From contig NZ_JAAKEC010000020.1 in assembly GCF_011038975.1 (NCBI RefSeq), positions 1-54,764 on the forward strand: a stretch of DNA of 54,764 nt. Direction: 5' to 3'. Below the pieces are notes generated by a model. It searched no databases and was not told the origin of the DNA. It was given only the letters and a program-made list of their open reading frames with translations. The position numbers and the translations under genes were made by a program. Positions 1 to 54,764 of this stretch are shown in pieces. The DNA comes from Adlercreutzia sp. ZJ176. GTDB taxonomy: Bacteria > Actinomycetota > Coriobacteriia > Coriobacteriales > Eggerthellaceae. Each line of letters starts with the position of its first letter. The stretch's first letter is position 1.

Positions 1-101
1 AAACACGCGAAATGTGCATTCGCTAAATCCCCAGTTCAGAGCATATTATTTTGAAACCTCTGAGCATCTTCGATTTCCTTCTCGATTTCTGCAACCCCGA
101 A

Positions 102-134
102 TTTTCCAGTACGTTTCCAGTATTTTGTGAAACG
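102..134 (+). repeat. Candidate integrase arm-type sites, left end
   Basis: TTCCAGTACGTTT is followed directly by CCAGTATTTTGT. The same two words recur in swapped order and the same orientation at 45228-45260, beyond the integrase. Paired direct repeats at both ends of an element are typical of tyrosine-integrase arm-binding sites. The role is inferred. Confidence 0.5.
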
Positions 135-138
135 TGCG

Positions 139-165
139 GCCCATTCGCACATTTTTCGAATGGGC
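139..165. repeat. Inverted repeat upstream of parA
   Basis: A perfect 9-bp inverted repeat (GCCCATTCG / CGAATGGGC) with a 9-nt spacer lies about 50 bp before the parA start. It could be a parS-like or ParA/ParB operator site, or a small hairpin in the leader. No T-tract follows, so a terminator is unlikely. Confidence 0.4.
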
Positions 166-213
166 TGTCTGACCTCCACGATGTGGCTCATGCCACAGAA
201 ATGGAGGCGCACC

Positions 214-999
214 ATGACGTGCAAAACAATAGCAGTAGCGAATCAAAAAGGAGGGACGGGAAAGACTGCCACAACGCTCAGTCTTGGCATTGCTTTGTCC
301 AAGCGCGATAAGCGCGTATTGCTGGTGGATACGGATCCTCAAGGCGATCTAACCAAATCGCTCGGCTGGTTCAACCCCGATTCTTTAGAGATCACCGTCG
401 CCAATCATATCCAAGCAGTGATTGACGGCATAGACATGCAAGCTGATGAGGGAATCCTTAGCCACAAAGAAGGCGTCGATCTCATGCCTGCGAACATCGA
501 CCTTGCAAGCATGGAGATGAGCATCTTCATGGCGATGTCGCGTGAGCAGATTCTTAACTCCTGGCTTTCTAGCATCAAGAAAAACTACGATTATGTCCTT
601 ATTGATTGCGCGCCAACGCTGGGTATCTTGCCTGTGAACGCATTCGTCGCATCGGACAGTGTCCTTGTTCCCGTTTCTGCAGAATTCTTACCGGCATCTG
701 CGATGACCGAACTCCTGAAGACCATCAATAGGGTTAAGCGACAGATCAATCCTTCTCTTGAGGTTGAGGGGATATTGATCACGCTCTTCGACACCAGAAA
801 CAACCTTGCTCGTGAGGTGGAAGAGACCATTCGCAAACAATACGGGAAGACCTATCGCGTATTCGATTCCATTATCCCTCGGGCTGTATCAGCTGCAGAA
901 ACACCTGCCGCAGGGATAAGCATCTTCACTTATGACAAACGAGGCAAAGTTGCGTCCGCTTTTACCAGTCTCGCAGATGAGGTGATCTGCAATGGCTAA
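214..999 (+). CDS. parA: ParA-family partition ATPase
   Basis: The product is a 261-residue ParA/Soj-type ATPase that would act with the adjacent ParB to segregate the extrachromosomal or replicating form of the element. A deviant Walker A motif (KGGTGKT, residues 12-18) opens the protein, followed by the VLLVDTDPQG switch and a LIDCAPTLG segment at about residues 135-143. The reading frame is open further upstream to 127, but ATG 214 is preferred: GGAGG lies 6 nt before it and the Walker A motif sits at the usual distance from the start. The gene overlaps parB by 8 bp, so the two are probably translated together. Chromosomal ParA is unlikely given the mobile-element context. Confidence 0.9.
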   Translation: MTCKTIAVANQKGGTGKTATTLSLGIALSKRDKRVLLVDTDPQGDLTKSLGWFNPDSLEITVANHIQAVIDGIDMQADEGILSHKEGVDLMPANIDLASMEMSIFMAMSREQILNSWLSSIKKNYDYVLIDCAPTLGILPVNAFVASDSVLVPVSAEFLPASAMTELLKTINRVKRQINPSLEVEGILITLFDTRNNLAREVEETIRKQYGKTYRVFDSIIPRAVSAAETPAAGISIFTYDKRGKVASAFTSLADEVICNG

Positions 1000-1951
1000 G
1001 AAGAAAGTGAACATAAGCCTTCCGTCGGTAGATGAGCTCTTCACTTCACAGGTTGAGCGAGACTCGAAGGGAAGCAGCGTCATCCAATTGCTACCGTTAG
1101 CTTCGATCGTCCCGTTTCCCAAACATCCCTTTGGTGTGCGTGACGATCAAGATATGGAGCAGCTCGTCGAGAGCATCCAAGAGCATGGCATCCTGTCACC
1201 CCTAGCCGTACGAGCTGCAAACGATGGCGTATTCGAGCTCATAAGCGGCCATAGAAGAAAGCACGCAGCTGAGGTGGTAGGGCTGACCGATGTGCCATGC
1301 ATCGTTAAAGACCTCACTGATGATGAAGCTGTTATCGCAATGGTGGATTCGAATCTTCAGAGGGAGACCATCCTGCCGAGCGAACGGGCATTCGCTTATT
1401 CGATGCGCCTTGAAGCTATGAAGCGACAAGGTTTCCGCAGCGACCTTGCTTGTGCGCAATTTGCACACAAGTCGGGCGGCAGGAAGTCGAGAGATATCTT
1501 GGCTGAAGAATTGGGTGTTAGCAAGGATATGATCCGACGCTATATTCGCCTTACTAATCTCATTCCGGGATTGCTGACTCTCGTGGATGCAGGGCGCATG
1601 AAGATGCAGCCAGCGATAGCGGTCAGCTATCTCGAAGAAGATGAGCAGCAATGGCTTCTCGAAGCGATTGACTCTCAAGCCTGCACGCCGTCCCATGCCC
1701 AAGCGGTGAAGATGCGCCGCTACTCGGAAGAGGGTACGTTAACAGCGGCCCTTGTCAGTTCGATCATGGAAGAGGAAAAACCCAATCAGATCGAGCAATT
1801 CAAGATTCCTAAGAAGAACATCTCGCGCTTCTTCAAAGCGGGCATGAGCAATGAAGAGATGAGCGCGCGCATCATCAAAGCCTTGGAACTGCTTGAAGCA
1901 GCTGAGGCAAAACGCGACTGGCTGGCGAAGGAAGAGGTGCATGATGGGTAA
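992..1951 (+). CDS. parB: ParB/Spo0J-family partition protein
   Basis: This 319-residue protein has a ParB N-terminal nuclease-like domain (residues about 30-120) with the SGHRRKHAA segment matching the conserved ParB box. A central helix-turn-helix follows (LAEELGVSKDMIRRYIRL, about residues 165-190), with a C-terminal dimerisation region. It should bind a parS-like site, spread, and stimulate ParA. The start overlaps the end of parA and the stop overlaps the start of the next gene (ATGATGGGTAA), which indicates one operon of three genes. No parS consensus was recognised; the inverted repeat at 139-165 is a weak candidate. Confidence 0.88.
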   Translation: MAKKKVNISLPSVDELFTSQVERDSKGSSVIQLLPLASIVPFPKHPFGVRDDQDMEQLVESIQEHGILSPLAVRAANDGVFELISGHRRKHAAEVVGLTDVPCIVKDLTDDEAVIAMVDSNLQRETILPSERAFAYSMRLEAMKRQGFRSDLACAQFAHKSGGRKSRDILAEELGVSKDMIRRYIRLTNLIPGLLTLVDAGRMKMQPAIAVSYLEEDEQQWLLEAIDSQACTPSHAQAVKMRRYSEEGTLTAALVSSIMEEEKPNQIEQFKIPKKNISRFFKAGMSNEEMSARIIKALELLEAAEAKRDWLAKEEVHDG

Positions 1952-3134
1952 CATGATGCACCGTGGGAAAGGGTCGTTTACCCACGTCGAAAACACGGTC
2001 TTCTTCGATCACACACTGAGCCTTAAAGCAAAGGGAATTTACTGTCAGATTCGCTCGCTTGAAAACAACCCCGATTGGGTGTTCACCATCCGTGGCTTCG
2101 CAAAGCTTGTTAAAGATGGGGTTGATGCCGTAACAGCTGGGCTCAAGGAGCTAGAGAGCGCTGGGTACATAATCAGAGCGAGGAGGCGAAGCGAGAACGG
2201 GCGTTTCCTCAAAGCCGAGGAAGCCACGTGGATCACGCTCGATGACCCGGCAATGTATGCGAGTGTTGCAACCGAATTGAAGGAGGAGGGATATGCGATT
2301 CTCTCCGAATTCAAGCGCGACCCTACCAGCAACGTTGAGTTCGATCTGAAGAGCGATATTCCCGCTACGGGAAAAGGTGGCCCTAAGAATGCCCAGGTCA
2401 GCACCAGAACGGGAAAATCAGTATCTGGAAATCCCGTATCTGGGAAAACCATATCTGGAAAACAAGACCCAATAAATTACTTATCTGATAAACGGACTAA
2501 TGAAGATAAACCCCTCTCTTGTCTCCCCGAAACAGAACCAAAGGCAGACCGCAGAGAGGAGAAGGGCGATTTTGCAGCTTTCAGAAAAGGCGAGTTCACA
2601 GAGTCTTTCGAGAAGCTATGCGAGATGTCTATCAAGCCGGTCTCCTCGCTCAAGTTCAAACGCGATTGCTTCAAGGCATGGAAGCGAAAGGTCGCAGACG
2701 GATACACGCCAGAGCAGATAATCCATGCTTACGATGCCTATGCGAAGGCCTATTGGGTGAGAAACGCTGATGACAAGAAGCTCGCGAAGAACCTCATTCG
2801 CTGGCTTGAGGGAGAAGGCGGCCTTGAGACGTTCGCAGACGAGCCCATACCTCCGAACCTTCTTGAACATGACGGCAAGCCACTCACCATGGAGGAGCTG
2901 GCCGATGCTGATCCAGATTTCGCACCTCTTTGGAACAAGCTCAGGAGCGCTCGCTGCGTCGTGCTCTCGCTTATGATCGACAACACGGAAGAGCGACCTT
3001 CGCAAGAGGAGTTGGATAAGGCGTGCGACGAGGACAGACAATTCCAGCGATGCCTGGCAAGATGCAAGGAACGATACGACAGATACTTGAAGCTTTTCGA
3101 GCTATTCAACGGGGAGGGTGTGGATAGTGATTAG
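1941..3134 (+). CDS. Replication initiator-like winged-helix protein
   Basis: This 397-residue protein opens with the domain common to ICE and phage replisome-organiser or initiator proteins: SLKAKGIY, then DWVFTIRGFAKLVKDG, then LKELESAGYI, at residues about 20-80. A low-complexity Lys/Gly/Ser linker at about 155-180 follows, encoded by 15-bp tandem repeats. The C-terminal half is DnaD-like in layout, with helices rich in charged residues. Two adjacent ATG codons (1941 and 1944) overlap the parB stop; AAGGAAGAGG just upstream serves as ribosome-binding site. Sitting behind parA-parB, it probably initiates replication of the circular form. The family assignment is by pattern only; catalytic residues are not expected. 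Confidence 0.7.
   Translation: MMGNMMHRGKGSFTHVENTVFFDHTLSLKAKGIYCQIRSLENNPDWVFTIRGFAKLVKDGVDAVTAGLKELESAGYIIRARRRSENGRFLKAEEATWITLDDPAMYASVATELKEEGYAILSEFKRDPTSNVEFDLKSDIPATGKGGPKNAQVSTRTGKSVSGNPVSGKTISGKQDPINYLSDKRTNEDKPLSCLPETEPKADRREEKGDFAAFRKGEFTESFEKLCEMSIKPVSSLKFKRDCFKAWKRKVADGYTPEQIIHAYDAYAKAYWVRNADDKKLAKNLIRWLEGEGGLETFADEPIPPNLLEHDGKPLTMEELADADPDFAPLWNKLRSARCVVLSLMIDNTEERPSQEELDKACDEDRQFQRCLARCKERYDRYLKLFELFNGEGVDSD
2421..2465 (+). repeat. Three 15-bp tandem repeats inside the initiator gene
   Basis: Three consecutive 15-bp units share RTATCTGG followed by an A/C-rich half. They encode the SGxxxSGKxxSGK linker. Repeats inside the initiator gene are the origin in several Gram-positive plasmid families, so this is a candidate iteron cluster. 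It could equally be only a flexible protein linker. Confidence 0.55.
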
Positions 3135-3193
3135 TTGACACTTTGGGCTTATATGCGAGCAACCCCGTCCCAGGTTCTCATTATTTGTATGGA

Positions 3194-3223
3194 CTGCTCT
3201 TAACTGCTCTTAACTGCTCTTAA
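3194..3223 (+). repeat. 10-bp direct repeat, three copies
   Basis: ACTGCTCTTA is repeated three times without gap, 60 bp after the initiator gene. The remaining bases of the 3135-3554 gap hold no credible gene. The array may be an origin-related iteron set or slipped-strand noise. Spacing of one helical turn favours protein binding on one face. Confidence 0.6.
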
Positions 3224-3473
3224 CCAAGCAGCCTTTCGGATAATTCATAATACTGAGTGGGATCGGTTTTATTTCGTCCTCGCCAAGCCAAAACCTCAAT
3301 GTCAGCCAAATGCTTACTTGAGAAGCTAATTTATCTGACGTTAACAGCCATCCGGTAAGACGCTTTGCGAGCTTGGTACGAAAAGGCAGATGATATCTTC
3401 GATGCCGAAGACTATAGGAAGGGGCGTCGATACCGACTTTCGCTGATTGGTGGCACCAAAACAGGCATCAAAA

Positions 3474-3522
3474 CCTCTTTATTTCAATTTTTTATAACAT
3501 TTTGAAATAAAGAGGGTATACT
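3474..3522 (+). promoter_or_regulatory. fic promoter with palindromic operator
   Basis: A perfect 14-bp inverted repeat (CCTCTTTATTTCAA and its complement, 3474-3487 and 3502-3515) abuts a -10-like TATACT at 3517-3522, about 30 bp before the Fic start. No good -35 is visible, so the site may need an activator or be occluded by a repressor. The winged-helix tail of the Fic protein could be the binding partner (inference). Confidence 0.55.
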
Positions 3523-3554
3523 GAGATTCATGTTTCAAAAAGAGGGAGGCAGGC

Positions 3555-4712
3555 ATGGGGCGTTCGGGCGAATATGTGAGCAATTTGTATGGCGAGATAG
3601 CATACCGTTCTTTTAGGCCGGCGCCGCTTCCTCCAGAACCTCAAATTTCATTGGATGGTGACGACCTCCGGCTTCTTCTTGCCGCTTCTCGTCGTTTGCA
3701 AGAGTTAGACACGATGGCTCAGTTCATTCCGAACGCGCAACTTTTCGTATCGCAGTATGTGCGCAAAGAGGCGCTTGTTTCGTCTCAGATCGAAGGTACT
3801 CAGTGTACGCTCGACGACCTGCTCGATCCTGAGGTCGAGAGCAACGCCGACTTGGATGTTGATGATGTAGTCTGCTACACGAAAAGCCTCTGGCATGCGA
3901 TCGATCGTCTCGATGAGATGCCTCTTTGTAACCGTTTGCTCCGCGAGGCTCATGCTCAATTGCTCGGTAGCGGGCGGGGTTCCGAGCGCAATCCGGGTGA
4001 GTTTCGCCGCTCGCAGAATTGGATCGGTCCGTCGGGATGCACGCTGAAAGATGCACGTTACATCCCGCCTAATGTCGACGACATGATTGACGCGCTTGCC
4101 GACCTGGAGCGCTACATCAACGCTGATCCTGAAATCGATCCGCTTATTCGTGCGGCTCTTATACACTATCAGTTCGAGACGATCCACCCTTTCCTTGACG
4201 GCAACGGCAGGATCGGACGCATGCTCATCTTGCTTTACCTCATCGATCGGGGAATGTTGCACAGCCCGGTGCTCTACGTATCCTATTTTCTCAAGCGCAA
4301 CCAAATTGAGTACTACGACCGCATGGGCGAAGTGCGGCGATCGGGCAACTACGAGCAATGGATTCGCTTCTTCCTAGAGGCCGTGAAGGCGGCCGCTCAA
4401 GATGCCCTTGAGTCGGCGCGTGCCCTTGATCATCTGCACCGGAAGAGCTGGGAGATCGTGGCAGCACAGCGTGCGGCAAAATCGCTTTCCAGTGTGCTCG
4501 AGTACGTGGAGAAGCGCCCCATCATGAGCATCGGGCGTTGCGCGGAGGAATTATCCTTGAGCTACAACACGGTTGCTTCGGCGGTACGCAAGCTGTGCGA
4601 CCTTGGGATCTTAAGGGAAACCACTAACGCTTCGCGCAACCGTGTGTTCGCCTACGAGAGTTACCTAGCTGTTCTTCGACGGGGAACCGAGCCGCTCGGT
4701 GGTGGCCGATAA
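3555..4712 (+). CDS. fic: Class II Fic AMP-transferase-like protein with winged-helix tail
   Basis: This 385-residue Fic protein has an intact active-site motif HPFLDGNGRIGR at residues 211-222, so AMPylation (or another NMP transfer) is expected. An N-terminal inhibitory helix motif SSQIEG (76-81) matches the [S/T]xxxE[G/N] signature of class II, self-inhibited Fic proteins. The last 80 residues look like a winged helix (LSLSYNTVASAVRKLCDLGIL), a common Fic architecture linked to DNA-binding autoregulation. ATG 3555 is preceded by GGGAGG. No separate antitoxin (Phd/VbhA-like) gene is adjacent, consistent with the built-in inhibitor. Its role on the element (host modulation, stability or defence) is unknown. 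Confidence 0.88.
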   Translation: MGRSGEYVSNLYGEIAYRSFRPAPLPPEPQISLDGDDLRLLLAASRRLQELDTMAQFIPNAQLFVSQYVRKEALVSSQIEGTQCTLDDLLDPEVESNADLDVDDVVCYTKSLWHAIDRLDEMPLCNRLLREAHAQLLGSGRGSERNPGEFRRSQNWIGPSGCTLKDARYIPPNVDDMIDALADLERYINADPEIDPLIRAALIHYQFETIHPFLDGNGRIGRMLILLYLIDRGMLHSPVLYVSYFLKRNQIEYYDRMGEVRRSGNYEQWIRFFLEAVKAAAQDALESARALDHLHRKSWEIVAAQRAAKSLSSVLEYVEKRPIMSIGRCAEELSLSYNTVASAVRKLCDLGILRETTNASRNRVFAYESYLAVLRRGTEPLGGGR

Positions 4713-4820
4713 TGAAGGTATGGCCCCGACCAAAGAGCTCGTCAACGTTGTGGCCTAATCGTCATAGAGGCTGGAAGGCACGGCGTTGCTCTTGACAACG
4801 CTCGAAGACAAGGCCGACAT

Positions 4821-4855
4821 CAGCGGACGGCAGCCGATCTGGCTGCCGTCCGCTG
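4821..4855. repeat. Perfect 15-bp hairpin with 5-nt loop
   Basis: CAGCGGACGGCAGCC and its exact complement flank the loop GATCT. There is no T-tract on either side, so it is not an obvious intrinsic terminator. It lies 110 bp after fic, in a 375-bp gap without genes. It may be a cruciform-forming site, a recombination remnant or an RNA-stabilising structure. Confidence 0.6.
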
Positions 4856-4945
4856 TGTCGTGGAAGTCTACGCCAGCGACCTTGATGCGATCTTGGAACA
4901 TGCCCAGATATAAATTGAGCCAGTCCCAGTAGGACCGGCCCTTGC

Positions 4946-4965
4946 AAAGCCTCGAAGGCTTTTTT
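4946..4965 (+). terminator. Intrinsic terminator after fic
   Basis: AAAGCCT, loop CGA, AGGCTTT followed by more T residues. The orientation of the T-tract suits the + strand fic transcript. A closely similar hairpin with the same CGA loop ends the gene at 13288. Confidence 0.65.
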
Positions 4966-5087
4966 ACGTGCGATTATATTCACACATGCCACCCATCGAG
5001 TCAACCGTCTTTCTGTGCTCATGACGTGCGACAATTCACAGCCTACTCCGAAATTACTCCGAAAATCTTTCCGTAGTAGCGCCGCTA

Positions 5088-5780
5088 TCAGTTCTTAGCT
5101 ATTATCCAGCGTCCGCGAGTGCCACCCTCGCGGACCAAAACGCCTTCTTTGCGAAGACCCGCTATCACTCTTTCGATATGCCGCTTGCTCATTCCTAGGC
5201 TATCTGCGATGCTCTGTGCGCGTATTACGTTTTTTCCGGTGTGGTGTTCCACGGCCCCACTACCGACATCATTACCGACATTACCGACATCATTGCCGAC
5301 AGGATCAACAGCAAGTGGCAGAAAGATGCTCGACCGCTCGGGATTCACCTGCTCGCTGAGCACCGGTCTCCCAAAACCCGCGTAAGTCCACTTCTTTACC
5401 ATGTCTGGGACACCGCCCCCAGCACGCTCGCCGATGTTGATGAGCGTGAACATCTTCATCATCGTCTCGTTGCGCGGGTCAGAATTGCCGCCGATGTAGG
5501 CGTCCTCTATACCAATGCGGAAGCCGCCGGGGTTCGAGAAGCGAAGACCGTCCTCTCTCCAGAGAAAGACTACACCACGACGTTCGTGATAATCCGCGTT
5601 CGTAAGGCAGTTCGCAATGGCTTCGCGCAGGGCATCGTGCGCCTCGGTCTCGTCTACGCGCTGACTGTTCTCGTCGAGCTTAAAGGGTACGTTGATGGCC
5701 TGCTTCATGTTGTTGAAGACGCGCCGATAGAAATCGAAGACGTTGCCCGACCTCCTTAGTGCGTCCCCGCCCCAGCGGCC
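5088..5780 (-). pseudogene. 5'-truncated AlbA/ATP-binding transcriptional regulator
   Basis: The open frame encodes the C-terminal part of a Schlafen-AlbA_2/HATPase_c_4 regulator (RecG-like or 'divergent AAA-4' annotations). It contains the HALREAIANCLTNADYHERRGVV-type ATP-binding core and a C-terminal helix-turn-helix (SKRHIERVIAGL). Homology to the intact gene at 48515-50062 continues upstream of the first ATG (5708) as SGNVFDFYRRVFNN, then breaks at a stop near 5781. The roughly 300-residue N-terminal AlbA half is therefore missing. A 206-residue protein from ATG 5708 might still be made. The tail holds a short GNDVGNVGNDVG repeat. It is most likely a decayed gene at the border of an earlier insertion. 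Confidence 0.7.
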
Positions 5781-6138
5781 TTATGCGCCTGCATGTTCAG
5801 CCGCGAATCCATCGAATCAGGTGAATTAGACCTCCGCTGCATCCATCTGTCAGCCCGTTACCGTTAGGCGCTGTCCGTGAGCGCCACATATCTCATACGA
5901 CCTCCGCCGTGAGCGTCTCCTCCTCTGCGTGCCCCGTCCTGGGAGCCAAGCTGCCCGTGGGCACACGCGGCGGCAAGGGCCGCGAAAAACCTTTCGCTGA
6001 ATACCCAACGAAAGCGACCGAAAGCTCAGGCCTACGGTTTTCGCTTCCTCCCTTGTCTCCGCGTGCGCCCACGGGCGGCCGCTTCTCCCAAGGAGGCGCA
6101 TTCGAGGAAGGATGCGCCACGAACACTAGGAGGTCATC
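5781..6138. other. Gene-free leader with long imperfect inverted repeat
   Basis: No credible gene was found here. An 18-bp nearly perfect inverted repeat (5953-5970 and 6059-6076, one mismatch) continues inward imperfectly for about 20 more bases and encloses a smaller CTTTCG/CGAAAG hairpin. The stretch ends in AGGAGGTCATC before the next start, the same leader end as at 7951 and 9383. A structured 5' leader or a terminator-antiterminator is possible. Confidence 0.5.
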
Positions 6139-6846
6139 ATGGGAAACAGAGCCGTCATCACAACGCCCGAGCGCAAGGTCGGGCTCTTCCTGCACTGGAA
6201 CGGCGGGCGTGACACCGTGGAGCCGCTACTCAAATACTGCGAGCTCCAGGGATACCGCCCTCCGAGCCAAGACGAGTACGGATGGGCGCGCATGTGCCAG
6301 GTCATGGGCAACTTCTTCGGGGGTTCTCTATCCCTCGGCATCGGCGAATACACCACCGATCGCCAGATGGACCCCGGCGACAACGGCATCTACGTCATCG
6401 AGGGATGGCGGATAGCCGACCACCTGCGAACAGAGTACGACGAGGACTGGAACGCCGTCGGGATGCGCTCGTTCGACCCTTCCGAGGAGCACGACTGGCA
6501 CGAGTTCGACGACATGCTGCGGGCATTCGACGCTACCATGCCGGAGGGCCTGCGTCTCGGCGAGGTGCTCGATTCGGTTGAGGTACCGGTATCCGAGGTG
6601 AGGCTCGGCGACGAGGTGTGGCTCTACGACAACGTCTGCGACAAGTGGAAGTCGTTTTCCGTCGTGGGCTTCGGACAGCCGAGCAGCAACCGCATCGCGG
6701 TCGAGATCGAAGCGCCGAACGGCAGGCGCAAGGTCACCTATCCCAACCTGCCCTACGTCGCCCAGTACGGCCATGACGGCGACTTCTCGTGGAACTGCAA
6801 CAACTACGTCCACGGCGACCTCGTCCGCATCAAGCCGCGAGAGTAG
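6139..6846 (+). CDS. Conserved ICE/phage protein of unknown function (MGNRAVIT family, copy 1)
   Basis: This is a 235-residue acidic protein. Residues 1-90 carry a distinctive conserved block: MGNRAVITT, LHWNGGRDTVEPLLKYC, YGWARMCQVMGNFFGG, DNGIYVIEGW. I recognise this block as a recurring family in mobile elements of Firmicutes and Actinobacteria, without known function. The C-terminal half ends in a block (YVAQYGHDGDFSWNCNNYV) that may form a small beta domain. A paralogue with the same architecture lies at 7951-8610. ATG 6139 is preceded by AGGAGGTCATC. The position close to the mobilisation region suggests expression early after transfer and possibly a host-interaction role, but this is inference only. 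Confidence 0.8.
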   Translation: MGNRAVITTPERKVGLFLHWNGGRDTVEPLLKYCELQGYRPPSQDEYGWARMCQVMGNFFGGSLSLGIGEYTTDRQMDPGDNGIYVIEGWRIADHLRTEYDEDWNAVGMRSFDPSEEHDWHEFDDMLRAFDATMPEGLRLGEVLDSVEVPVSEVRLGDEVWLYDNVCDKWKSFSVVGFGQPSSNRIAVEIEAPNGRRKVTYPNLPYVAQYGHDGDFSWNCNNYVHGDLVRIKPRE

Positions 6847-7114
6847 GCATCCGAGACAGAACACCATACTCCCAGCCCGTCGGCCCTGTAGTTGGCGGGC
6901 CCTCTTCGCCTCTCTTCTGTTCACGCCAGCGCCCCGATACTTCGCGAGCCGCATGAGAAGGTTGCGACCGTCTCTTGACGCGCCCAAGAGCCTCATCCTG
7001 CCTTTAACCGGAAAGCTCGCCGAGAACCGCGCATTTGTGCAAAGACAACGAAAACTTATCGGGTGCTTTCCAGGAAGTTTAAACATCAACCCAACCCAGC
7101 TGATTGACTTCCTC

Positions 7115-7531
7115 TTAAAACTTACTCTTCCAGTCTTCGTAGTCCTCCTGCGTTATCTCGCCCGTGATGAGACGGTGACGCACTGCACCCCAGGCCTTGA
7201 GTGCGACGTCTGTCTTTTGGGCGTTCGTTGCTTTCGGGTCGATACAGAGGCCGTCGTCGCACATGTCGGGAACGAGCCCGAACTCGTCTTCGAGCTGGAG
7301 CAGCGCTCGCACTAGGTCCCTTGCGCTTTCGATCTTGTGGTCTTCGAGCATCCCATGTGACACGCCGAGGGCTTGCGCGATCATTTCCAGCTGCTCTTCT
7401 CCGGGCGTGCGTATTCCGCTCTCGTAGTGCCGGATCGCTCCCTCGGTCATGCCGACCTTTTCCGCAAGCCCCACGATGCTCAACCCCTGCGCCTTCCGAT
7501 GCTTCTTTATGTTCTCGCCGACAGTTGCCAT
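7115..7531 (-). CDS. XRE-family transcriptional regulator
   Basis: This 138-residue protein has a lambda-repressor-like helix-turn-helix in residues 5-60 (ENIKKHRKAQGLSIVGLAEKVGMTEG, split here by family convention, then IRHYESGIRTP). Its C-terminal 75 residues include an acidic GLVPDMCDDGL stretch and no peptidase motif. It lies convergent and divergent between the two MGNRAVIT paralogues. A GTAC-centred dyad in its own upstream region (7573-7589) and a related perfect palindrome at 9861-9894 are candidate operators, which would make it the local repressor of the accessory genes and possibly of mobilisation. Confidence 0.82.
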   Translation of the reverse strand: MATVGENIKKHRKAQGLSIVGLAEKVGMTEGAIRHYESGIRTPGEEQLEMIAQALGVSHGMLEDHKIESARDLVRALLQLEDEFGLVPDMCDDGLCIDPKATNAQKTDVALKAWGAVRHRLITGEITQEDYEDWKSKF

Positions 7532-7950
7532 ACGCGCCCGCTTTCTTCAAGTCTTGCTCTATCCGTCATTATCGTACAAATCCGTACCGTGCGGTTGCCG
7601 CAAAAGGCAGCGCATCCCCGGCGCTCACGGAAATGCCGCAACAGCTGCAAGTCTTTCCTCGGCTTCTGAGCGCATCGCCCCCACGCCTCCTTGTCTTGGA
7701 CGATCGCCCCGCCCCGCCTCTCATCCAGGAACTCTTGCATGGAACCCGCCTGACGTCGCAAGGCGCGTCCTTCCTGCGCAAAACCCGCACAAGCAGATTT
7801 CCCTTCGCACGTCTCTCGTGCAGGTTGCGGCCTTAACGACCTTTGCGAAGAAGCCCGCTTTGTTCCTTGCCCCGCAGGCGGAACCCGCGCACGGCCCCGG
7901 ATCACGAGGCGGTGGCACAGGGCGACCGCCGAAAGAACAAGGAGGTCATC
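7532..7950. other. Intergenic region between XRE gene and second MGNRAVIT gene
   Basis: Divergent intergenic region of 419 bp. It holds the CGTACAA...CCGTACCG dyad near the XRE start and the GGAGGTCATC ribosome-binding segment at its right end. Nothing else is recognisable. Open frames through it are shadows without family patterns. Confidence 0.5.
7573..7589. promoter_or_regulatory. Candidate XRE operator
   Basis: CGTACAAATCCGTACCG is an imperfect dyad about 40 bp upstream of the XRE regulator start. The half-site CGTACAA is shared with the 34-bp palindrome at 9861-9894. Autoregulation is inferred from position. Confidence 0.4.
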
Positions 7951-8610
7951 ATGGGAAACAGGGCAGTCATCACAACGCCGAAGAAGGATCTGGCGCTCTA
8001 CCTGCACTGGAATGGCGGGCTCGACACGGTGGAGCCGCTGCTCAAGTACTGCGAGCTTCAGGGGTACCGCCCGCCGAGCTACGACAGCTACGGATGGGCA
8101 CGGATGGCGCAGGTCATGGGCAACTTCTTCGGTGGCTCCTTAAGCGTGGGCATCGACCGGTTCGACCGACTCGGCGACCAGGGAGACAACGGCGTCTACG
8201 TCATTGACGGCTGGAAGATCGTCGGCCGCATCGAAGAGGAGCTCGACGGCGACTACAATGTCACGGGCTGGCATGAGTTCCCTGAGTCCCGCGAGCAGCA
8301 CGAACACGACTTCGACGACATGCTGCGAAGCTTCGATAAGGCCATGCCCCCCAAGCTCAGGCTCGGCTCCTTCCTCGATTCCGTCGAGGTGCCCGTATCC
8401 GACATCCGCGTCGGCGATCTCGTGTTCATGCGTGATTTCGAGTCCGCGTGGAAGGTATACCCCGTCGTCGGCTTCGGCGAGGGCGTGCGCAACGGATCTG
8501 ATGTGACTGGCGTCCCCTACGTCGCGCGCTACGACCACGACGGCGACTACTCCTGGAACTGCAACAACTACGTTCAGGGAGACACTGCCTACATTATGCC
8601 GCGCAAGTAA
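7951..8610 (+). CDS. Conserved ICE/phage protein of unknown function (MGNRAVIT family, copy 2)
   Basis: This 219-residue paralogue of the 6139-6846 product has the same MGNRAVITTP opening, LHWNGGLDTVEPLLKYC, YGWARMAQVMGNFFGG and DNGVYVIDGW blocks. It also shares the C-terminal DYSWNCNNYVQGD segment. Conservation is strongest in residues 1-85 and at the C-terminus; the middle has diverged. ATG 7951 follows GGAGGTCATC, identical to the leader end of copy 1. The retained pair suggests either neofunctionalisation or antigenic or target diversification. Function unknown. Confidence 0.8.
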   Translation: MGNRAVITTPKKDLALYLHWNGGLDTVEPLLKYCELQGYRPPSYDSYGWARMAQVMGNFFGGSLSVGIDRFDRLGDQGDNGVYVIDGWKIVGRIEEELDGDYNVTGWHEFPESREQHEHDFDDMLRSFDKAMPPKLRLGSFLDSVEVPVSDIRVGDLVFMRDFESAWKVYPVVGFGEGVRNGSDVTGVPYVARYDHDGDYSWNCNNYVQGDTAYIMPRK

Positions 8611-8619
8611 GTCTCCATG

Positions 8620-8652
8620 GGAGCTGCCGGCCCCATGCGGGCTGGCAGCTCC
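8620..8652 (+). terminator. Hairpin after copy 2
   Basis: GGAGCTGCC and GGCAGCTCC form a 9-bp stem ten bases after the stop codon. It is followed by only a weak T/C run, so it is either a weak terminator or an RNA-stabilising hairpin. Confidence 0.45.
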
Positions 8653-8689
8653 TTCCCCGAAAACAACTCCGACAGAAAGGATCACGAAC

Positions 8690-9058
8690 ATGGGATACAG
8701 AAGTGAAGTGAAGATTGCCACGACCCGCAAGGGCTACGATCAGATGTGCGAGTACGTGGATGCCCTCAGCGACGGCCTGGATACGTTTCCCCTCATGGGA
8801 TCTTGCTGCAAGCCAGATTTCTTCGAGGAGCGCGATGGATGCGTGGTCTTCGGCTGGGACTACATCAAGTGGTACGAGGGCCTTCTCGCCGACGTGAGCA
8901 ACGTCGTAGACGCACTCAGCGAGATCGACGAATGCGGGCTTCCCTACGAATTCTGCCGCATTGGTGAGAGCTGGGACGACATCGAGTTTCAGGCGTCTCG
9001 TAACAACGTCGAGCTCACGCTGCATGTCGAGCCGTCGGTTACCATCGAAATCGTGTGA
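8690..9058 (+). CDS. Small acidic phage/ICE-type protein (MGYRSEV family)
   Basis: This is a 122-residue, strongly acidic protein. The opening MGYRSEVKIA, the WDYIKWYEG centre and the FCRIGESWDDIEF segment match, from memory, a family of small phage and plasmid proteins starting MGYRSEV with a similar KWY and RIGE-DD pattern. Their role is not known to me. Acidic DNA-mimic behaviour is conceivable but there is no direct evidence. The ATG follows AAAGGATCACGAAC. It lies 79 bp after the MGNRAVIT copy 2 and could be on the same transcript if the intervening hairpin is read through. Confidence 0.72.
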   Translation: MGYRSEVKIATTRKGYDQMCEYVDALSDGLDTFPLMGSCCKPDFFEERDGCVVFGWDYIKWYEGLLADVSNVVDALSEIDECGLPYEFCRIGESWDDIEFQASRNNVELTLHVEPSVTIEIV

Positions 9059-9382
9059 CCGGATTGTCGAAGGGGCGCGCCTTGCCCGACCGACGTTCTC
9101 CCCCGATACCCTCCTGCGCGCCTCGCCCTTTCCTGCCTTATCACACGCACGCTCGCACGGAACCGCTCGGGCTTTGACAAGGGTCGCGATACTTTTCCCA
9201 TTTCTTTTCATGGAAGAAGCGCCTTCGCAATCCCCTGAAAACAAATGAGAAAACTAGCGCGGCAGGAACCAACCTTCCATGTGCCGCTTCGCTTTCCCCT
9301 TTGCAAAGCACGCGAACCCGTGCGCCCTCCCGTGTCACAAGGCAAGGCAAAGGGTCGAGCCTAAGACAGCCAGGAGGTCATC
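9059..9382. other. Gene-free leader before 9383
   Basis: 324 bp without a credible gene. It ends in AGGAGGTCATC and contains a small GCACG/CGTGC hairpin near 9310. Nothing else is recognisable. Confidence 0.4.
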
Positions 9383-9751
9383 ATGAAAGAAATCATCAAT
9401 AAGTCGAACCAGGCAATAGCAGCGTACCTCAATCGCCGAGGATACGAGATCGTTGAGCAGCCCTGGGAAGCCGACATCGACTCGCGCGTGAGCATTGTTG
9501 CGAAAGACAAAGACGCCCTCGTTTTCACAACCGTCACAGCCTGCAAGGACTCCGATTCGTTCCCAGCAGAGCATCTGAACCAAGAGGAGCTCGAAGGCTT
9601 CGCAATCAAGTGGCTAAAGGACAACCGCAGCCACGCCGATTGCGCCGTTCGCTTCGACCACATCGGACTGCTTATCATGAGTCCGGACAGGGCGTTCATC
9701 AAGCACCACATCAACGTGATGTCTTGCAGCAATATCCCAGGGGAGGAATAA
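9383..9751 (+). CDS. Small protein resembling YraN/UPF0102 nuclease-fold family
   Basis: The 122-residue product has the order AAYLNRRGYEIVEQPW, then SIVAKDKDALVFTTVTA, then a basic stretch. This mimics YraN/UPF0102 proteins (A..YL...G..I, then the D..LVFVEVK strand). The catalytic acidic and lysine residues of that nuclease fold are not clearly present (the usual EVK is replaced by TVT), so it may be an inactive relative. ATG follows AGGAGGTCATC, the same leader end as the two MGNRAVIT genes, suggesting common translational control. Family assignment is tentative. Confidence 0.6.
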   Translation: MKEIINKSNQAIAAYLNRRGYEIVEQPWEADIDSRVSIVAKDKDALVFTTVTACKDSDSFPAEHLNQEELEGFAIKWLKDNRSHADCAVRFDHIGLLIMSPDRAFIKHHINVMSCSNIPGEE

Positions 9752-9860
9752 CAGACCTCCTTTCCTCCTCTTGAGGAGTCCCGCAAGCGTCGCCGGGTCG
9801 ATGGGACTCGGCGGCCTTCGGGGAACAATCGTCGCTCGGAATCACGTGCCAGCACCCAAA

Positions 9861-9900
9861 TACCAAAACCGTACAAAATTGTACGGTTTTGGTATACAAT
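9861..9900. promoter_or_regulatory. 34-bp palindromic operator overlapping a -10-like box
   Basis: TACCAAAACCGTACAA and its exact complement are separated by two bases (9861-9894). The right arm runs into TATACAAT, a good -10-like sequence for + strand transcription towards oriT/mob. The half-site CCGTACAA resembles the dyad upstream of the XRE gene. A repressor site controlling mobilisation genes is the simplest reading. Confidence 0.6.
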
Positions 9901-10218
9901 GAAAATGTAATACAAACCAGACGGCATCTCATTCCACCATCCGGAGATGCGGCGAAGACGCAAGGAACGAGGCGACTCCATGCTCGCATATGAATCTCAA
10001 CACTCTCTCTCCAACACGACGGCTAAGCGCCCAGAACGCAATTCTTGGGATACGTGCCCAACTTGGATGCCATAGGCGCTCAGACGCGAAACCCAGCAAG
10101 TAGCCCATGGCGTATTACATTTTCATTTCATCGCCATGGCACTTGTTCCCCGCAGGCGTTTGAACCGTTATGTCGCCGAGCATTTTTGAGGGCTCGGCTC
10201 CGGAGAGCGCGAGGAATG

Positions 10219-10295
10219 CGGGTGATGAGCCTCAAATCTCGCAGACGACATCCGAGGCTCATCACCCGGCGGGGGAGGCCCCGCGCCCCTGATTG
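10219..10295. other. Candidate origin of transfer (oriT)
   Basis: A perfect 15-bp inverted repeat (CGGGTGATGAGCCTC / complement, 10219-10233 and 10254-10268) with a 20-nt loop is followed directly by a G/C-rich segment (GCGGGGGAGGCCCCGCGCCCC). The mobilisation genes start 30 bp further on. Position, dyad and adjacent GC-rich strand are typical of MOBP-type oriT regions. The nic site was not identified. The rest of the 9752-10325 gap has no gene. Confidence 0.55.
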
Positions 10296-10325
10296 AATAC
10301 ATTCAATGGTTAGGAGAGAAATACC

Positions 10326-10745
10326 ATGGCAACCGACAACAAGACCCACACCTTGAGCTTTCGTCTCGCGGAGGACGATTACCAAAGACTCGCCAAGCGT
10401 TGCCGCGAGGCGGAGCTTTCCCAGTCGAAGTACCTACGCTACCTGATTCGCATACCGATAGTCACCGAAGGTGAGCAGGCCGATGTCGTGCCGTGCATCG
10501 TGCTCGACAAAAAGTCGTTGCGCAGGATATCAAAGGAGCTCACGCGCTGGGGGTATCACTACAACCAAGCCGTGCATGCGATGAACTCCATCAACTACTA
10601 CATCGCGCACGGAAAGGTCACCTCTGACATCCTTGACGGCAAGGCTGAGAGCATCGAGTGCGCGCTTTTAGATGTGAACGACAACGCTCAGCGAATCGTC
10701 TATGAGATCGCCGAACTTCAGGCCAAGCAGCTCGTCGAGGACTGA
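10326..10745 (+). CDS. mobC: MobC-like relaxosome accessory protein
   Basis: This 139-residue protein has an N-terminal ribbon-helix-helix-like segment (LSFRLAEDDYQRLAKRCREA, cut to 20 here) and a following helix with SQSKYLRYLI, as in MobC/plasmid mobilisation relaxosome proteins. The middle (RISKELTRWGYHYNQAVHAMN) matches the GxNLNQ-like helix of this family. It would bind oriT next to it and help the relaxase to nick. The gene ends 2 bp before the relaxase start, so the two are co-translated. Confidence 0.82.
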   Translation: MATDNKTHTLSFRLAEDDYQRLAKRCREAELSQSKYLRYLIRIPIVTEGEQADVVPCIVLDKKSLRRISKELTRWGYHYNQAVHAMNSINYYIAHGKVTSDILDGKAESIECALLDVNDNAQRIVYEIAELQAKQLVED

Positions 10746-10747
10746 CC

Positions 10748-11980
10748 ATGCCCATCTTGAAAGTCATATCCGGGCATGGTAGCACAGGCGGCATCCGCAA
10801 CTACCTTGAGAAGGGCGGCCGTGCCCTGGGGCGTGATTTTTTGAACCTGCCCTTCGAGGAATGGACGGTCGAGGATCGCGATGGCAAGGCGCTTGACGTT
10901 GAATGGGACGCCGAGATGGACGCGACAAGAAGGGCATACGGAACAGACGAGCCGTGGAGAGGGATGCGAGCTCGAACCTTCAAGCACTTCGTCATATCAC
11001 CCGACCCCGATGACGCCATCGATATACAAAAGCTTCGCGAGCTTTCGCAAGCCTGGGCGAAGAAGCACTTCGGCAACCACGAGATAGCCATCGTCTATCA
11101 TGACGACAACGAGGGCCGCATACCGCATGCGCACATCGTCGTGAACAACGTGGACCTCGTGACGGAGCGCAGGCTTCATACCGACCACCCCGAAGACCTC
11201 AACCGCGACCTGCAGGACATGGCGCGAAAGCGAGGGCTAACAGGTCTCTCGAACGTGATGCCCAAGCGCGGTGAGCGCGATCACGATGAGGCGCATCCGC
11301 GGAGCCGCCAGGCCGTGTACTTCGGCCGAGCCGAGCGAGAGCTTTTGCGCGAGGGCAGCTACTCGTGGGTCGGCGACATCCGCGCACGGGTGGCCCTTGC
11401 CAAGAACACGTCGCGCAGCGAAGTCGACTTCATGGAAGCGCTCGGGCATCTTGGCATCGAGGTCTCCGACAACTCGCGAAGCGCCAGGCGCGACGACTGG
11501 ATATTCGCGTTAGCCGACCAACCGACCAGGCGCGTGTCCGGCGAGAGGCTCGGCTACACCTTCGGAAAGCAGATGCTGAAAAGCCGCTTCGAGCGCCAAG
11601 CGTCGTACCAGCCTGAGCCAAGGACGGGCAGAGAGATAAGGCACAGGGCGATCGAGGCGATCGAGCTCAACGACCTGCAAGACTTAAGCCGCCTCTCGGC
11701 TGTGCTCGAAACGTGCGCTAAGTTCGACGTCCGCTACCTTGAGGACTTCAACCGCAGGCTTGCAACTTTGTCCCGACGTGGACACGAGGGCACCGAGGGG
11801 TTCAGGCGGCTTCAGGAAGCACGAGCTTACGTGACGGACAACGGCCTCATGGCAAGGCGTGACCGTTGCAACCCAGCTGAGCCCGTGGCAACCCGAAGGC
11901 GTGGCAACCAGGGTGACACACAACGCCAACGTGCCCAGGAAGCGCAGCGCATGCGCTACCGGGAGAGGGGCGAGAGATGA
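10748..11980 (+). CDS. mobA: MobP-type relaxase / mobilisation nuclease
   Basis: This 410-residue relaxase would nick oriT and pilot the strand through the type IV system. Visible motifs are Tyr19 in GGIRNYLEK (probable catalytic tyrosine region), HFVISPDP at 80-87, and the metal-binding triad YHDDNEGRIPHAHIVVNN (His118, His127, His129). A basic middle region follows (RSRQAVYFGRAERELLREG). The C-terminus is low-complexity and Arg/Gln-rich, without a primase or helicase domain, and the protein is shorter than large plasmid relaxases. The stop overlaps the next start (ATGA). Confidence 0.88.
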   Translation: MPILKVISGHGSTGGIRNYLEKGGRALGRDFLNLPFEEWTVEDRDGKALDVEWDAEMDATRRAYGTDEPWRGMRARTFKHFVISPDPDDAIDIQKLRELSQAWAKKHFGNHEIAIVYHDDNEGRIPHAHIVVNNVDLVTERRLHTDHPEDLNRDLQDMARKRGLTGLSNVMPKRGERDHDEAHPRSRQAVYFGRAERELLREGSYSWVGDIRARVALAKNTSRSEVDFMEALGHLGIEVSDNSRSARRDDWIFALADQPTRRVSGERLGYTFGKQMLKSRFERQASYQPEPRTGREIRHRAIEAIELNDLQDLSRLSAVLETCAKFDVRYLEDFNRRLATLSRRGHEGTEGFRRLQEARAYVTDNGLMARRDRCNPAEPVATRRRGNQGDTQRQRAQEAQRMRYRERGER

Positions 11981-12546
11981 TCGTGAAGATAACCTATGAC
12001 GACAAGCGCCTCGACGTCTTCGACACGTCCACGTTCACATCGGCGCTTCCCTTGGGAAAGCAGAACATGCTCACCAACTTCGAGGTGCGATTTGACGACA
12101 TGGGATTCGACGGACTTTGGCTCACCGCACACAGCTACCGAGCCGACGAAACCTTTAAGAAGGATGCCGCCGAAAACGACGTTCCCGTTGCTAGACGTAC
12201 CAAAGGCTGGCGCTTCTTGCTGGCATCGGCTACAGAGCTTGAGCATGTCGAGCTTGTCGTGGTTGATGGCGAGGTGATCGTGAAGCGCGTGCTCGGGGAG
12301 CTCATCGACCTTCAGAGCTTCGACGAGAAGACCTACGAGTGCATCGGCTCGTCATCGAAGGGCTTGCATGAGCGGATATGCGAGCTGTATTCATATCTGC
12401 AAAAGCTCACCGACGAAGCTGAGCCCTGCGTCCCTGGAGTGCCGAGGAGCGTCGTGTCGAAGCTCGTGGCGACAAAGCTTGCGAGTGAGGCAGAAGAAGA
12501 CGGCAAGGAAGAGGAATGGGGTGATCTCGATGAGGTTGGTTGGTAG
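11977..12546 (+). CDS. Hypothetical protein coupled to the relaxase gene
   Basis: This 189-residue protein starts inside the relaxase stop (ATGA overlap), so translation is coupled. The first half looks like beta strands (VKITYDDKRLDVFDTS, LWLTAHSY), the second half is helical and ends in an acidic stretch (EAEEDGKEEEWGDLDEVGW). No family is recognised. Because of the coupling it probably serves mobilisation or is an early-expressed accessory factor of the incoming strand. Confidence 0.7.
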   Translation: MIVKITYDDKRLDVFDTSTFTSALPLGKQNMLTNFEVRFDDMGFDGLWLTAHSYRADETFKKDAAENDVPVARRTKGWRFLLASATELEHVELVVVDGEVIVKRVLGELIDLQSFDEKTYECIGSSSKGLHERICELYSYLQKLTDEAEPCVPGVPRSVVSKLVATKLASEAEEDGKEEEWGDLDEVGW

Positions 12547-12601
12547 CTTTGTTCGCTGGCTCATCAAGGCAGTTTTCAGGTTTATGTAGGGAGTGATGGA
12601 T

Positions 12602-13288
12602 ATGAAGGGCGTTTTTGATTCGATGAAGAACAGACAGGTGCAAGGCATCTGTATCAGTGTTGCCGTTGCCGTTGTTGCGATCGTGATCCTCATGGTCGTG
12701 CTTGCAACGTGCTCTGCTGGAACAGCTGCAAGCGATGCCGACGCGGGCAAGGTTGTAGCGGCAAATCCTGTCGCGCAAGAGACCAACGAGACCGGTGATA
12801 TGAGGGTTTCAAGCGCGGATGATAGCGCTTGGGCGGCGGCCTCAGATGTTGACACAAGCAGGGAGCCCGCTTCCGAGAGAGCTGAACCGATCGTAGCCGA
12901 AGCACAGTCTGTTTCTCAGGGCACCTCTGCACAGGCAGAAGATGCAGTTCCGTCGTCAGGTGCGAGTGCTCTGGAAAGTGAGGAGAGCCCCACCCCGCCG
13001 CAGCCTCAGAGGAAATGGGTCGAGGATGCCCAGGAGGTTTGGGTCGAGGACAAGGCAGCCTGGATCGAGCAGGTTCCGGTTTACAGCACCAAGGAGGTTT
13101 CGATCTGCAACGTGTGCGGCGCGGATGTCACTGGTAACACATCGGCACATGGCAAGGCACACATGCTTGCCGGAGAAGGATCCGGGCATCACAGCGAGGT
13201 CAAACAGATCGTCACCGGTTACAGCACCGTGAGCCATGCAGCAGAAGGCCACTGGGAAACCAAGGTGGTCGGCGGACATTGGGAGTAA
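12602..13288 (+). CDS. Membrane-anchored protein with zinc-finger-like C-terminus
   Basis: About 229 residues. A single N-terminal membrane segment (VQGICISVAVAVVAIVILMV) is followed by a Ser/Ala/Glu-rich low-complexity stretch of about 100 residues. The C-terminal domain has WVEDAQEVWVEDKAAW repeats, CNVCGAD and HGKAH (CxxC...HxxxH, a possible zinc site), and ends in VVGGHWE. The domain is probably extracytoplasmic. ATG 12602 is chosen because AGGGAG lies 8 nt upstream; ATG 12596 or GTG 12593 are possible. I recall similar W/C/H-rich tails in Coriobacteriia surface proteins, without known function. A terminator follows at 13368. Confidence 0.68.
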   Translation: MKGVFDSMKNRQVQGICISVAVAVVAIVILMVVLATCSAGTAASDADAGKVVAANPVAQETNETGDMRVSSADDSAWAAASDVDTSREPASERAEPIVAEAQSVSQGTSAQAEDAVPSSGASALESEESPTPPQPQRKWVEDAQEVWVEDKAAWIEQVPVYSTKEVSICNVCGADVTGNTSAHGKAHMLAGEGSGHHSEVKQIVTGYSTVSHAAEGHWETKVVGGHWE

Positions 13289-13634
13289 GACTTGCGCTTT
13301 GCAGTGTCCAGCATTTTGCTCTCTTAGAAAGCACCTAGGCGGAACCGCTTTCGCGACTCCGCCCTACAAAACCTCGAAGGTTTTCTTATCTGTCGTTGCA
13401 TACTTCGAACATGACGCTCCGTGATTTGAGGCGGGCGATCTGCCCGTCTGAGGTCAACTTGGGCTTGAATGGCTAGTAACCCGTTTTGGGACCCAGCAAT
13501 CAGGGGGGTGTGGACGTATTCTTGGGTGTACCTAGGTTGCAACCACCGTATGATACTGTCTGCTTTTGACTCCGACGGCTGCGCTTAAGAATATGATGAG
13601 ACTTGTGCCTGCGCTAAGGGGTAGCAACGCTAAA
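13289..13634. other. Intergenic region between convergent mob and EPS operons
   Basis: 346 bp between convergent transcripts. It contains the terminator at 13368-13384 and a GGCGGA/TCCGCC hairpin just before it. The remainder shows nothing recognisable. No terminator for the - strand operon end is obvious other than the symmetric hairpin. Confidence 0.5.
13368..13384 (+). terminator. Intrinsic terminator after 13288
   Basis: AAAACCT, loop CGA, AGGTTTT. The hairpin is symmetric enough to stop transcripts from both directions. It shares loop and layout with the terminator at 4946-4965. Confidence 0.6.
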
Positions 13635-15038
13635 CTACTGATGCTGTTTGTGCATTTGCTTGATGATTATTAGATAGATTGGCAGCGGCAGGTACAGAGC
13701 AAGTGAAACCGCTATTGCCGCCCATGTTGACAACAATTTGAACGCAATGATGAACGCAACCGAATAGACAACAAGATAGAGTGACAGAATGAGTGGTTCA
13801 CGACTCGAAAAGCACTTTGCTAGATGTCGTTCGGAAACAAAGCAGCGCACAACAACCGCTATAACCGAGCCAGCGATAATCGCCTCCAAGGAATGCAACA
13901 TCATTCCACATATACTACCCACTATCGCAATTAGAAGAGAAGCAATATTAATCGACAAGAGAGTTGCTTCTTCACGACGAACCTTAAATAGCGTCGAGCA
14001 GCATATCTCCATCTTGCTGTCAAAGATGCACGTTGGTAGTAACAGAACCAAATAAACCAGACTTTCATAGTACTGCGGCAGCCATAACTCTATGAATGTC
14101 ATTAGGGGGAAAATACAAATCAGGATTACTGGCATAATCACCGACAACGCTCTTTCCCCACTAACGAAGAATACCCTAACAGCTTCTTCGTTGGTCTTAC
14201 GTAAAAAGGGAAAGAAAACCATTGCTGCCTGTATGATAAATGCATTGAAAAAGGCTACGAGAGAAATCGCAAAGGAGTACTGTCCGAAGACATACTGAGG
14301 CCAGAACCACTCAATGAAAAAACGGCCCAAGCCGACAACGAGCATGGAAATTTGCATTGACATCATAAGCTTGAAACCAGCGGCGATACTATTCTTGATA
14401 GCCGGGATTATTCTTTTCAACGATAGCAGCCCCGAAAACAAGATGTCCCTCGCATGAAACACCGAATACGCGCAGGCAACGGCCTCAGCTATTACGTAAG
14501 CAGCTATATACATGAAGTAGTCTTGGCAGTTGCAGAGAACTAGAGAACCGAGCAACAAGAGAAATGAAGCACGTAGGAGTAAGAGTGCTTTCGAAGAAAG
14601 ACGGACCTCATCAATTGCTTGAAACAAAACCCTTAGTGAACCATCGATGTTAAACAGAATTAAATAAGCGCCCAGTAAAATGAACACCAGCCGCCTACCG
14701 CCGCTGAATAGCAACAGCGATCCCAATATGATTATTCCGCCAACAATGGCTTGGAAGAAATACATGTAGACCAGCTGCGATCCGATACTCCGCTTGTTTA
14801 TCTGACTTCTGCTTAGTCCACCGTTTATTAAGTATATTCCATCATGTAAGCCCAAAGTTGAAAACGAAACGTATGAAGCGTAAAGGATAAACAGTTGCCA
14901 AAAGGCAAACTCCTCGACTCCGAGCATCTTCGGAACAATCAAAGACATAACGACGCTTGTTAGCATCGACACAATCTGAACCACATAAGCAAATAAAATA
15001 TTATGTTTTACAGAATTACCCCGAGAATCTTTACCCAT
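13635..15038 (-). CDS. Wzx-type polysaccharide flippase
   Basis: This is a 467-residue polytopic membrane protein with about 12 hydrophobic segments, opening with the flippase signature region ([39 protein letters not shown]). It belongs to the MATE/Wzx-like polysaccharide transporter superfamily and would move lipid-linked repeat units across the membrane. It is the last gene of the operon and overlaps the preceding acyltransferase gene by 8 bp (AATGGGTAA). Base composition is clearly AT-richer than the conjugation genes, a sign of separate origin. Confidence 0.85.
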
Positions 15039-15639
15039 TCAAGGATTCCCTGATCAAAAGCGCTTTTTCCTCGTCGATGTCCTCATAGAGAAGCTTAAGG
15101 TTCTTTTTTGCGTAGTCGCGCGTCAATGCTGAAAAATCCACTTCGGATAAGATCTTTATTATTTTTTCGTCGAACCTATATCTCACTAGCTTTGCCGGCA
15201 CCCCGGCGACAATAGCATAGGGAGGGACATCCTTTGTCACCACCGCTCCGGCACAAACAATCGCACCCCTTCCGATATTTACATTAGACAAGATGATTGC
15301 GTCCGTGGCAAGCCAAACGTCGTCACCAACGACGATGCCGCCCTTGCAGGACTGCTTGCCGGGTAAACTCAGTAGTTTTGTCTTGAACGGAAAAGTTGAG
15401 AAGTGAGAAGTAGGATGATCATTGTTGACGATGAATTTTACTCCATGGGCTATAGAGCAGTAGTCTCCTATCAAGACTCCATAGTCATCACCAAACGAAC
15501 TTACATATATTGGGCCATAAGTTCCCTTGCCAACAGTAACAAGATCATGAGGAAATCTATTTTCCTGCCATGTTCCGTTGTGCTGGTTTTTCAGTCTCCA
15601 CTGGATTCGTCTAATCCGTAGTTTAATTGAATCAAGCAT
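15031..15639 (-). CDS. Hexapeptide-repeat O-acyltransferase (CatB/VatD-like)
   Basis: About 202 residues. The left-handed beta-helix pattern is clear: [21 protein letters not shown], then [53 protein letters not shown] (each cut to 20). The NDHP segment supplies the catalytic His typical of xenobiotic/sugar acetyltransferases. It probably acetylates a sugar of the exported polymer. The frame is open up to 15891, but ATG 15639 is preferred: it overlaps the stop of the preceding gene by 8 bp and gives the usual family length. Confidence 0.8.
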
Positions 15640-16714
15640 TTCCACAATAGCCCCACTCTGCAATATTGTCGACGTAAGATTCATAGTATGTTTTGGGGTA
15701 CTCCGATTTAGCATCAGGTCTCTGATGTGGCGAATCCGCCATGGGCAATTCGCAACTCCCATCGACAGATGAGGGGTAAGAGAACCTTTCCAGCCAAGAT
15801 TCAAAACTGTAGTAATCGAGAAGCTCGTCATGTGGTTCCACGTAGGGCGTTTTAATAAAATCAAAGAGTCCGTCTGGGAAACGTTCGTCAATTATGTAGA
15901 CGTTATTGTGATTGTAAAGATTCAGACACCGAACAGAGCGATTGTCGGTAATGAGTTTCTTCCCAAAGAATAGGGCTTCCAGAGTTCGGATCGTCACACC
16001 CTCTTGGTTAGGTTTGGTAATCTCTACGAGTATATCTGACTCTTCGACCTTCAATATGTTCTCGCTGTAGGGAATAGAATCGGAGTAACAGAAATCACTA
16101 CTAGTTACCTCGCTTGATGTCTCATCTTTGACAACATAAAACCTTGTTTCCACCCCAGCTGCAATCAGCGCATTCTCAACTGCCATGATTTTGGCTAGTC
16201 GTCCCTTTTCTAGGCCCATAAAGTAAGCAGAGATCCCCTCCCTGCTCTTGCGAATGCTAGACGACTTGGCCATTGTGCTAAACATACGAGAGTAGAAAGA
16301 TGGGTTGAAATGCATGTTATATTCTCTACATTCACGGGGATCAAACGACCAAAGCTCGCATTCTTTCCTATCAATACCCCATGGATTGGCCGCCTTTTTG
16401 TCGCCTTCTACAGTGTTCCAGTAGTAATAGCAAATTCGACCCGAATAGCCGAGTCTTCTCAGAACTTTATGCAGACACGAAGCCGTCCTTGAGGAATCCA
16501 TAACTATAATTAACGAATAATCCGAAAGCGATTCAACCCAAGACTCCAGAAAGAAACAGGGCATAAACCCAATCCGAGAAAATGCCATCCGTACCGCTTG
16601 CGCAATCTTAGACACCCTTCTGAATATATTGAACATATCGACACTCGGTGGAAGGCATGCCTTGTATCCCGAAAGCATACTTTCGTTATCGAAAGTGATC
16701 ACTAAAGTCTTCAT
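15632..16714 (-). CDS. Glycosyltransferase-like protein
   Basis: This 360-residue protein has the C-terminal hallmark of a group of poorly described capsule/LPS glycosyltransferases: [20 protein letters not shown] followed by [20 protein letters not shown]. The same block ([32 protein letters not shown]) occurs in the product of 22863-23888, so the two are distant paralogues. The N-terminal half is a Rossmann-like segment ([17 protein letters not shown]). It probably adds one sugar of the repeat unit; donor unknown. Start overlaps the preceding gene by 4 bp (ATGA). AT-rich composition like its neighbours. Confidence 0.65.
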
Positions 16715-17802
16715 GAGAATACCTCGTTAAATGTGTTGTTAAGCATTACCGGCACAAATGAAAGATCGAAGTTGTGCACAGTTGCCGCAAGAGTGAAAGC
16801 TAGCAGGAGCCATAAGGCTGTCATACCAATATTTCCAATTCTGGCTTGCATAATCGGAACACTTTCACGTAACCACTTGTCAACTATTGCGGCAAGAACG
16901 GGAAAAGCAACCCAGATAATTCTGAACGATTCAGAAACATTGCATAAGGAAATTGCACACAAGGGGAGGAAGCACAAACCGATGTTAGATACCACTCTCC
17001 CATAAGCAAAATCGCCCCTTTCTCTAAGGCTTCGTCCTGCATGGTCGAGCAGCCACGCTTGCGAGAGAATGCACATAATAAATACCACGCAGCCTAAGCC
17101 CAGATGTAAAGCAAAATAGTAATCGACCCTGTATTCCCCAATTAACATCGCAAGTACAGTCTTTGCCAAACCGGTAACCAGAAGGAATGCAAGAACTGCT
17201 GTCAGAACCGTGAAAAGCAGCTTGCAAGATTTGACACTTAGATACTTTGCGGGTAGCAGCAGAAGAAAAACATAACAAACAAAATGTATCGACCCTGCTA
17301 TGACGATTAACATGCCGAACCAGATAATGGATTTGCTAGTTGCTTTCTCTGAAAAGGCAAACGAAATAGCAAGGGATGCAACTGAGCCCGCCAAAAAAGT
17401 ACGAAAGAGGGTCGTGCCAAGCCACAGCGACATAAGCAGAAAGCAGGCAAAGGGGAACGGTCTCATTTCCCCACCGCTCATTCTCTTGATCGATACTACA
17501 TATAGCGTGAGCGCGGATGCATTTAACACCGTCCTGAAAACTTCGAACGGAATACCTCCTCTCGATGCAAAAAGCTCCATTGCGTCGAATAGCCAATCCC
17601 TACTAAATGGCTGATATAGGATTTCGATATACCAACCGCGATACAGCACTAGATCATTGTTGTCTGTGTTCAGGAGTAAAACCACGGATGCGACAAACAC
17701 CAAGAGGCAAACAACAAACCTTGAGCGCCTTACAGTCAGCCCCGCCAAACACGCCGCCGCCCAAAGCCATACAAGCGGGATTTCCCACACTAGCGCCACC
17801 AC
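16711..17802 (-). CDS. EpsG/Wzy-like polysaccharide polymerase
   Basis: This 363-residue membrane protein has about ten hydrophobic segments and a short loop motif NTDNNDLVLYRGWYIEI near residue 45-60, where EpsG-family proteins carry their D/Y-rich first loop. A typical TLFRTFLAGSVASLAISFAF helix block follows. In this operon it is the only candidate repeat-unit polymerase. The start is GTG 17802, preceded by AAGGA about 11 nt upstream. It overlaps the next gene by 4 bp. Confidence 0.75.
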   Translation of the reverse strand: MVALVWEIPLVWLWAAACLAGLTVRRSRFVVCLLVFVASVVLLLNTDNNDLVLYRGWYIEILYQPFSRDWLFDAMELFASRGGIPFEVFRTVLNASALTLYVVSIKRMSGGEMRPFPFACFLLMSLWLGTTLFRTFLAGSVASLAISFAFSEKATSKSIIWFGMLIVIAGSIHFVCYVFLLLLPAKYLSVKSCKLLFTVLTAVLAFLLVTGLAKTVLAMLIGEYRVDYYFALHLGLGCVVFIMCILSQAWLLDHAGRSLRERGDFAYGRVVSNIGLCFLPLCAISLCNVSESFRIIWVAFPVLAAIVDKWLRESVPIMQARIGNIGMTALWLLLAFTLAATVHNFDLSFVPVMLNNTFNEVFS

Positions 17803-17845
17803 GCTAACTAGATCCTTTCAGAAATCGTTGTTCCATTACATCGTC

Positions 17846-18394
17846 TTAATGCGTTCTAGAGACATTGATGCGGAAATTACCCTGCTGCTGCTTCTTTCTC
17901 GCCCACTCGATTGTGCTGCCTACAATCTGCTGAGGATTCCCGATAACGATTGAATTGGACGGAATATCTCCTCGAACGACGGATCCAGCTCCGATGATAC
18001 AATTGTCACCTATGGTACATCCGGGCATCAAAATTGACCCAAGACCCACAAAGCAGTTGTTACCCACGACGATATCTCGCAGAAAGTACGCTTCAAGAGT
18101 CATATCCTCCCCAATCGCTTCTAGCGCACGTGCTATCGAGTAATCATGGGTGAGAAATTCGACATTTTTTGAAATGACAGTCTTATCGCCAATATGAATG
18201 ATGGAGTAATCCTTGCCGTCAAAGTGCACCGATGGCGCAATAAACTGAGGCATCCCTTTAATGTCCATGCCTTGTCTCTTAAGGTAATTCACGTATCGAT
18301 CAAGGTACCAAGGCATGTTGAAATGCCCTACAACTTTCAGGAAACCGACGTACAGCTTTCCTGGAATTCTCCCGATGTTAGTGATGTTCTTCAC
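17846..18394 (-). CDS. Hexapeptide-repeat acyltransferase (WcaF/maltose acetyltransferase-like)
   Basis: The 182-residue protein shows hexapeptide repeats in the second half: IIHIGDKTVISKNVEFLTHD, IVVGNNCFVGLGSILMPGCT, IGDNCIIGAGSVVRGDIPSN, SIVIGNPQQIVG. The FLTHDYS segment supplies the His of the active site. It likely acetylates a polymer sugar. The start lies 17 bp inside the end of the GT4 gene. Two acetyltransferases in one operon imply at least two acyl decorations or two different sugar targets. Confidence 0.8.
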   Translation of the reverse strand: MKNITNIGRIPGKLYVGFLKVVGHFNMPWYLDRYVNYLKRQGMDIKGMPQFIAPSVHFDGKDYSIIHIGDKTVISKNVEFLTHDYSIARALEAIGEDMTLEAYFLRDIVVGNNCFVGLGSILMPGCTIGDNCIIGAGSVVRGDIPSNSIVIGNPQQIVGSTIEWARKKQQQGNFRINVSRTH

Positions 18395-19559
18395 GATTCT
18401 CTCTCTTCCTTCTCATGATCGATTCGCATACCGCTGTAACATCACCTACGCCCACGATTTCCGCTTCTGGTCCTACTGCTTCCGAAGTACCACCGGCATC
18501 GTAGGCAATGATCTGGGCTCCACAGGCCCGTGCCTCCAGCGCGACCGTGGGATAATTTTCCTCATAGCTGAGTATGCAGAACAAGTCGGCATCGGAATAC
18601 AGTTCGGCGAGCTCTCGTTGATCGGCCGTGCGCTCGATCCCGATTACCCCCTCTGGAAGCCCCTCTAGTTGCTTTTTATTCAATCCCACAAGCACGATAG
18701 CCACGTCTGATCCTATGATTCTCGAAACCTCGAGGAAATCGCCAAAGCCCTTTCTCTCCGTCCACGGATTAGCCACACCAAGGACCATAAAGCGATTGCC
18801 AATGCCAAGTCGCTTCCTCCAATTGCTTTGCACGGGCCTAAAAACCGTCTCATCGATATGATTAGGTATAATCTCGATTGGATAATCGTCGAAAAATGAC
18901 TCGGAGATGATTTCGGCGAGCCATTTGCTAGGAGAGACCAACGTTAGACGGCTCGCTGGTATGCTTGTAAATATTCTCTTTTTATCAGCATAGTTCTGAA
19001 CGCAGTTGCCTTGGAACAACGTCTTTGGGTATGCGTTGAGCTGTGGACACTTCTCGGAATATGCGCAGTGAGACTGCCACTGTGCGCAATTTGCATATAT
19101 GAAATTTGCGCAGTGCCCCGTAAACGCCCAGCAATCGTGTTGAGTCCAAATCACACGACATCTATGCGAGGCTAACCAGCCGAATAGCATTTCAATGTTA
19201 ATCCAATAGCCATGAAGAATGTGCAGATGAACGATATCAGGATCTATCGCGTCAAGTCTTTTAAGGAGACGTCGTGTAGGCATACGGGAATGAAAACCAG
19301 CGCGGTCGTCAATCCTAGTCAGCACAGCATCGAGGTAGGTATTCAGGGGATTGCATATCCTCTGCATGAACTCGTCCTGCTCGTGTGCGCCGCGACCCCA
19401 GAATACCCAAGAATCATTACCTTTAGATCTGAGTTCGCAGTGTTTGGAAAAAACGACCGATTCTGCCCATCCAGTTGACCGTGCAGTCAACTGTACATAT
19501 TTCACGCTAGATAACTCCCCAGAATCGATAAGCCGGTTTCCTTGCGATAGATTCCTCAT
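18378..19559 (-). CDS. Family 4 glycosyltransferase
   Basis: About 393 residues, GT-B fold. The C-terminal half has the GT4 pattern: PIEIIPNHIDETVFRP, FMVLGVANPWTERKGFGDFL, ELAELYSDADLFCILSYEEN, YPTVALEARACGAQIIAYDA. The EEN-x-P-x-x-x-x-E segment is the donor-binding EX7E-like motif. The N-terminal part includes HLHILHGYW and WTQHDCWAFTGHC, as in putative colanic acid-type transferases. ATG 19559 overlaps the SDR stop (ATGA) and is preferred over ATG 19571. It adds a sugar to the lipid-linked unit at the cytoplasmic face. Confidence 0.85.
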   Translation of the reverse strand: MRNLSQGNRLIDSGELSSVKYVQLTARSTGWAESVVFSKHCELRSKGNDSWVFWGRGAHEQDEFMQRICNPLNTYLDAVLTRIDDRAGFHSRMPTRRLLKRLDAIDPDIVHLHILHGYWINIEMLFGWLASHRCRVIWTQHDCWAFTGHCANFIYANCAQWQSHCAYSEKCPQLNAYPKTLFQGNCVQNYADKKRIFTSIPASRLTLVSPSKWLAEIISESFFDDYPIEIIPNHIDETVFRPVQSNWRKRLGIGNRFMVLGVANPWTERKGFGDFLEVSRIIGSDVAIVLVGLNKKQLEGLPEGVIGIERTADQRELAELYSDADLFCILSYEENYPTVALEARACGAQIIAYDAGGTSEAVGPEAEIVGVGDVTAVCESIMRRKRENREEHH

Positions 19560-20353
19560 CGATGCCCCCATACGGCAGGAGAGTCGTAAGGGCGGTCGGG
19601 AAACGCTCCGTATTCTAAATTGATACTGAGTTCGTTCTCGACGATGAAGCGTTCAACTCGGTCAGCAAGTTTCTCTGGCTTTCCAGAACAGATATTGTAG
19701 ATGCCACTGCCATCTGCTCCTGCTACGATATCAGACACCTGCATGCAGAATTCTCCATAGTCGAGAAAGTCATACTGGTTCTGGCCCATAGTAAAGGGGA
19801 ATGTCCGCTTCCCCTCAGCAGCAGCCTGACATATCTTGGAAAATATGGAGGAACCATATTGAGTATTGTCCACGATGTAGTATCCGCGCAGCCATAGCAA
19901 CTCAGTACCAGATTCTGTCGCGAGAAGATTCGCCACTTGTCGTAGAGCATTCTTTGCTATGCCGTACATACTCTGCGGCATGCAGGGCGTCTCGGCACGT
20001 ATACCTCCCTCGAAGTAGCCCACTTCGTGCATGGTGCCCATCACGGCTAAACGGGACAACGACGAGACGGTTAGTTTTCTGATGAACTTCACATGAGCCG
20101 GAAGGTCCTCCATATGAGCCGAAGAGTTATGGCTAAACCCATCTCGCCATGCGAGGTGCAGCACGCAATCAGGACTGCTCATCTCTGTATACGGATCCTC
20201 CATCTCAAACGCGCTACGCTCAATTGTCCTTGTCGCTCCTTCGACACGATCACAACGCATATCAACTGCCACAACCTCGTGGCCGCGTGATGCGAGCTCT
20301 GCAACTATTCCTCTACCGAGAAATCCATTTGCCCCTGTGACGGCCACCTTCAT
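19556..20353 (-). CDS. NAD-dependent epimerase/dehydratase (SDR family)
   Basis: This 265-residue extended SDR has the nucleotide-binding motif TGANGFLGRG at residues 6-15 and the catalytic YGIAK (YxxxK). The layout resembles UDP/dTDP-sugar epimerases and reductases. It follows rfbC directly (ATGA overlap), where an rfbD reductase would normally sit, but it is not RfbD-like in sequence. It may reduce or epimerise the 4-keto intermediate made by RfbB or RfbB/RfbC, giving a sugar other than L-rhamnose (for example a fucose- or talose-type sugar). Exact product unknown. Confidence 0.75.
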   Translation of the reverse strand: MKVAVTGANGFLGRGIVAELASRGHEVVAVDMRCDRVEGATRTIERSAFEMEDPYTEMSSPDCVLHLAWRDGFSHNSSAHMEDLPAHVKFIRKLTVSSLSRLAVMGTMHEVGYFEGGIRAETPCMPQSMYGIAKNALRQVANLLATESGTELLWLRGYYIVDNTQYGSSIFSKICQAAAEGKRTFPFTMGQNQYDFLDYGEFCMQVSDIVAGADGSGIYNICSGKPEKLADRVERFIVENELSINLEYGAFPDRPYDSPAVWGHR

Positions 20354-20949
20354 TTCATGCCTCCAAACCTCTCGCGAAATAACGGGTGTCTCTTATCCTT
20401 CTCCGAGAGAATCAGATCCGTACCACCTATTGACGCATCCGAAGGAATCGGCCAGTCTATTCCGATGTCGGGGTCATTCCACATGAGGCCGCCCTCGTCG
20501 TCAGGGTGGTACACGTCATCGCACTTATAGGCGAATATGGCGTGCTCGCTCAACACAAGAAAGCCATGCGCGAAGCCCTTCGGGATGAATAGTTGTCGGC
20601 GGTTTTCTCCCGAGAGTACAGCGCCCTCCCAGCACCCAAAAGTGAGACTATCGGGCCGCAGATCCACAGCAACATCGAAGACCTCACCAAAGAGCACGCG
20701 CACAAGCTTGCTCTGAGGATACTTGATCTGAAAATGCAACCCGCGCAGTACCCCACGTGTACTCGCGCTTTGATTATCCTGGACAAATTCCGCATCGATA
20801 CCGCCTGCTGCAAAGTCAGGCCGTTTGTAGGTCTCAAAGAAAAGGCCTCGTTCGTCGCCGTAAGTCCTTATGTCCACAAGAATAACGCCCTCGATGGAAG
20901 TCTGAGTAAATGTAAAGTTGCCGGATGTGGTTTTGTCGCCCTTTGCCAT
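20350..20949 (-). CDS. rfbC: dTDP-4-dehydrorhamnose 3,5-epimerase
   Basis: The 199-residue product is RmlC-like: IRTYGDERGLFFETYKRPDF, QDNQSASTRGVLRGLHFQ with the catalytic His, AVDLRPDSLTFGCWEG, IPKGFAHGFLVLSEHAIFAY, then DPDIGIDWP. It epimerises C3 and C5 of dTDP-4-keto-6-deoxyglucose. The frame is open to 21093, inside rfbB, but ATG 20949 is preceded by GGGGAG and gives the normal length. It lies 10 bp after the rfbB stop. Confidence 0.92.
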   Translation of the reverse strand: MAKGDKTTSGNFTFTQTSIEGVILVDIRTYGDERGLFFETYKRPDFAAGGIDAEFVQDNQSASTRGVLRGLHFQIKYPQSKLVRVLFGEVFDVAVDLRPDSLTFGCWEGAVLSGENRRQLFIPKGFAHGFLVLSEHAIFAYKCDDVYHPDDEGGLMWNDPDIGIDWPIPSDASIGGTDLILSEKDKRHPLFRERFGGMK

Positions 20950-20959
20950 AAAGCTCCCC

Positions 20960-22862
<1,903 letters not shown>

Positions 22863-22866
<4 letters not shown>

Positions 22867-23888
22867 GAGGCAACGCCCCCTTTCTTGTATCCAGAGTAGG
22901 TAGGTCCCTCACCGAGCAGCGTGGCGGCGAAGGAGGTGATCGAATAGCTTTTATAGACATCAGGCGGAAGTTCTTGGTAATCCTTTGAAAAGAAATCTCT
23001 TGTGATGCTGCCTGGTCTGTCCCAAACGGCAACGTCACCATAGCGCGAGAAGTCGTATTGAAGCACTTCTGGGTTGGTAGTTATGAGCTTGCGACGCGCT
23101 CCGACAGCCTCTAATGTTCTGATGGTGAGTCCCCGCTGACCCGCTTGAGGTGAATCGATAATCGCCCTCGATCGTGCATAAACTTCTGCAACTTTTTCGG
23201 CAGACAAGGGAGAATGTTCGAGGCGTGCCCCCCGATATGCAGAATAAGTCATCTTTCTCAACAGCTCAGCGGACCTGGAAGGTATGAAGAAGTACTTAAA
23301 CACACACAGCTCTTGTGCCTCCAGCTCTTCGCATATCTTGCAGATAGCCTCGAACTTGCTCGCTTGGTGGACGCTGCCTATAAAGCACGCATCGTAGGTA
23401 AAGCCGCCTTCGGGTACCAGCGGCAGACGCGCGTAGTCATCGAGGTAGAAGAGGGGTCGAAGCCTAAGCCTGAACCTATCGCAGTCATCCGGCTCAAACG
23501 AGTAGACCTCATCGAAAAGATCGAGGCACTCCCCGAAACGCTGACAATTCCCAAGTGCGTCCCAAAGTCCCGCCACATATTTCGTCCTCGGCGCGGCGGA
23601 TCTGATTCGAGAAAACTGCCTGCGGGAAAAACAGAACGACATGCCGCTAAGATAGACTAAGCGATCGTACTCCCCTACGGAGAGCTTTGTCTCCAGGTCA
23701 CGTGCATGCTTTGTCACCAACGGCTCTACAAGCCTATAGCTTACCCGACCTGCCGATTTGAAGGCAATTGATTCGCTTGGCCTGTCGACGAAACAGTCCA
23801 CAACATTACCCTCTTTTATCAACGCCTGTGCGATCTTGTCCCGATAGCCGAAGAAGGAGGGCCCAAGCAGCAGAATCTTAGACACCAC
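22863..23888 (-). CDS. Glycosyltransferase-like capsule/LPS protein
   Basis: About 341 residues. It starts with [20 protein letters not shown], a Rossmann-like N-terminus, and ends with the block [37 protein letters not shown] recognise this block from widespread lipopolysaccharide/capsule biosynthesis proteins of GT-B type with unproven substrate. It is a distant paralogue of 15632-16714. The frame opens at TTG 23921; GTG 23888 or 23885 fits better with the start of the conserved part. A 148-bp gap without a convincing gene separates it from the sugar transferase upstream. Confidence 0.68.
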
Positions 23889-24036
23889 TACGCCCCGTCT
23901 TTCTCTTGCCGAACATCGCAACCGAACTCAACGCGCTGGCACTCGTTGTTCTCGAAGGTGACGTCGTTGCACGGCCTCGTTTGCCATGCAACGGGGACAC
24001 CCTTGGAACTTATAATGAATACGTTATGCACTGCAA

Positions 24037-24765
24037 TCAGCTCCCCTGTGCGGTAAGCATGCAACCCACGGTCTGGACGATCAGCTTGAAGTCCGTCCAT
24101 ACGGAGCACTTCTTGATGTAGAGCAGGTCGAGGTCGACCCACTCGTCGAAGGTTATGGAGTCGCGATCGCGCCTGGTCTGCCAAAAGCAGGTGATACCCT
24201 GCTTGCAGAGCAGCCGTTCGCGCTGACGTGGCGTGTAGGAGACGACCTCGGAGGGCAGCGCCGGGCGCGGGCCCACCACCGAAAGGTCACCCTTCAGCAC
24301 GTTTACGAACTGCGGCAGTTCGTCGAGCGACAGCTTGCGCAGCCACTTGCCCACGCGCGTGACGCGGGGGTCGTTCGCCATCTTGAACACGGGGCCTGTC
24401 TTCTCGTTGAGCTTCTTGAGTTCGGTCAGGCGCTCCTCTGCGTCGGCGCACATGCTGCGGAATTTATACATGGTGAACTCACGGCCATCCTTTCCAACAC
24501 GGACTTGCCTGAAAACGATGGGGCCCGAGGGGTCGTCGAGCTTGACGGCGACGGCGACAATGAGGAACAACCAGCTGAAGAGCACGAGGATGCACAAACT
24601 GAAAACGACGTCGAAGGCACGCTTGACAGCGCGGTAGCCGAAGCGCCTCGAGCGCAGCTGCCCTACAGCCTCGGCCAGCGCGGGGTCGTCTACAATGTCA
24701 ACCGGATCTCCCGTTGCCTCAGCGCAGATGACGTCCGCCATGTCTTCGACCAGATCGTACGACAA
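24037..24765 (-). CDS. Undecaprenyl-phosphate sugar-phosphate transferase (initiating enzyme)
   Basis: This 242-residue bacterial sugar transferase (PF02397 type, WbaP/CpsE C-terminal domain) has one membrane segment at about residues 51-75. Conserved blocks follow: PSGPIVFRQVRVGKDGREF, MYKFRSMCADAE, LRKLSLDELPQFVNVLKGDL, SVVGPRPALPSEV and TCFWQTRRDRD. It loads the first sugar phosphate on undecaprenyl phosphate. The likely start is TTG 24765 with AAGGA 7 nt upstream; ATG 24741 is the alternative. It is the first structural gene after the two NusG-like genes. Confidence 0.92.
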   Translation of the reverse strand: MSYDLVEDMADVICAEATGDPVDIVDDPALAEAVGQLRSRRFGYRAVKRAFDVVFSLCILVLFSWLFLIVAVAVKLDDPSGPIVFRQVRVGKDGREFTMYKFRSMCADAEERLTELKKLNEKTGPVFKMANDPRVTRVGKWLRKLSLDELPQFVNVLKGDLSVVGPRPALPSEVVSYTPRQRERLLCKQGITCFWQTRRDRDSITFDEWVDLDLLYIKKCSVWTDFKLIVQTVGCMLTAQGS

Positions 24766-24793
24766 CCCTGTATCCTTTCCTTGCTCCTAGGTA

Positions 24794-24806
24794 CCCCTCA
24801 TTGGGG
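24794..24806 (-). promoter_or_regulatory. Small GC hairpin before the sugar transferase gene
   Basis: CCCC, loop, GGGG in the 66-bp gap between the second NusG-like gene and the transferase gene. LoaP-type antiterminators act through small hairpins (dor) in 5' leaders, so this is a weak candidate recruitment element. A short stem of this kind can occur by chance. Confidence 0.25.
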
Positions 24807-24831
24807 AGTGTTCTTCTTTCGCTTTGCTTTT

Positions 24832-25365
24832 CTATGTCGTCGCCGCGCCTACAGAGTTCCGCTTGCAGGTGACGCGCAGGCCCACTTGGGCGTCCACCTC
24901 TTGCCCGGCCACGGTCATGCGCACGTAGGCGCGCTTGCCTCGGTGTCTTACGCGACGGATCAGGCCCTCGCGGCCACATAGCGGCCCGCTTACCACCTCG
25001 ATCTGGCCACCCGTGCCGACGTGCCCCTCCGAGAAACCGACGGTGCGGCGTCCTGGGCGCGTGAGTTCACCTAGAAGCGCGACCTCACCCGGCTCCATTT
25101 CTGCGGCGCCGGGGCCATCCAACAGCAGTTCGTCGATGCCGCGTGCGTGACGCAGGGCCGCGCGAACCTCACGCTTGCTAGGTGCCACGGCCACAAGCAG
25201 GCCCGCCGCCAAAGGCTCTTCCAGCGGAACTGACTCACCGCGCGGCGAGGCCATCTGTGCTCGAGGTACGAACAATTCCTCAAGACCATCGAGAAGCGCC
25301 TGCTCCTGCAAAAGGGCCAATGCTCGCTCCTCGCAACCCGGCTTCACGTTGATTGCAAACCACAT
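24832..25365 (-). CDS. NusG/LoaP-family antiterminator, second copy
   Basis: The 177-residue product opens with MWFAINVKPGCEERALALL, the NusG N-terminal (NGN) pattern. It ends with a KOW-like segment (VVSGPLCGREGLIRRVRHRG). The FVPRAQM stretch corresponds to the loop contacting RNA polymerase. It would ride on the polymerase through the long polysaccharide operon and prevent early termination. ATG 25365 is chosen at the start of the NGN domain. It follows the first copy by 8 bp. Length and domain order fit specialised NusG paralogues (LoaP, UpxY, RfaH), not housekeeping NusG. Confidence 0.82.
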   Translation of the reverse strand: MWFAINVKPGCEERALALLQEQALLDGLEELFVPRAQMASPRGESVPLEEPLAAGLLVAVAPSKREVRAALRHARGIDELLLDGPGAAEMEPGEVALLGELTRPGRRTVGFSEGHVGTGGQIEVVSGPLCGREGLIRRVRHRGKRAYVRMTVAGQEVDAQVGLRVTCKRNSVGAATT

Positions 25366-25373
25366 GGCTACCC

Positions 25374-25949
25374 CTAGCTTTTGAAGGGGACGATCATGGG
25401 CACGCACTCGGCGAACCCTCCGTCCACATCTACGAAGCAGAAACGCTTGTGGCGATCAACCTTGACTACGCGGCTCTCCTGGCCCATAAGCGGGCCCGAG
25501 CACACGCGCAGTACACTGTCCTCAATGACGGCAGTGCTCGTGCGTATGACGTGCCCTGTGTCAAGAACGCCCTCGTACCACTCCTGTGCGGCAGCGGAAA
25601 GCGGCGCGAAGTGACGGGTGGCGTCGGCCTTCGCTATGCGCGCGGGAAAGGAGAGCTTGCTAAGCTCCTTATCGAGCGTGAGCACGTCCTTCGTCACGAC
25701 GAAGAAGTACTCGTGGTACATAGGCACCGGGTAGAGGCTCCACGTACCGTGGTACTTGCGCCAGCGCTCCTTGCGCATCACGAAGGCATCCTCCAGTAGG
25801 TCAGGAGGCATGAGCTTGCGCACCTTGTCGCAAGTGGCCTGCTCGCGCCCAGGGGCATGGACCACATACCAGCGCCTGGTGCCGCGAGGCGTGCGTCTGC
25901 CGACAGGCATGCCCCCGAAGGCTAGTACCCCTGCAGGTTGTTTGGCCAT
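25374..25949 (-). CDS. NusG/LoaP-family antiterminator, first copy
   Basis: The 191-residue protein has an N-terminal extension of about 25 residues, then RRWYVVHAPGREQATCDKVR (NGN start) and YPVPMYHEYFFVVTKD (conserved aromatic patch). The C-terminal KOW-like VCSGPLMGQESRVVKVDRHK follows. It is the first gene downstream of the candidate invertible promoter. ATG 25949 has AGGGGG upstream; GTG 25955 is an alternative. Two different NusG-like proteins in tandem suggest that they act on different signals or as a heteromeric pair, or that one inhibits competing operons as UpxZ does in Bacteroides (no UpxZ likeness seen). Confidence 0.85.
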   Translation of the reverse strand: MAKQPAGVLAFGGMPVGRRTPRGTRRWYVVHAPGREQATCDKVRKLMPPDLLEDAFVMRKERWRKYHGTWSLYPVPMYHEYFFVVTKDVLTLDKELSKLSFPARIAKADATRHFAPLSAAAQEWYEGVLDTGHVIRTSTAVIEDSVLRVCSGPLMGQESRVVKVDRHKRFCFVDVDGGFAECVPMIVPFKS

Positions 25950-26040
25950 ATCCACCCCCTTGCCTACTTTTAGTCAAAACAAGGCGTGACCGCGGCCCTT
26001 TTATGAGCGACGATCTGCGCCCCTTACCGGTGAGGGTGTT

Positions 26041-26058
26041 GGAAAAGTACACTTAAAA
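26041..26058. repeat. Left inverted site of the promoter switch
   Basis: GGAAAAGT-AC-ACTTAAAA. The inner AAGT/ACTT is a perfect dyad around the AC centre. It shares ten consecutive bases (AAAAGTACAC) with the complement of the right site. Confidence 0.6.
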
Positions 26059-26130
26059 ACCAAGGGGCCTTTTGGGGCGAAAAATGGCATGAAAATAATG
26101 CGAGCAGGGTAAACATTCTTAAGAAACGTG

Positions 26131-26136
26131 TATAAT
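26131..26136 (+). promoter_or_regulatory. -10 box inside the switch, pointing away from the EPS operon
   Basis: TATAAT preceded by a TG. The -35 is weak: TAAACA at 26110-26115 with 15-bp spacing. The intervening TTCTTAAGAA palindrome may bind a regulator. On the - strand only a weaker TTAAGA/CATTAT pair (16-bp spacing) faces the operon. The assembled orientation is therefore probably OFF or low. Confidence 0.5.
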
Positions 26137-26156
26137 TCCGGACATTACAGGTGAGT

Positions 26157-26174
26157 GAAAAGGTGTACTTTTTC
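26157..26174. repeat. Right inverted site of the promoter switch
   Basis: GAAAAGGT-GT-ACTTTTTC, a nearly perfect dyad around GT. Its complement matches the left site over 13 of 15 core bases and its centre is inverted relative to it. Confidence 0.6.
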
Positions 26175-26196
26175 AGACGTTGAAAACGTGGTCTGA
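26173..26196 (+). terminator. Possible terminator just outside the switch
   Basis: TCAGAC...GTCTGA with an inner GTT/AAC stem forms a bulged hairpin, followed by a T-rich stretch up to 26236. It would stop transcripts leaving the switch in the present orientation, before they run antisense into the recombinase gene. An alternative is a recombination-enhancer or accessory site. Confidence 0.3.
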
Positions 26197-26255
26197 ACAG
26201 GTCTTATTCAGTTGTTTCTAAGGATTTGTTTTTCAGCGGCGGTTGTCACATGCCG

Positions 26256-26873
26256 CTAGCCAGCGGCCTTGTCCTTGCGCTCTTCGCGCAACCACTTGTC
26301 AAACGTGCTCAGGCTCACCTTCAGTCTCCCAGCCGCCTCAGCGCGCGTGATATGCCCCTCCAAATACGCCTGCCTTGTCGCCTTATAGCTCGTAGGCTTC
26401 TTCTTGCTCGGACGTCCGAACCGCACGCCGCGCGCCTTCGCCGAAGCAATTCCTTCGGCTTGGCGCTGGCGAATGTTTTCGCGCTCCATCTGCGCGACGT
26501 AGCTCAAAAGTTGCAGCACGATGTCGGCGATGAACACGCCGGTGACGTTTTCCTTGGACTCCCGGGTGTCAAGCAGGGGCATGTCAAGCACCACGATCGC
26601 ACATCCCATGTGCTTTGTGATGTTTCTCCACTCATCGATGATCTCGTCGTAGTTGCGCCCTAGCCGGTCGATGCTTTTGACGACCATCACATCACCCGGC
26701 TTCATCACGTCCATGAGCCGCTTGTACTCAGGCCGCTCGAAGTCCTTGCCGCTTGCCTTGTCTGCGAACACGTTTGACTTATCAATCGGGAAGGCTAGAA
26801 GGGCGTCGAGCTGCCTGTCCAGGTTTTGGTCTTTGGAGGATACGCGGGCGTACCCGTAGGTTGCGTTTGACAT
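26256..26873 (-). CDS. Serine recombinase (resolvase/invertase family)
   Basis: This 205-residue small serine recombinase opens with YGYARVSSKDQNLDRQLDAL; Ser12 in RVS is the expected nucleophile. SGKDFERPEYKRLMDVMKPG, SIDRLGRNYDEI and ENIRQRQAEGIASAKARG complete the catalytic core and E helix. A C-terminal helix-turn-helix follows (ITRAEAAGRLKVSLSTFDKW). The size and domain order suit Hin/Gin-like invertases and Tn3-type resolvases alike. ATG 26873 with AAGGAGG 5 nt upstream is preferred to the in-frame ATG 26897. Its location 80 bp from the inverted sites makes promoter inversion the likely job. Resolution of cointegrates or dimers is the alternative. Confidence 0.88.
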   Translation of the reverse strand: MSNATYGYARVSSKDQNLDRQLDALLAFPIDKSNVFADKASGKDFERPEYKRLMDVMKPGDVMVVKSIDRLGRNYDEIIDEWRNITKHMGCAIVVLDMPLLDTRESKENVTGVFIADIVLQLLSYVAQMERENIRQRQAEGIASAKARGVRFGRPSKKKPTSYKATRQAYLEGHITRAEAAGRLKVSLSTFDKWLREERKDKAAG

Positions 26874-26981
26874 GGATGCCTCCTTCATATGTCGCATCGC
26901 AATCGCAGAAAGCGATACTCAGCACCGCTTGGGGCGCATGTGGCGCTTGCGCGCCTCGTGCGGCGCTGTCGTATCTCTTAA

Positions 26982-27743
26982 TTAAGCAGGTTGAGATGTG
27001 GATGCGTACACGACGGTGCGATAATTTCCCGTCTGATCGCTGCAGGTCGCAAAGGCCCAGACCACCTCGTTTGCGATCACGCTCCCGTCGAGCGCCAGGT
27101 CGCTTCGGGCTACGGCGCCTTCGACGTATGCGACGCGCTCCTCATCTGTGGCGAAGCTCGTGTGTAGCATCTCTTGGCGTGCGTCAACCACGTCAACTGC
27201 CCTGACCTTGAGCTCATAGCACCCGCCATTCGAGCGCGTGTGAACGTAGATGACCTCGTGCTGCCGCGCGTAGTCGCGATCGCTGAACTTTGCAAAGTCA
27301 GCAAAGACCGTGCCGTCGCTTAAGTTGTGGCCGTAGACCATGACGAATGGGGAGTGCGCCGTGCACTCCCAGTCGATATACGGAGTGCCGTATGCACCTT
27401 GTGCCAGCGCGTCCTCGTAGAGGTATCTGTTCGGGTAGTCCGGTGTCGCCTGCGCTATGGGCTCATCGATGGTTGTCCCAGGCACCTCCACCCATGTGAC
27501 GATTGACTCAGGAAGCGCGTCCCAGTCGATTGGGCAAGACATCTCGCCCTCAGATCCGGTTTCCGTCTCTGTAACAGGCGTCTTTGCGGGTGCGAGGGAA
27601 ACATCAGGCGGGATTGTCTGCCAGAGCGCGAAGGCAAGCAGGCATACAACCGCGATGATCAGAAAAAGGCGCGCTACGATGCCGCGGAGGCGGGCAAAAC
27701 ACCCGCCTCCACACTTAGAGCCGTGTGTGCGCCTACTTCTCAT
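26982..27743 (-). CDS. srtB: Class B sortase
   Basis: This 253-residue transpeptidase has one N-terminal membrane helix (residues about 22-41) and an extracellular catalytic domain. The catalytic triad is visible: His139 in VMVYGHNLSDG, Cys234 in FATCSDQ, Arg242 in NYRTVVY. VTWVEVPGTTIDEPIAQ and YLYEDALAQGAYGTPYIDW are class B blocks. The start lies 11 bp inside the end of the surface-protein gene, so they are coupled. It should attach that protein (YPKTG signal) to the cell wall or polymerise it. Confidence 0.9.
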   Translation of the reverse strand: MRSRRTHGSKCGGGCFARLRGIVARLFLIIAVVCLLAFALWQTIPPDVSLAPAKTPVTETETGSEGEMSCPIDWDALPESIVTWVEVPGTTIDEPIAQATPDYPNRYLYEDALAQGAYGTPYIDWECTAHSPFVMVYGHNLSDGTVFADFAKFSDRDYARQHEVIYVHTRSNGGCYELKVRAVDVVDARQEMLHTSFATDEERVAYVEGAVARSDLALDGSVIANEVVWAFATCSDQTGNYRTVVYASTSQPA

Positions 27744-30700
27744 CGGAGGGTTCCGCCGCGCTGCACTCGCGTCGCCTTAGGAACGCGCTTGTGCCCCCTG
27801 CTAAGCTAAACGCAACAAGCGCGCATGCGCTTGCCCCGACAGCGCATGCTGTGACGACAGCACCAGTCTTGGGATATCCCTTGCCGGAAGCCTCAGGCCC
27901 AGGCGTTTCGCCGGGGGTGGGTTCCGGCTCAGGTGCTGGCTCATCAGACACGATGTTTACCGTCTGGGCCTCATCATTGATATCTGCATGAGTTGCAACC
28001 TCAATGCCGTCCTTTACGAGCGTTTCGAATACAACCACGGTCTTTTCTTCAAGTCCCGTGGCGTCAAACTCGAAAGTGACCTCGACTTCGCCTTTGGGTT
28101 GCTCGGGCGTGAACACGGAAGACGCCGTGATCTCTTTGCCCTGGGCGTCCTTGAGCGGCTCACCGGTGGCCTTGTCCATAAGGGTGCCGGTTACCACGTA
28201 CTCCTTGCCGACAGTGAGGTTTTCGTAAGACACCGTGTCTACAATTATGGCCTTGTCATTGGCGATCACGTTCTTGTCGCCGTCAGCACCGTCTGCTGCT
28301 GCCGTGTGGATGGACGGAAAGCTTACCGTCTGACCCTCGTCGTTGATGTCTTCGTGCGTGGCGATGATGCTCTCGTCCTTGTCGGTGAGCTTCTCAAAGA
28401 AGACAACTGACGTGCCCGCAAGCTTGGTCGTGTCGAGGTCAACCGTGACGTCTACGGTTCCGTCAGGAGTATTCGGTGTGAACACGGTAGTACCCACCTT
28501 CGGAAGCCCGTCATCGCCTGTAAGAGCAGTGTTTGTAGACTTGTCCATGAGGGTGGTAAAGATGCGGTACTCATGTCCGGGGGTAAGGCCTGTATAGGCA
28601 ACAGTGTCGATGAGCTTGCCGTCTTTCGTAACGCTTCCCTCGCTAGCGTTTGTGATGCCGTCTCGTGCCTGGGTAGCGATGTCAACGATGGCGACCGTCT
28701 GGTCAACGTCGTCAATGTCGGCGTGCACCATATACTCAGTATCTTCGAAGAGCATCGTCTCGAACGCCACGAGAGAGGTGCCCGCAAGGCTTGTGCCTGC
28801 AAACGTGAAGGTCACCTCGACCGTTCCGCAAGACTGCTCGGCCTCAAATGTGGTCTTAGCCTCGATTCGATTGCCCTCGTCGTCAAGTGCGGGCTCACCG
28901 GTGGCCTTGTCCATGAGGGTGCCTGCTGCCGTGTAGACGTTACCCGGAATAAGACCGGTGTATTCGATTGTGTCTACAATGGCAAGCTCATCGCGTGCTT
29001 GGCCCTCGTGAGTGCCGGAGGCCGCATCTGTTGCCGTGGTCTTCATGGTCTTTGGCGTGTTCTCAAGCTCAAACACATGGGTCTGAGCCATAGACTCTGT
29101 CTCATCCCACTCGATCATGCCCTGGTCGTTTACCGTAAAGTCGATGACACGAGCGCTTCCTTCCTCGTCAAGGTCGGTGATGGCATAACCTTCAGGTGCC
29201 TCAACCTCTTGGATGTGATAGCTTCCGTGCTTGGCGTAGGCAAGCGATATCACGCCCTCCTCGTCGGTGGTCAGCTCCTCATCAAAAGTGCCCTCGTCGT
29301 TCCAGATGTGGAATACGGCACCGGGAACAACGGTTTCATGATCAAGTGCATCGACTTTCAGGATCACAGGGTTCGTGGGCTCATCGGTCACGGCTTCCTC
29401 GTAGTCGTAGACCGCAACATCTTGCCCCGCATATTCGAGCGCCACGGTCTTCTCAGTCACGTCGAGTGCATAGCCGTCCTTGGCCTGCGCTTCATAGACC
29501 GTGTAGGTGCCAAGGTAGAGCTCAGGGCTTGTCGCCTTGCCGTCCTCGCCTGTGGTAAGCGTGGCTACGATCTCGCCCTCATGCGCCCGGATAGTTCCCT
29601 CAGGCGTTTGGATGGTCTCAGCCGCCTTTATGATGTAGACGGAATCATCGACTGCCTCATCTGTCCAGGCATCCGTCTTAGCGACAGTGATCGTTGCCTT
29701 TTGCGGCATGTTCGCGAACTCGATTACGAGCGGATCGTCCCATCCCTTGTAGTCAGCACCGACGCTAAACGTCTTGCCCTCAAGCTCCTTCACGTATCCG
29801 TAAGGAGCATTGACCTCCGTCAAGGTGTAGTCGCCCTGCTCTAAGAGCATGGGCAACGTGAGCTCTCCGCGCTCATTGGCCGTCCAGGTGTCAAGCGTCT
29901 CGGTTGCCGGGTAATGGAAGGTGTAGGTGATAGGCTCGCCATTCGCATCGAGCAGCTTAAAGCTGCACGGCAGCGGGATGTGCTTGTTAGTCTCTGCGTC
30001 AACCTTTTCGATCTTGAGAGGTGTCTGCGGAATGTGGTCGTTTACAAGCTGGGGCGGGTCGTATTGGCCCTCCTCGGAGATGACCGTCTTCCAGTCGGGG
30101 ACGGGAAGAAGATCCTTGCCCCACGTTTCCTTAAAGTCTTTCGCCACATGGTCGGGTATCACCTCATGTACGGTGTAGGTGCCGTACGCCAGTGCGCCAC
30201 TCCAGTCAGAAGGCTTGCTCCAGCCGTTTACCTTCGCATGGTCGTCTTTGGTAGTGGCAAGGCCGTTTGTGTCCGTGATGATCGTGCAGACGCGGCTTCC
30301 CGGCTTAACGAGCTTTCCGGTCTCAGGTGAGACGACCGGATATGCAGAGGAGTTGATGAGCTCGAACTTAACTCCTGGCACAAGCACGCGCTCGACCTCC
30401 TGGGGCATATCTCCTGTCGGATCAGAGTAGATGGTGGTGGGGACCTCCTTAACGAGGCGGAAGTCGCCATGTTTTACGGTATCGGGCACCTTAGGTGAGT
30501 TGTAGGTGTAGACGCTCTCGCCAGCTGCCCCGTCTTCAGTGATGCGGATGCAAAACACTTTGGGGTCCCCGCCGTGCCCGTCATCGAGGTTGTAGCCGCG
30601 AGGTGCGCGGGTCTCCTGCACGAGAATCGTGCCGAGCGGGATGGAGGCATCCCCGTTGGTCTGGTAGTAGAGAACATCCCCTGAGTACTTGTATTCTTCA

Positions 30701-31866
30701 GAGTAGTAGGCAAAGCCGTCCGCATCGGTCTCAAACACCCAGGTGCGGGCAGGGCTGCCAGAGGCTTCTGCATCTTGTGCCGTTGCAAAATCACCCGCAT
30801 AGTAGCGTACCGTGAAAAGCGCGCCTTCGAGCGTGGCGTCACCTTGGGGAGCAGATTTTCCTGTCTGCGCGTCGATCTTGCCGAGCAGCATGCCCACGGG
30901 GTCGGATTGAGCGATGTCTGATACCTCACGGTCGTTCACACGCGTCGTCGCGTTCGGGGTCACATGGGCCTTATAGACAGTCGTGTCAAGTGCGTGTCCC
31001 GGAGCTTGCTTGGTCTCCATGACCCAGTAGTCGCCCTCTTCGAGCTCACCGAGGCTGCCGTAGCCATTTGCATCGGTTGTGATGACACCGGCCTTGTCGG
31101 TAAGGCCCTCGTTTTTGTAGACGGTGTACTCGGCCCCAGCGAGGGAGTAGAGGGGGTTGCCCTCACACATCGAGGGGTTCTCAGTCACCTTCATAAGGTC
31201 AAGTGCGCCGTAAGGGATGTATTTGAACGAGAGGATAAGCTGGTTGCCGGCACCGGTGTGGAGCATGAAGGGCTCGAAGTTGCCTGGCACCTCGCCCTGG
31301 CGGGCGCAGATCAAACGCCCCGTTGCGTTCGGGTTGATCTCTTGGCCGTTCGTGCCGAAGCCTATCACGTTTTGGCGACACCACGACTTGAACGACTCGT
31401 TGCAACCAAAAAGCGCATAGTGGCCGTTTGACGCGAACGTGTCAGAGAGCAGGATGTGCGTGAGTGCCGCGTAGCGCGCATCGGTCATAGCACTTCCGTC
31501 GTACCAGGTGCTGGGCCAAAGGCTCTTGTCAAACCCCGGGCTCCCATAGCCAAACCAGAGGTCCGCTATGGCCTCACTGTCACGCCCCGAGGGCGCGCTT
31601 ATGGTGCTTTTGGCGTAGCTGCCGGAAGGAGGCGTGCTCGCAGACGGGTTGCCGCAGTAGGCCATCTCTCCGTCAGCGTACATCCAGTTGGTGGCGTATC
31701 CGGCGTAGGGGATCATGCCACCGACCGTGAGGTTGGCAGATTCTGCCGCATAGGCACCCGGTGTTGCTTGGGCGAGCGTTCCGAAAGCCGTAGACGCCGC
31801 GATGAGGATAGCGAGTACGCACCTGACCACCTTGGAGTGCCGCGCAGCATTGATTGTTGTTTCCAT
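27733..31866 (-). CDS. Thioester/SpaA/VaFE-repeat cell-wall-anchored surface protein
   Basis: This 1377-residue protein has a signal peptide (residues 1-40, ending AYA-AES). Its N-terminal domain carries MAYCGNPS (Cys71), consistent with a thioester adhesion domain. Several SpaA/prealbumin-like isopeptide modules follow (for example VTENPSMCEGNPLYSLAGAE, IEKVDAETNKHIPLPC). Three VaFE modules of the T-Q ester-bond type lie near the C-terminus, each with GTLMDKATGEP-like, AFET/FFEK/VFET and H-DI-D--QTV blocks. A Pro/Glu stalk, YPKTG sorting signal (1331-1335), membrane helix and basic tail end it. It is probably the mating-pair adhesin or pilin of the element, fixed by the adjacent sortase. It replaces the PrgB-like adhesins of other ICEs. 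Confidence 0.9.
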   Translation of the reverse strand: METTINAARHSKVVRCVLAILIAASTAFGTLAQATPGAYAAESANLTVGGMIPYAGYATNWMYADGEMAYCGNPSASTPPSGSYAKSTISAPSGRDSEAIADLWFGYGSPGFDKSLWPSTWYDGSAMTDARYAALTHILLSDTFASNGHYALFGCNESFKSWCRQNVIGFGTNGQEINPNATGRLICARQGEVPGNFEPFMLHTGAGNQLILSFKYIPYGALDLMKVTENPSMCEGNPLYSLAGAEYTVYKNEGLTDKAGVITTDANGYGSLGELEEGDYWVMETKQAPGHALDTTVYKAHVTPNATTRVNDREVSDIAQSDPVGMLLGKIDAQTGKSAPQGDATLEGALFTVRYYAGDFATAQDAEASGSPARTWVFETDADGFAYYSEEYKYSGDVLYYQTNGDASIPLGTILVQETRAPRGYNLDDGHGGDPKVFCIRITEDGAAGESVYTYNSPKVPDTVKHGDFRLVKEVPTTIYSDPTGDMPQEVERVLVPGVKFELINSSAYPVVSPETGKLVKPGSRVCTIITDTNGLATTKDDHAKVNGWSKPSDWSGALAYGTYTVHEVIPDHVAKDFKETWGKDLLPVPDWKTVISEEGQYDPPQLVNDHIPQTPLKIEKVDAETNKHIPLPCSFKLLDANGEPITYTFHYPATETLDTWTANERGELTLPMLLEQGDYTLTEVNAPYGYVKELEGKTFSVGADYKGWDDPLVIEFANMPQKATITVAKTDAWTDEAVDDSVYIIKAAETIQTPEGTIRAHEGEIVATLTTGEDGKATSPELYLGTYTVYEAQAKDGYALDVTEKTVALEYAGQDVAVYDYEEAVTDEPTNPVILKVDALDHETVVPGAVFHIWNDEGTFDEELTTDEEGVISLAYAKHGSYHIQEVEAPEGYAITDLDEEGSARVIDFTVNDQGMIEWDETESMAQTHVFELENTPKTMKTTATDAASGTHEGQARDELAIVDTIEYTGLIPGNVYTAAGTLMDKATGEPALDDEGNRIEAKTTFEAEQSCGTVEVTFTFAGTSLAGTSLVAFETMLFEDTEYMVHADIDDVDQTVAIVDIATQARDGITNASEGSVTKDGKLIDTVAYTGLTPGHEYRIFTTLMDKSTNTALTGDDGLPKVGTTVFTPNTPDGTVDVTVDLDTTKLAGTSVVFFEKLTDKDESIIATHEDINDEGQTVSFPSIHTAAADGADGDKNVIANDKAIIVDTVSYENLTVGKEYVVTGTLMDKATGEPLKDAQGKEITASSVFTPEQPKGEVEVTFEFDATGLEEKTVVVFETLVKDGIEVATHADINDEAQTVNIVSDEPAPEPEPTPGETPGPEASGKGYPKTGAVVTACAVGASACALVAFSLAGGTSAFLRRRECSAAEPSDEK

Positions 31867-31875
31867 GGTTCCTCC

Positions 31876-32340
31876 TTAGCGGGTCACAGGCTCAGGGCGC
31901 TCGGCCTCGCGGCTTTGGTTCTGCGATGCCTCGCGGGCATCCTTTACCTTGTCGCTCAGCGATGCTAAAAACTCCTTGCGCGAGTTGTCCACGGCCTGCT
32001 TGAGCGCTGCGGGCATGACCTTGACGACGTCTTTCACTTCTTTACCGCTCTCGTCTCTCATAGGTGTGCCGTCGGGGTTCACAAGCCCTTTCTTGAGCCA
32101 AATCTCGCGGCTCGCCAGAAGTGGCATGTCGCGGTAGTTCTCGCCCTTGAAGCGGGACGGGGTCACGAACATCGGGCTGAACTGGTAGTAGCTCACGTCA
32201 ACCCCGTCGATGATCGTGCCTTTGGGCAGCGTCACGGAGTGGAAGGTCTTGCTCTCTCCTGTTTTGCGGTCGGTGTAGATGATGTTCTCGTGCACGAACT
32301 TGCGGTGAAGCGTCAGATAGACGTTCTTTCTCTCTTCCAT
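31876..32340 (-). CDS. Conserved ICE protein of unknown function
   Basis: A 154-residue soluble, charged protein. The N-terminus (YLTLHRKFVHENIIYTDRKT, FHSVTLPKGTIIDGVDVSYY) and PSRFKGENYRDMPLLA suggest a beta-rich domain similar to small single-stranded-DNA-binding-like or ICE-specific proteins. The C-terminus is a charged helix. I recall this type next to VirB6/pilin genes in Firmicutes and Coriobacteriia elements but know no function. Translation starts 9 nt after an AAAGGA segment that belongs to the repeated hairpin leader. Confidence 0.7.
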   Translation of the reverse strand: MEERKNVYLTLHRKFVHENIIYTDRKTGESKTFHSVTLPKGTIIDGVDVSYYQFSPMFVTPSRFKGENYRDMPLLASREIWLKKGLVNPDGTPMRDESGKEVKDVVKVMPAALKQAVDNSRKEFLASLSDKVKDAREASQNQSREAERPEPVTR

Positions 32341-32349
32341 GTGTCTTGC

Positions 32350-32398
32350 TCCTTTGCATCTTGATCGGCTTATCTTGGGCCTTGATGTGGAATGGCCC
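32350..32398 (-). promoter_or_regulatory. Repeated hairpin leader, copy before 31876-32340
   Basis: Read on the - strand: stem GGGCC, 12-nt loop ATTCCACATCAA, stem GGCCC, 13-nt spacer, CAAGATGCAAAGGA, then 9 nt to the ATG. Copies at 39157-39209 and 39253-39307 keep the ATTCCA loop start, the 13-nt spacer and the ribosome-binding segment, while the stems differ but still pair. Confidence 0.6.
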
Positions 32399-32459
32399 TG
32401 GCGCTTGCGTGCAACCTTTCAGCCCATAGGCACCACCTCCTTATCCAGCGGATCCATCT

Positions 32460-33464
32460 TTAGAACCCGCTTACGATCTCTCGCGCCCAAGAGCCGCTCT
32501 TGACAAGAGAAAGGATGAGCAGGATACACATGGCGAGGTACTGAAGCGCGTAGGTAAGCCCGTTCGCTATCCCATCTATTGGCGTTCCCGTACCCGGATT
32601 AGCTGAAACCAGGCCACCCAAGATGATGGGAAACGAGATGAGCAGCACCAAGATGATGAGGCCCGCTATGCAGACGGCCCCGAAGCTCTTCAGGTACCCG
32701 ATGCCTATCTGGCGCGTCTGGTCGAAGCCGAGAAACGCGAGGGGGATGGGCGAGAAGGCCGCCATGACGTAGAGCTGGATGGCGCGGGCCCAGCAGACGA
32801 CGAGCGCGACGATGTAGGCGATGAGCACCACGAGCCAGCTGATGATGGCCACGACGAGCAGGGCAAGAAGAGACGGGAGGTCATCGTCTGCGGTGACGAC
32901 AGAGACCTCTGCCATATCGAGCGCGCCACCCGTTCCGAAGAGCGCCTCCACGCGGTCGATGGCAAGCCCCACGACCTCGTAGATCGCCGCCATGAGGTCA
33001 AACGAGTTTTGGATGAGGAAGAGGAAGACCGCGAAGAAGACGAGCAGGAACACGACCTCCTTGACTCCAGGCAGGCTCTGGTTGCCATCCATGCGCTGCG
33101 ATATCTGTATCAGCTTGATCGTGAAGACCAGCGACAGAACACCGCAGCCTATGGGCAGTATCGCCACCTGCCAGACCGCATAGGCTATGTCGTTCATCGA
33201 CACGCTCCCCGACGTTTCGAGCATGTGATCGAAGTCCGCGCCGAGGATGCCCGAGTAACCGATGGACTTGAGCACGTCGACCTGCGCCGAAAATATCCAG
33301 TTGCAGCAGTCGCGCAAAAGCCCGCACAGCCACGCGTTGATGTCATCTGCTATCGCCGCCCATGCGGGCTGAATTGGAAGGAGCAGCGTGCAGAGCGCGG
33401 CGAACGTCACCACGAACGCGTAGGCGAAGGCTCTGCTATCTGTGAGCGTCTTGATCGTGCGCAT
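32460..33464 (-). CDS. VirB6/TrbL-like membrane channel component
   Basis: This 334-residue protein has an N-terminal signal-like segment (FAYAFVVTFAALCTLLLPIQ), an amphipathic stretch with two Cys (WLCGLLRDCCNWIF), and six or so membrane helices. The layout matches the VirB6-like proteins of Gram-positive ICEs, including a long loop (ALFGTGGALDMAEVSVVTAD) before helices 4 and 5. It forms the inner-membrane channel with VirB4 and PrgI. ATG 33464 is preferred; the frame opens at 33581. It starts 5 bp after the stop of the upstream gene. Confidence 0.8.
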   Translation of the reverse strand: MRTIKTLTDSRAFAYAFVVTFAALCTLLLPIQPAWAAIADDINAWLCGLLRDCCNWIFSAQVDVLKSIGYSGILGADFDHMLETSGSVSMNDIAYAVWQVAILPIGCGVLSLVFTIKLIQISQRMDGNQSLPGVKEVVFLLVFFAVFLFLIQNSFDLMAAIYEVVGLAIDRVEALFGTGGALDMAEVSVVTADDDLPSLLALLVVAIISWLVVLIAYIVALVVCWARAIQLYVMAAFSPIPLAFLGFDQTRQIGIGYLKSFGAVCIAGLIILVLLISFPIILGGLVSANPGTGTPIDGIANGLTYALQYLAMCILLILSLVKSGSWAREIVSGF

Positions 33465-33469
33465 GCCGA

Positions 33470-34222
33470 TCAGAGCGCCTCGATGGTGCCATCGGCCTTG
33501 CGGGTGACCGACACCATGGTCGCGGCTCCGTCTTCGAGCGTGAAGGTGGTCGTAGCCATGTCGTTGGCGTAGTCGATCCACGCTTCACCGTCCCAGACGG
33601 CGCGCGTCGCACTCGGAGACACCGCCGCCGCTCGCTCTGACACAGCTGCCTCGATCTTGGCGATGTCTGCTCCCATGGCCTCTTCCAGATCACCCGTCAC
33701 GCCGGAAAACGACAGCGCCCTTGCGTTTGTCTGCACCTGCTTGTAGGGGTGCGCGAGCGCATCGCTTTTGATGACGGTCGCACCTCCGTCACGGCTTATG
33801 GTCACGACGGTCGGCGCTGCGGCCTCTGCGGGCGATTTCGAGGCGAGGATCACAGAGGTGATGCCGGCATCTCCTTCCTCCTCGGAGTCGATCGTCCAAT
33901 AGGTGACAGATGTCTGCCCCTCGGTCATCTCGACGAAAGCGCCCATCAGGATCGAGAGCGTTGCGGGTGAGCCATCGTCTGCCGTCCAGGAGGTCCCAAC
34001 GAGGGCCTCAAGCCCGCTGGCCTCATCAGGCGCGCTTTCGGCCTGCACTTCTTCGATTTCGACAGCGGCCTGCTCTTCGGCCTGCTCGGCCTTCGCCTCT
34101 ATGGCTGGCTCCTCCGGGGGCTCGTCCTTCTGGGCAAGCGAGCAGCGCGCCACGCCCGATGCCACTAACAGCAGCACCGCGATCACTGCCGCTGCGATCA
34201 AAAGCTTGTTTTTCTTCGACAT
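33470..34222 (-). CDS. Membrane-anchored protein of the transfer operon
   Basis: 250 residues: one N-terminal membrane helix (LLIAAAVIAVLLLVASGVAR), then a Cys (RCSLAQ), then a Glu/Ala-rich stalk and a globular domain (ALVGTSWTADDGSPATLSIL, TYWTIDSEEE). The Cys could be lipidated, but the sequence before it is not a classical lipobox. No family is recognised. Position between the hydrolase and the VirB6-like gene suggests a channel accessory protein. Confidence 0.65.
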   Translation of the reverse strand: MSKKNKLLIAAAVIAVLLLVASGVARCSLAQKDEPPEEPAIEAKAEQAEEQAAVEIEEVQAESAPDEASGLEALVGTSWTADDGSPATLSILMGAFVEMTEGQTSVTYWTIDSEEEGDAGITSVILASKSPAEAAAPTVVTISRDGGATVIKSDALAHPYKQVQTNARALSFSGVTGDLEEAMGADIAKIEAAVSERAAAVSPSATRAVWDGEAWIDYANDMATTTFTLEDGAATMVSVTRKADGTIEAL

Positions 34223-34234
34223 CTTTATTCCTTC

Positions 34235-35974
34235 CTAACGGATCTGTATCGCGCTTGTGAAATACGACGTGCCGGTGGCTATGCAGCAGACGGCTCCCGG
34301 GTGGGGCTCGTGGATGTATTGGTCGCCGCCGATGTAGATGGCGACGTGTCCCGGCCTCCAGAGGATGTCGCCGGGTACGGCCTCAGACACCGGCACTTTG
34401 CGCCCGAACGAGGCCTGCTCCTCGGAGTTGCGCGGAATCGAGATGCCTGCCTGCCGATAGCAGTACTGCGTGAGCCCCGAGCAGTCGAGGCCCACACCGG
34501 GCGTAGTGCCGCCCCAGATGTAAGGCACGCCGAGCTGGCTTAAGGCTGCATTGACGACCGCGTCCTTGGAAAGCGCGCCGCTCTCAAGATCCTCCACGCT
34601 CATCGAATCGAAGCGGCGCAGGTCGTAGGCATCCATGATGGACTTCAGGGTGTCCACGTAGGCCGAGCTCGTCGCCCAGCCCGCGTCTTTTAAGCCCTCT
34701 GCCATCCTGTCGGATGACTTGGTCGAGATCGCCTCTCTAATGAGGGCGTTGTTGCGGTAGTGGGAGGCTTGGAGGAACACGCGGCTCCTGAAGCGGATGC
34801 ACTCGACGTCCGACTTGAACACGGTGAAGTAGGCGGTGATGGTGGTAAGCGTGCCGGGCGCATACTCCTCTTTGGTCGCCCATCCCGCCTTGCCCGCGAC
34901 CTCGGGGGCGGATGCGAACGCGCTCGACCACTTCATGCCGAAGAGGTTGTGGTCGCGGGTGGCAAGCTGGCTCATGGAATCTCCCTGCCCGGACTCGCAG
35001 ATGATCTGAGCGATGGTGCAACCTGCAGGATGTCCGTACTCTTCCTGGCAGCGGATGGCCTCCTCGACCATCTCATAAGTAATGTAGGGGGGAAGGCCCT
35101 CCATGGAGCGCCGCTGGTCCTCGGCGTCCCAGAAGCCGAAGAGCGCGGATATCACCTGTCCGACCACGAGGGTCACAAGCACGAAGGCAATGATGCCGCA
35201 GACGACTCCTGCCGCCACGGCAGCGCCGCTGCCACCGACAGCACCCGCCACGGCCGCGCTTCCCCCTGAGGCAGCCGCCCTCTTCGCGACAGCTCCCGTG
35301 GCTTGACTCGCCGTATGCTGGGCCGCGGTGTGCTGGGCGGCCTGGGCACGGGCACCCGTTCGGGCTGACATCTTGGCAGCCCCCGACTTCCTGGCACCGA
35401 GCGCGCCCGCGCGCTTGCCGCTTTCTCGCGCCCCTCCCGTCGCGCTCGCAACATCGCCCTTGCGCCCCGATCGAGCGTAGGTGGCGGTGCGCTTGGCGGC
35501 GCGGCTCACGTCGTATACGTCTTGGCTCCCCTCGAACTCGTCAGTGTCGTCGAGTGTGGATACTACCTCGCGCATCGCGATCTGGCGGACCTTCAAGGTC
35601 TTGTTGCCTGAAGCTTGTGCCTCCTCGACCCCCATTGCGGATCGGACGCCTTGCGTTTTCTCGGCTCCTGTTGCCGATCGGGCGCCTTGGGTCTTTTCGG
35701 ACACCACTGCGGATCGGACGCCTTGCGCCCGGTGCTCTTGCGCGACCCCTGCTGCTTGCTTCAAGCTCGCAGCTTTTTTGACATGCGCAGGCGCTGTGCG
35801 TCCGCCTTCCCTCCTTGCCGGGCGCACGCCGAGCGCGTCTTGCCTCTCGGCGAGGACGGAAAGCGTTCGGGACTTCTCATCGGTCACGATGCCGGATGAG
35901 ATCGCATCGACCTTGTCAGCTGTGACGACATCAGCGATGGTGACGTGCTCATCTGCGAGCTTTTCGACATCCAT
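34235..35974 (-). CDS. Glucosaminidase plus NlpC/P60 peptidoglycan hydrolase (VirB1-like)
   Basis: 579 residues. A long basic cytoplasmic N-terminus carries three 12-residue repeats of the QGVRSAxxxEKT type (about residues 80-118). One membrane helix (about 250-280, VVCGIIAFVLVTLVVGQVIS) follows, then a FlgJ/GH73-like glucosaminidase domain (CTIAQIICESGQGDS, DHNLFGMKW) and an NlpC/P60 domain with Cys498 (GLDCSGL) and His543 (GHVAIY). It opens the cell wall for the transfer channel, like Orf14 of Tn916. The large cytoplasmic extension is unusual for this family. Confidence 0.88.
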   Translation of the reverse strand: MDVEKLADEHVTIADVVTADKVDAISSGIVTDEKSRTLSVLAERQDALGVRPARREGGRTAPAHVKKAASLKQAAGVAQEHRAQGVRSAVVSEKTQGARSATGAEKTQGVRSAMGVEEAQASGNKTLKVRQIAMREVVSTLDDTDEFEGSQDVYDVSRAAKRTATYARSGRKGDVASATGGARESGKRAGALGARKSGAAKMSARTGARAQAAQHTAAQHTASQATGAVAKRAAASGGSAAVAGAVGGSGAAVAAGVVCGIIAFVLVTLVVGQVISALFGFWDAEDQRRSMEGLPPYITYEMVEEAIRCQEEYGHPAGCTIAQIICESGQGDSMSQLATRDHNLFGMKWSSAFASAPEVAGKAGWATKEEYAPGTLTTITAYFTVFKSDVECIRFRSRVFLQASHYRNNALIREAISTKSSDRMAEGLKDAGWATSSAYVDTLKSIMDAYDLRRFDSMSVEDLESGALSKDAVVNAALSQLGVPYIWGGTTPGVGLDCSGLTQYCYRQAGISIPRNSEEQASFGRKVPVSEAVPGDILWRPGHVAIYIGGDQYIHEPHPGAVCCIATGTSYFTSAIQIR

Positions 35975-35977
35975 GGC

Positions 35978-38533
35978 CTAAATGCTCTTCCTGGCGTTGT
36001 CGTAAAACGCCTTGGCGCGCTTGAGCTGTGCGATCTCCTCGGGCTTGGTGTTGAAAAGGTCGTAGAGCGCGCCCTTAGGAAAGTCATCGCGAATGGGCAC
36101 GCGCGCGCCTCCCGCTACGAGCAGACCTTCTCCTGCCTTGATGGACTCATCGATGTATTCCTTCTCGGCGGCGGAGAGCGAGAGCATCTCCGCCCATGCG
36201 GCGAGGTCTTGTGATGCCTGCTTGTGCAGCAGGCAGAAGTCCGAGTTCAAGACCATGGTGCGCGCCCGCTCGTTGGCGAGCATGTGGGAGGTGTTCTGGG
36301 AGATGCCCGTGCAGATCATGCCGTACTTGCGCCCCTCCGCCCAGAACTTGGCGAAGTAGTCGATGATGGTGGGATGGCCGAAGAGGGATTGCACCTCGTC
36401 GATGTAGAGCCAGGTCGTTACCCCTCGCTCGAAGTTCGCGTACATCCGGTTGCGCACCGTCTCAAGGGCGGTGAGCATGCCGAAGACGCGCATGTTGGTG
36501 GAGAGGTCGTGAAGGTCGATGTTGGTGATGCGGTTGGCAAAGCCTATGTTGGACTGGCGGTTGAAAAACGAGAGCGCGCCTGTGACGTAGCGCTCGTAGC
36601 GAAGCGCGATGTCGCGCGCCTCAGCCTCGGGCTGGTCGAGCAGCACCGCATGAAAGTCGGTGAGGGTCGGGGTCGTGACACCATCCGCGCACCTGGCGTA
36701 TGCCGCCTCCACGCAGCGCGTGATGATTGACTTGTCCGCCTCAGGCAGGCCTTCGGAAGACTCCGCCATCATTGCGCTTGAAAGGGCCAAAAACGCATCG
36801 ATCTTGAACGCGAGCTGTGCGGCGTCGGCGCGCCCTTCCACGTCTGCGAGGTCGAAGGGGTTGAGCGCGGTGTCAGCGTCGGGGGCAAGACGTACGTTCA
36901 CACCGCCTAATGCCTCGATGAGGTTTCCGTATTCTCCGGCCGGGTCGAAGATGACGATCTCGTCTTCGGGGTAGGCGAGCACGGTGTTGGTGATCTCGCG
37001 CTTAACGGAGAAGGACTTGCCCGACCCGGGCTTGCCGCAAACGAACCCCATGGGGCTTGCGAGCTTCTTACGGTTGCAGATGACGAGGTTGCCGGACTGC
37101 TTGGACTGCCCGTAGTAGCCACCGCCCTCCTGATTGAGCTCAAGGGAGGCGAAGGGCATCTGCATGGCGATCTGGCCGGTGGTGAGGTAGCGGGTGACGT
37201 CGATGTGGTTTGCCCCCAGCGGAAGCACCGAGTTCAAGGCTTGGCGCTGGCGGTAGTAGAGAGGCTCGATCCCAAGGGAGTTTCCCTGGCCCACCGAGAT
37301 TATCTGCTCCACCTGGCGCTCAAGTGTCTCTATCGCATCAGCGTAGGTGTAGATGAGGCCGGTGTAGACGAAGAGTCGCTCGTTTTTGTTTCGCAGAAAG
37401 TCGAGGAGCTCTTCGGCCTCCTCCTTGGAGTAGCGAAGCTCGGGAGGCAGGATCGTGTAGTCGTAGCCCTTCTTCATGGCGCTCATCTGCTCGTCGATGA
37501 TCTCCTTGTCCATCCAGTCGAGCTGGCGCTTCACGAGCGCGAGCGCATCTGACTGCGCGATGGGCTGGATGTGGAGGTTCACCGACAGCGGCATGGGCAA
37601 ATCGATGATGGCCGCGAGGTAGCTATCCTCAAGCATCGAGCCGAACGTGCGGATCGAGAGCACGCATCCGTACGTCTCGTCTATCTTGAAGATGTCCGCA
37701 CGTCCGCTCGGCTTGAAGTCGATGAGGGCTGGCGCGATGAGATCGCGTGTGCGCACGTTTGAGCGGGGACTTATCTTGTCCCATGTAAACGTAAAGGGAG
37801 CGCGGGGCCGAAGCTGCGACTGGATGGCACGCAGGCGCTCGGTGCCGTCAAGCGCATGTGCGTCGCAACGGATGCGCGAGAGCGTGTCTATGACGTCGCC
37901 TTTGATGCGGGATAGCTTCGGCACGGCGTCTGTGACGTCGTCAGCTCCCACCATGTAGGTGAGGTATCGGTGGCGCGTGAGGTTTGAGATCCCCTCGCGC
38001 ATCTTGTCGTTTAGGATCTGGTTGTACTCGCGCGCGTACTTGGACGTGTCGGGGTCGTCCTCGGGAAAGAAGCGCTTGTGCCCGATCTCGTCTGCGGGGA
38101 TGGGCACGTTGGCGATGGTGAGCTGGACGCACGAGTCGGCCCCGAAGTAGTTGTAGAGCGAGGAGAGCACGGAAAATATGTTCTGCTGGCTCTCGCGTCG
38201 AGCCGACTGGTAGGAGATGTCTGCGAACTCGATCGTCTGGGAGAAGAGCCCCTCCTCGACCTGGGCGATGCCGTCCTTATACATCGCGTCGTAACCGATG
38301 AACGACGATATGTCCTTGGCAGCGGCGCGAGCTTTCTTCTGGCGCGCCACCTTCTCCTCGTGTGCCTTTTTCGAGCGCTCGGCGTTGGACGTGGCTCCCA
38401 TCATCTGACGGAGAAGACTTGGAGTGGACGCATGCGACCTCGCCTTCTCGCGTGCCGCTTTTCGCTTCTCCTTAAGACGCCTTCTCTCGGATCTTTCGCT
38501 TTCCTTCTTCGTTTTCCTGCCTGGATGGCTCAT
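35978..38533 (-). CDS. virB4: VirB4-type conjugation ATPase
   Basis: 851 residues. The N-terminus is a very basic coiled segment (KKESERSERRRLKEKRKAAR). The VirB4 core has Walker A GKPGSGKS at about residues 497-505 and a Walker B region WLYIDEVQSLFG near 705-716. The motor powers the secretion channel. ATG 38533 has AAGGAG upstream and overlaps the end of the PrgI gene by 62 bp. An open frame extends further to 38761 but overlaps prgI deeply and lacks family likeness. Confidence 0.92.
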   Translation of the reverse strand: MSHPGRKTKKESERSERRRLKEKRKAAREKARSHASTPSLLRQMMGATSNAERSKKAHEEKVARQKKARAAAKDISSFIGYDAMYKDGIAQVEEGLFSQTIEFADISYQSARRESQQNIFSVLSSLYNYFGADSCVQLTIANVPIPADEIGHKRFFPEDDPDTSKYAREYNQILNDKMREGISNLTRHRYLTYMVGADDVTDAVPKLSRIKGDVIDTLSRIRCDAHALDGTERLRAIQSQLRPRAPFTFTWDKISPRSNVRTRDLIAPALIDFKPSGRADIFKIDETYGCVLSIRTFGSMLEDSYLAAIIDLPMPLSVNLHIQPIAQSDALALVKRQLDWMDKEIIDEQMSAMKKGYDYTILPPELRYSKEEAEELLDFLRNKNERLFVYTGLIYTYADAIETLERQVEQIISVGQGNSLGIEPLYYRQRQALNSVLPLGANHIDVTRYLTTGQIAMQMPFASLELNQEGGGYYGQSKQSGNLVICNRKKLASPMGFVCGKPGSGKSFSVKREITNTVLAYPEDEIVIFDPAGEYGNLIEALGGVNVRLAPDADTALNPFDLADVEGRADAAQLAFKIDAFLALSSAMMAESSEGLPEADKSIITRCVEAAYARCADGVTTPTLTDFHAVLLDQPEAEARDIALRYERYVTGALSFFNRQSNIGFANRITNIDLHDLSTNMRVFGMLTALETVRNRMYANFERGVTTWLYIDEVQSLFGHPTIIDYFAKFWAEGRKYGMICTGISQNTSHMLANERARTMVLNSDFCLLHKQASQDLAAWAEMLSLSAAEKEYIDESIKAGEGLLVAGGARVPIRDDFPKGALYDLFNTKPEEIAQLKRAKAFYDNARKSI

Positions 38534-38921
38534 TGCCCTCAGCTCCTTTCCTTCTCGCTGCGCGTCTCGCCTTCCTGCTCGGGCGCCCGGCCTTGATGCG
38601 CTTAAGGTCTGGTGCGGCAGGGCTTGAGTAGAGCAGCCGTTGGTCTTTGATGTGATGCGCTGCCAGAAGAGGGATGAACTTCTCCGCGCGCATTCCGAAG
38701 GGCCGCCAGAAGCCGACGAGCCAAAACGGGATCGATGCGCACATGACGGGGAAGGCCGCATCAGCCACCTCTATGCCAACCCAGAAATGCCACATGGCGG
38801 CTGCGGCGATGGCCGAGCCGAACCCTCCCGTCACGCACAGAAGCGTTCGAAACGAGAGCTTGCCGACGATCTTCTCCTCGTATTCGCCGATGTCCTTCTG
38901 AACGGGGATCTGCAGGGACAT
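38472..38921 (-). CDS. PrgI-family membrane protein
   Basis: 149 residues starting MSLQIPVQKDIGEYEEKIVG, the classic PrgI opening. Two membrane helices follow (TLLCVTGGFGSAIAAAAMWH and FPVMCASIPFWLVGFWRPFG), then a basic C-terminus. PrgI is the VirB3-like partner of VirB4 in Gram-positive type IV systems. ATG 38921 is preceded by AAGGGGGCAGGC; the in-frame extension to 39059 overlaps the Maff2 gene. Confidence 0.88.
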   Translation of the reverse strand: MSLQIPVQKDIGEYEEKIVGKLSFRTLLCVTGGFGSAIAAAAMWHFWVGIEVADAAFPVMCASIPFWLVGFWRPFGMRAEKFIPLLAAHHIKDQRLLYSSPAAPDLKRIKAGRPSRKARRAARRKGAEGNEPSRQENEEGKRKIREKAS

Positions 38922-38931
38922 GCCTGCCCCC

Positions 38932-39147
38932 TTAGGCCGGAAGCCAGGACGTGTCGAGCGCCCCGAAATAGACTGCGGCGGCGATGATGATGGCGCCTCC
39001 TGCGATGGTGGATATGGCGGAGGCGATCTGCGAGCCTCCTTGCTGCTCCCTGATGGCAAGGCCGAGCGACACCGCTCCCCAGACGACCAGAAAGCCGCCG
39101 AGGAAGGTCACGCAACCCGACACCAGGTTGATGATGTTTGCGAGCAT
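38932..39147 (-). CDS. Maff2 family small membrane protein
   Basis: 71 residues, two membrane helices: VSGCVTFLGGFLVVWGAVSL and ASAISTIAGGAIIIAAAVYF. It matches the Maff2 family regularly found between VirD4 and PrgI in ICEs and is thought to be a VirB2-like small subunit. ATG 39147 lies 9 nt after AAAGGA of the repeated leader. The in-frame upstream ATG 39183 lies inside the leader hairpin and is less likely. Confidence 0.82.
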   Translation of the reverse strand: MLANIINLVSGCVTFLGGFLVVWGAVSLGLAIREQQGGSQIASAISTIAGGAIIIAAAVYFGALDTSWLPA

Positions 39148-39156
39148 GTCTTCATG

Positions 39157-39209
39157 TCCTTTGCGTCTTGGTTGTGCGCACATGAGCCCCTTGAAATGGA
39201 ATGGGGCTC
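39157..39209 (-). promoter_or_regulatory. Repeated hairpin leader, copy before Maff2
   Basis: On the - strand: stem GAGCCCC, loop ATTCCATTTCAA, stem GGGGCTC, 13-nt spacer, CAAGACGCAAAGGA, 9 nt, ATG. Loop and spacer length are as in the copy at 32350-32398, while the stem sequence is different but fully complementary. Confidence 0.6.
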
Positions 39210-39252
39210 TTGCAGGCGATGGTAGAATTGGTCACGCGAAGGGCGCGTGCGC

Positions 39253-39307
39253 TCCTTTGCGTCTTGATCGGCTGCGGCGGCCGGGCGTGCGTGGAATCAC
39301 GACCGGC
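39253..39307 (-). promoter_or_regulatory. Repeated hairpin leader, orphan copy after virD4
   Basis: On the - strand: outer stem GCCGG/CCGGC, inner stem CGTG/CACG, loop starting ATTCCA, 13-nt spacer, CAAGACGCAAAGGA. No start codon follows at the usual distance, so it is a leader without a gene or a relic of a lost small gene. Confidence 0.5.
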
Positions 39308-39341
39308 CTTTGATGGCTGTTGTGAGCCTGCCGCAGCCTTC

Positions 39342-41168
39342 TCACTCATCCATGAGCGACCCCTCCCTTCGGGCCCGGTAGCGCGTGAAGTCGAAGGCAC
39401 CGCGCTTGCGTGCGGCGTCAAGCAACATGCGTCTCGGATGCTTGTCCAAGGGATACTTCTTGTCCTTGAAGGCCTGCGCTCCGTTGATGAGCACGAGCGC
39501 CTCATCGCGCGGCATGCGGGAAACCTCGGATGCCTGCATGAGGTCGCGCTCGATAAGGCCGTAGTTGTGCGTGTAGGAGGGGTTCGCCCCTCGCGAGTCG
39601 TTCACGGAGACGCTTGCCACCGTCTGCTTGCCGATCATGTCTGCGATCTTCTGGTTGGTGTCAGCGGACTTGCCGCCCAGGAAAAGAAGCGTGTCGCATG
39701 CGTTCATGATGGTCGCCGCGTTGTTCTCCCCGTAGTTCTCGTCGAGCTGGGAGAGTGACTGCAAGATCATGGACACGGCGATGTTTCTGCTCCTCGTCAC
39801 CGTTATCATGCGCTCGAAGTCAGGTATCACGCCGATGTTTGCGAACTCGTCGAAGACGAAGTGGACACATCTCGGCAGCGATCCTGAAAAGCGCGAAAGG
39901 GCGACCTCACAAAGCGCGTCGAGCGCCTGCTGCATGAGAAGCGCGAACACGAAGTCGAAGGTCGAGTCGGTATCCGACATCGAGCAGAAGACGGCGACTT
40001 TGGAGCCTGCGTCCCCCAGATGGTTGAGCGCCATCTCGTCGTAAGCGAGCAGCTCTCTCATCTCGGCGACGTCGAAGGGCTTCATGCGCACGTTGCACGA
40101 CACCATGATGGACTTGAGCGTTTTGCCGGCGGCGACTTTGAACTGCTTGTAGCTCGCGAGTGCGAAGTCGTCCTCTGGTCGTATGGGAGAGGCAACCTTC
40201 ACCCAGGCGTACCCGCTCGATGCGGGCTGGAACTCGCGTGAAGAGACGTCATAACCTGCGGCATCGGCCACTTTCATGAGCCTCTCGCCGGTCTCGATTT
40301 CGTGGAAGAGCATGTCGAGCGGGCTCATGTAGTCCTCATCGTCCTCTCGCGCGTCGGCCAGGGCCAAAAGCGCGAGGAGGCCCGGGACGTTTCTGTCCTC
40401 CTCGGGGCAATGCAAAAGCAGATACGAGACGAGGGCTGTATAGAGGAGCTTCTCGGCGTTCTCCCAGAAGGGGTCTCCTGCATGCTGGTCGTCTCCCGTG
40501 GTGTTGCGGATGATGCACTCGACGAAGCGAAGGACGTCAGCCTCGCCGTCAACGTAGGACAGGGGGTTGAAGTGGAGGGAGCGCGCAAAGTCGATGGTAT
40601 CGAAGGCCCTGATCTCGTATCCGGCGTCTTCGAGCACCCAGCCCATGTCGTGAATGAGCGTTCCTTTGGGGTCGGTGATGAAGTAGTTGGCGTTAACCTG
40701 CATGAGGTTGGGCTTGACGAAGTAGCGGGTCTTGCCCGTGCCGGGACCGCCTATGACGAGCACGTTGTTGTTGGTCTCGGTCTTCTGGTCGTGGGCCTTG
40801 TCGATGAGCCTGATCGAAGCGTGATCGGTCAGAAGGATGTTGTTGTCAGCATCGTGCCTGTCCGAGAACGCCTCCATCTCCTTGCGGCTCGCCCAGCGCG
40901 CGCTTCCGTGCTCCTCGCCCCTGCGATAGCGCCCGCGCCGCTCCCACGAGCGCACCCAGACAAGCCACACCACACAAGTGAGCGCAGCCCCTATCGCAAG
41001 CGGCAGGGGATCGAGGAAGAAGACTTTGCCCGAAGCGATGTTCGAGAGCAGAAGCGCCGCCATGTCCGCTTGCGGCTCTTGAGCTGACAAAAGCGTGCCG
41101 CATGTGACGTCGCCGGCCGCGAAAGCGAGGGATGAGAGCGCCGTGATGAGGGCAAGCTCTCCTCTCAT
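39342..41168 (-). CDS. virD4: VirD4/TraG-type coupling protein
   Basis: 608 residues. Two N-terminal hydrophobic segments (LALITALSSLAFAAG and LAIGAALTCVVWLVWV) are followed by the ATPase: Walker A GGPGTGKT (140-147), ITDPKGTLIHDMGWVLEDAG, FNPLSYVDGEADVLRFVECI, and Walker B HFVFDEFANIG near 440. It connects the relaxosome to the channel. It overlaps the PcfB-like gene by 4 bp, as PcfB-PcfC pairs do in pCF10-type systems. Confidence 0.93.
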   Translation of the reverse strand: MRGELALITALSSLAFAAGDVTCGTLLSAQEPQADMAALLLSNIASGKVFFLDPLPLAIGAALTCVVWLVWVRSWERRGRYRRGEEHGSARWASRKEMEAFSDRHDADNNILLTDHASIRLIDKAHDQKTETNNNVLVIGGPGTGKTRYFVKPNLMQVNANYFITDPKGTLIHDMGWVLEDAGYEIRAFDTIDFARSLHFNPLSYVDGEADVLRFVECIIRNTTGDDQHAGDPFWENAEKLLYTALVSYLLLHCPEEDRNVPGLLALLALADAREDDEDYMSPLDMLFHEIETGERLMKVADAAGYDVSSREFQPASSGYAWVKVASPIRPEDDFALASYKQFKVAAGKTLKSIMVSCNVRMKPFDVAEMRELLAYDEMALNHLGDAGSKVAVFCSMSDTDSTFDFVFALLMQQALDALCEVALSRFSGSLPRCVHFVFDEFANIGVIPDFERMITVTRSRNIAVSMILQSLSQLDENYGENNAATIMNACDTLLFLGGKSADTNQKIADMIGKQTVASVSVNDSRGANPSYTHNYGLIERDLMQASEVSRMPRDEALVLINGAQAFKDKKYPLDKHPRRMLLDAARKRGAFDFTRYRARREGSLMDE

Positions 41169-41710
41169 CGCGTCTTCACCTCGAAGCGCTCGACCTTATG
41201 GGTAGCGTCTTTCACCTCGTGCGCCGCCTTGCTCGCCGCCCGCGCTGCCCGCGCCTTGTCCTCGAGCGGCTCCGCATCGCGCGCATTCGTGAGCTCAATC
41301 TTGCGCGCCTTACATGCGCGTTCAAGCTCGGCATCCACGTCTCTCTCAAGCGTGCGGAAGACCTCGTCAACCTCAGGCGCGTCCGCCACGCGGAACACCA
41401 GGTGGTCATGTCCTTCCACTACCGCGAAGTCGTGTTCGATGGCGGCTTGCGTAAGCCTCTCGTCGATGATCTCCCGCAAGCTCGCATAGTCGGGCAGCTT
41501 TTCGAACTCGGAGAGATTGAGGCGTGCGAACTCGCGTACCGCAACATCTTGGCCGGGTGCTTTTCCGTCGAGGCTTCCGCGCAGGTTGCGTATCGCACTT
41601 TTCAGCTTTTCTGCCGATGCGCGGATGGCGTCTTCGCTCGCGTCTTGCCCGAGCCGCAAGAACCAGTCGAAGAGCTTCTCTCCCGATTCGTCCCCGAAAT
41701 CGCTTGCCAT
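41165..41710 (-). CDS. PcfB-like (DUF3801) transfer protein
   Basis: 181 residues. The middle block FAVVEGHDHLVFRVADAPEV, DEVFRTLERDVD resembles the DUF3801/PcfB pattern in which a single-strand-processing accessory protein precedes the coupling protein gene. The C-terminus is a charged helix. It probably bridges relaxosome and VirD4. ATG 41710 follows a GGAGG. Assignment rests on pattern plus context. Confidence 0.65.
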   Translation of the reverse strand: MASDFGDESGEKLFDWFLRLGQDASEDAIRASAEKLKSAIRNLRGSLDGKAPGQDVAVREFARLNLSEFEKLPDYASLREIIDERLTQAAIEHDFAVVEGHDHLVFRVADAPEVDEVFRTLERDVDAELERACKARKIELTNARDAEPLEDKARAARAASKAAHEVKDATHKVERFEVKTR

Positions 41711-41736
41711 ATTCTTACCTCCTTCGAAGGCTTTGC

Positions 41737-42480
41737 CTATCGTCCACTCACGCGCGGGTCTGCCGCGCGCTCGGCTCTGCCTTGTGATTTGGCTGCGCGC
41801 ACGGCCTCTTTGATCCTGCGCCCGATCGTCATCGCCTGCGGCTGTCTCATGTGCTGCTCATAGGCGCTGATCTGGGCGTTGATCGTCTGCATGGGCGTCA
41901 TGTCCTCCTGGTCGTGTTCGGGGATGTCTACAAGACCTGCTCCTTTGAACGTGAGCATCTTGCCGGTACGGGTCGCCTCGACCAACATCACGAAGTTCTC
42001 GCCTCGGGCCACGACCAACCCGTCGTCGAGATAGGGGAATGCGTTGCCGCTCCAGGTAAGATCCGCCCTTTTCGGCAGGTAGTTGAGGTGCGCACATTCC
42101 TCTGGCGTGGCGAGCCGCATTCCCGCGATGTGGCGCACGAGCTCGGATCTGTCCTTTGCGAGGGGCTTGAAGTTCACGGATTCGAAGGGGACCCAGCTAT
42201 CCCCGGCCTTCTTGAGCGCCCACCACTCGTCACCGCCGTTTACCTGCTGGATGAAGGCGAGGTCGCCGTAGACGACGCCCTGGCGTATGGCCCAGTTCCC
42301 GGCTTGGAAGAAGTCCGACAGATCGTCGATGGAAAAGCAGCGGTCGAACTCGTAGGGGTACTCTTCGAGGTAGGGGTCGTCCTGCCAATCGAATCCGCCG
42401 TGCTTGAGCCAGTCGTTTCGCTGGCATGCCTCCTCCAAGCTCTTCTGCTCTTCTGGGGTCACCGGATGCATGTTGTACAT
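41737..42480 (-). CDS. Conserved ICE protein of unknown function
   Basis: 247 residues from ATG 42480, with AAGGA 6 nt upstream. The N-terminal half is acidic and aromatic (HGGFDWQDDPYLEEYPYEFD, FFQAGNWAIRQGVVYGDLAF). The middle has DEWWALKKAGDSWVPFES, like small ICE proteins that precede the transfer operon. The C-terminus is a basic helix. The open frame continues to ATG 42675 (310 residues) with a low-complexity lead; no ribosome-binding site is seen there. It is the first gene of the - strand transfer operon. Confidence 0.65.
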   Translation of the reverse strand: MYNMHPVTPEEQKSLEEACQRNDWLKHGGFDWQDDPYLEEYPYEFDRCFSIDDLSDFFQAGNWAIRQGVVYGDLAFIQQVNGGDEWWALKKAGDSWVPFESVNFKPLAKDRSELVRHIAGMRLATPEECAHLNYLPKRADLTWSGNAFPYLDDGLVVARGENFVMLVEATRTGKMLTFKGAGLVDIPEHDQEDMTPMQTINAQISAYEQHMRQPQAMTIGRRIKEAVRAAKSQGRAERAADPRVSGR

Positions 42481-42699
42481 CTTTGGTCCTTCGTCTCGGA
42501 TTCTTCTTGGCCGGCTGCTTTGGCGAGAGCGGCAGGGCGCATGTCTTTCGAATCGAGCCCTGAAGGGGTTCAAGTTAATTGTGTTTCGGGTGACCTGCAT
42601 CTCCCCGCCGCCGGTTTCTTTATAGCGAGGGAAAGCAAGTGCTTGCGGGAATGGCTTGCGATTGTTTTTGCTCATGTTGTTGTTTAACTAACCGGACGA

Positions 42700-42984
42700 T
42701 CAACGTCTGAAGCTATGAGGATTCGTGCTTAGGTCTTGAATCGCCTTCCAGCACCGGGCATCAAGATCTTCTCGGATCTCCTCATCGATGAAATGGTTGA
42801 AATCGAGCTTGAGGACGTAGCAGAGAGCGATAAGCTCGTCAGCCTTCATTTCTCTGGTCCCGTGAAGGGTCTTCCAAAGGGTCTTGTCTTTAATACCGGC
42901 GCGTCTCGCTAGCTCGGTAATGTCTTGGCCGTGTTGCGAGCGAACTTCGTCAATCCTTATCGATATTAGCTCGATTAGCTCCAT
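42700..42984 (-). CDS. Small XRE-like helix-turn-helix protein
   Basis: 94 residues. ISIRIDEVRSQHGQDITELA, RRAGIKDKTLWKTLHGTREM and KADELIALCYVLKLD form a Cro/C1-type HTH. It is divergent from the excisionase/integrase pair and upstream of the transfer operon, so it may repress excision or transfer. Confidence 0.7.
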   Translation of the reverse strand: MELIELISIRIDEVRSQHGQDITELARRAGIKDKTLWKTLHGTREMKADELIALCYVLKLDFNHFIDEEIREDLDARCWKAIQDLSTNPHSFRR

Positions 42985-43351
42985 TCTCGTTTACCTAACG
43001 CATCCTTCTCATTAATCCAATAAGTGCATTCATTAGGCTAAAGGCGATACAGGCACTCGTTTGATAGTTTCTCCCTCGGAGTTATTTATTTCACCGGCAT
43101 GGTGAATATTTGCAGTCTTCGATTCTTTTCTCACTAGTGTTCAGGAAACGAAACAGCGCTGCTTTTTCGCAATCTGGGAAACGTACGCCGAGTCGAGCAC
43201 CTTGATACTCGAATACGCATCAACTTCGCATGCGCGAGGCAGATTAATTCCGAAACATCAATGATGCGAGCGGTGTTTTCGCATCATTGCTCCAAATGTC
43301 AGCAAAAGAAAAGATTGTGGCAGCAAGCCACCTTAGCGAGAGGAGGCTGAT
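42985..43351. other. Divergent regulatory region between HTH and xis genes
   Basis: 367 bp without a gene. It contains the 11-bp inverted repeat at 43259-43289 and AT-rich stretches suitable for divergent promoters. No promoter was assigned with confidence. Confidence 0.5.
43259..43289. repeat. Inverted repeat upstream of xis
   Basis: CAATGATGCGA and its exact complement, separated by 9 bases, about 60 bp before the xis start. Likely an operator; there is no T-tract typical of a terminator. Confidence 0.55.
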
Positions 43352-43645
43352 ATGGAAAAGGAGATAGAAGAAGTCTCATACGACGAACAACGCCTTAGAG
43401 ATGCCGACCCCGACAATCTCTACCTTTTCATGCTGGAACCTTATCCATACATGATGACTCCGGACCAAGTCGCAGACTTTACCGGCTCGACCGGGCAGGA
43501 GATCAGGAAGCTTTTGAACAGAGGGGACATTCAGGGCTGCCGGATCGGAATCAAATGGTGCATTCCAAAACTTGGGCTTCTTAACTACTTCAACAAGAAT
43601 CGAAAGGCTGGAACCGAAATTGGGGAAGAAGAAGCTCAGGTGTGA
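43352..43645 (+). CDS. xis: Excisionase-like helix-turn-helix protein
   Basis: 97 residues. PYMMTPDQVADFTGSTGQEI, RKLLNRGDIQGCRIGIKWCI is the MerR/excisionase DNA-binding pattern (HTH_17 type), ending in PKLGLLNYF. GAGAGGAGG lies before ATG 43352. It overlaps the integrase frame and would bend the attachment-site DNA to favour excision. Confidence 0.75.
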   Translation: MEKEIEEVSYDEQRLRDADPDNLYLFMLEPYPYMMTPDQVADFTGSTGQEIRKLLNRGDIQGCRIGIKWCIPKLGLLNYFNKNRKAGTEIGEEEAQV

Positions 43646-45002
43646 CAAACCGTATGATTTGGACGAAGCGCGGAAGCAGAAGGGTCTACCACGTCGTCGT
43701 CGCAATGATTCGCGGACGACGGCTTACCAGTTGACCATTCGCATCCCTGAGGAATACCGCACTTGTTTCGATGGCAAGAAGAAGCTCACCAAAGTCGTTT
43801 TCGCGCTCAACAAAAGGGAAGACCTTAAGGATCAAATCGAAGCGTTCGAAGATACGAAAAACGCTGAACTGGAACGAGCGCTTGAGCTGCGAGGCAGGAC
43901 TCGCAGTGGCGCCGAAAAGACCAAGCCCGGCACATGCATGTCACCTTTAGGGAGCTACATCGAGCGCTACATCGAGATTCGCAGCAACGGGTCAGTCACC
44001 GATGCCGTCATCAAGCATGAGCGCTTGTTCCTAAAGTACATAGATGAGACTATTGGCGAAATCCCAATATGCGAAGTTACAGCAGAAGACGTTGAAAGAT
44101 GCCTGCTCAAAATCCCCGAGCTTTCCGAGAAGTGGGCACTTGAGCGCCAGGCGACATGGGAAGAGAACCGTAAAACAGTCAGGTGGGCAAAGAAGCACGG
44201 CACCTTAAAGAAACCATACAAGCCCATAAAGGTCGCAGGCCCCGACATGCAGTCGAAGATACTCAAGTTCCTCCGCGAAGTCATGAACTACGCACTCGAA
44301 AAGGATGACATCCTGAAGAACGTTGCGAAGGCAAAGTTTCTTACCCGCGTGTTCAAGAAGAGTAAGCCTTTGATCGATCCTTTTATGGCCGACGATGCCG
44401 GACGTTTCTTGAATGAAGTCGAGAGACTCCCCCTGGACTATTTCAAAGTGAGCTTATTGCTGCTCTTGAACACAGGGATGCGTCCAGAAGAGATGCTTGC
44501 CATCCATGTCGGCGACATAGCTTTCGATGACTCTGAAGCTGTGATCAATATAGTTAGCGCTTTAGATCGTGACGGTAAGACGATAAAAAGCTATCCCAAG
44601 TCAGATGCAGGGAGAAGATCGGTGCCAATCGATGCTTTCACGGCTGACGAAGTTAAGGCGTGGATCGACATCAAGTCGAACCAAATGAAAGCAATGGGGC
44701 TCAAGCCCTCAATGTCCATGCTGGTGTGCAGCCCAGACATCGTTCCTCGCACCTACCAATCTTGGCTTAGGGATTGGAAGAGCTTCATCAACTCGGTTGA
44801 TTTCGAAGGCATAAGGCCTTATTCGCTCAGGCACACATTCGCTACTTTGAACTTAGCCAATGGAGAGAACATTAAAACTGTCTCTGTGCTTATGGGTCAT
44901 GCAAGCTCTGCCTACACCCTTGACCTGTACGCTGGTTATGTGCCGAACACGGGCATTGGGATCGGATCAAGATATATGAGCTTTCTGCGCGGCGCCGTTT
45001 AA
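43572..45002 (+). CDS. int: Tyrosine integrase
   Basis: Up to 476 residues. After a basic N-terminal arm-binding region comes a SAM-like core-binding domain (SVTDAVIKHERLFLKYIDET) and the catalytic domain: LLLLNTGMRPEEMLAIHVGD (first Arg), YSLRHTFATLNLANGENIKT (His-x-x-Arg), VSVLMGHASSAYTLDLYAGY (His and the Tyr nucleophile). No ATG exists near the start: TTG 43572 or TTG 43620 are the candidates, and the second leaves a more normal overlap with xis. It integrates the element at tRNA-Gly, 72 bp downstream. Confidence 0.9.
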   Translation: MGFLTTSTRIERLEPKLGKKKLRCDKPYDLDEARKQKGLPRRRRNDSRTTAYQLTIRIPEEYRTCFDGKKKLTKVVFALNKREDLKDQIEAFEDTKNAELERALELRGRTRSGAEKTKPGTCMSPLGSYIERYIEIRSNGSVTDAVIKHERLFLKYIDETIGEIPICEVTAEDVERCLLKIPELSEKWALERQATWEENRKTVRWAKKHGTLKKPYKPIKVAGPDMQSKILKFLREVMNYALEKDDILKNVAKAKFLTRVFKKSKPLIDPFMADDAGRFLNEVERLPLDYFKVSLLLLLNTGMRPEEMLAIHVGDIAFDDSEAVINIVSALDRDGKTIKSYPKSDAGRRSVPIDAFTADEVKAWIDIKSNQMKAMGLKPSMSMLVCSPDIVPRTYQSWLRDWKSFINSVDFEGIRPYSLRHTFATLNLANGENIKTVSVLMGHASSAYTLDLYAGYVPNTGIGIGSRYMSFLRGAV

Positions 45003-45057
45003 GCTGAGACTCATGGGGTTTCGTTGAAATAACAGGCGAGATATGTGAAGGTAGCGC

Positions 45058-45063
45058 TATAAT
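45058..45063 (+). promoter_or_regulatory. -10 box of tRNA-Gly
   Basis: TATAAT 11 bp before the tRNA 5' end, the spacing expected for a tRNA promoter. No good -35 was seen. With the terminator at 45162 the gene is a complete transcription unit. Confidence 0.5.
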
Positions 45064-45074
45064 GATTCGTTAGT

Positions 45075-45148
45075 GCGGGCGTGGTTCAATGGTAGAACTT
45101 GAGCTTCCCATGCTTACAACGCGGGTTCGATTCCCGTCGCCCGCTCCA
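45075..45148 (+). tRNA. tRNA-Gly (anticodon CCC)
   Basis: A full cloverleaf can be drawn: acceptor GCGGGCG/CGCCCGC, D arm GTTC/GAAC, anticodon stem TGAGC/GCTTA with loop TTCCCAT (CCC at 45107-45109), T arm GCGGG/CCCGT, and encoded CCA. It lies 72 bp after int. Its 3' 49 bp recur at 45332-45380 with one mismatch. Confidence 0.95.
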
Positions 45149-45161
45149 TAAAAATCGTGTT

Positions 45162-45185
45162 GAAAGTCGCCTTTTGGCGACTTTC
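45162..45185 (+). terminator. Terminator of tRNA-Gly
   Basis: GAAAGTCGCC, loop TTTT, GGCGACTTTC; a perfect 10-bp stem 13 bp after the tRNA. Confidence 0.75.
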
Positions 45186-45227
45186 GTATTTCAAAGTAGA
45201 ATTGCTGATTGGTCGGAAAAATAATCG

Positions 45228-45260
45228 TTTTTCCAGTATTTTGTCCAGTACGTTTGCTAA
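45228..45260 (+). repeat. Candidate integrase arm-type sites, right end
   Basis: TTCCAGTATTTTGT followed by CCAGTACGTTT, the same pair as at 102-134 in swapped order. Lying between tRNA-Gly and the partial tRNA copy, they support placing the element border at 45332-45380. Confidence 0.5.
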
Positions 45261-45331
45261 TATTGCAGTATTAGTTTTAAGAACAGCGAGGTCGGACGGT
45301 TAATTTGGGTCGCGGAAGGTCGGGAAAGATA

Positions 45332-45380
45332 TGAGCTTCCCAAGCTTACAACGCGGGTTCGATTCCCGTCGCCCGCTCCA
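45332..45380 (+). repeat. Probable attR: 49-bp partial copy of tRNA-Gly
   Basis: Identical to 45100-45148 except for one base (A instead of T next to the anticodon loop). It spans the anticodon stem to CCA and lacks the 5' half. It is followed by its own terminator, so the 3' part was once an expressed tRNA. Confidence 0.75.
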
Positions 45381-45392
45381 GAGCATTCAATC

Positions 45393-45418
45393 AAAAGCCG
45401 CCTTCACAGGCGGCTTTT
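45393..45418 (+). terminator. Intrinsic terminator behind the partial tRNA
   Basis: AAAAGCCGCC, loop TTCACA, GGCGGCTTTT; typical tRNA-operon terminator, probably of the original chromosomal tRNA-Gly. Confidence 0.75.
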
Positions 45419-45542
45419 GTGCATCCTCCCACGTCGCCCCGCGGGAGCCTTCCTCCCCCATGCCACCCCGATCGAGCCTCCCTCCCCTGCGCCATCCCAG
45501 GTGAGCGTCCCTCCCCCCATGACATCCGAGTACCCCCCTTAT

Positions 45543-45666
45543 GTCATCCTGAGCGAGCAAAGCGAGTCGAAGGATCTGGCCCCGGGCACGACGCGCCCGC
45601 ATGCGGTACTCAGCCGCGGCCAGATCCTTCGACTCCGCGCCCTGCGGGCGCTCCGCTCAGGATGAC
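45543..45666. repeat. REP-like long inverted repeat
   Basis: GTCATCCTGAGCGAGCAAAG...CGAAGGATCTGGCC pairs imperfectly with GGCCAGATCCTTCG...GCTCAGGATGAC. The right arm (45621-45666) recurs exactly at 47798-47843. Such GTCATCCTGAG/AGATCCTTCG elements are dispersed intergenic repeats in many genomes. Confidence 0.7.
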
Positions 45667-45689
45667 ACAGGGGAGCCCTGCCTCGGAAC

Positions 45690-46105
45690 ATGAGTCACGC
45701 GCAGACCGATCAAATAGCTAATCGTGTCATCAGCCCAGCAACCGACCGAGCCACCAATCCGGCAACCGTCCAAGCCACCAGCCCAGTCGCCGCCCAAGCA
45801 ACCGTCCAAGCCACCAGCCCAGTCGCCGCCCAAGTAACCGTCCAAGTAACCGACCAAGTCAGCACCCAAGTCGGACCGCACGTCGGACCACACGTCGGCC
45901 TCATGTCGGGCCTCATGCCGGACCACGTGTCGGGCCACCTGCCGAGTCGCTTCTTGAGGCGTTTGGAGGCAAAGAGCTCTCATCAGCTGCAATCATGAAC
46001 CTCATGGGGTTCTCCAACCGTGTCATCTTTCAAAAGAATTACCTGCGCCCCACCCTTGAAGCCGAAGTCATTGAGCGAACCATCCCTGAGAAGCCCCTTC
46101 ATTAG
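45690..46105 (+). pseudogene. Decayed 3' end of an AlbA/ATPase regulator
   Basis: The frame from 45690 encodes degenerate QVTVQVTDQVSTQVGPHV repeats. Around 45930 the matching frame shifts, and ESLLEAFGGKELSSAAIMN, GFSNRVIFQKNYLRPTLEAE, VIERTIPEKP follows up to a stop at 46103-46105. This is homologous to the last 90 residues of the intact gene at 46188-47627. Only the tail of the former gene remains. It is probably a duplication or recombination scar upstream of its paralogue. Confidence 0.7.
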
Positions 46106-46187
46106 AGAGCAGATGCCCTCTGCCTGGAGGGCCACCACCGCCCCTCCACGGTGTACAATGTCGCAAAACAGGTTCTTAGGAGCGAAT

Positions 46188-47627
46188 ATGCTCGTACGTC
46201 CCAAAGCCGAAACGACGAACTGCGACTTCAAGCGCGAGGTGGAGCGCGCCAAGCCCAAAAGCTGGCTCAAGAGCGTGAGCGCCTTCGCCAACTCCGCTGG
46301 CGGCGTGCTCGTGTTCGGCGTGTCCGATGGCGACCATGAGACGGTCGGCCTCGAAGACGCGCAAGCTGACGCCGACTTCATATCCGAGAAGATCAAAGAG
46401 CGCATCGAGCCTCTGCCCTGCTTCGAGATTGAGGCGATACGCGAGAGCAGGAAAGACCTCCTGCTCGTCAACGTCCACCCCGACGCCCACCCGCCCCACT
46501 ACTACAACGCCGACGGAAGGCGCGAAGCGTTCGTACGCGTTGGGAGCCAGAGCGTCATCGCGCCACCCGAGGTGCTGAACGAGCTCATCCTCAAAGGCAC
46601 GAACCGCACATGGGATACCCTCGACTCGCGCATCCCCGTCAGCCGAGCAAGCTTCACCGTGCTCAAGGCAGCCTACGCCCTGCGCACGAGCTCCGACCTC
46701 CGCGACTCCGACCTCATCTCATTCGGCCTGGTCACCGATGCCGGAACGCTCACCAACGCCGGCGCGCTGATGGCCGACGAGCCCCTTCTGCGCCACTCGC
46801 GCGTGTTCTGCACGCGCTGGGGAGGCAAGTTCAAAGACGAGTTCGTCGACACCGCCGAATACGAGGGCGGGCTGCTCCTGCTCCTGCGCGAGAGCAAGGC
46901 CTTCGTCAAGCGGCACACCATCGAATCTTGGGAGAAGCTGCCCAGCGGACGCCTTGATCGCCGCAGCTACAGCGAGCGCGCCGTTGAGGAGGCGCTGGTG
47001 AACGCCCTCATACATCGCTCGTACCTCGAGCTGGGCAGCGAGGTGAGCGTCGACATGTACGACGACCGCATGGAGATCGTCTCTCCCGGCGGCAAGATCG
47101 GCTTGCCGCTGCCCAACGACATAATGGCCACGTACGTGCCGAGCGAGCGCCGCAACCCGGCCGTAGCCGATGTGTTTCACCGCATGCACTACATGGAGCG
47201 CCGCGGCTCCGGCCTGCGCAAGATATGTGCGACGACCGCAGCCGAAGACGCCTACCGGCCCGAGTTCAAGCCATGTTTCGAGGTGCTTAGCGGGTTCTTC
47301 CGCGTCACGCTCTGGAACATGACTTACCAGCAGACCGACCAAGTCAGCGACCAAGTCAGCACCCAAGTCAGCACCCAAGTCAGCACCCAAGTCAGCACCC
47401 AAGTTGAGTCACATGTCGGACCACATGTCGAGTCGCTTCTTGAGGCGCTTGGCAGCGAAGAGCTCTCCTCCGCTGAGATCATGAAGACGATGGGGTTCTC
47501 CGACCGCAGCACTTTCAGAAAGAACTACCTGCGTCCTGCCCTTGAGGCCGGAGTCATTGAGCGAACTATCCCCGACAAGCCAAAGAGCAGGCTCCAGAAG
47601 TATCGACGGACCAAACCTCAAGAATGA
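46188..47627 (+). CDS. AlbA_2/ATP-binding transcriptional regulator with STQV repeats
   Basis: 479 residues. The N-terminal Schlafen AlbA_2 domain contains NCDFKREVERAKPKSWLKSV and SAFANSAGGVLVFGVSDGDH. A HATPase_c_4-like domain follows (SERAVEEALVNALIHRSYLE, DDRMEIVSPGGKIG, RNPAVADVFHRMHYMERRGS). Next is a tandem STQV repeat and a C-terminal winged-helix tail (SSAEIMKTMGFSDRSTFRKN). ATG 46188 has TTAGGAGCG upstream; the open frame begins at 46020. Members are usually annotated as putative transcriptional regulators or ATP-dependent DNA helicase RecG-like; function is not established. Confidence 0.82.
   Translation: MLVRPKAETTNCDFKREVERAKPKSWLKSVSAFANSAGGVLVFGVSDGDHETVGLEDAQADADFISEKIKERIEPLPCFEIEAIRESRKDLLLVNVHPDAHPPHYYNADGRREAFVRVGSQSVIAPPEVLNELILKGTNRTWDTLDSRIPVSRASFTVLKAAYALRTSSDLRDSDLISFGLVTDAGTLTNAGALMADEPLLRHSRVFCTRWGGKFKDEFVDTAEYEGGLLLLLRESKAFVKRHTIESWEKLPSGRLDRRSYSERAVEEALVNALIHRSYLELGSEVSVDMYDDRMEIVSPGGKIGLPLPNDIMATYVPSERRNPAVADVFHRMHYMERRGSGLRKICATTAAEDAYRPEFKPCFEVLSGFFRVTLWNMTYQQTDQVSDQVSTQVSTQVSTQVSTQVESHVGPHVESLLEALGSEELSSAEIMKTMGFSDRSTFRKNYLRPALEAGVIERTIPDKPKSRLQKYRRTKPQE
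47345..47404 (+). repeat. 12-bp in-frame tandem repeat (STQV)n
   Basis: Five 12-bp units, CAGCRMCCAAGT, the last four identical. They encode SDQV/STQV repeats in the linker between ATPase and winged helix. The identity of units suggests recent slippage, so copy number may vary between strains without frameshift. Confidence 0.8.
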
Positions 47628-47937
47628 TGCAGCTGCGTTCGCTACCTTGAGCCGTATGGCCGATATGCGAAACGCGTAGCGTCTTGCCGGAGCTGGCTGC
47701 CACCACATCGCCTGCCTACTTGGAGGGGCGGGGCGACACCCGCAGCGCCCCAGCAGAACGCCTGCACAGCCGGCGGAATGCCCCCCTCTTTCGCAACCAG
47801 ATCCTTCGACTCCGCGCCCTGCGGGCGCTCCGCTCAGGATGACAGTCAGATCTCGTCTGCAAATGCCCTGCACACCTACTCGGAGCTCACATGACGAAAG
47901 CGCCCGACTTGAGTGAAATACTCACCGCTCGAACGCT
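47628..47937. other. Intergenic region with REP half-copy
   Basis: 310 bp without a gene. It contains the 46-bp REP copy (47798-47843) and a TTGACA at 47938 that may be the -35 of the next gene. Confidence 0.5.
47798..47843. repeat. REP-like single arm
   Basis: 46 bp identical to the right arm of 45543-45666 (45621-45666), without the left arm. Confidence 0.75.
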
Positions 47938-48510
47938 TTGACAACTCGCATACTAGCACGCCTACTTGATCTTGACGACCTTGCCTGCACGATTTATATA
48001 CAGCGATCTTCTAACATGGCGCAGACCGAATGCCCGAATCTTCTCGTGCGCAACGGTGGCAACGTACTGGGCCACATGCATGCTCGCGAAGAACTTGCTC
48101 GGGTGGTGCAAAGGGTATATTATGCGCCCAAGAGAAGCGAGCTTTTGGGGGCAGAGGTCCCGGCGAGCATTGATGAGGTCATCCGCGTGATCGCCCGCAC
48201 CAGCAAGTGGATCGTCACCCCGATTGGTGACACCGCGTTAAACGCACTCGGGCTTGACGCGCAGGTTCCGGCGCGGGCAGCCTACGTGAGCAGCGGCCCG
48301 CACAAAACCTACGCATACGGGCCCTACGAGATTGAGCTCAGGCACCACGCGAATCGCAACCGCATCGACCGCTCGCCTATGACCCGCACCATCATCCAGG
48401 CCCTCAAAACGCTGGACAGAGGCTCCGTTGGCGAGAGGACGATCCAGCTCCTCGCGCGCAACCTGAGCAAGGAGGGCGTCGGATTATCCTCAACGAGGCC
48501 GATGGACTGA
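47938..48510 (+). pseudogene. DUF6088-like (AbiEi-related) gene with damaged N-terminus
   Basis: The part from about 48080 on reads as a DUF6088-like protein: AREELARVVQRVYYAPKRSE, IARTSKWIVTPIGDTALNAL, GLDAQVPARAAYVSSGPHKT, then a LRHHANRN segment. This is typical of type IV antitoxin-like AbiEi relatives. The expected N-terminal LPxxxxYSDL block appears instead in another frame (LPARFIYSDLL, frame of 47966), so a frameshift has probably damaged the gene. The TTG at 47938 overlaps a TTGACA box and is not a convincing start; ATG 48016 is possible. No AbiEii-type nucleotidyltransferase partner is adjacent. Remnant or orphan. Confidence 0.55.
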
Positions 48511-48514
48511 CCTT

Positions 48515-50062
48515 GTGGGTAACGGAGATGGCGAAGCTGCAGAGAAGGGATTATCGAAGTTGGGCCTTAGCGAGTTCGCGCAATTCAAGGAGGGCAATCG
48601 TCTGGAGATGAAGGCGGCACAAGGGCGCGATGGGAATGGCGTCATCCCACGCAGCGCTTGGGAGACGCTCTCGGCGTTTGCCAACACGTCTGGCGGCGTC
48701 ATCGTTCTTGGTGCCGAGGAGCCTGAAGATGACACATTCAACATCGTGGGCATCAAGAAACCTGACAAGGTTATCGATGACTTCTGGAACGCAGCGCTTT
48801 CCGACGACAAGGTATCAGCTCGCTTCATGCAGGATTCCAACGTTTCGAAGAAAACCGTCGACGGTAAGGACGTCGTGATCATCCGCGTGCCGCGGGCCGA
48901 CCGTCACGTTCGACCCGTTTACATCAACGGCGACCTGTTCGGAGGAACCTTCCGCAGAACGCACACAGGCGACCATCGGTGTTCGCACGACGAAGTGCTT
49001 TCGATGCTCCGCGATTCGTCAACTTCCAGCCAAGACGGCGAGATCGCGAAGAGCGCCAAGATGGAGTATCTGAACCGCGACACCGTTGCCAAGTACCGCA
49101 GGCGCTTCGACTCGCTGAACGACAACCATGTGTGGAGTGATTTCGACGAGCTCAAATTCTTGGAGGCCATAGGAGCTGTAGCGCCCGGAGACGATGGGAA
49201 GATGCATCCTACCTGCGCGGGCCTGCTCATGTTCGGCGAGCACAGGTACATTACGCACGAGTTTCCCCACTATCTGCTTGACTATCGACAGGAAGTTGGC
49301 GAAAACGAGCGCTGGGAAGATCGTCTGGTAAGCTTCTCCGGAGACTGGACGGGCAACCTTTACGACTTCTATTTCCGAGCATACAACAAGATGAAGGCGG
49401 CGCTTAAGACCCCTTTCCAAATCGAGGGAATCGACCGCATTGACGACACGCCCGCCCACAGGGCTCTGCGCGAGGCGATAGCGAACTGCCTGACGAATGC
49501 GAACTGGTACGAGCGGCGCGGCGTGGTATGCGTGTGGCGCGAGGACGGCTTAGAAGTGGCCAACCCCGGCGATTTTCGCATGCCTATTGAGGAGGCGATG
49601 AAGCCGGGCAAGTCTGACCCCCGCAACGAGGCCTTGCTGGGCATGTTCGCTCTGGTGGACGTTGGAGAGCGTGCGGGCAGCGGCATGGACAAGGTGATGG
49701 GCGGATGGGCCTGGGCTGGGTATCCGGAGCCGACCTACAAGGTGGAATTCGGACCAGACCGGACCACGCTGACCCTCCCCTTCCTCAATTCGTCCGGTGT
49801 TTCATCCGATTTTGAGAATCCTGAAGATAATCGGACGAATAAATCGGATGAATCGGGTAAAAGAGCAACCGAACGACGCAAGGACGCCATCATAGCGTAC
49901 CTAGAGGACCACGGCCCTGCGGGACGTGCAGCGATAGCCAGCGCCGTCGGGTTGCAGGCGTCTCGCGCAAGCGAACTGCTTGCCGAGTTGGTGAGCGAAA
50001 AGGCGATCATCGCAGAAGGCGCGACCAGAAACCGTACATTCAGGCTGGTAGACCAGCTGTGA
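48515..50062 (+). CDS. AlbA_2/ATP-binding transcriptional regulator
   Basis: 515 residues. The AlbA_2 domain shows LSEFAQFKEGNRLEMKAAQG and ETLSAFANTSGGVIVLGAEE. A long middle domain and the HATPase-like core follow (HRALREAIANCLTNANWYER, GVVCVWREDGLEVANPGDFR, SDPRNEALLGMFALVDVGER). The C-terminal winged helix is AAIASAVGLQASRASELLAE. The start is GTG 48515 with a weak ribosome-binding site. It is a full-length homologue of the truncated gene at 5088-5780. Possible role in regulation or defence; not established. Confidence 0.82.
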   Translation: MGNGDGEAAEKGLSKLGLSEFAQFKEGNRLEMKAAQGRDGNGVIPRSAWETLSAFANTSGGVIVLGAEEPEDDTFNIVGIKKPDKVIDDFWNAALSDDKVSARFMQDSNVSKKTVDGKDVVIIRVPRADRHVRPVYINGDLFGGTFRRTHTGDHRCSHDEVLSMLRDSSTSSQDGEIAKSAKMEYLNRDTVAKYRRRFDSLNDNHVWSDFDELKFLEAIGAVAPGDDGKMHPTCAGLLMFGEHRYITHEFPHYLLDYRQEVGENERWEDRLVSFSGDWTGNLYDFYFRAYNKMKAALKTPFQIEGIDRIDDTPAHRALREAIANCLTNANWYERRGVVCVWREDGLEVANPGDFRMPIEEAMKPGKSDPRNEALLGMFALVDVGERAGSGMDKVMGGWAWAGYPEPTYKVEFGPDRTTLTLPFLNSSGVSSDFENPEDNRTNKSDESGKRATERRKDAIIAYLEDHGPAGRAAIASAVGLQASRASELLAELVSEKAIIAEGATRNRTFRLVDQL

Positions 50063-50168
50063 GAAGCTCCGCGTGCGACATGTCTGCTTAATCTTGATAG
50101 ACCCTGGATAGACGGTCATGATTTGCGACCTTGCATCATGAGCCTCCCTGCTTCATGAGCCCCAACGC

Positions 50169-50198
50169 ACGGCGACCCTCCGGGGGGAGGGTCGCCGT
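50169..50198. terminator. Bidirectional terminator
   Basis: ACGGCGACCCTC and complement GAGGGTCGCCGT with a G-rich loop, between convergent genes. A short T run follows on the + strand. Confidence 0.6.
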
Positions 50199-50246
50199 TT
50201 AGTTGGTTGGCTTGTAGCTGGCTGAGTGGCCGCTTGCTTACTGGCC

Positions 50247-50270
50247 GCCAGCTGGCAGCTGCCAGCTGGC
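50247..50270. repeat. Perfect 24-bp palindrome
   Basis: GCCAGCTGGCAG and its complement with no spacer, 15 bp after the end of the - strand gene. It may help termination or be a protein-binding site. Confidence 0.6.
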
Positions 50271-50285
50271 TCAGCCCCTGAGTTC

Positions 50286-51017
50286 TTAGGCCGCCTGGGG
50301 GATGGTGGCGAGGATGCGGGAGAGCTCCTCGGGGGTGTCGAAGGAACGCGTCTGGCCAGAGCCGGCCACCACCACCTCGCCCGTCCACTTGGAGGGGCGA
50401 GGGCGACGCGCGGCGGGAGCGCCGGTGCCGGCACTAACAGCCCCGGCGGAAGCGCCGACGGCACCAGCAAAAGCTGCCCCGCCGACGGAGGCGGCACCCG
50501 CACCACCAGTCCCGCCAGCGGGAGTGCCGGTGCTGGCGACGCCCGCAAAAGTGCCGGCCCCGCCAGCGGAAGCGCCCGCAGCCCCCATACCGCTCGTCGC
50601 GCCCTGCGCGCTCTCGGAGCGCTCGGCCGGCTCGAACTCGTCGGTGCGGATGAAGTAGCGCACCTCCAGGTCCTCGGGCTTCGGGAAGTCTTCGCGGGTG
50701 AAGTCGTACTCAAGCTCCTCGAGCACGGCGGCCACGGAGTCCTGCACGGGCGCCGTCGGGTCGATCGGCGTCACGCCGCGCTCGCTGTTGAAGGTGGCCA
50801 CGTCGCCCACGTACACGGTGCGCACGCGGCGCCGGCGCGTCTTCTCGAGGCGGGCGATCGCGATGATCGCCGCCGCGACGATCACCCACCAGAGGATGGA
50901 AAGCACCAGGTCGAGCGGGTTGTCCACGCGGTTGAAGCCAAGGAAGTACCACAGCCACAGCAGGAAGGCCGAGATAACCACCAGAACGGCGAAGATGATG
51001 ACGTTGCTCTTCTTCAT
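50286..51017 (-). CDS. Membrane protein downstream of the giant adhesin gene
   Basis: 243 residues. Two N-terminal membrane helices (VIIFAVLVVISAFLLWLWYF and LVLSILWWVIVAAAIIAIAR) form a hairpin, so the rest is cytoplasmic. A charged region (LEELEYDFTREDFPKPEDLE) is followed by an Ala/Gly/Ser low-complexity stretch of about 80 residues and a short conserved end (KWTGEVVVAGSGQTRSFDTP). No family is recognised. It follows the adhesin gene by 15 bp and is likely co-transcribed, perhaps helping in anchoring or export. Confidence 0.68.
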   Translation of the reverse strand: MKKSNVIIFAVLVVISAFLLWLWYFLGFNRVDNPLDLVLSILWWVIVAAAIIAIARLEKTRRRRVRTVYVGDVATFNSERGVTPIDPTAPVQDSVAAVLEELEYDFTREDFPKPEDLEVRYFIRTDEFEPAERSESAQGATSGMGAAGASAGGAGTFAGVASTGTPAGGTGGAGAASVGGAAFAGAVGASAGAVSAGTGAPAARRPRPSKWTGEVVVAGSGQTRSFDTPEELSRILATIPQAA

Positions 51018-51032
51018 GTCTCCAGTCCTTTC

Positions 51033-54000
51033 CTACTTGCCCAGGCCGCTCATGGCAACAGCCGTCGCGCCGGCGGGCGCGGCCGCCTCAGGCGACCAGC
51101 TCACGCCCCGGCGGGCGGGCGATCCCGAGGGGGAGTCGCCGCCGTCGGCAAGGTCGTCCTCGTACTCCTTGAGGCGGCGCGAGAACAGCGCGCGACGGGT
51201 GGCAACACAAACAGCATAAACCAGCGTCACCACGATGCCAAGGATAATGTAGAAGTGCACCCAGCAGCCCACGTGGCGCTCAGCCAGCGGGGTGGCCTCG
51301 TCGCCGATGTCGGCGAGCGGCGTCTGGCCATCACCGATGACAGCCTCGGCCGCGCCCTCAAGCGCGTCCACGAGGGGCGTCACCACAGGAGCCAGCGGAC
51401 CAGCGGGCACCGTGCCCGGAACCGGCGCCGGCGTCACAGGACCCGGAGCGGGAGTCGGACCAGGGGTGACAGGACCCGGGGTGGGCGTGGGAGCCGGGTC
51501 GACCGGGATAGGATCGGTCTGCGCGGTGTCCGTAATGTCCTCCTCGCCCGGATTGCCCGGGGTGCTCGGATCGCCAGGCTCACCAGGCCCACCCGGAGTA
51601 CCCGGCTCGCCCGGGTTGTCAGGCTCGCCAGGCCCGCCCGGCTCGCCAGGCCCGCCCGGGTTGTCAGCCACGGCCGTCACGCTGTTGTACAGGTTGGTAG
51701 CGCCCAGGTCAGCCGCCTGCACGATGTACGCATACTGGAGCGTAGCCGAAGCGTTCGGCGCAAGGCTGCTGATGGTGCCGATGGAGGCAACGCCGCCGCC
51801 AACAAGCATCGCCTGGCCAGCTGCGTTCTGCATCTGGTCGTCAAGTACGATGTTCTCGAGCGTCACGTTGCCGTTGTTGGTGACCGTCACGTCGAACGTG
51901 ATGACCTCGCCCAGCGCATAGCTCACACCATTAGCCGGCGTGCTGGTCACGTTCTTGGCCACGAACATGCTCGGTTGCGGCGTGACCACCGGGTCGTCCG
52001 TTTCGCCCGGAGTCACCGTGGGCTCGCCGCCCTCGGGGTCAGTGCCCGTGGCTGTTGCGCTGTTCACAACCTCACCAGCAAGAACGTCCTTCTCGGCAAC
52101 CACGTACTGAGCCTCAACGGTGACGCTCTGGCCAGGAGCCAGGCTGGCGATCTTGGCGGACCGCCCGTCAACCTCATACCCATCGCCAGCGGCAATCTCG
52201 ACGCCCTCAAGCTCATCGGTCATGATGACGTCCGTGAGCGTGACGTTGCCGTTGTTGGCGACATAGATGCGGTACTCGATGGTCTCACCCAGCGCGTAAG
52301 CCGTCCCGTTGGCAGGCGTGCTCTCAGTAGTCTTGCTCACCGTGATGCGCGGCTGCGGCTCGACCAGCTCATCAACCACATCGGTGTTCTCGAACGTCTT
52401 ATCGCTGCCCGAGAAGCTTGCGGTAATGGTGTTAACGAACGAACCGGCCAGGATGTCAGCCTCGGTGATCGTGTAAGTTGCCGTCGTGCTCACCGTCGCA
52501 TCAGGCGCCACATTTCCAAACACGCTCTGCGCCAAGGTGACGCCTTCGACCTCAGTAAGCGTGATGATCTTGGGCTCATTGTAGATGTTGGTCGCATCGA
52601 CGGTGAAGGTAACCGTATCGCCAAGCCCGTACGTGACAGTCTCATCATGCGTCTTGGTCACAACCTTGCCCGGATCGACAGGATCGCCCGAATCACCACC
52701 CGAACCGCCATCCGTCACGGTCAGCGCACCGACCGTCGCGTTAACGGCGTAGTTGGACGCCTTGGCGGTGGAGCTGTCGTTCTCGCCAGCCCACTTGATC
52801 TCGTAGGAGTTCGGAGTGCTGCCGACCAGAGTCTGCGTGCCGGTGGTGGTGAAGGTCGCCGTCTCGTCGTTGACGAAGCCGGTGATCGTGCCCTCGGCCG
52901 TCAGGGCCGCGCCGTCGTAGATCTTGCTGGCGTCAGGCGTGGTCACCGTCAGGGGCGCAGGCGCGATGCTGATGGTCGCGGCGACCGGGGCCGTCTCAGC
53001 GTAGTTAGGAGCCTGGGCCTTTACGTACACGGTGTACTGGCCGGCATCCACGTAGCTCGGATTGACCTCGGACCACAGGCCGTCCGCCGAAATCGCGTAC
53101 AGCAGCGTGGAGCCAGCCACCGCGGCAGCCGCGGAGATCTGCGAAGGCTGCCCGTCGTAGACTTTGTTCATGCCGGCAGCTTTAACGTCGATAGTCACAG
53201 CGTTCTGGTTAGAATCGGTGATGGTGAAGTCGCCGGGCACCACCGTGTAGGTGTAGTTACCGCTCAGGTTCTCGACGGCAGCCGTCAAGGTATCCGCATA
53301 CGTACCCACGTTGACGTTCTTGTTAGCGTCAATGCGCGAGTAGGCCACGGTGCCGAACGAGACCATGTCCTTGGCCACAAGCCCCTCGTCGTTGGTCACG
53401 CCGCCCTGGGCATCAACCTGCGCCGCGCTGATAGAGCCATCGAACGCAGGATCGTCGTTGCCGAACACCTTGGAGCTGTTGTTGACGGTGATGACAACCG
53501 GGCGCGGCGTGATCTGGTACGTGACGGTTGTCTCGCCGCCGTAGTTGCCGATGCCCTTCACCGTCACCGTAACGGTTCCGACGTTGGTAGCCTCGGACCA
53601 CTCGAGCGAGTAGTCGCGATCCTTGACCAGGTCGTTGCTGTTAGCGTCCTTCACAACGGGATCAAGCTTCTGCTCGGAGCCGTTGTAGACGACATCGCTC
53701 GGCGCCTTAACGGTGACACCAACGTAAACGGGCTTATTGGGATCAGGATTATCCGGATCCGGATCCTTGGGATCTTCGGGGTTAATGCTTTGCTTCACGA
53801 CCGTCAGGGTGCCGATGCTGTCTTCGATGGTGTAGTTGGACTCCTTGGCGGTGCCGTTCCACACCAGGCTGTAGGTGTTGTCGGAGCTGCCGACCGCGGT
53901 CTGCGTGCCGGTGGTGATGAAGGTCGCCGTCTCGTCGTTGACGAAGCCGGTGATCGTGCCAGCGGCGGTCAGGGCCATGCCGTCGTAGACCTTGCTGGCA

Positions 54001-54764
54001 TCAGGCGTAGTCACCGTCAGCCCGATCGGGGTGATCTTGAGCGTGCCGATCTCGTCTTCGACCTCGTAGTTGGCCTCATTGGCCGTCTTGTCGAAGGCCA
54101 GGGTGTAGGAGTTGGGCTTCTCGCCGAACTCGGTGATGGTGCCGGTCACGCTGAACGTGACCTCCTCGCCGCCCTGGAGGCCGGCAACCTCGCCGGGTGC
54201 GGTCAGGGGCTGGCCGTTGTACTCGCGGGAGGCGCTCTCGGTGGTCACCTTGAGCGGGGCCCTGGTGATGGTCACGTCGGCAGAGCCGGCCGCGGTCTCA
54301 TAGTTGGGGTTGCGCACCTCTACCTCGACCGTCTGGGCCGCGGTCACGTTCTTCCACGTCGGGGCGCTCTTGGCCCAGTCGCCGCCGGGGGCCCTGTACC
54401 AGACCTCGTCGCCGGGCAGGGACGCGCCGGTGACGCTCACGCCGTGCGAGGCGGCGTCGTAGGGCTTGTTGTAGCCGGCGACCTCAACCTTGGCGGAGTC
54501 GGGGCGGTTGGTGGCCTTGGTGATCTTGAGCGTGCCGATCTCGTCTTCGACCTCGTAGTTGGCCTCATTGGCCGTCTTGTCGAAGGCCAGGGTGTAGGAG
54601 TTGGGCTTCTCGCCGAACTCGGTGATGGTGCCGGTCACGCTGAACGTGACCTCCTCGCCGCCCTGGAGGCCGGCAACCTCGCCGGGTGCGGTCAGGGGCT
54701 GGCCGTTGTACTCGCGGGAGGCGCTCTCGGTGGTCACCTTGAGCGGGGCCCTGGTGATGGTCAC
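51033..54764 (-). CDS. Giant MBG/DUF11-repeat surface protein, 5' part outside window
   Basis: 1243 residues are visible; the start lies beyond the window. From the N-terminal side: MBG-type domains of about 80 residues (VTTPDASKVYDGMALTAAGT, YNGQPLTAPGEVAGLQGGEE), several nearly identical. Then DUF11-like modules (YALGETIEYRIYVANNGNVT, LTDVIMTDELEG), a Pro/Gly-rich wall-spanning stalk, and one membrane helix (VHFYIILGIVVTLVYAVCVA) with a basic tail of about 60 residues. No LPxTG-type motif precedes the helix, so membrane anchoring is likely. It is a large adhesin, probably variable in repeat number. Confidence 0.85.
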   Translation of the reverse strand: MTITRAPLKVTTESASREYNGQPLTAPGEVAGLQGGEEVTFSVTGTITEFGEKPNSYTLAFDKTANEANYEVEDEIGTLKITKATNRPDSAKVEVAGYNKPYDAASHGVSVTGASLPGDEVWYRAPGGDWAKSAPTWKNVTAAQTVEVEVRNPNYETAAGSADVTITRAPLKVTTESASREYNGQPLTAPGEVAGLQGGEEVTFSVTGTITEFGEKPNSYTLAFDKTANEANYEVEDEIGTLKITPIGLTVTTPDASKVYDGMALTAAGTITGFVNDETATFITTGTQTAVGSSDNTYSLVWNGTAKESNYTIEDSIGTLTVVKQSINPEDPKDPDPDNPDPNKPVYVGVTVKAPSDVVYNGSEQKLDPVVKDANSNDLVKDRDYSLEWSEATNVGTVTVTVKGIGNYGGETTVTYQITPRPVVITVNNSSKVFGNDDPAFDGSISAAQVDAQGGVTNDEGLVAKDMVSFGTVAYSRIDANKNVNVGTYADTLTAAVENLSGNYTYTVVPGDFTITDSNQNAVTIDVKAAGMNKVYDGQPSQISAAAAVAGSTLLYAISADGLWSEVNPSYVDAGQYTVYVKAQAPNYAETAPVAATISIAPAPLTVTTPDASKIYDGAALTAEGTITGFVNDETATFTTTGTQTLVGSTPNSYEIKWAGENDSSTAKASNYAVNATVGALTVTDGGSGGDSGDPVDPGKVVTKTHDETVTYGLGDTVTFTVDATNIYNEPKIITLTEVEGVTLAQSVFGNVAPDATVSTTATYTITEADILAGSFVNTITASFSGSDKTFENTDVVDELVEPQPRITVSKTTESTPANGTAYALGETIEYRIYVANNGNVTLTDVIMTDELEGVEIAAGDGYEVDGRSAKIASLAPGQSVTVEAQYVVAEKDVLAGEVVNSATATGTDPEGGEPTVTPGETDDPVVTPQPSMFVAKNVTSTPANGVSYALGEVITFDVTVTNNGNVTLENIVLDDQMQNAAGQAMLVGGGVASIGTISSLAPNASATLQYAYIVQAADLGATNLYNSVTAVADNPGGPGEPGGPGEPDNPGEPGTPGGPGEPGDPSTPGNPGEEDITDTAQTDPIPVDPAPTPTPGPVTPGPTPAPGPVTPAPVPGTVPAGPLAPVVTPLVDALEGAAEAVIGDGQTPLADIGDEATPLAERHVGCWVHFYIILGIVVTLVYAVCVATRRALFSRRLKEYEDDLADGGDSPSGSPARRGVSWSPEAAAPAGATAVAMSGLGK
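54031..54764 (-). repeat. Near-identical 489-bp period repeat in the adhesin gene
   Basis: Bases 54031-54275 recur without visible difference at 54520-54764, where the window ends. The period of 489 bp equals 163 residues, two MBG domains. The array probably continues outside the window. Confidence 0.85.

Follow-up and report, generated by a model that had tools for sequence, protein, structure and literature searches.

In the cargo slot of an ICE in Adlercreutzia sp. ZJ176 we found what is probably a self-contained phase-variable polysaccharide cassette, composed of a head with a flipping promoter segment and of swappable operon bodies. It lies in a contig of 54,764 nucleotides, which was analysed as a whole and is referred to as the window. 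From its features (Table 1) we infer that a serine recombinase flips a 98-bp segment between two 18-bp sites, and that transcription of loaP1-loaP2 starts from a promoter in the segment when it lies in one of its two orientations. With these NusG-like proteins RNA polymerase would be able to continue through the long operon, which is expected to make, flip and polymerise a repeat unit containing a dTDP-6-deoxysugar; the opposite orientation, predicted for the window assembly, would leave the operon off. Recombination would swap operon bodies behind the conserved head, and the ICE could carry head and body to other Eggerthellaceae.

Table 1. Features of the window, with position, strand and basis of the assignment or remarks.
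Feature	Position	Strand	Basis or remark
Whole ICE	1..45380	.	Right end from comparison of four elements
ParA, ParB, HTH_36 protein	127..3134	+	Pfam
Relaxase module	10326..13288	+	Pfam; synteny in relatives
NikA-like	10326-10745	+	Pfam
Relaxase PF03432	10748-11980	+	Pfam
Two conserved ORFs of relaxase module	11977-12546, 12593-13288	+	Synteny in relatives
Probable flippase (Wzx)	13635..15038	-	Similarity to ORFs in L162/L167
Hexapeptide acetyltransferase (start codon uncertain)	15031..15891	-	Pfam, NCBIfam
WaaS/CpsH-family glycosyltransferase	15632..16714	-	NF053598 above cut-off
EpsG-family polymerase	16711..17802	-	PF14897
Hexapeptide acetyltransferase	17846..18394	-	Pfam
GT4-type glycosyltransferase	18378..19571	-	Pfam
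NAD-dependent epimerase/dehydratase (SDR), no recognisable RmlD	19556..20353	-	Pfam, NCBIfam
rmlC	20350-21093	-	Above NCBIfam cut-off
rmlB	20960-21973	-	Above NCBIfam cut-off
rmlA	21970-22866	-	Above NCBIfam cut-off
WaaS/CpsH-family glycosyltransferase	22863..23921	-	NF053598 above cut-off
Initiating phosphoglycosyltransferase, short	24037..24765	-	PF02397
LoaP2, second NusG/LoaP-like protein	24832..25407	-	NF033641 68.6 bits, cut-off 125
LoaP1, first NusG/LoaP-like protein	25374..25955	-	NF033641 74.0 bits, cut-off 125
Proximal arm of putative inverton, central dinucleotide AC	26041..26058	-	
Segment of 98 bp, predicted to invert	26059..26156	.	
TATAAT, 20 nt inside distal arm, directed away from LoaP1	26131..26136	+	
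Distal arm of putative inverton, central dinucleotide AC	26157..26174	-	
Small serine recombinase, proposed invertase	26256..26897	-	PF00239
Sortase B-like	26982-27743	-	Pfam, NCBIfam; edge of cargo slot; conserved in relatives
Thioester/SpaA/TQ adhesin	27733-31866	-	Pfam, NCBIfam; edge of cargo slot; conserved in relatives
Transfer genes: TrbL, NlpC/P60 hydrolase, VirB4-like ATPase, CD1115-family coupling protein	32460..42675	-	
HTH_17-like ORF (excisionase-like, under Pfam cut-off) and tyrosine integrase	43352..45002	+	
Complete tRNA-Gly(CCC) carried by ICE	45075..45148	+	ARAGORN
attR, 3' part of host tRNA-Gly	45332..45380	+	49-bp direct repeat

Gene content and ends identify positions 1-45380 as a complete ICE of 45 kb that has integrated into tRNA-Gly(CCC) at its anticodon arm; both are directly apparent from the sequence. 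The element has an integrase, att sites in a tRNA gene, a relaxase, a coupling protein and type IV secretion genes. The left att core is placed about 35 bp outside the window, beyond base 1, from an alignment with contig C7 of Adlercreutzia sp. ZJ141 (G137), in which window base 1 falls 35 bp to the right of an att core at 10514. Beyond attR, the flanks of the four compared elements are unlike in each host. The tRNA-Gly(CCC) carried by the ICE occupies the same position in the three other elements. A plasmid origin of the contig, considered for its ParA/ParB, was rejected because at both ends the match is to an integrated element.

The 12-gene polysaccharide operon runs on the minus strand from 24765 to 13635, between the relaxase module and the transfer genes, and contains the initiating transferase, glycosyltransferases and polymerase of a Wzx/Wzy-type operon. 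The preliminary description had placed a complete EPS gene set here, and Pfam and NCBIfam searches recovered its genes with one reservation, the flippase, which is likely and not proven. Its ORF had no Pfam match, even at E<=1; it is likely a flippase because PF01943 Polysacc_synt is matched by the ORFs in two related loci (L162/L167) to which it is about 32% identical, in one of them slightly below the cut-off. Wzz/Wzc-type length regulators are common, not universal, in Wzx/Wzy-type loci; a Pfam scan of 50 window ORFs matched none, as the preliminary description had said. A GC profile confirmed that the distal part is AT-richer, with GC of 0.51-0.54 at 20-24 kb, 0.43-0.45 at 14-17 kb and about 0.60 in the transfer genes, and homology breakpoints at window 24037 and 24858 agree with the proposal of a mosaic locus. 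The cargo is larger than had been stated and also takes in the LoaP pair, the inverted repeats and the recombinase (24832-26897). The preliminary description had noted neither the proposed invertible head nor the LoaP pair, nor where the element ends.

Comparison of the same ICE backbone in other genomes identifies the slot between relaxase module and transfer genes as an exchange site. Contig C7 of ZJ141 showed 97.5% identity to window 1-8675, 92% to 9042-13284 and 89% to 24858-29259, and between these stretches, in place of the window interval, it holds a different polysaccharide operon. The ZJ141 ICE is thus 89-97.5% identical to the window ICE where its contig permits comparison; contig C7 stops inside the adhesin gene, and its transfer genes are therefore on other contigs. 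In ZJ141 contig C14 a third operon follows the same head, and more distant ICE relatives carry unrelated cargo in the same slot; these swapped operons are visible in the alignments themselves. An EPS locus at the same place in strains lacking the conjugation genes, named earlier as the observation that would count against this cargo, was not encountered: when the distal operon DNA (13400-20350) was searched against 137 family genomes, with 2 candidates scored per genome, these 7 kb matched at full length only themselves, and the next-best match was 727 bp at 66%. It is plausible that conjugation hands over a new polymer.

The operon head consists of two tandem LoaP/NusG-like genes (25955-24832). 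The LoaP family NF033641 is the best-scoring NCBIfam family for both proteins, each of which stays under its curated cut-off (Table 1), and the UpxY family NF033644 gave 25.3 and 22.8 bits for the two against a cut-off of 100. A search of IMG/VR with LoaP1 found no relative.

Upstream of LoaP1, inverted repeats with a matched core surround a promoter-sized segment, as in an inverton. The window arms were not among the longest 25 of 44 inverted pairs listed by the repeat tool and were found by script; they are less perfect than those of other loci (GGAAAAGTACACTTAAAA). Of the 25 best LoaP1 matches in the family, 24 have the arm motif CAAAAnGTAsACnTTTTG upstream, as against none of the 21 lower-scoring matches examined (46 places, 38 best and 8 lower); this split, at 193 versus 191 bits, was drawn after the result was known. 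Six loci of this genome, five of them with the sites, served to build the LoaP1 profile. At G000:C3 LoaP1 is present and no site was found, and this locus was left out of the comparison of arms and dinucleotides, which comprises 24 loci. Both arms passed the motif threshold in 19 of these; in the other 5 one arm did, and a less stringent pattern located its partner. The background was 37 single sites in 843 kb. The arms are inverted relative to each other and share the same central dinucleotide in all 24 loci (10 AC, 14 AG); motif and matched core can be read off directly. Strict pair patterns matched 12 places in 137 genomes: ten upstream of LoaP1 loci already counted (8/14 AG, 2/10 AC), two adjoining a related recombinase and none anywhere else. 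Reversed control patterns gave no match in the 137 genomes. Genomes and loci in the survey that are related do not count as independent samples. Inverted repeats upstream of other LoaP genes (AAGAGGATGAATA) were considered as a second inverton family and not counted, because they resemble the stem of a leader RNA with a T-rich run behind it.

Alignment of homologous loci from other genomes revealed the segment in opposite orientations. It is reversed between conserved flanks in G000:C44 and C23 relative to G001:C37 (segment z 26 and 19) and in G000:C1 relative to G001:C67 (z 24), also in G065/G067/G022 relative to G068 (z 12-22, flank z 4-12) and, with weaker flanks, in G000:C17 relative to G001:C52 and G088:C67 relative to G038. 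G001:C67 holds a 97-bp segment in both orientations, exact reverse complements within one assembly, possibly through an inverted duplication or an artefact of assembly. All three copies of the window locus, counting its two ZJ141 relatives, have one orientation. Promoters were predicted from consensus matches. One arm and not the other offers a TASACT-17 nt-(-10) arrangement in all 14 AG loci and in a single AC locus. Eight of the nine remaining AC loci have a perfect TATAAT 19-20 nt from the distal arm, directed away from LoaP1, and the ninth has it 20 nt from the proximal arm, directed toward LoaP1. The window copy of the switch is predicted to be OFF because its TATAAT points away from LoaP1. 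In our reading, an Mpi-like serine invertase acts on the 98-bp segment, which would be an invertible promoter comparable to those of the Bacteroides capsule loci.

The candidate for this invertase, the adjacent recombinase, matched Sin, gamma-delta and DNA-invertase in PDB. Its best NCBIfam match was the Mpi family at 55.5 bits, below the cut-off of 272 for the Mpi-family master invertase NF009949, with XisF nearly equal (55.0). Recombinase relatives occur in 12 of 13 genomes with site-bearing LoaP1 loci versus 18 of 124 others (Fisher p 2e-8; LoaP1 and recombinase surveys of 137 genomes each, taken as the same set); these 18 have a relative without such LoaP1 loci. The closest relative outside the ICE (G135, 77%) had no site in 14 kb.

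Another recombinase might invert the segment in trans, the adjacent gene being a passenger or having another task. This would fit the 13 of 24 LoaP1 loci with no related recombinase upstream within the stretch covered (in some cases owing to contig ends), the second relative in this genome at G000:C1, the 19 of 30 recombinase loci without a site pair (11 have one), in a scan that also misses the imperfect pairs of window and ZJ141 and whose control stretches (1.22 Mb) partly overlap, and the E. lenta inversions, for which no nearby recombinase is reported (PMC13174815). We nevertheless consider it unlikely, given that a related recombinase adjoins 11 of the 24 loci, window included, that recombinase and LoaP1 loci co-occur across genomes, and that site pairs stand beside recombinase relatives in four loci without LoaP1. 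It is also rather improbable that the repeats are relics of past inversions and the switch is now dead in this element, as the less perfect window arms (GGAAAAGTACACTTAAAA) and the common orientation of the three known copies could suggest: the ZJ141 copies have a recombinase 99-100% identical to that of the window, which has therefore been kept, and the arm cores are equal in all three copies. Very unlikely, finally, is ordinary ICE cargo, a polysaccharide operon with a fixed promoter whose repeats would serve a regulator as paired operators or form RNA hairpins, with the recombinase acting as resolvase of the element, for although the sites are near-palindromic like many operators and the recombinase resembles Sin and gamma-delta resolvases, operators leave unexplained the segment turned round between conserved flanks, the matched non-palindromic dinucleotide and the site pairs beside recombinase genes without LoaP1.

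Bacteroides capsule loci have invertible promoters, UpxY antiterminators, which UpxZ accompanies, and the Mpi invertase. The phase-variable cassette proposed here would share with them and with Bacteroidales ICEs an invertible promoter, a NusG-type antiterminator as first gene, a polysaccharide operon and an invertase. Unlike the Bacteroides loci, it belongs to another phylum and has two tandem LoaP-like genes instead of UpxY, and its serine recombinase differs from Mpi in having 18-bp sites of its own and low Mpi similarity. Like LoaP antiterminators, its NusG-like genes are the first of a long operon, but they form a tandem pair and score below the curated cut-off. Conjugative plasmids and ICEs carrying polysaccharide genes exist, and likewise make surface-polymer genes mobile; the window element differs from them by its proposed switch and by genes in an exchange slot. 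Eggerthella lenta and the window host belong to the same family. Bacteroidales ICEs with invertible glycan or resistance loci are known, and share ICE carriage and highly variable regions behind the promoter (PMC8748976). In E. lenta, capsule clusters that include a LoaP gene are reported to undergo reversible inversions of megabase size, which accompany changed expression and take place at a 16-bp repeat (GATAAGCGCGGTTATG); no recombinase was found next to this repeat, and the authors set these inversions against short promoter inversions (PMC13174815). Family, capsule clusters, LoaP and, as proposed here, inversion are common to both systems, whereas the size and the 16-bp repeat set the E. 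lenta inversions apart from the 98-bp segment. GATAAGCGCGGTTATG was in none of the loci collected for comparison, and no link to the E. lenta inversions is therefore claimed. The literature searched gave no account of such an actinobacterial switch.

The phages, immune factors and neighbours that a gut bacterium encounters depend on its surface polymers. With one slot holding different coats in close relatives, and with an apparent switch, the element may let bacteria trade and switch surfaces. If so, Eggerthellaceae would switch capsules by short promoter inversions as Bacteroides does, using other proteins, and switch and changeable capsule genes would be passed on by conjugation. Only tentatively do we extend this to a capsule-switching system of the family's own, parallel to that of Bacteroides, in which a clade of small serine invertases acts on 18-bp sites with mutually incompatible AG and AC cores and the promoter of a polysaccharide operon with tandem LoaP genes is carried by each site pair. 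Expression site and invertase would both spread with the ICE, and an arriving element could therefore set resident loci of the same core flipping in trans, for example G000:C2, which has an AC core and no related invertase gene in the stretch covered. Motif, candidate recombinase and predicted ON/OFF states are concrete and testable by PCR or in existing long reads.

The element in the window carries an integrase, HTH genes, a coupling protein, a VirB4-like ATPase, TrbL, a cell-wall hydrolase and a relaxase, and these genes together make it an ICE. Comparison of four elements located its right end. After int come a complete tRNA-Gly(CCC) and some 183 bp that are similar among the elements, then the 3' part of a tRNA-Gly, past which the sequence differs in each of the four. 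The left end is visible in contig C7 of Adlercreutzia sp. ZJ141 (G137; extracted stretch L241, about 5514): the 5' portion of a tRNA-Gly, recognised by eye, precedes a stretch that matches the window from base 1 on, and ARAGORN found no intact tRNA at this junction. The ICE thus interrupts the host tRNA-Gly(CCC) in its anticodon arm and supplies a complete copy, as three related elements also do. The window beyond 45380 is host chromosome.

Positions of features of the ICE in the window
Feature	Position	Remark
Adhesin gene	27733-31866
Serine recombinase gene	26256-26897
Complete tRNA-Gly(CCC) carried by the ICE, beside the integrase	45075-45148	also in three related elements
3' part of host tRNA-Gly(CCC)	45332-45380	right end

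The adhesin has Thioester, SpaA and TQ domains and its own sortase, and is kept in the ICE backbone of relatives with about 71-75% identity across most of its length; adhesin and sortase are perhaps a mating or host-attachment structure.

Mapping of the window proteins by tblastn on nine related-element stretches (seven surrounding VirB4 genes that are complete or almost so, two from contigs that break off within VirB4) revealed the same backbone as in the window ICE. The preliminary description had regarded the polysaccharide operon as cargo of a conjugative element. All five stretches with both edges seen (one of them at a contig start) carry other genes in the slot, which is bounded by the relaxase module on one side and the sortase/adhesin genes on the other. 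The genes found there are a tet(W/O)-like EF-G-type protein (named by eye, with domains from a domain search) with surface proteins in G080, ArsP and GAPDH genes (by eye) in G007, an unclassified two-gene pair in G007 and twice in G057, and a regulator-like gene (by eye) in the slot of less than 2 kb in G011. Two partial stretches showed a helicase and a DNA methylase in G055 and small genes in G049. The recurring pair (about 224 and 495 aa; L092 5295-7453, also G007 and G057:C3) gave no Pfam match in the one pair scanned and is perhaps a defence system.

We regard the closest relative, G137:C7, as decisive. It is 97.5% identical to the window at 1-8675, 92% at 9042-13284 and 89% at 24858-29259, where its contig ends, and its slot holds a different polysaccharide operon, with an initiating transferase, a WecG/TagA-type transferase, a GT2, a Wzy_C match below cut-off, a pyruvyl transferase, Polysacc_synt and a UDP-GlcNAc 2-epimerase. 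A second ZJ141 contig, G137:C14, has a mosaic relaxase side and shares the window's head with 91% identity up to window 24037, where the initiating transferase ends; past this point follows a third operon with a UDP-sugar dehydrogenase, EpsG and Polysacc_synt. The operon bodies are thus exchanged while the conserved head stays.

For the window's own operon, in a contig (C12) that is entirely contained in the window and belongs to a 2.7-Mb genome, the gene list proposed earlier proved correct with two cautions: support for the flippase comes solely by way of relatives, and the fourth sugar gene encodes an SDR epimerase and not a clear RmlD, so that a rhamnose-type deoxysugar in the polymer is probable, not certain. 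The described decrease in GC toward the distal operon genes is real, as measured along the window.

Two overlapping LoaP/NusG-like genes lie upstream of the operon; the window's genome (G000) has 13 such matches, several as tandem pairs; one of the 13 is, judged by eye, the housekeeping NusG. Upstream of LoaP1, an 18-bp near-palindrome occurs in inverted copies. A LoaP1 profile built from six proteins of this genome matched at E<=1e-18 in 39 of 137 family genomes. Among 46 LoaP1 places examined, the site motif is present at 24 of the best 25 and at none of the 21 lower-scoring ones; these 24 loci, spread over 13 genomes, are not independent. Both arms were detected at scan threshold at 19 loci and one arm at five (including the window and both ZJ141 copies), where the second arm was placed with a looser pattern permitting either dinucleotide. 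The arms are inverted at all 24 loci and follow the pattern CAAAAnGT-AS-ACnTTTTG, with a non-palindromic dinucleotide between two half-sites; the two arms of a locus agree in it, with AC at 10 loci and AG at 14. Small serine recombinases have sites of the same build.

All 14 AG loci and one AC locus have an arm with TASACT and, 17 nt further on, a hexamer that agrees with TATAAT at 3-5 positions; in the opposite arm the agreement is at most two positions. Eight of the other nine AC loci, including the window, have a perfect TATAAT 19-20 nt inside the distal arm, directed away from LoaP1, and the ninth (G096) has one 20 nt inside the proximal arm, directed to LoaP1. Read by these consensus matches, the promoter is predicted to face LoaP1 (ON) at five of the 24 loci and to be OFF in the window.

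Alignment of the segments between the arms, with the flanks as control, revealed opposite orientations in homologous loci. G000:C44 and G000:C23 are opposite to G001:C37, with both flanks conserved. Opposite segments also occur in G065, G067 and G022 relative to G068, in G088:C67 relative to G038:C176, and in G000:C17 relative to G001:C52, where only the upstream flank is conserved. At the window locus and its two ZJ141 relatives the orientation is the same. G000:C1 and G001:C67 are also opposite, at a locus lacking LoaP that adjoins a related recombinase; this invertible segment beside a second recombinase occurs in both species of the genus with no LoaP gene downstream (L223 4682-4815, L224 8256-8582). 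G001:C67 itself contains the segment in both orientations, as reverse complements that agree exactly over 114 bp, parts of the arms included, and a 97-bp direct repeat of flank and arm. Our reading is that a mixed population was assembled here, with a true inverted duplication as a possible alternative.

The nearest PDB matches of the small serine recombinase encoded in the head are Sin and then gamma-delta resolvase, with DNA invertases lower down, and in NCBIfam the Mpi family is nearest, far below cut-off and with a score like that of XisF. At 11 of the 24 loci a relative is present upstream of the inverton, ten of these within about 1.2 kb (including the window) and one at 2.65 kb. With a limit of E<=1e-50, 30 of 137 genomes have a relative: 12 of the 13 that contain the 24 loci and 18 of the 124 others (Fisher p 2e-8). 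Scanning 30 recombinase loci, with a threshold that the imperfect window and ZJ141 pairs do not reach, revealed an inverted site pair at 11, of which four (G107, G025, G075, G001:C67) have no LoaP1 nearby, and none at 17 others; the 14-kb stretch with the closest relative outside the ICE (G135, 77%) has no site, and 1.22 Mb of control stretches contained no pair. Strict pair patterns, which recover 8/14 AG and 2/10 AC loci, matched 10 AG and 2 AC places in the 137 genomes, ten at the 24 LoaP1 loci and two beside a related recombinase; reversed patterns gave no match.

Bacteroidales ICEs that carry an invertase, an invertible promoter and upxY together with glycan or resistance genes are described (PMC8748976). 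An inverton survey gives a median of 14 invertons per genome for Actinobacteriota, with Eggerthella, Adlercreutzia, Gordonibacter and Collinsella unnamed in its main text; its supplementary tables may contain the sites found here (PMC11892184). In E. lenta, according to a 2026 preprint, capsule clusters with LoaP undergo megabase inversions, with no recombinase found adjoining (PMC13174815). The matches listed from the open-licence literature included no short invertible promoters of Eggerthellaceae polysaccharide loci.

One LoaP1 locus of the window's genome (G000:C3; L020 9635-10162) has no site and perhaps serves a default, always-available polysaccharide. G000:C23 and C44 both begin with an identical 127 bp (bases 1-127 of L023 and L024), which forms the 3' end of a different loaP1 gene in each; this is an assembly branch, and a single shared or repeated locus may follow downstream of both heads. 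A further LoaP class, in other genomes of the family (L160-L168, L170), has no inverton motif upstream. Its upstream leader is similar among loci and shows, by eye, a long stem (AAGAGGATGAATAG ... CTATTCATCCTCTT) and then a T-rich run, which makes it a candidate for a leader RNA linked to LoaP.
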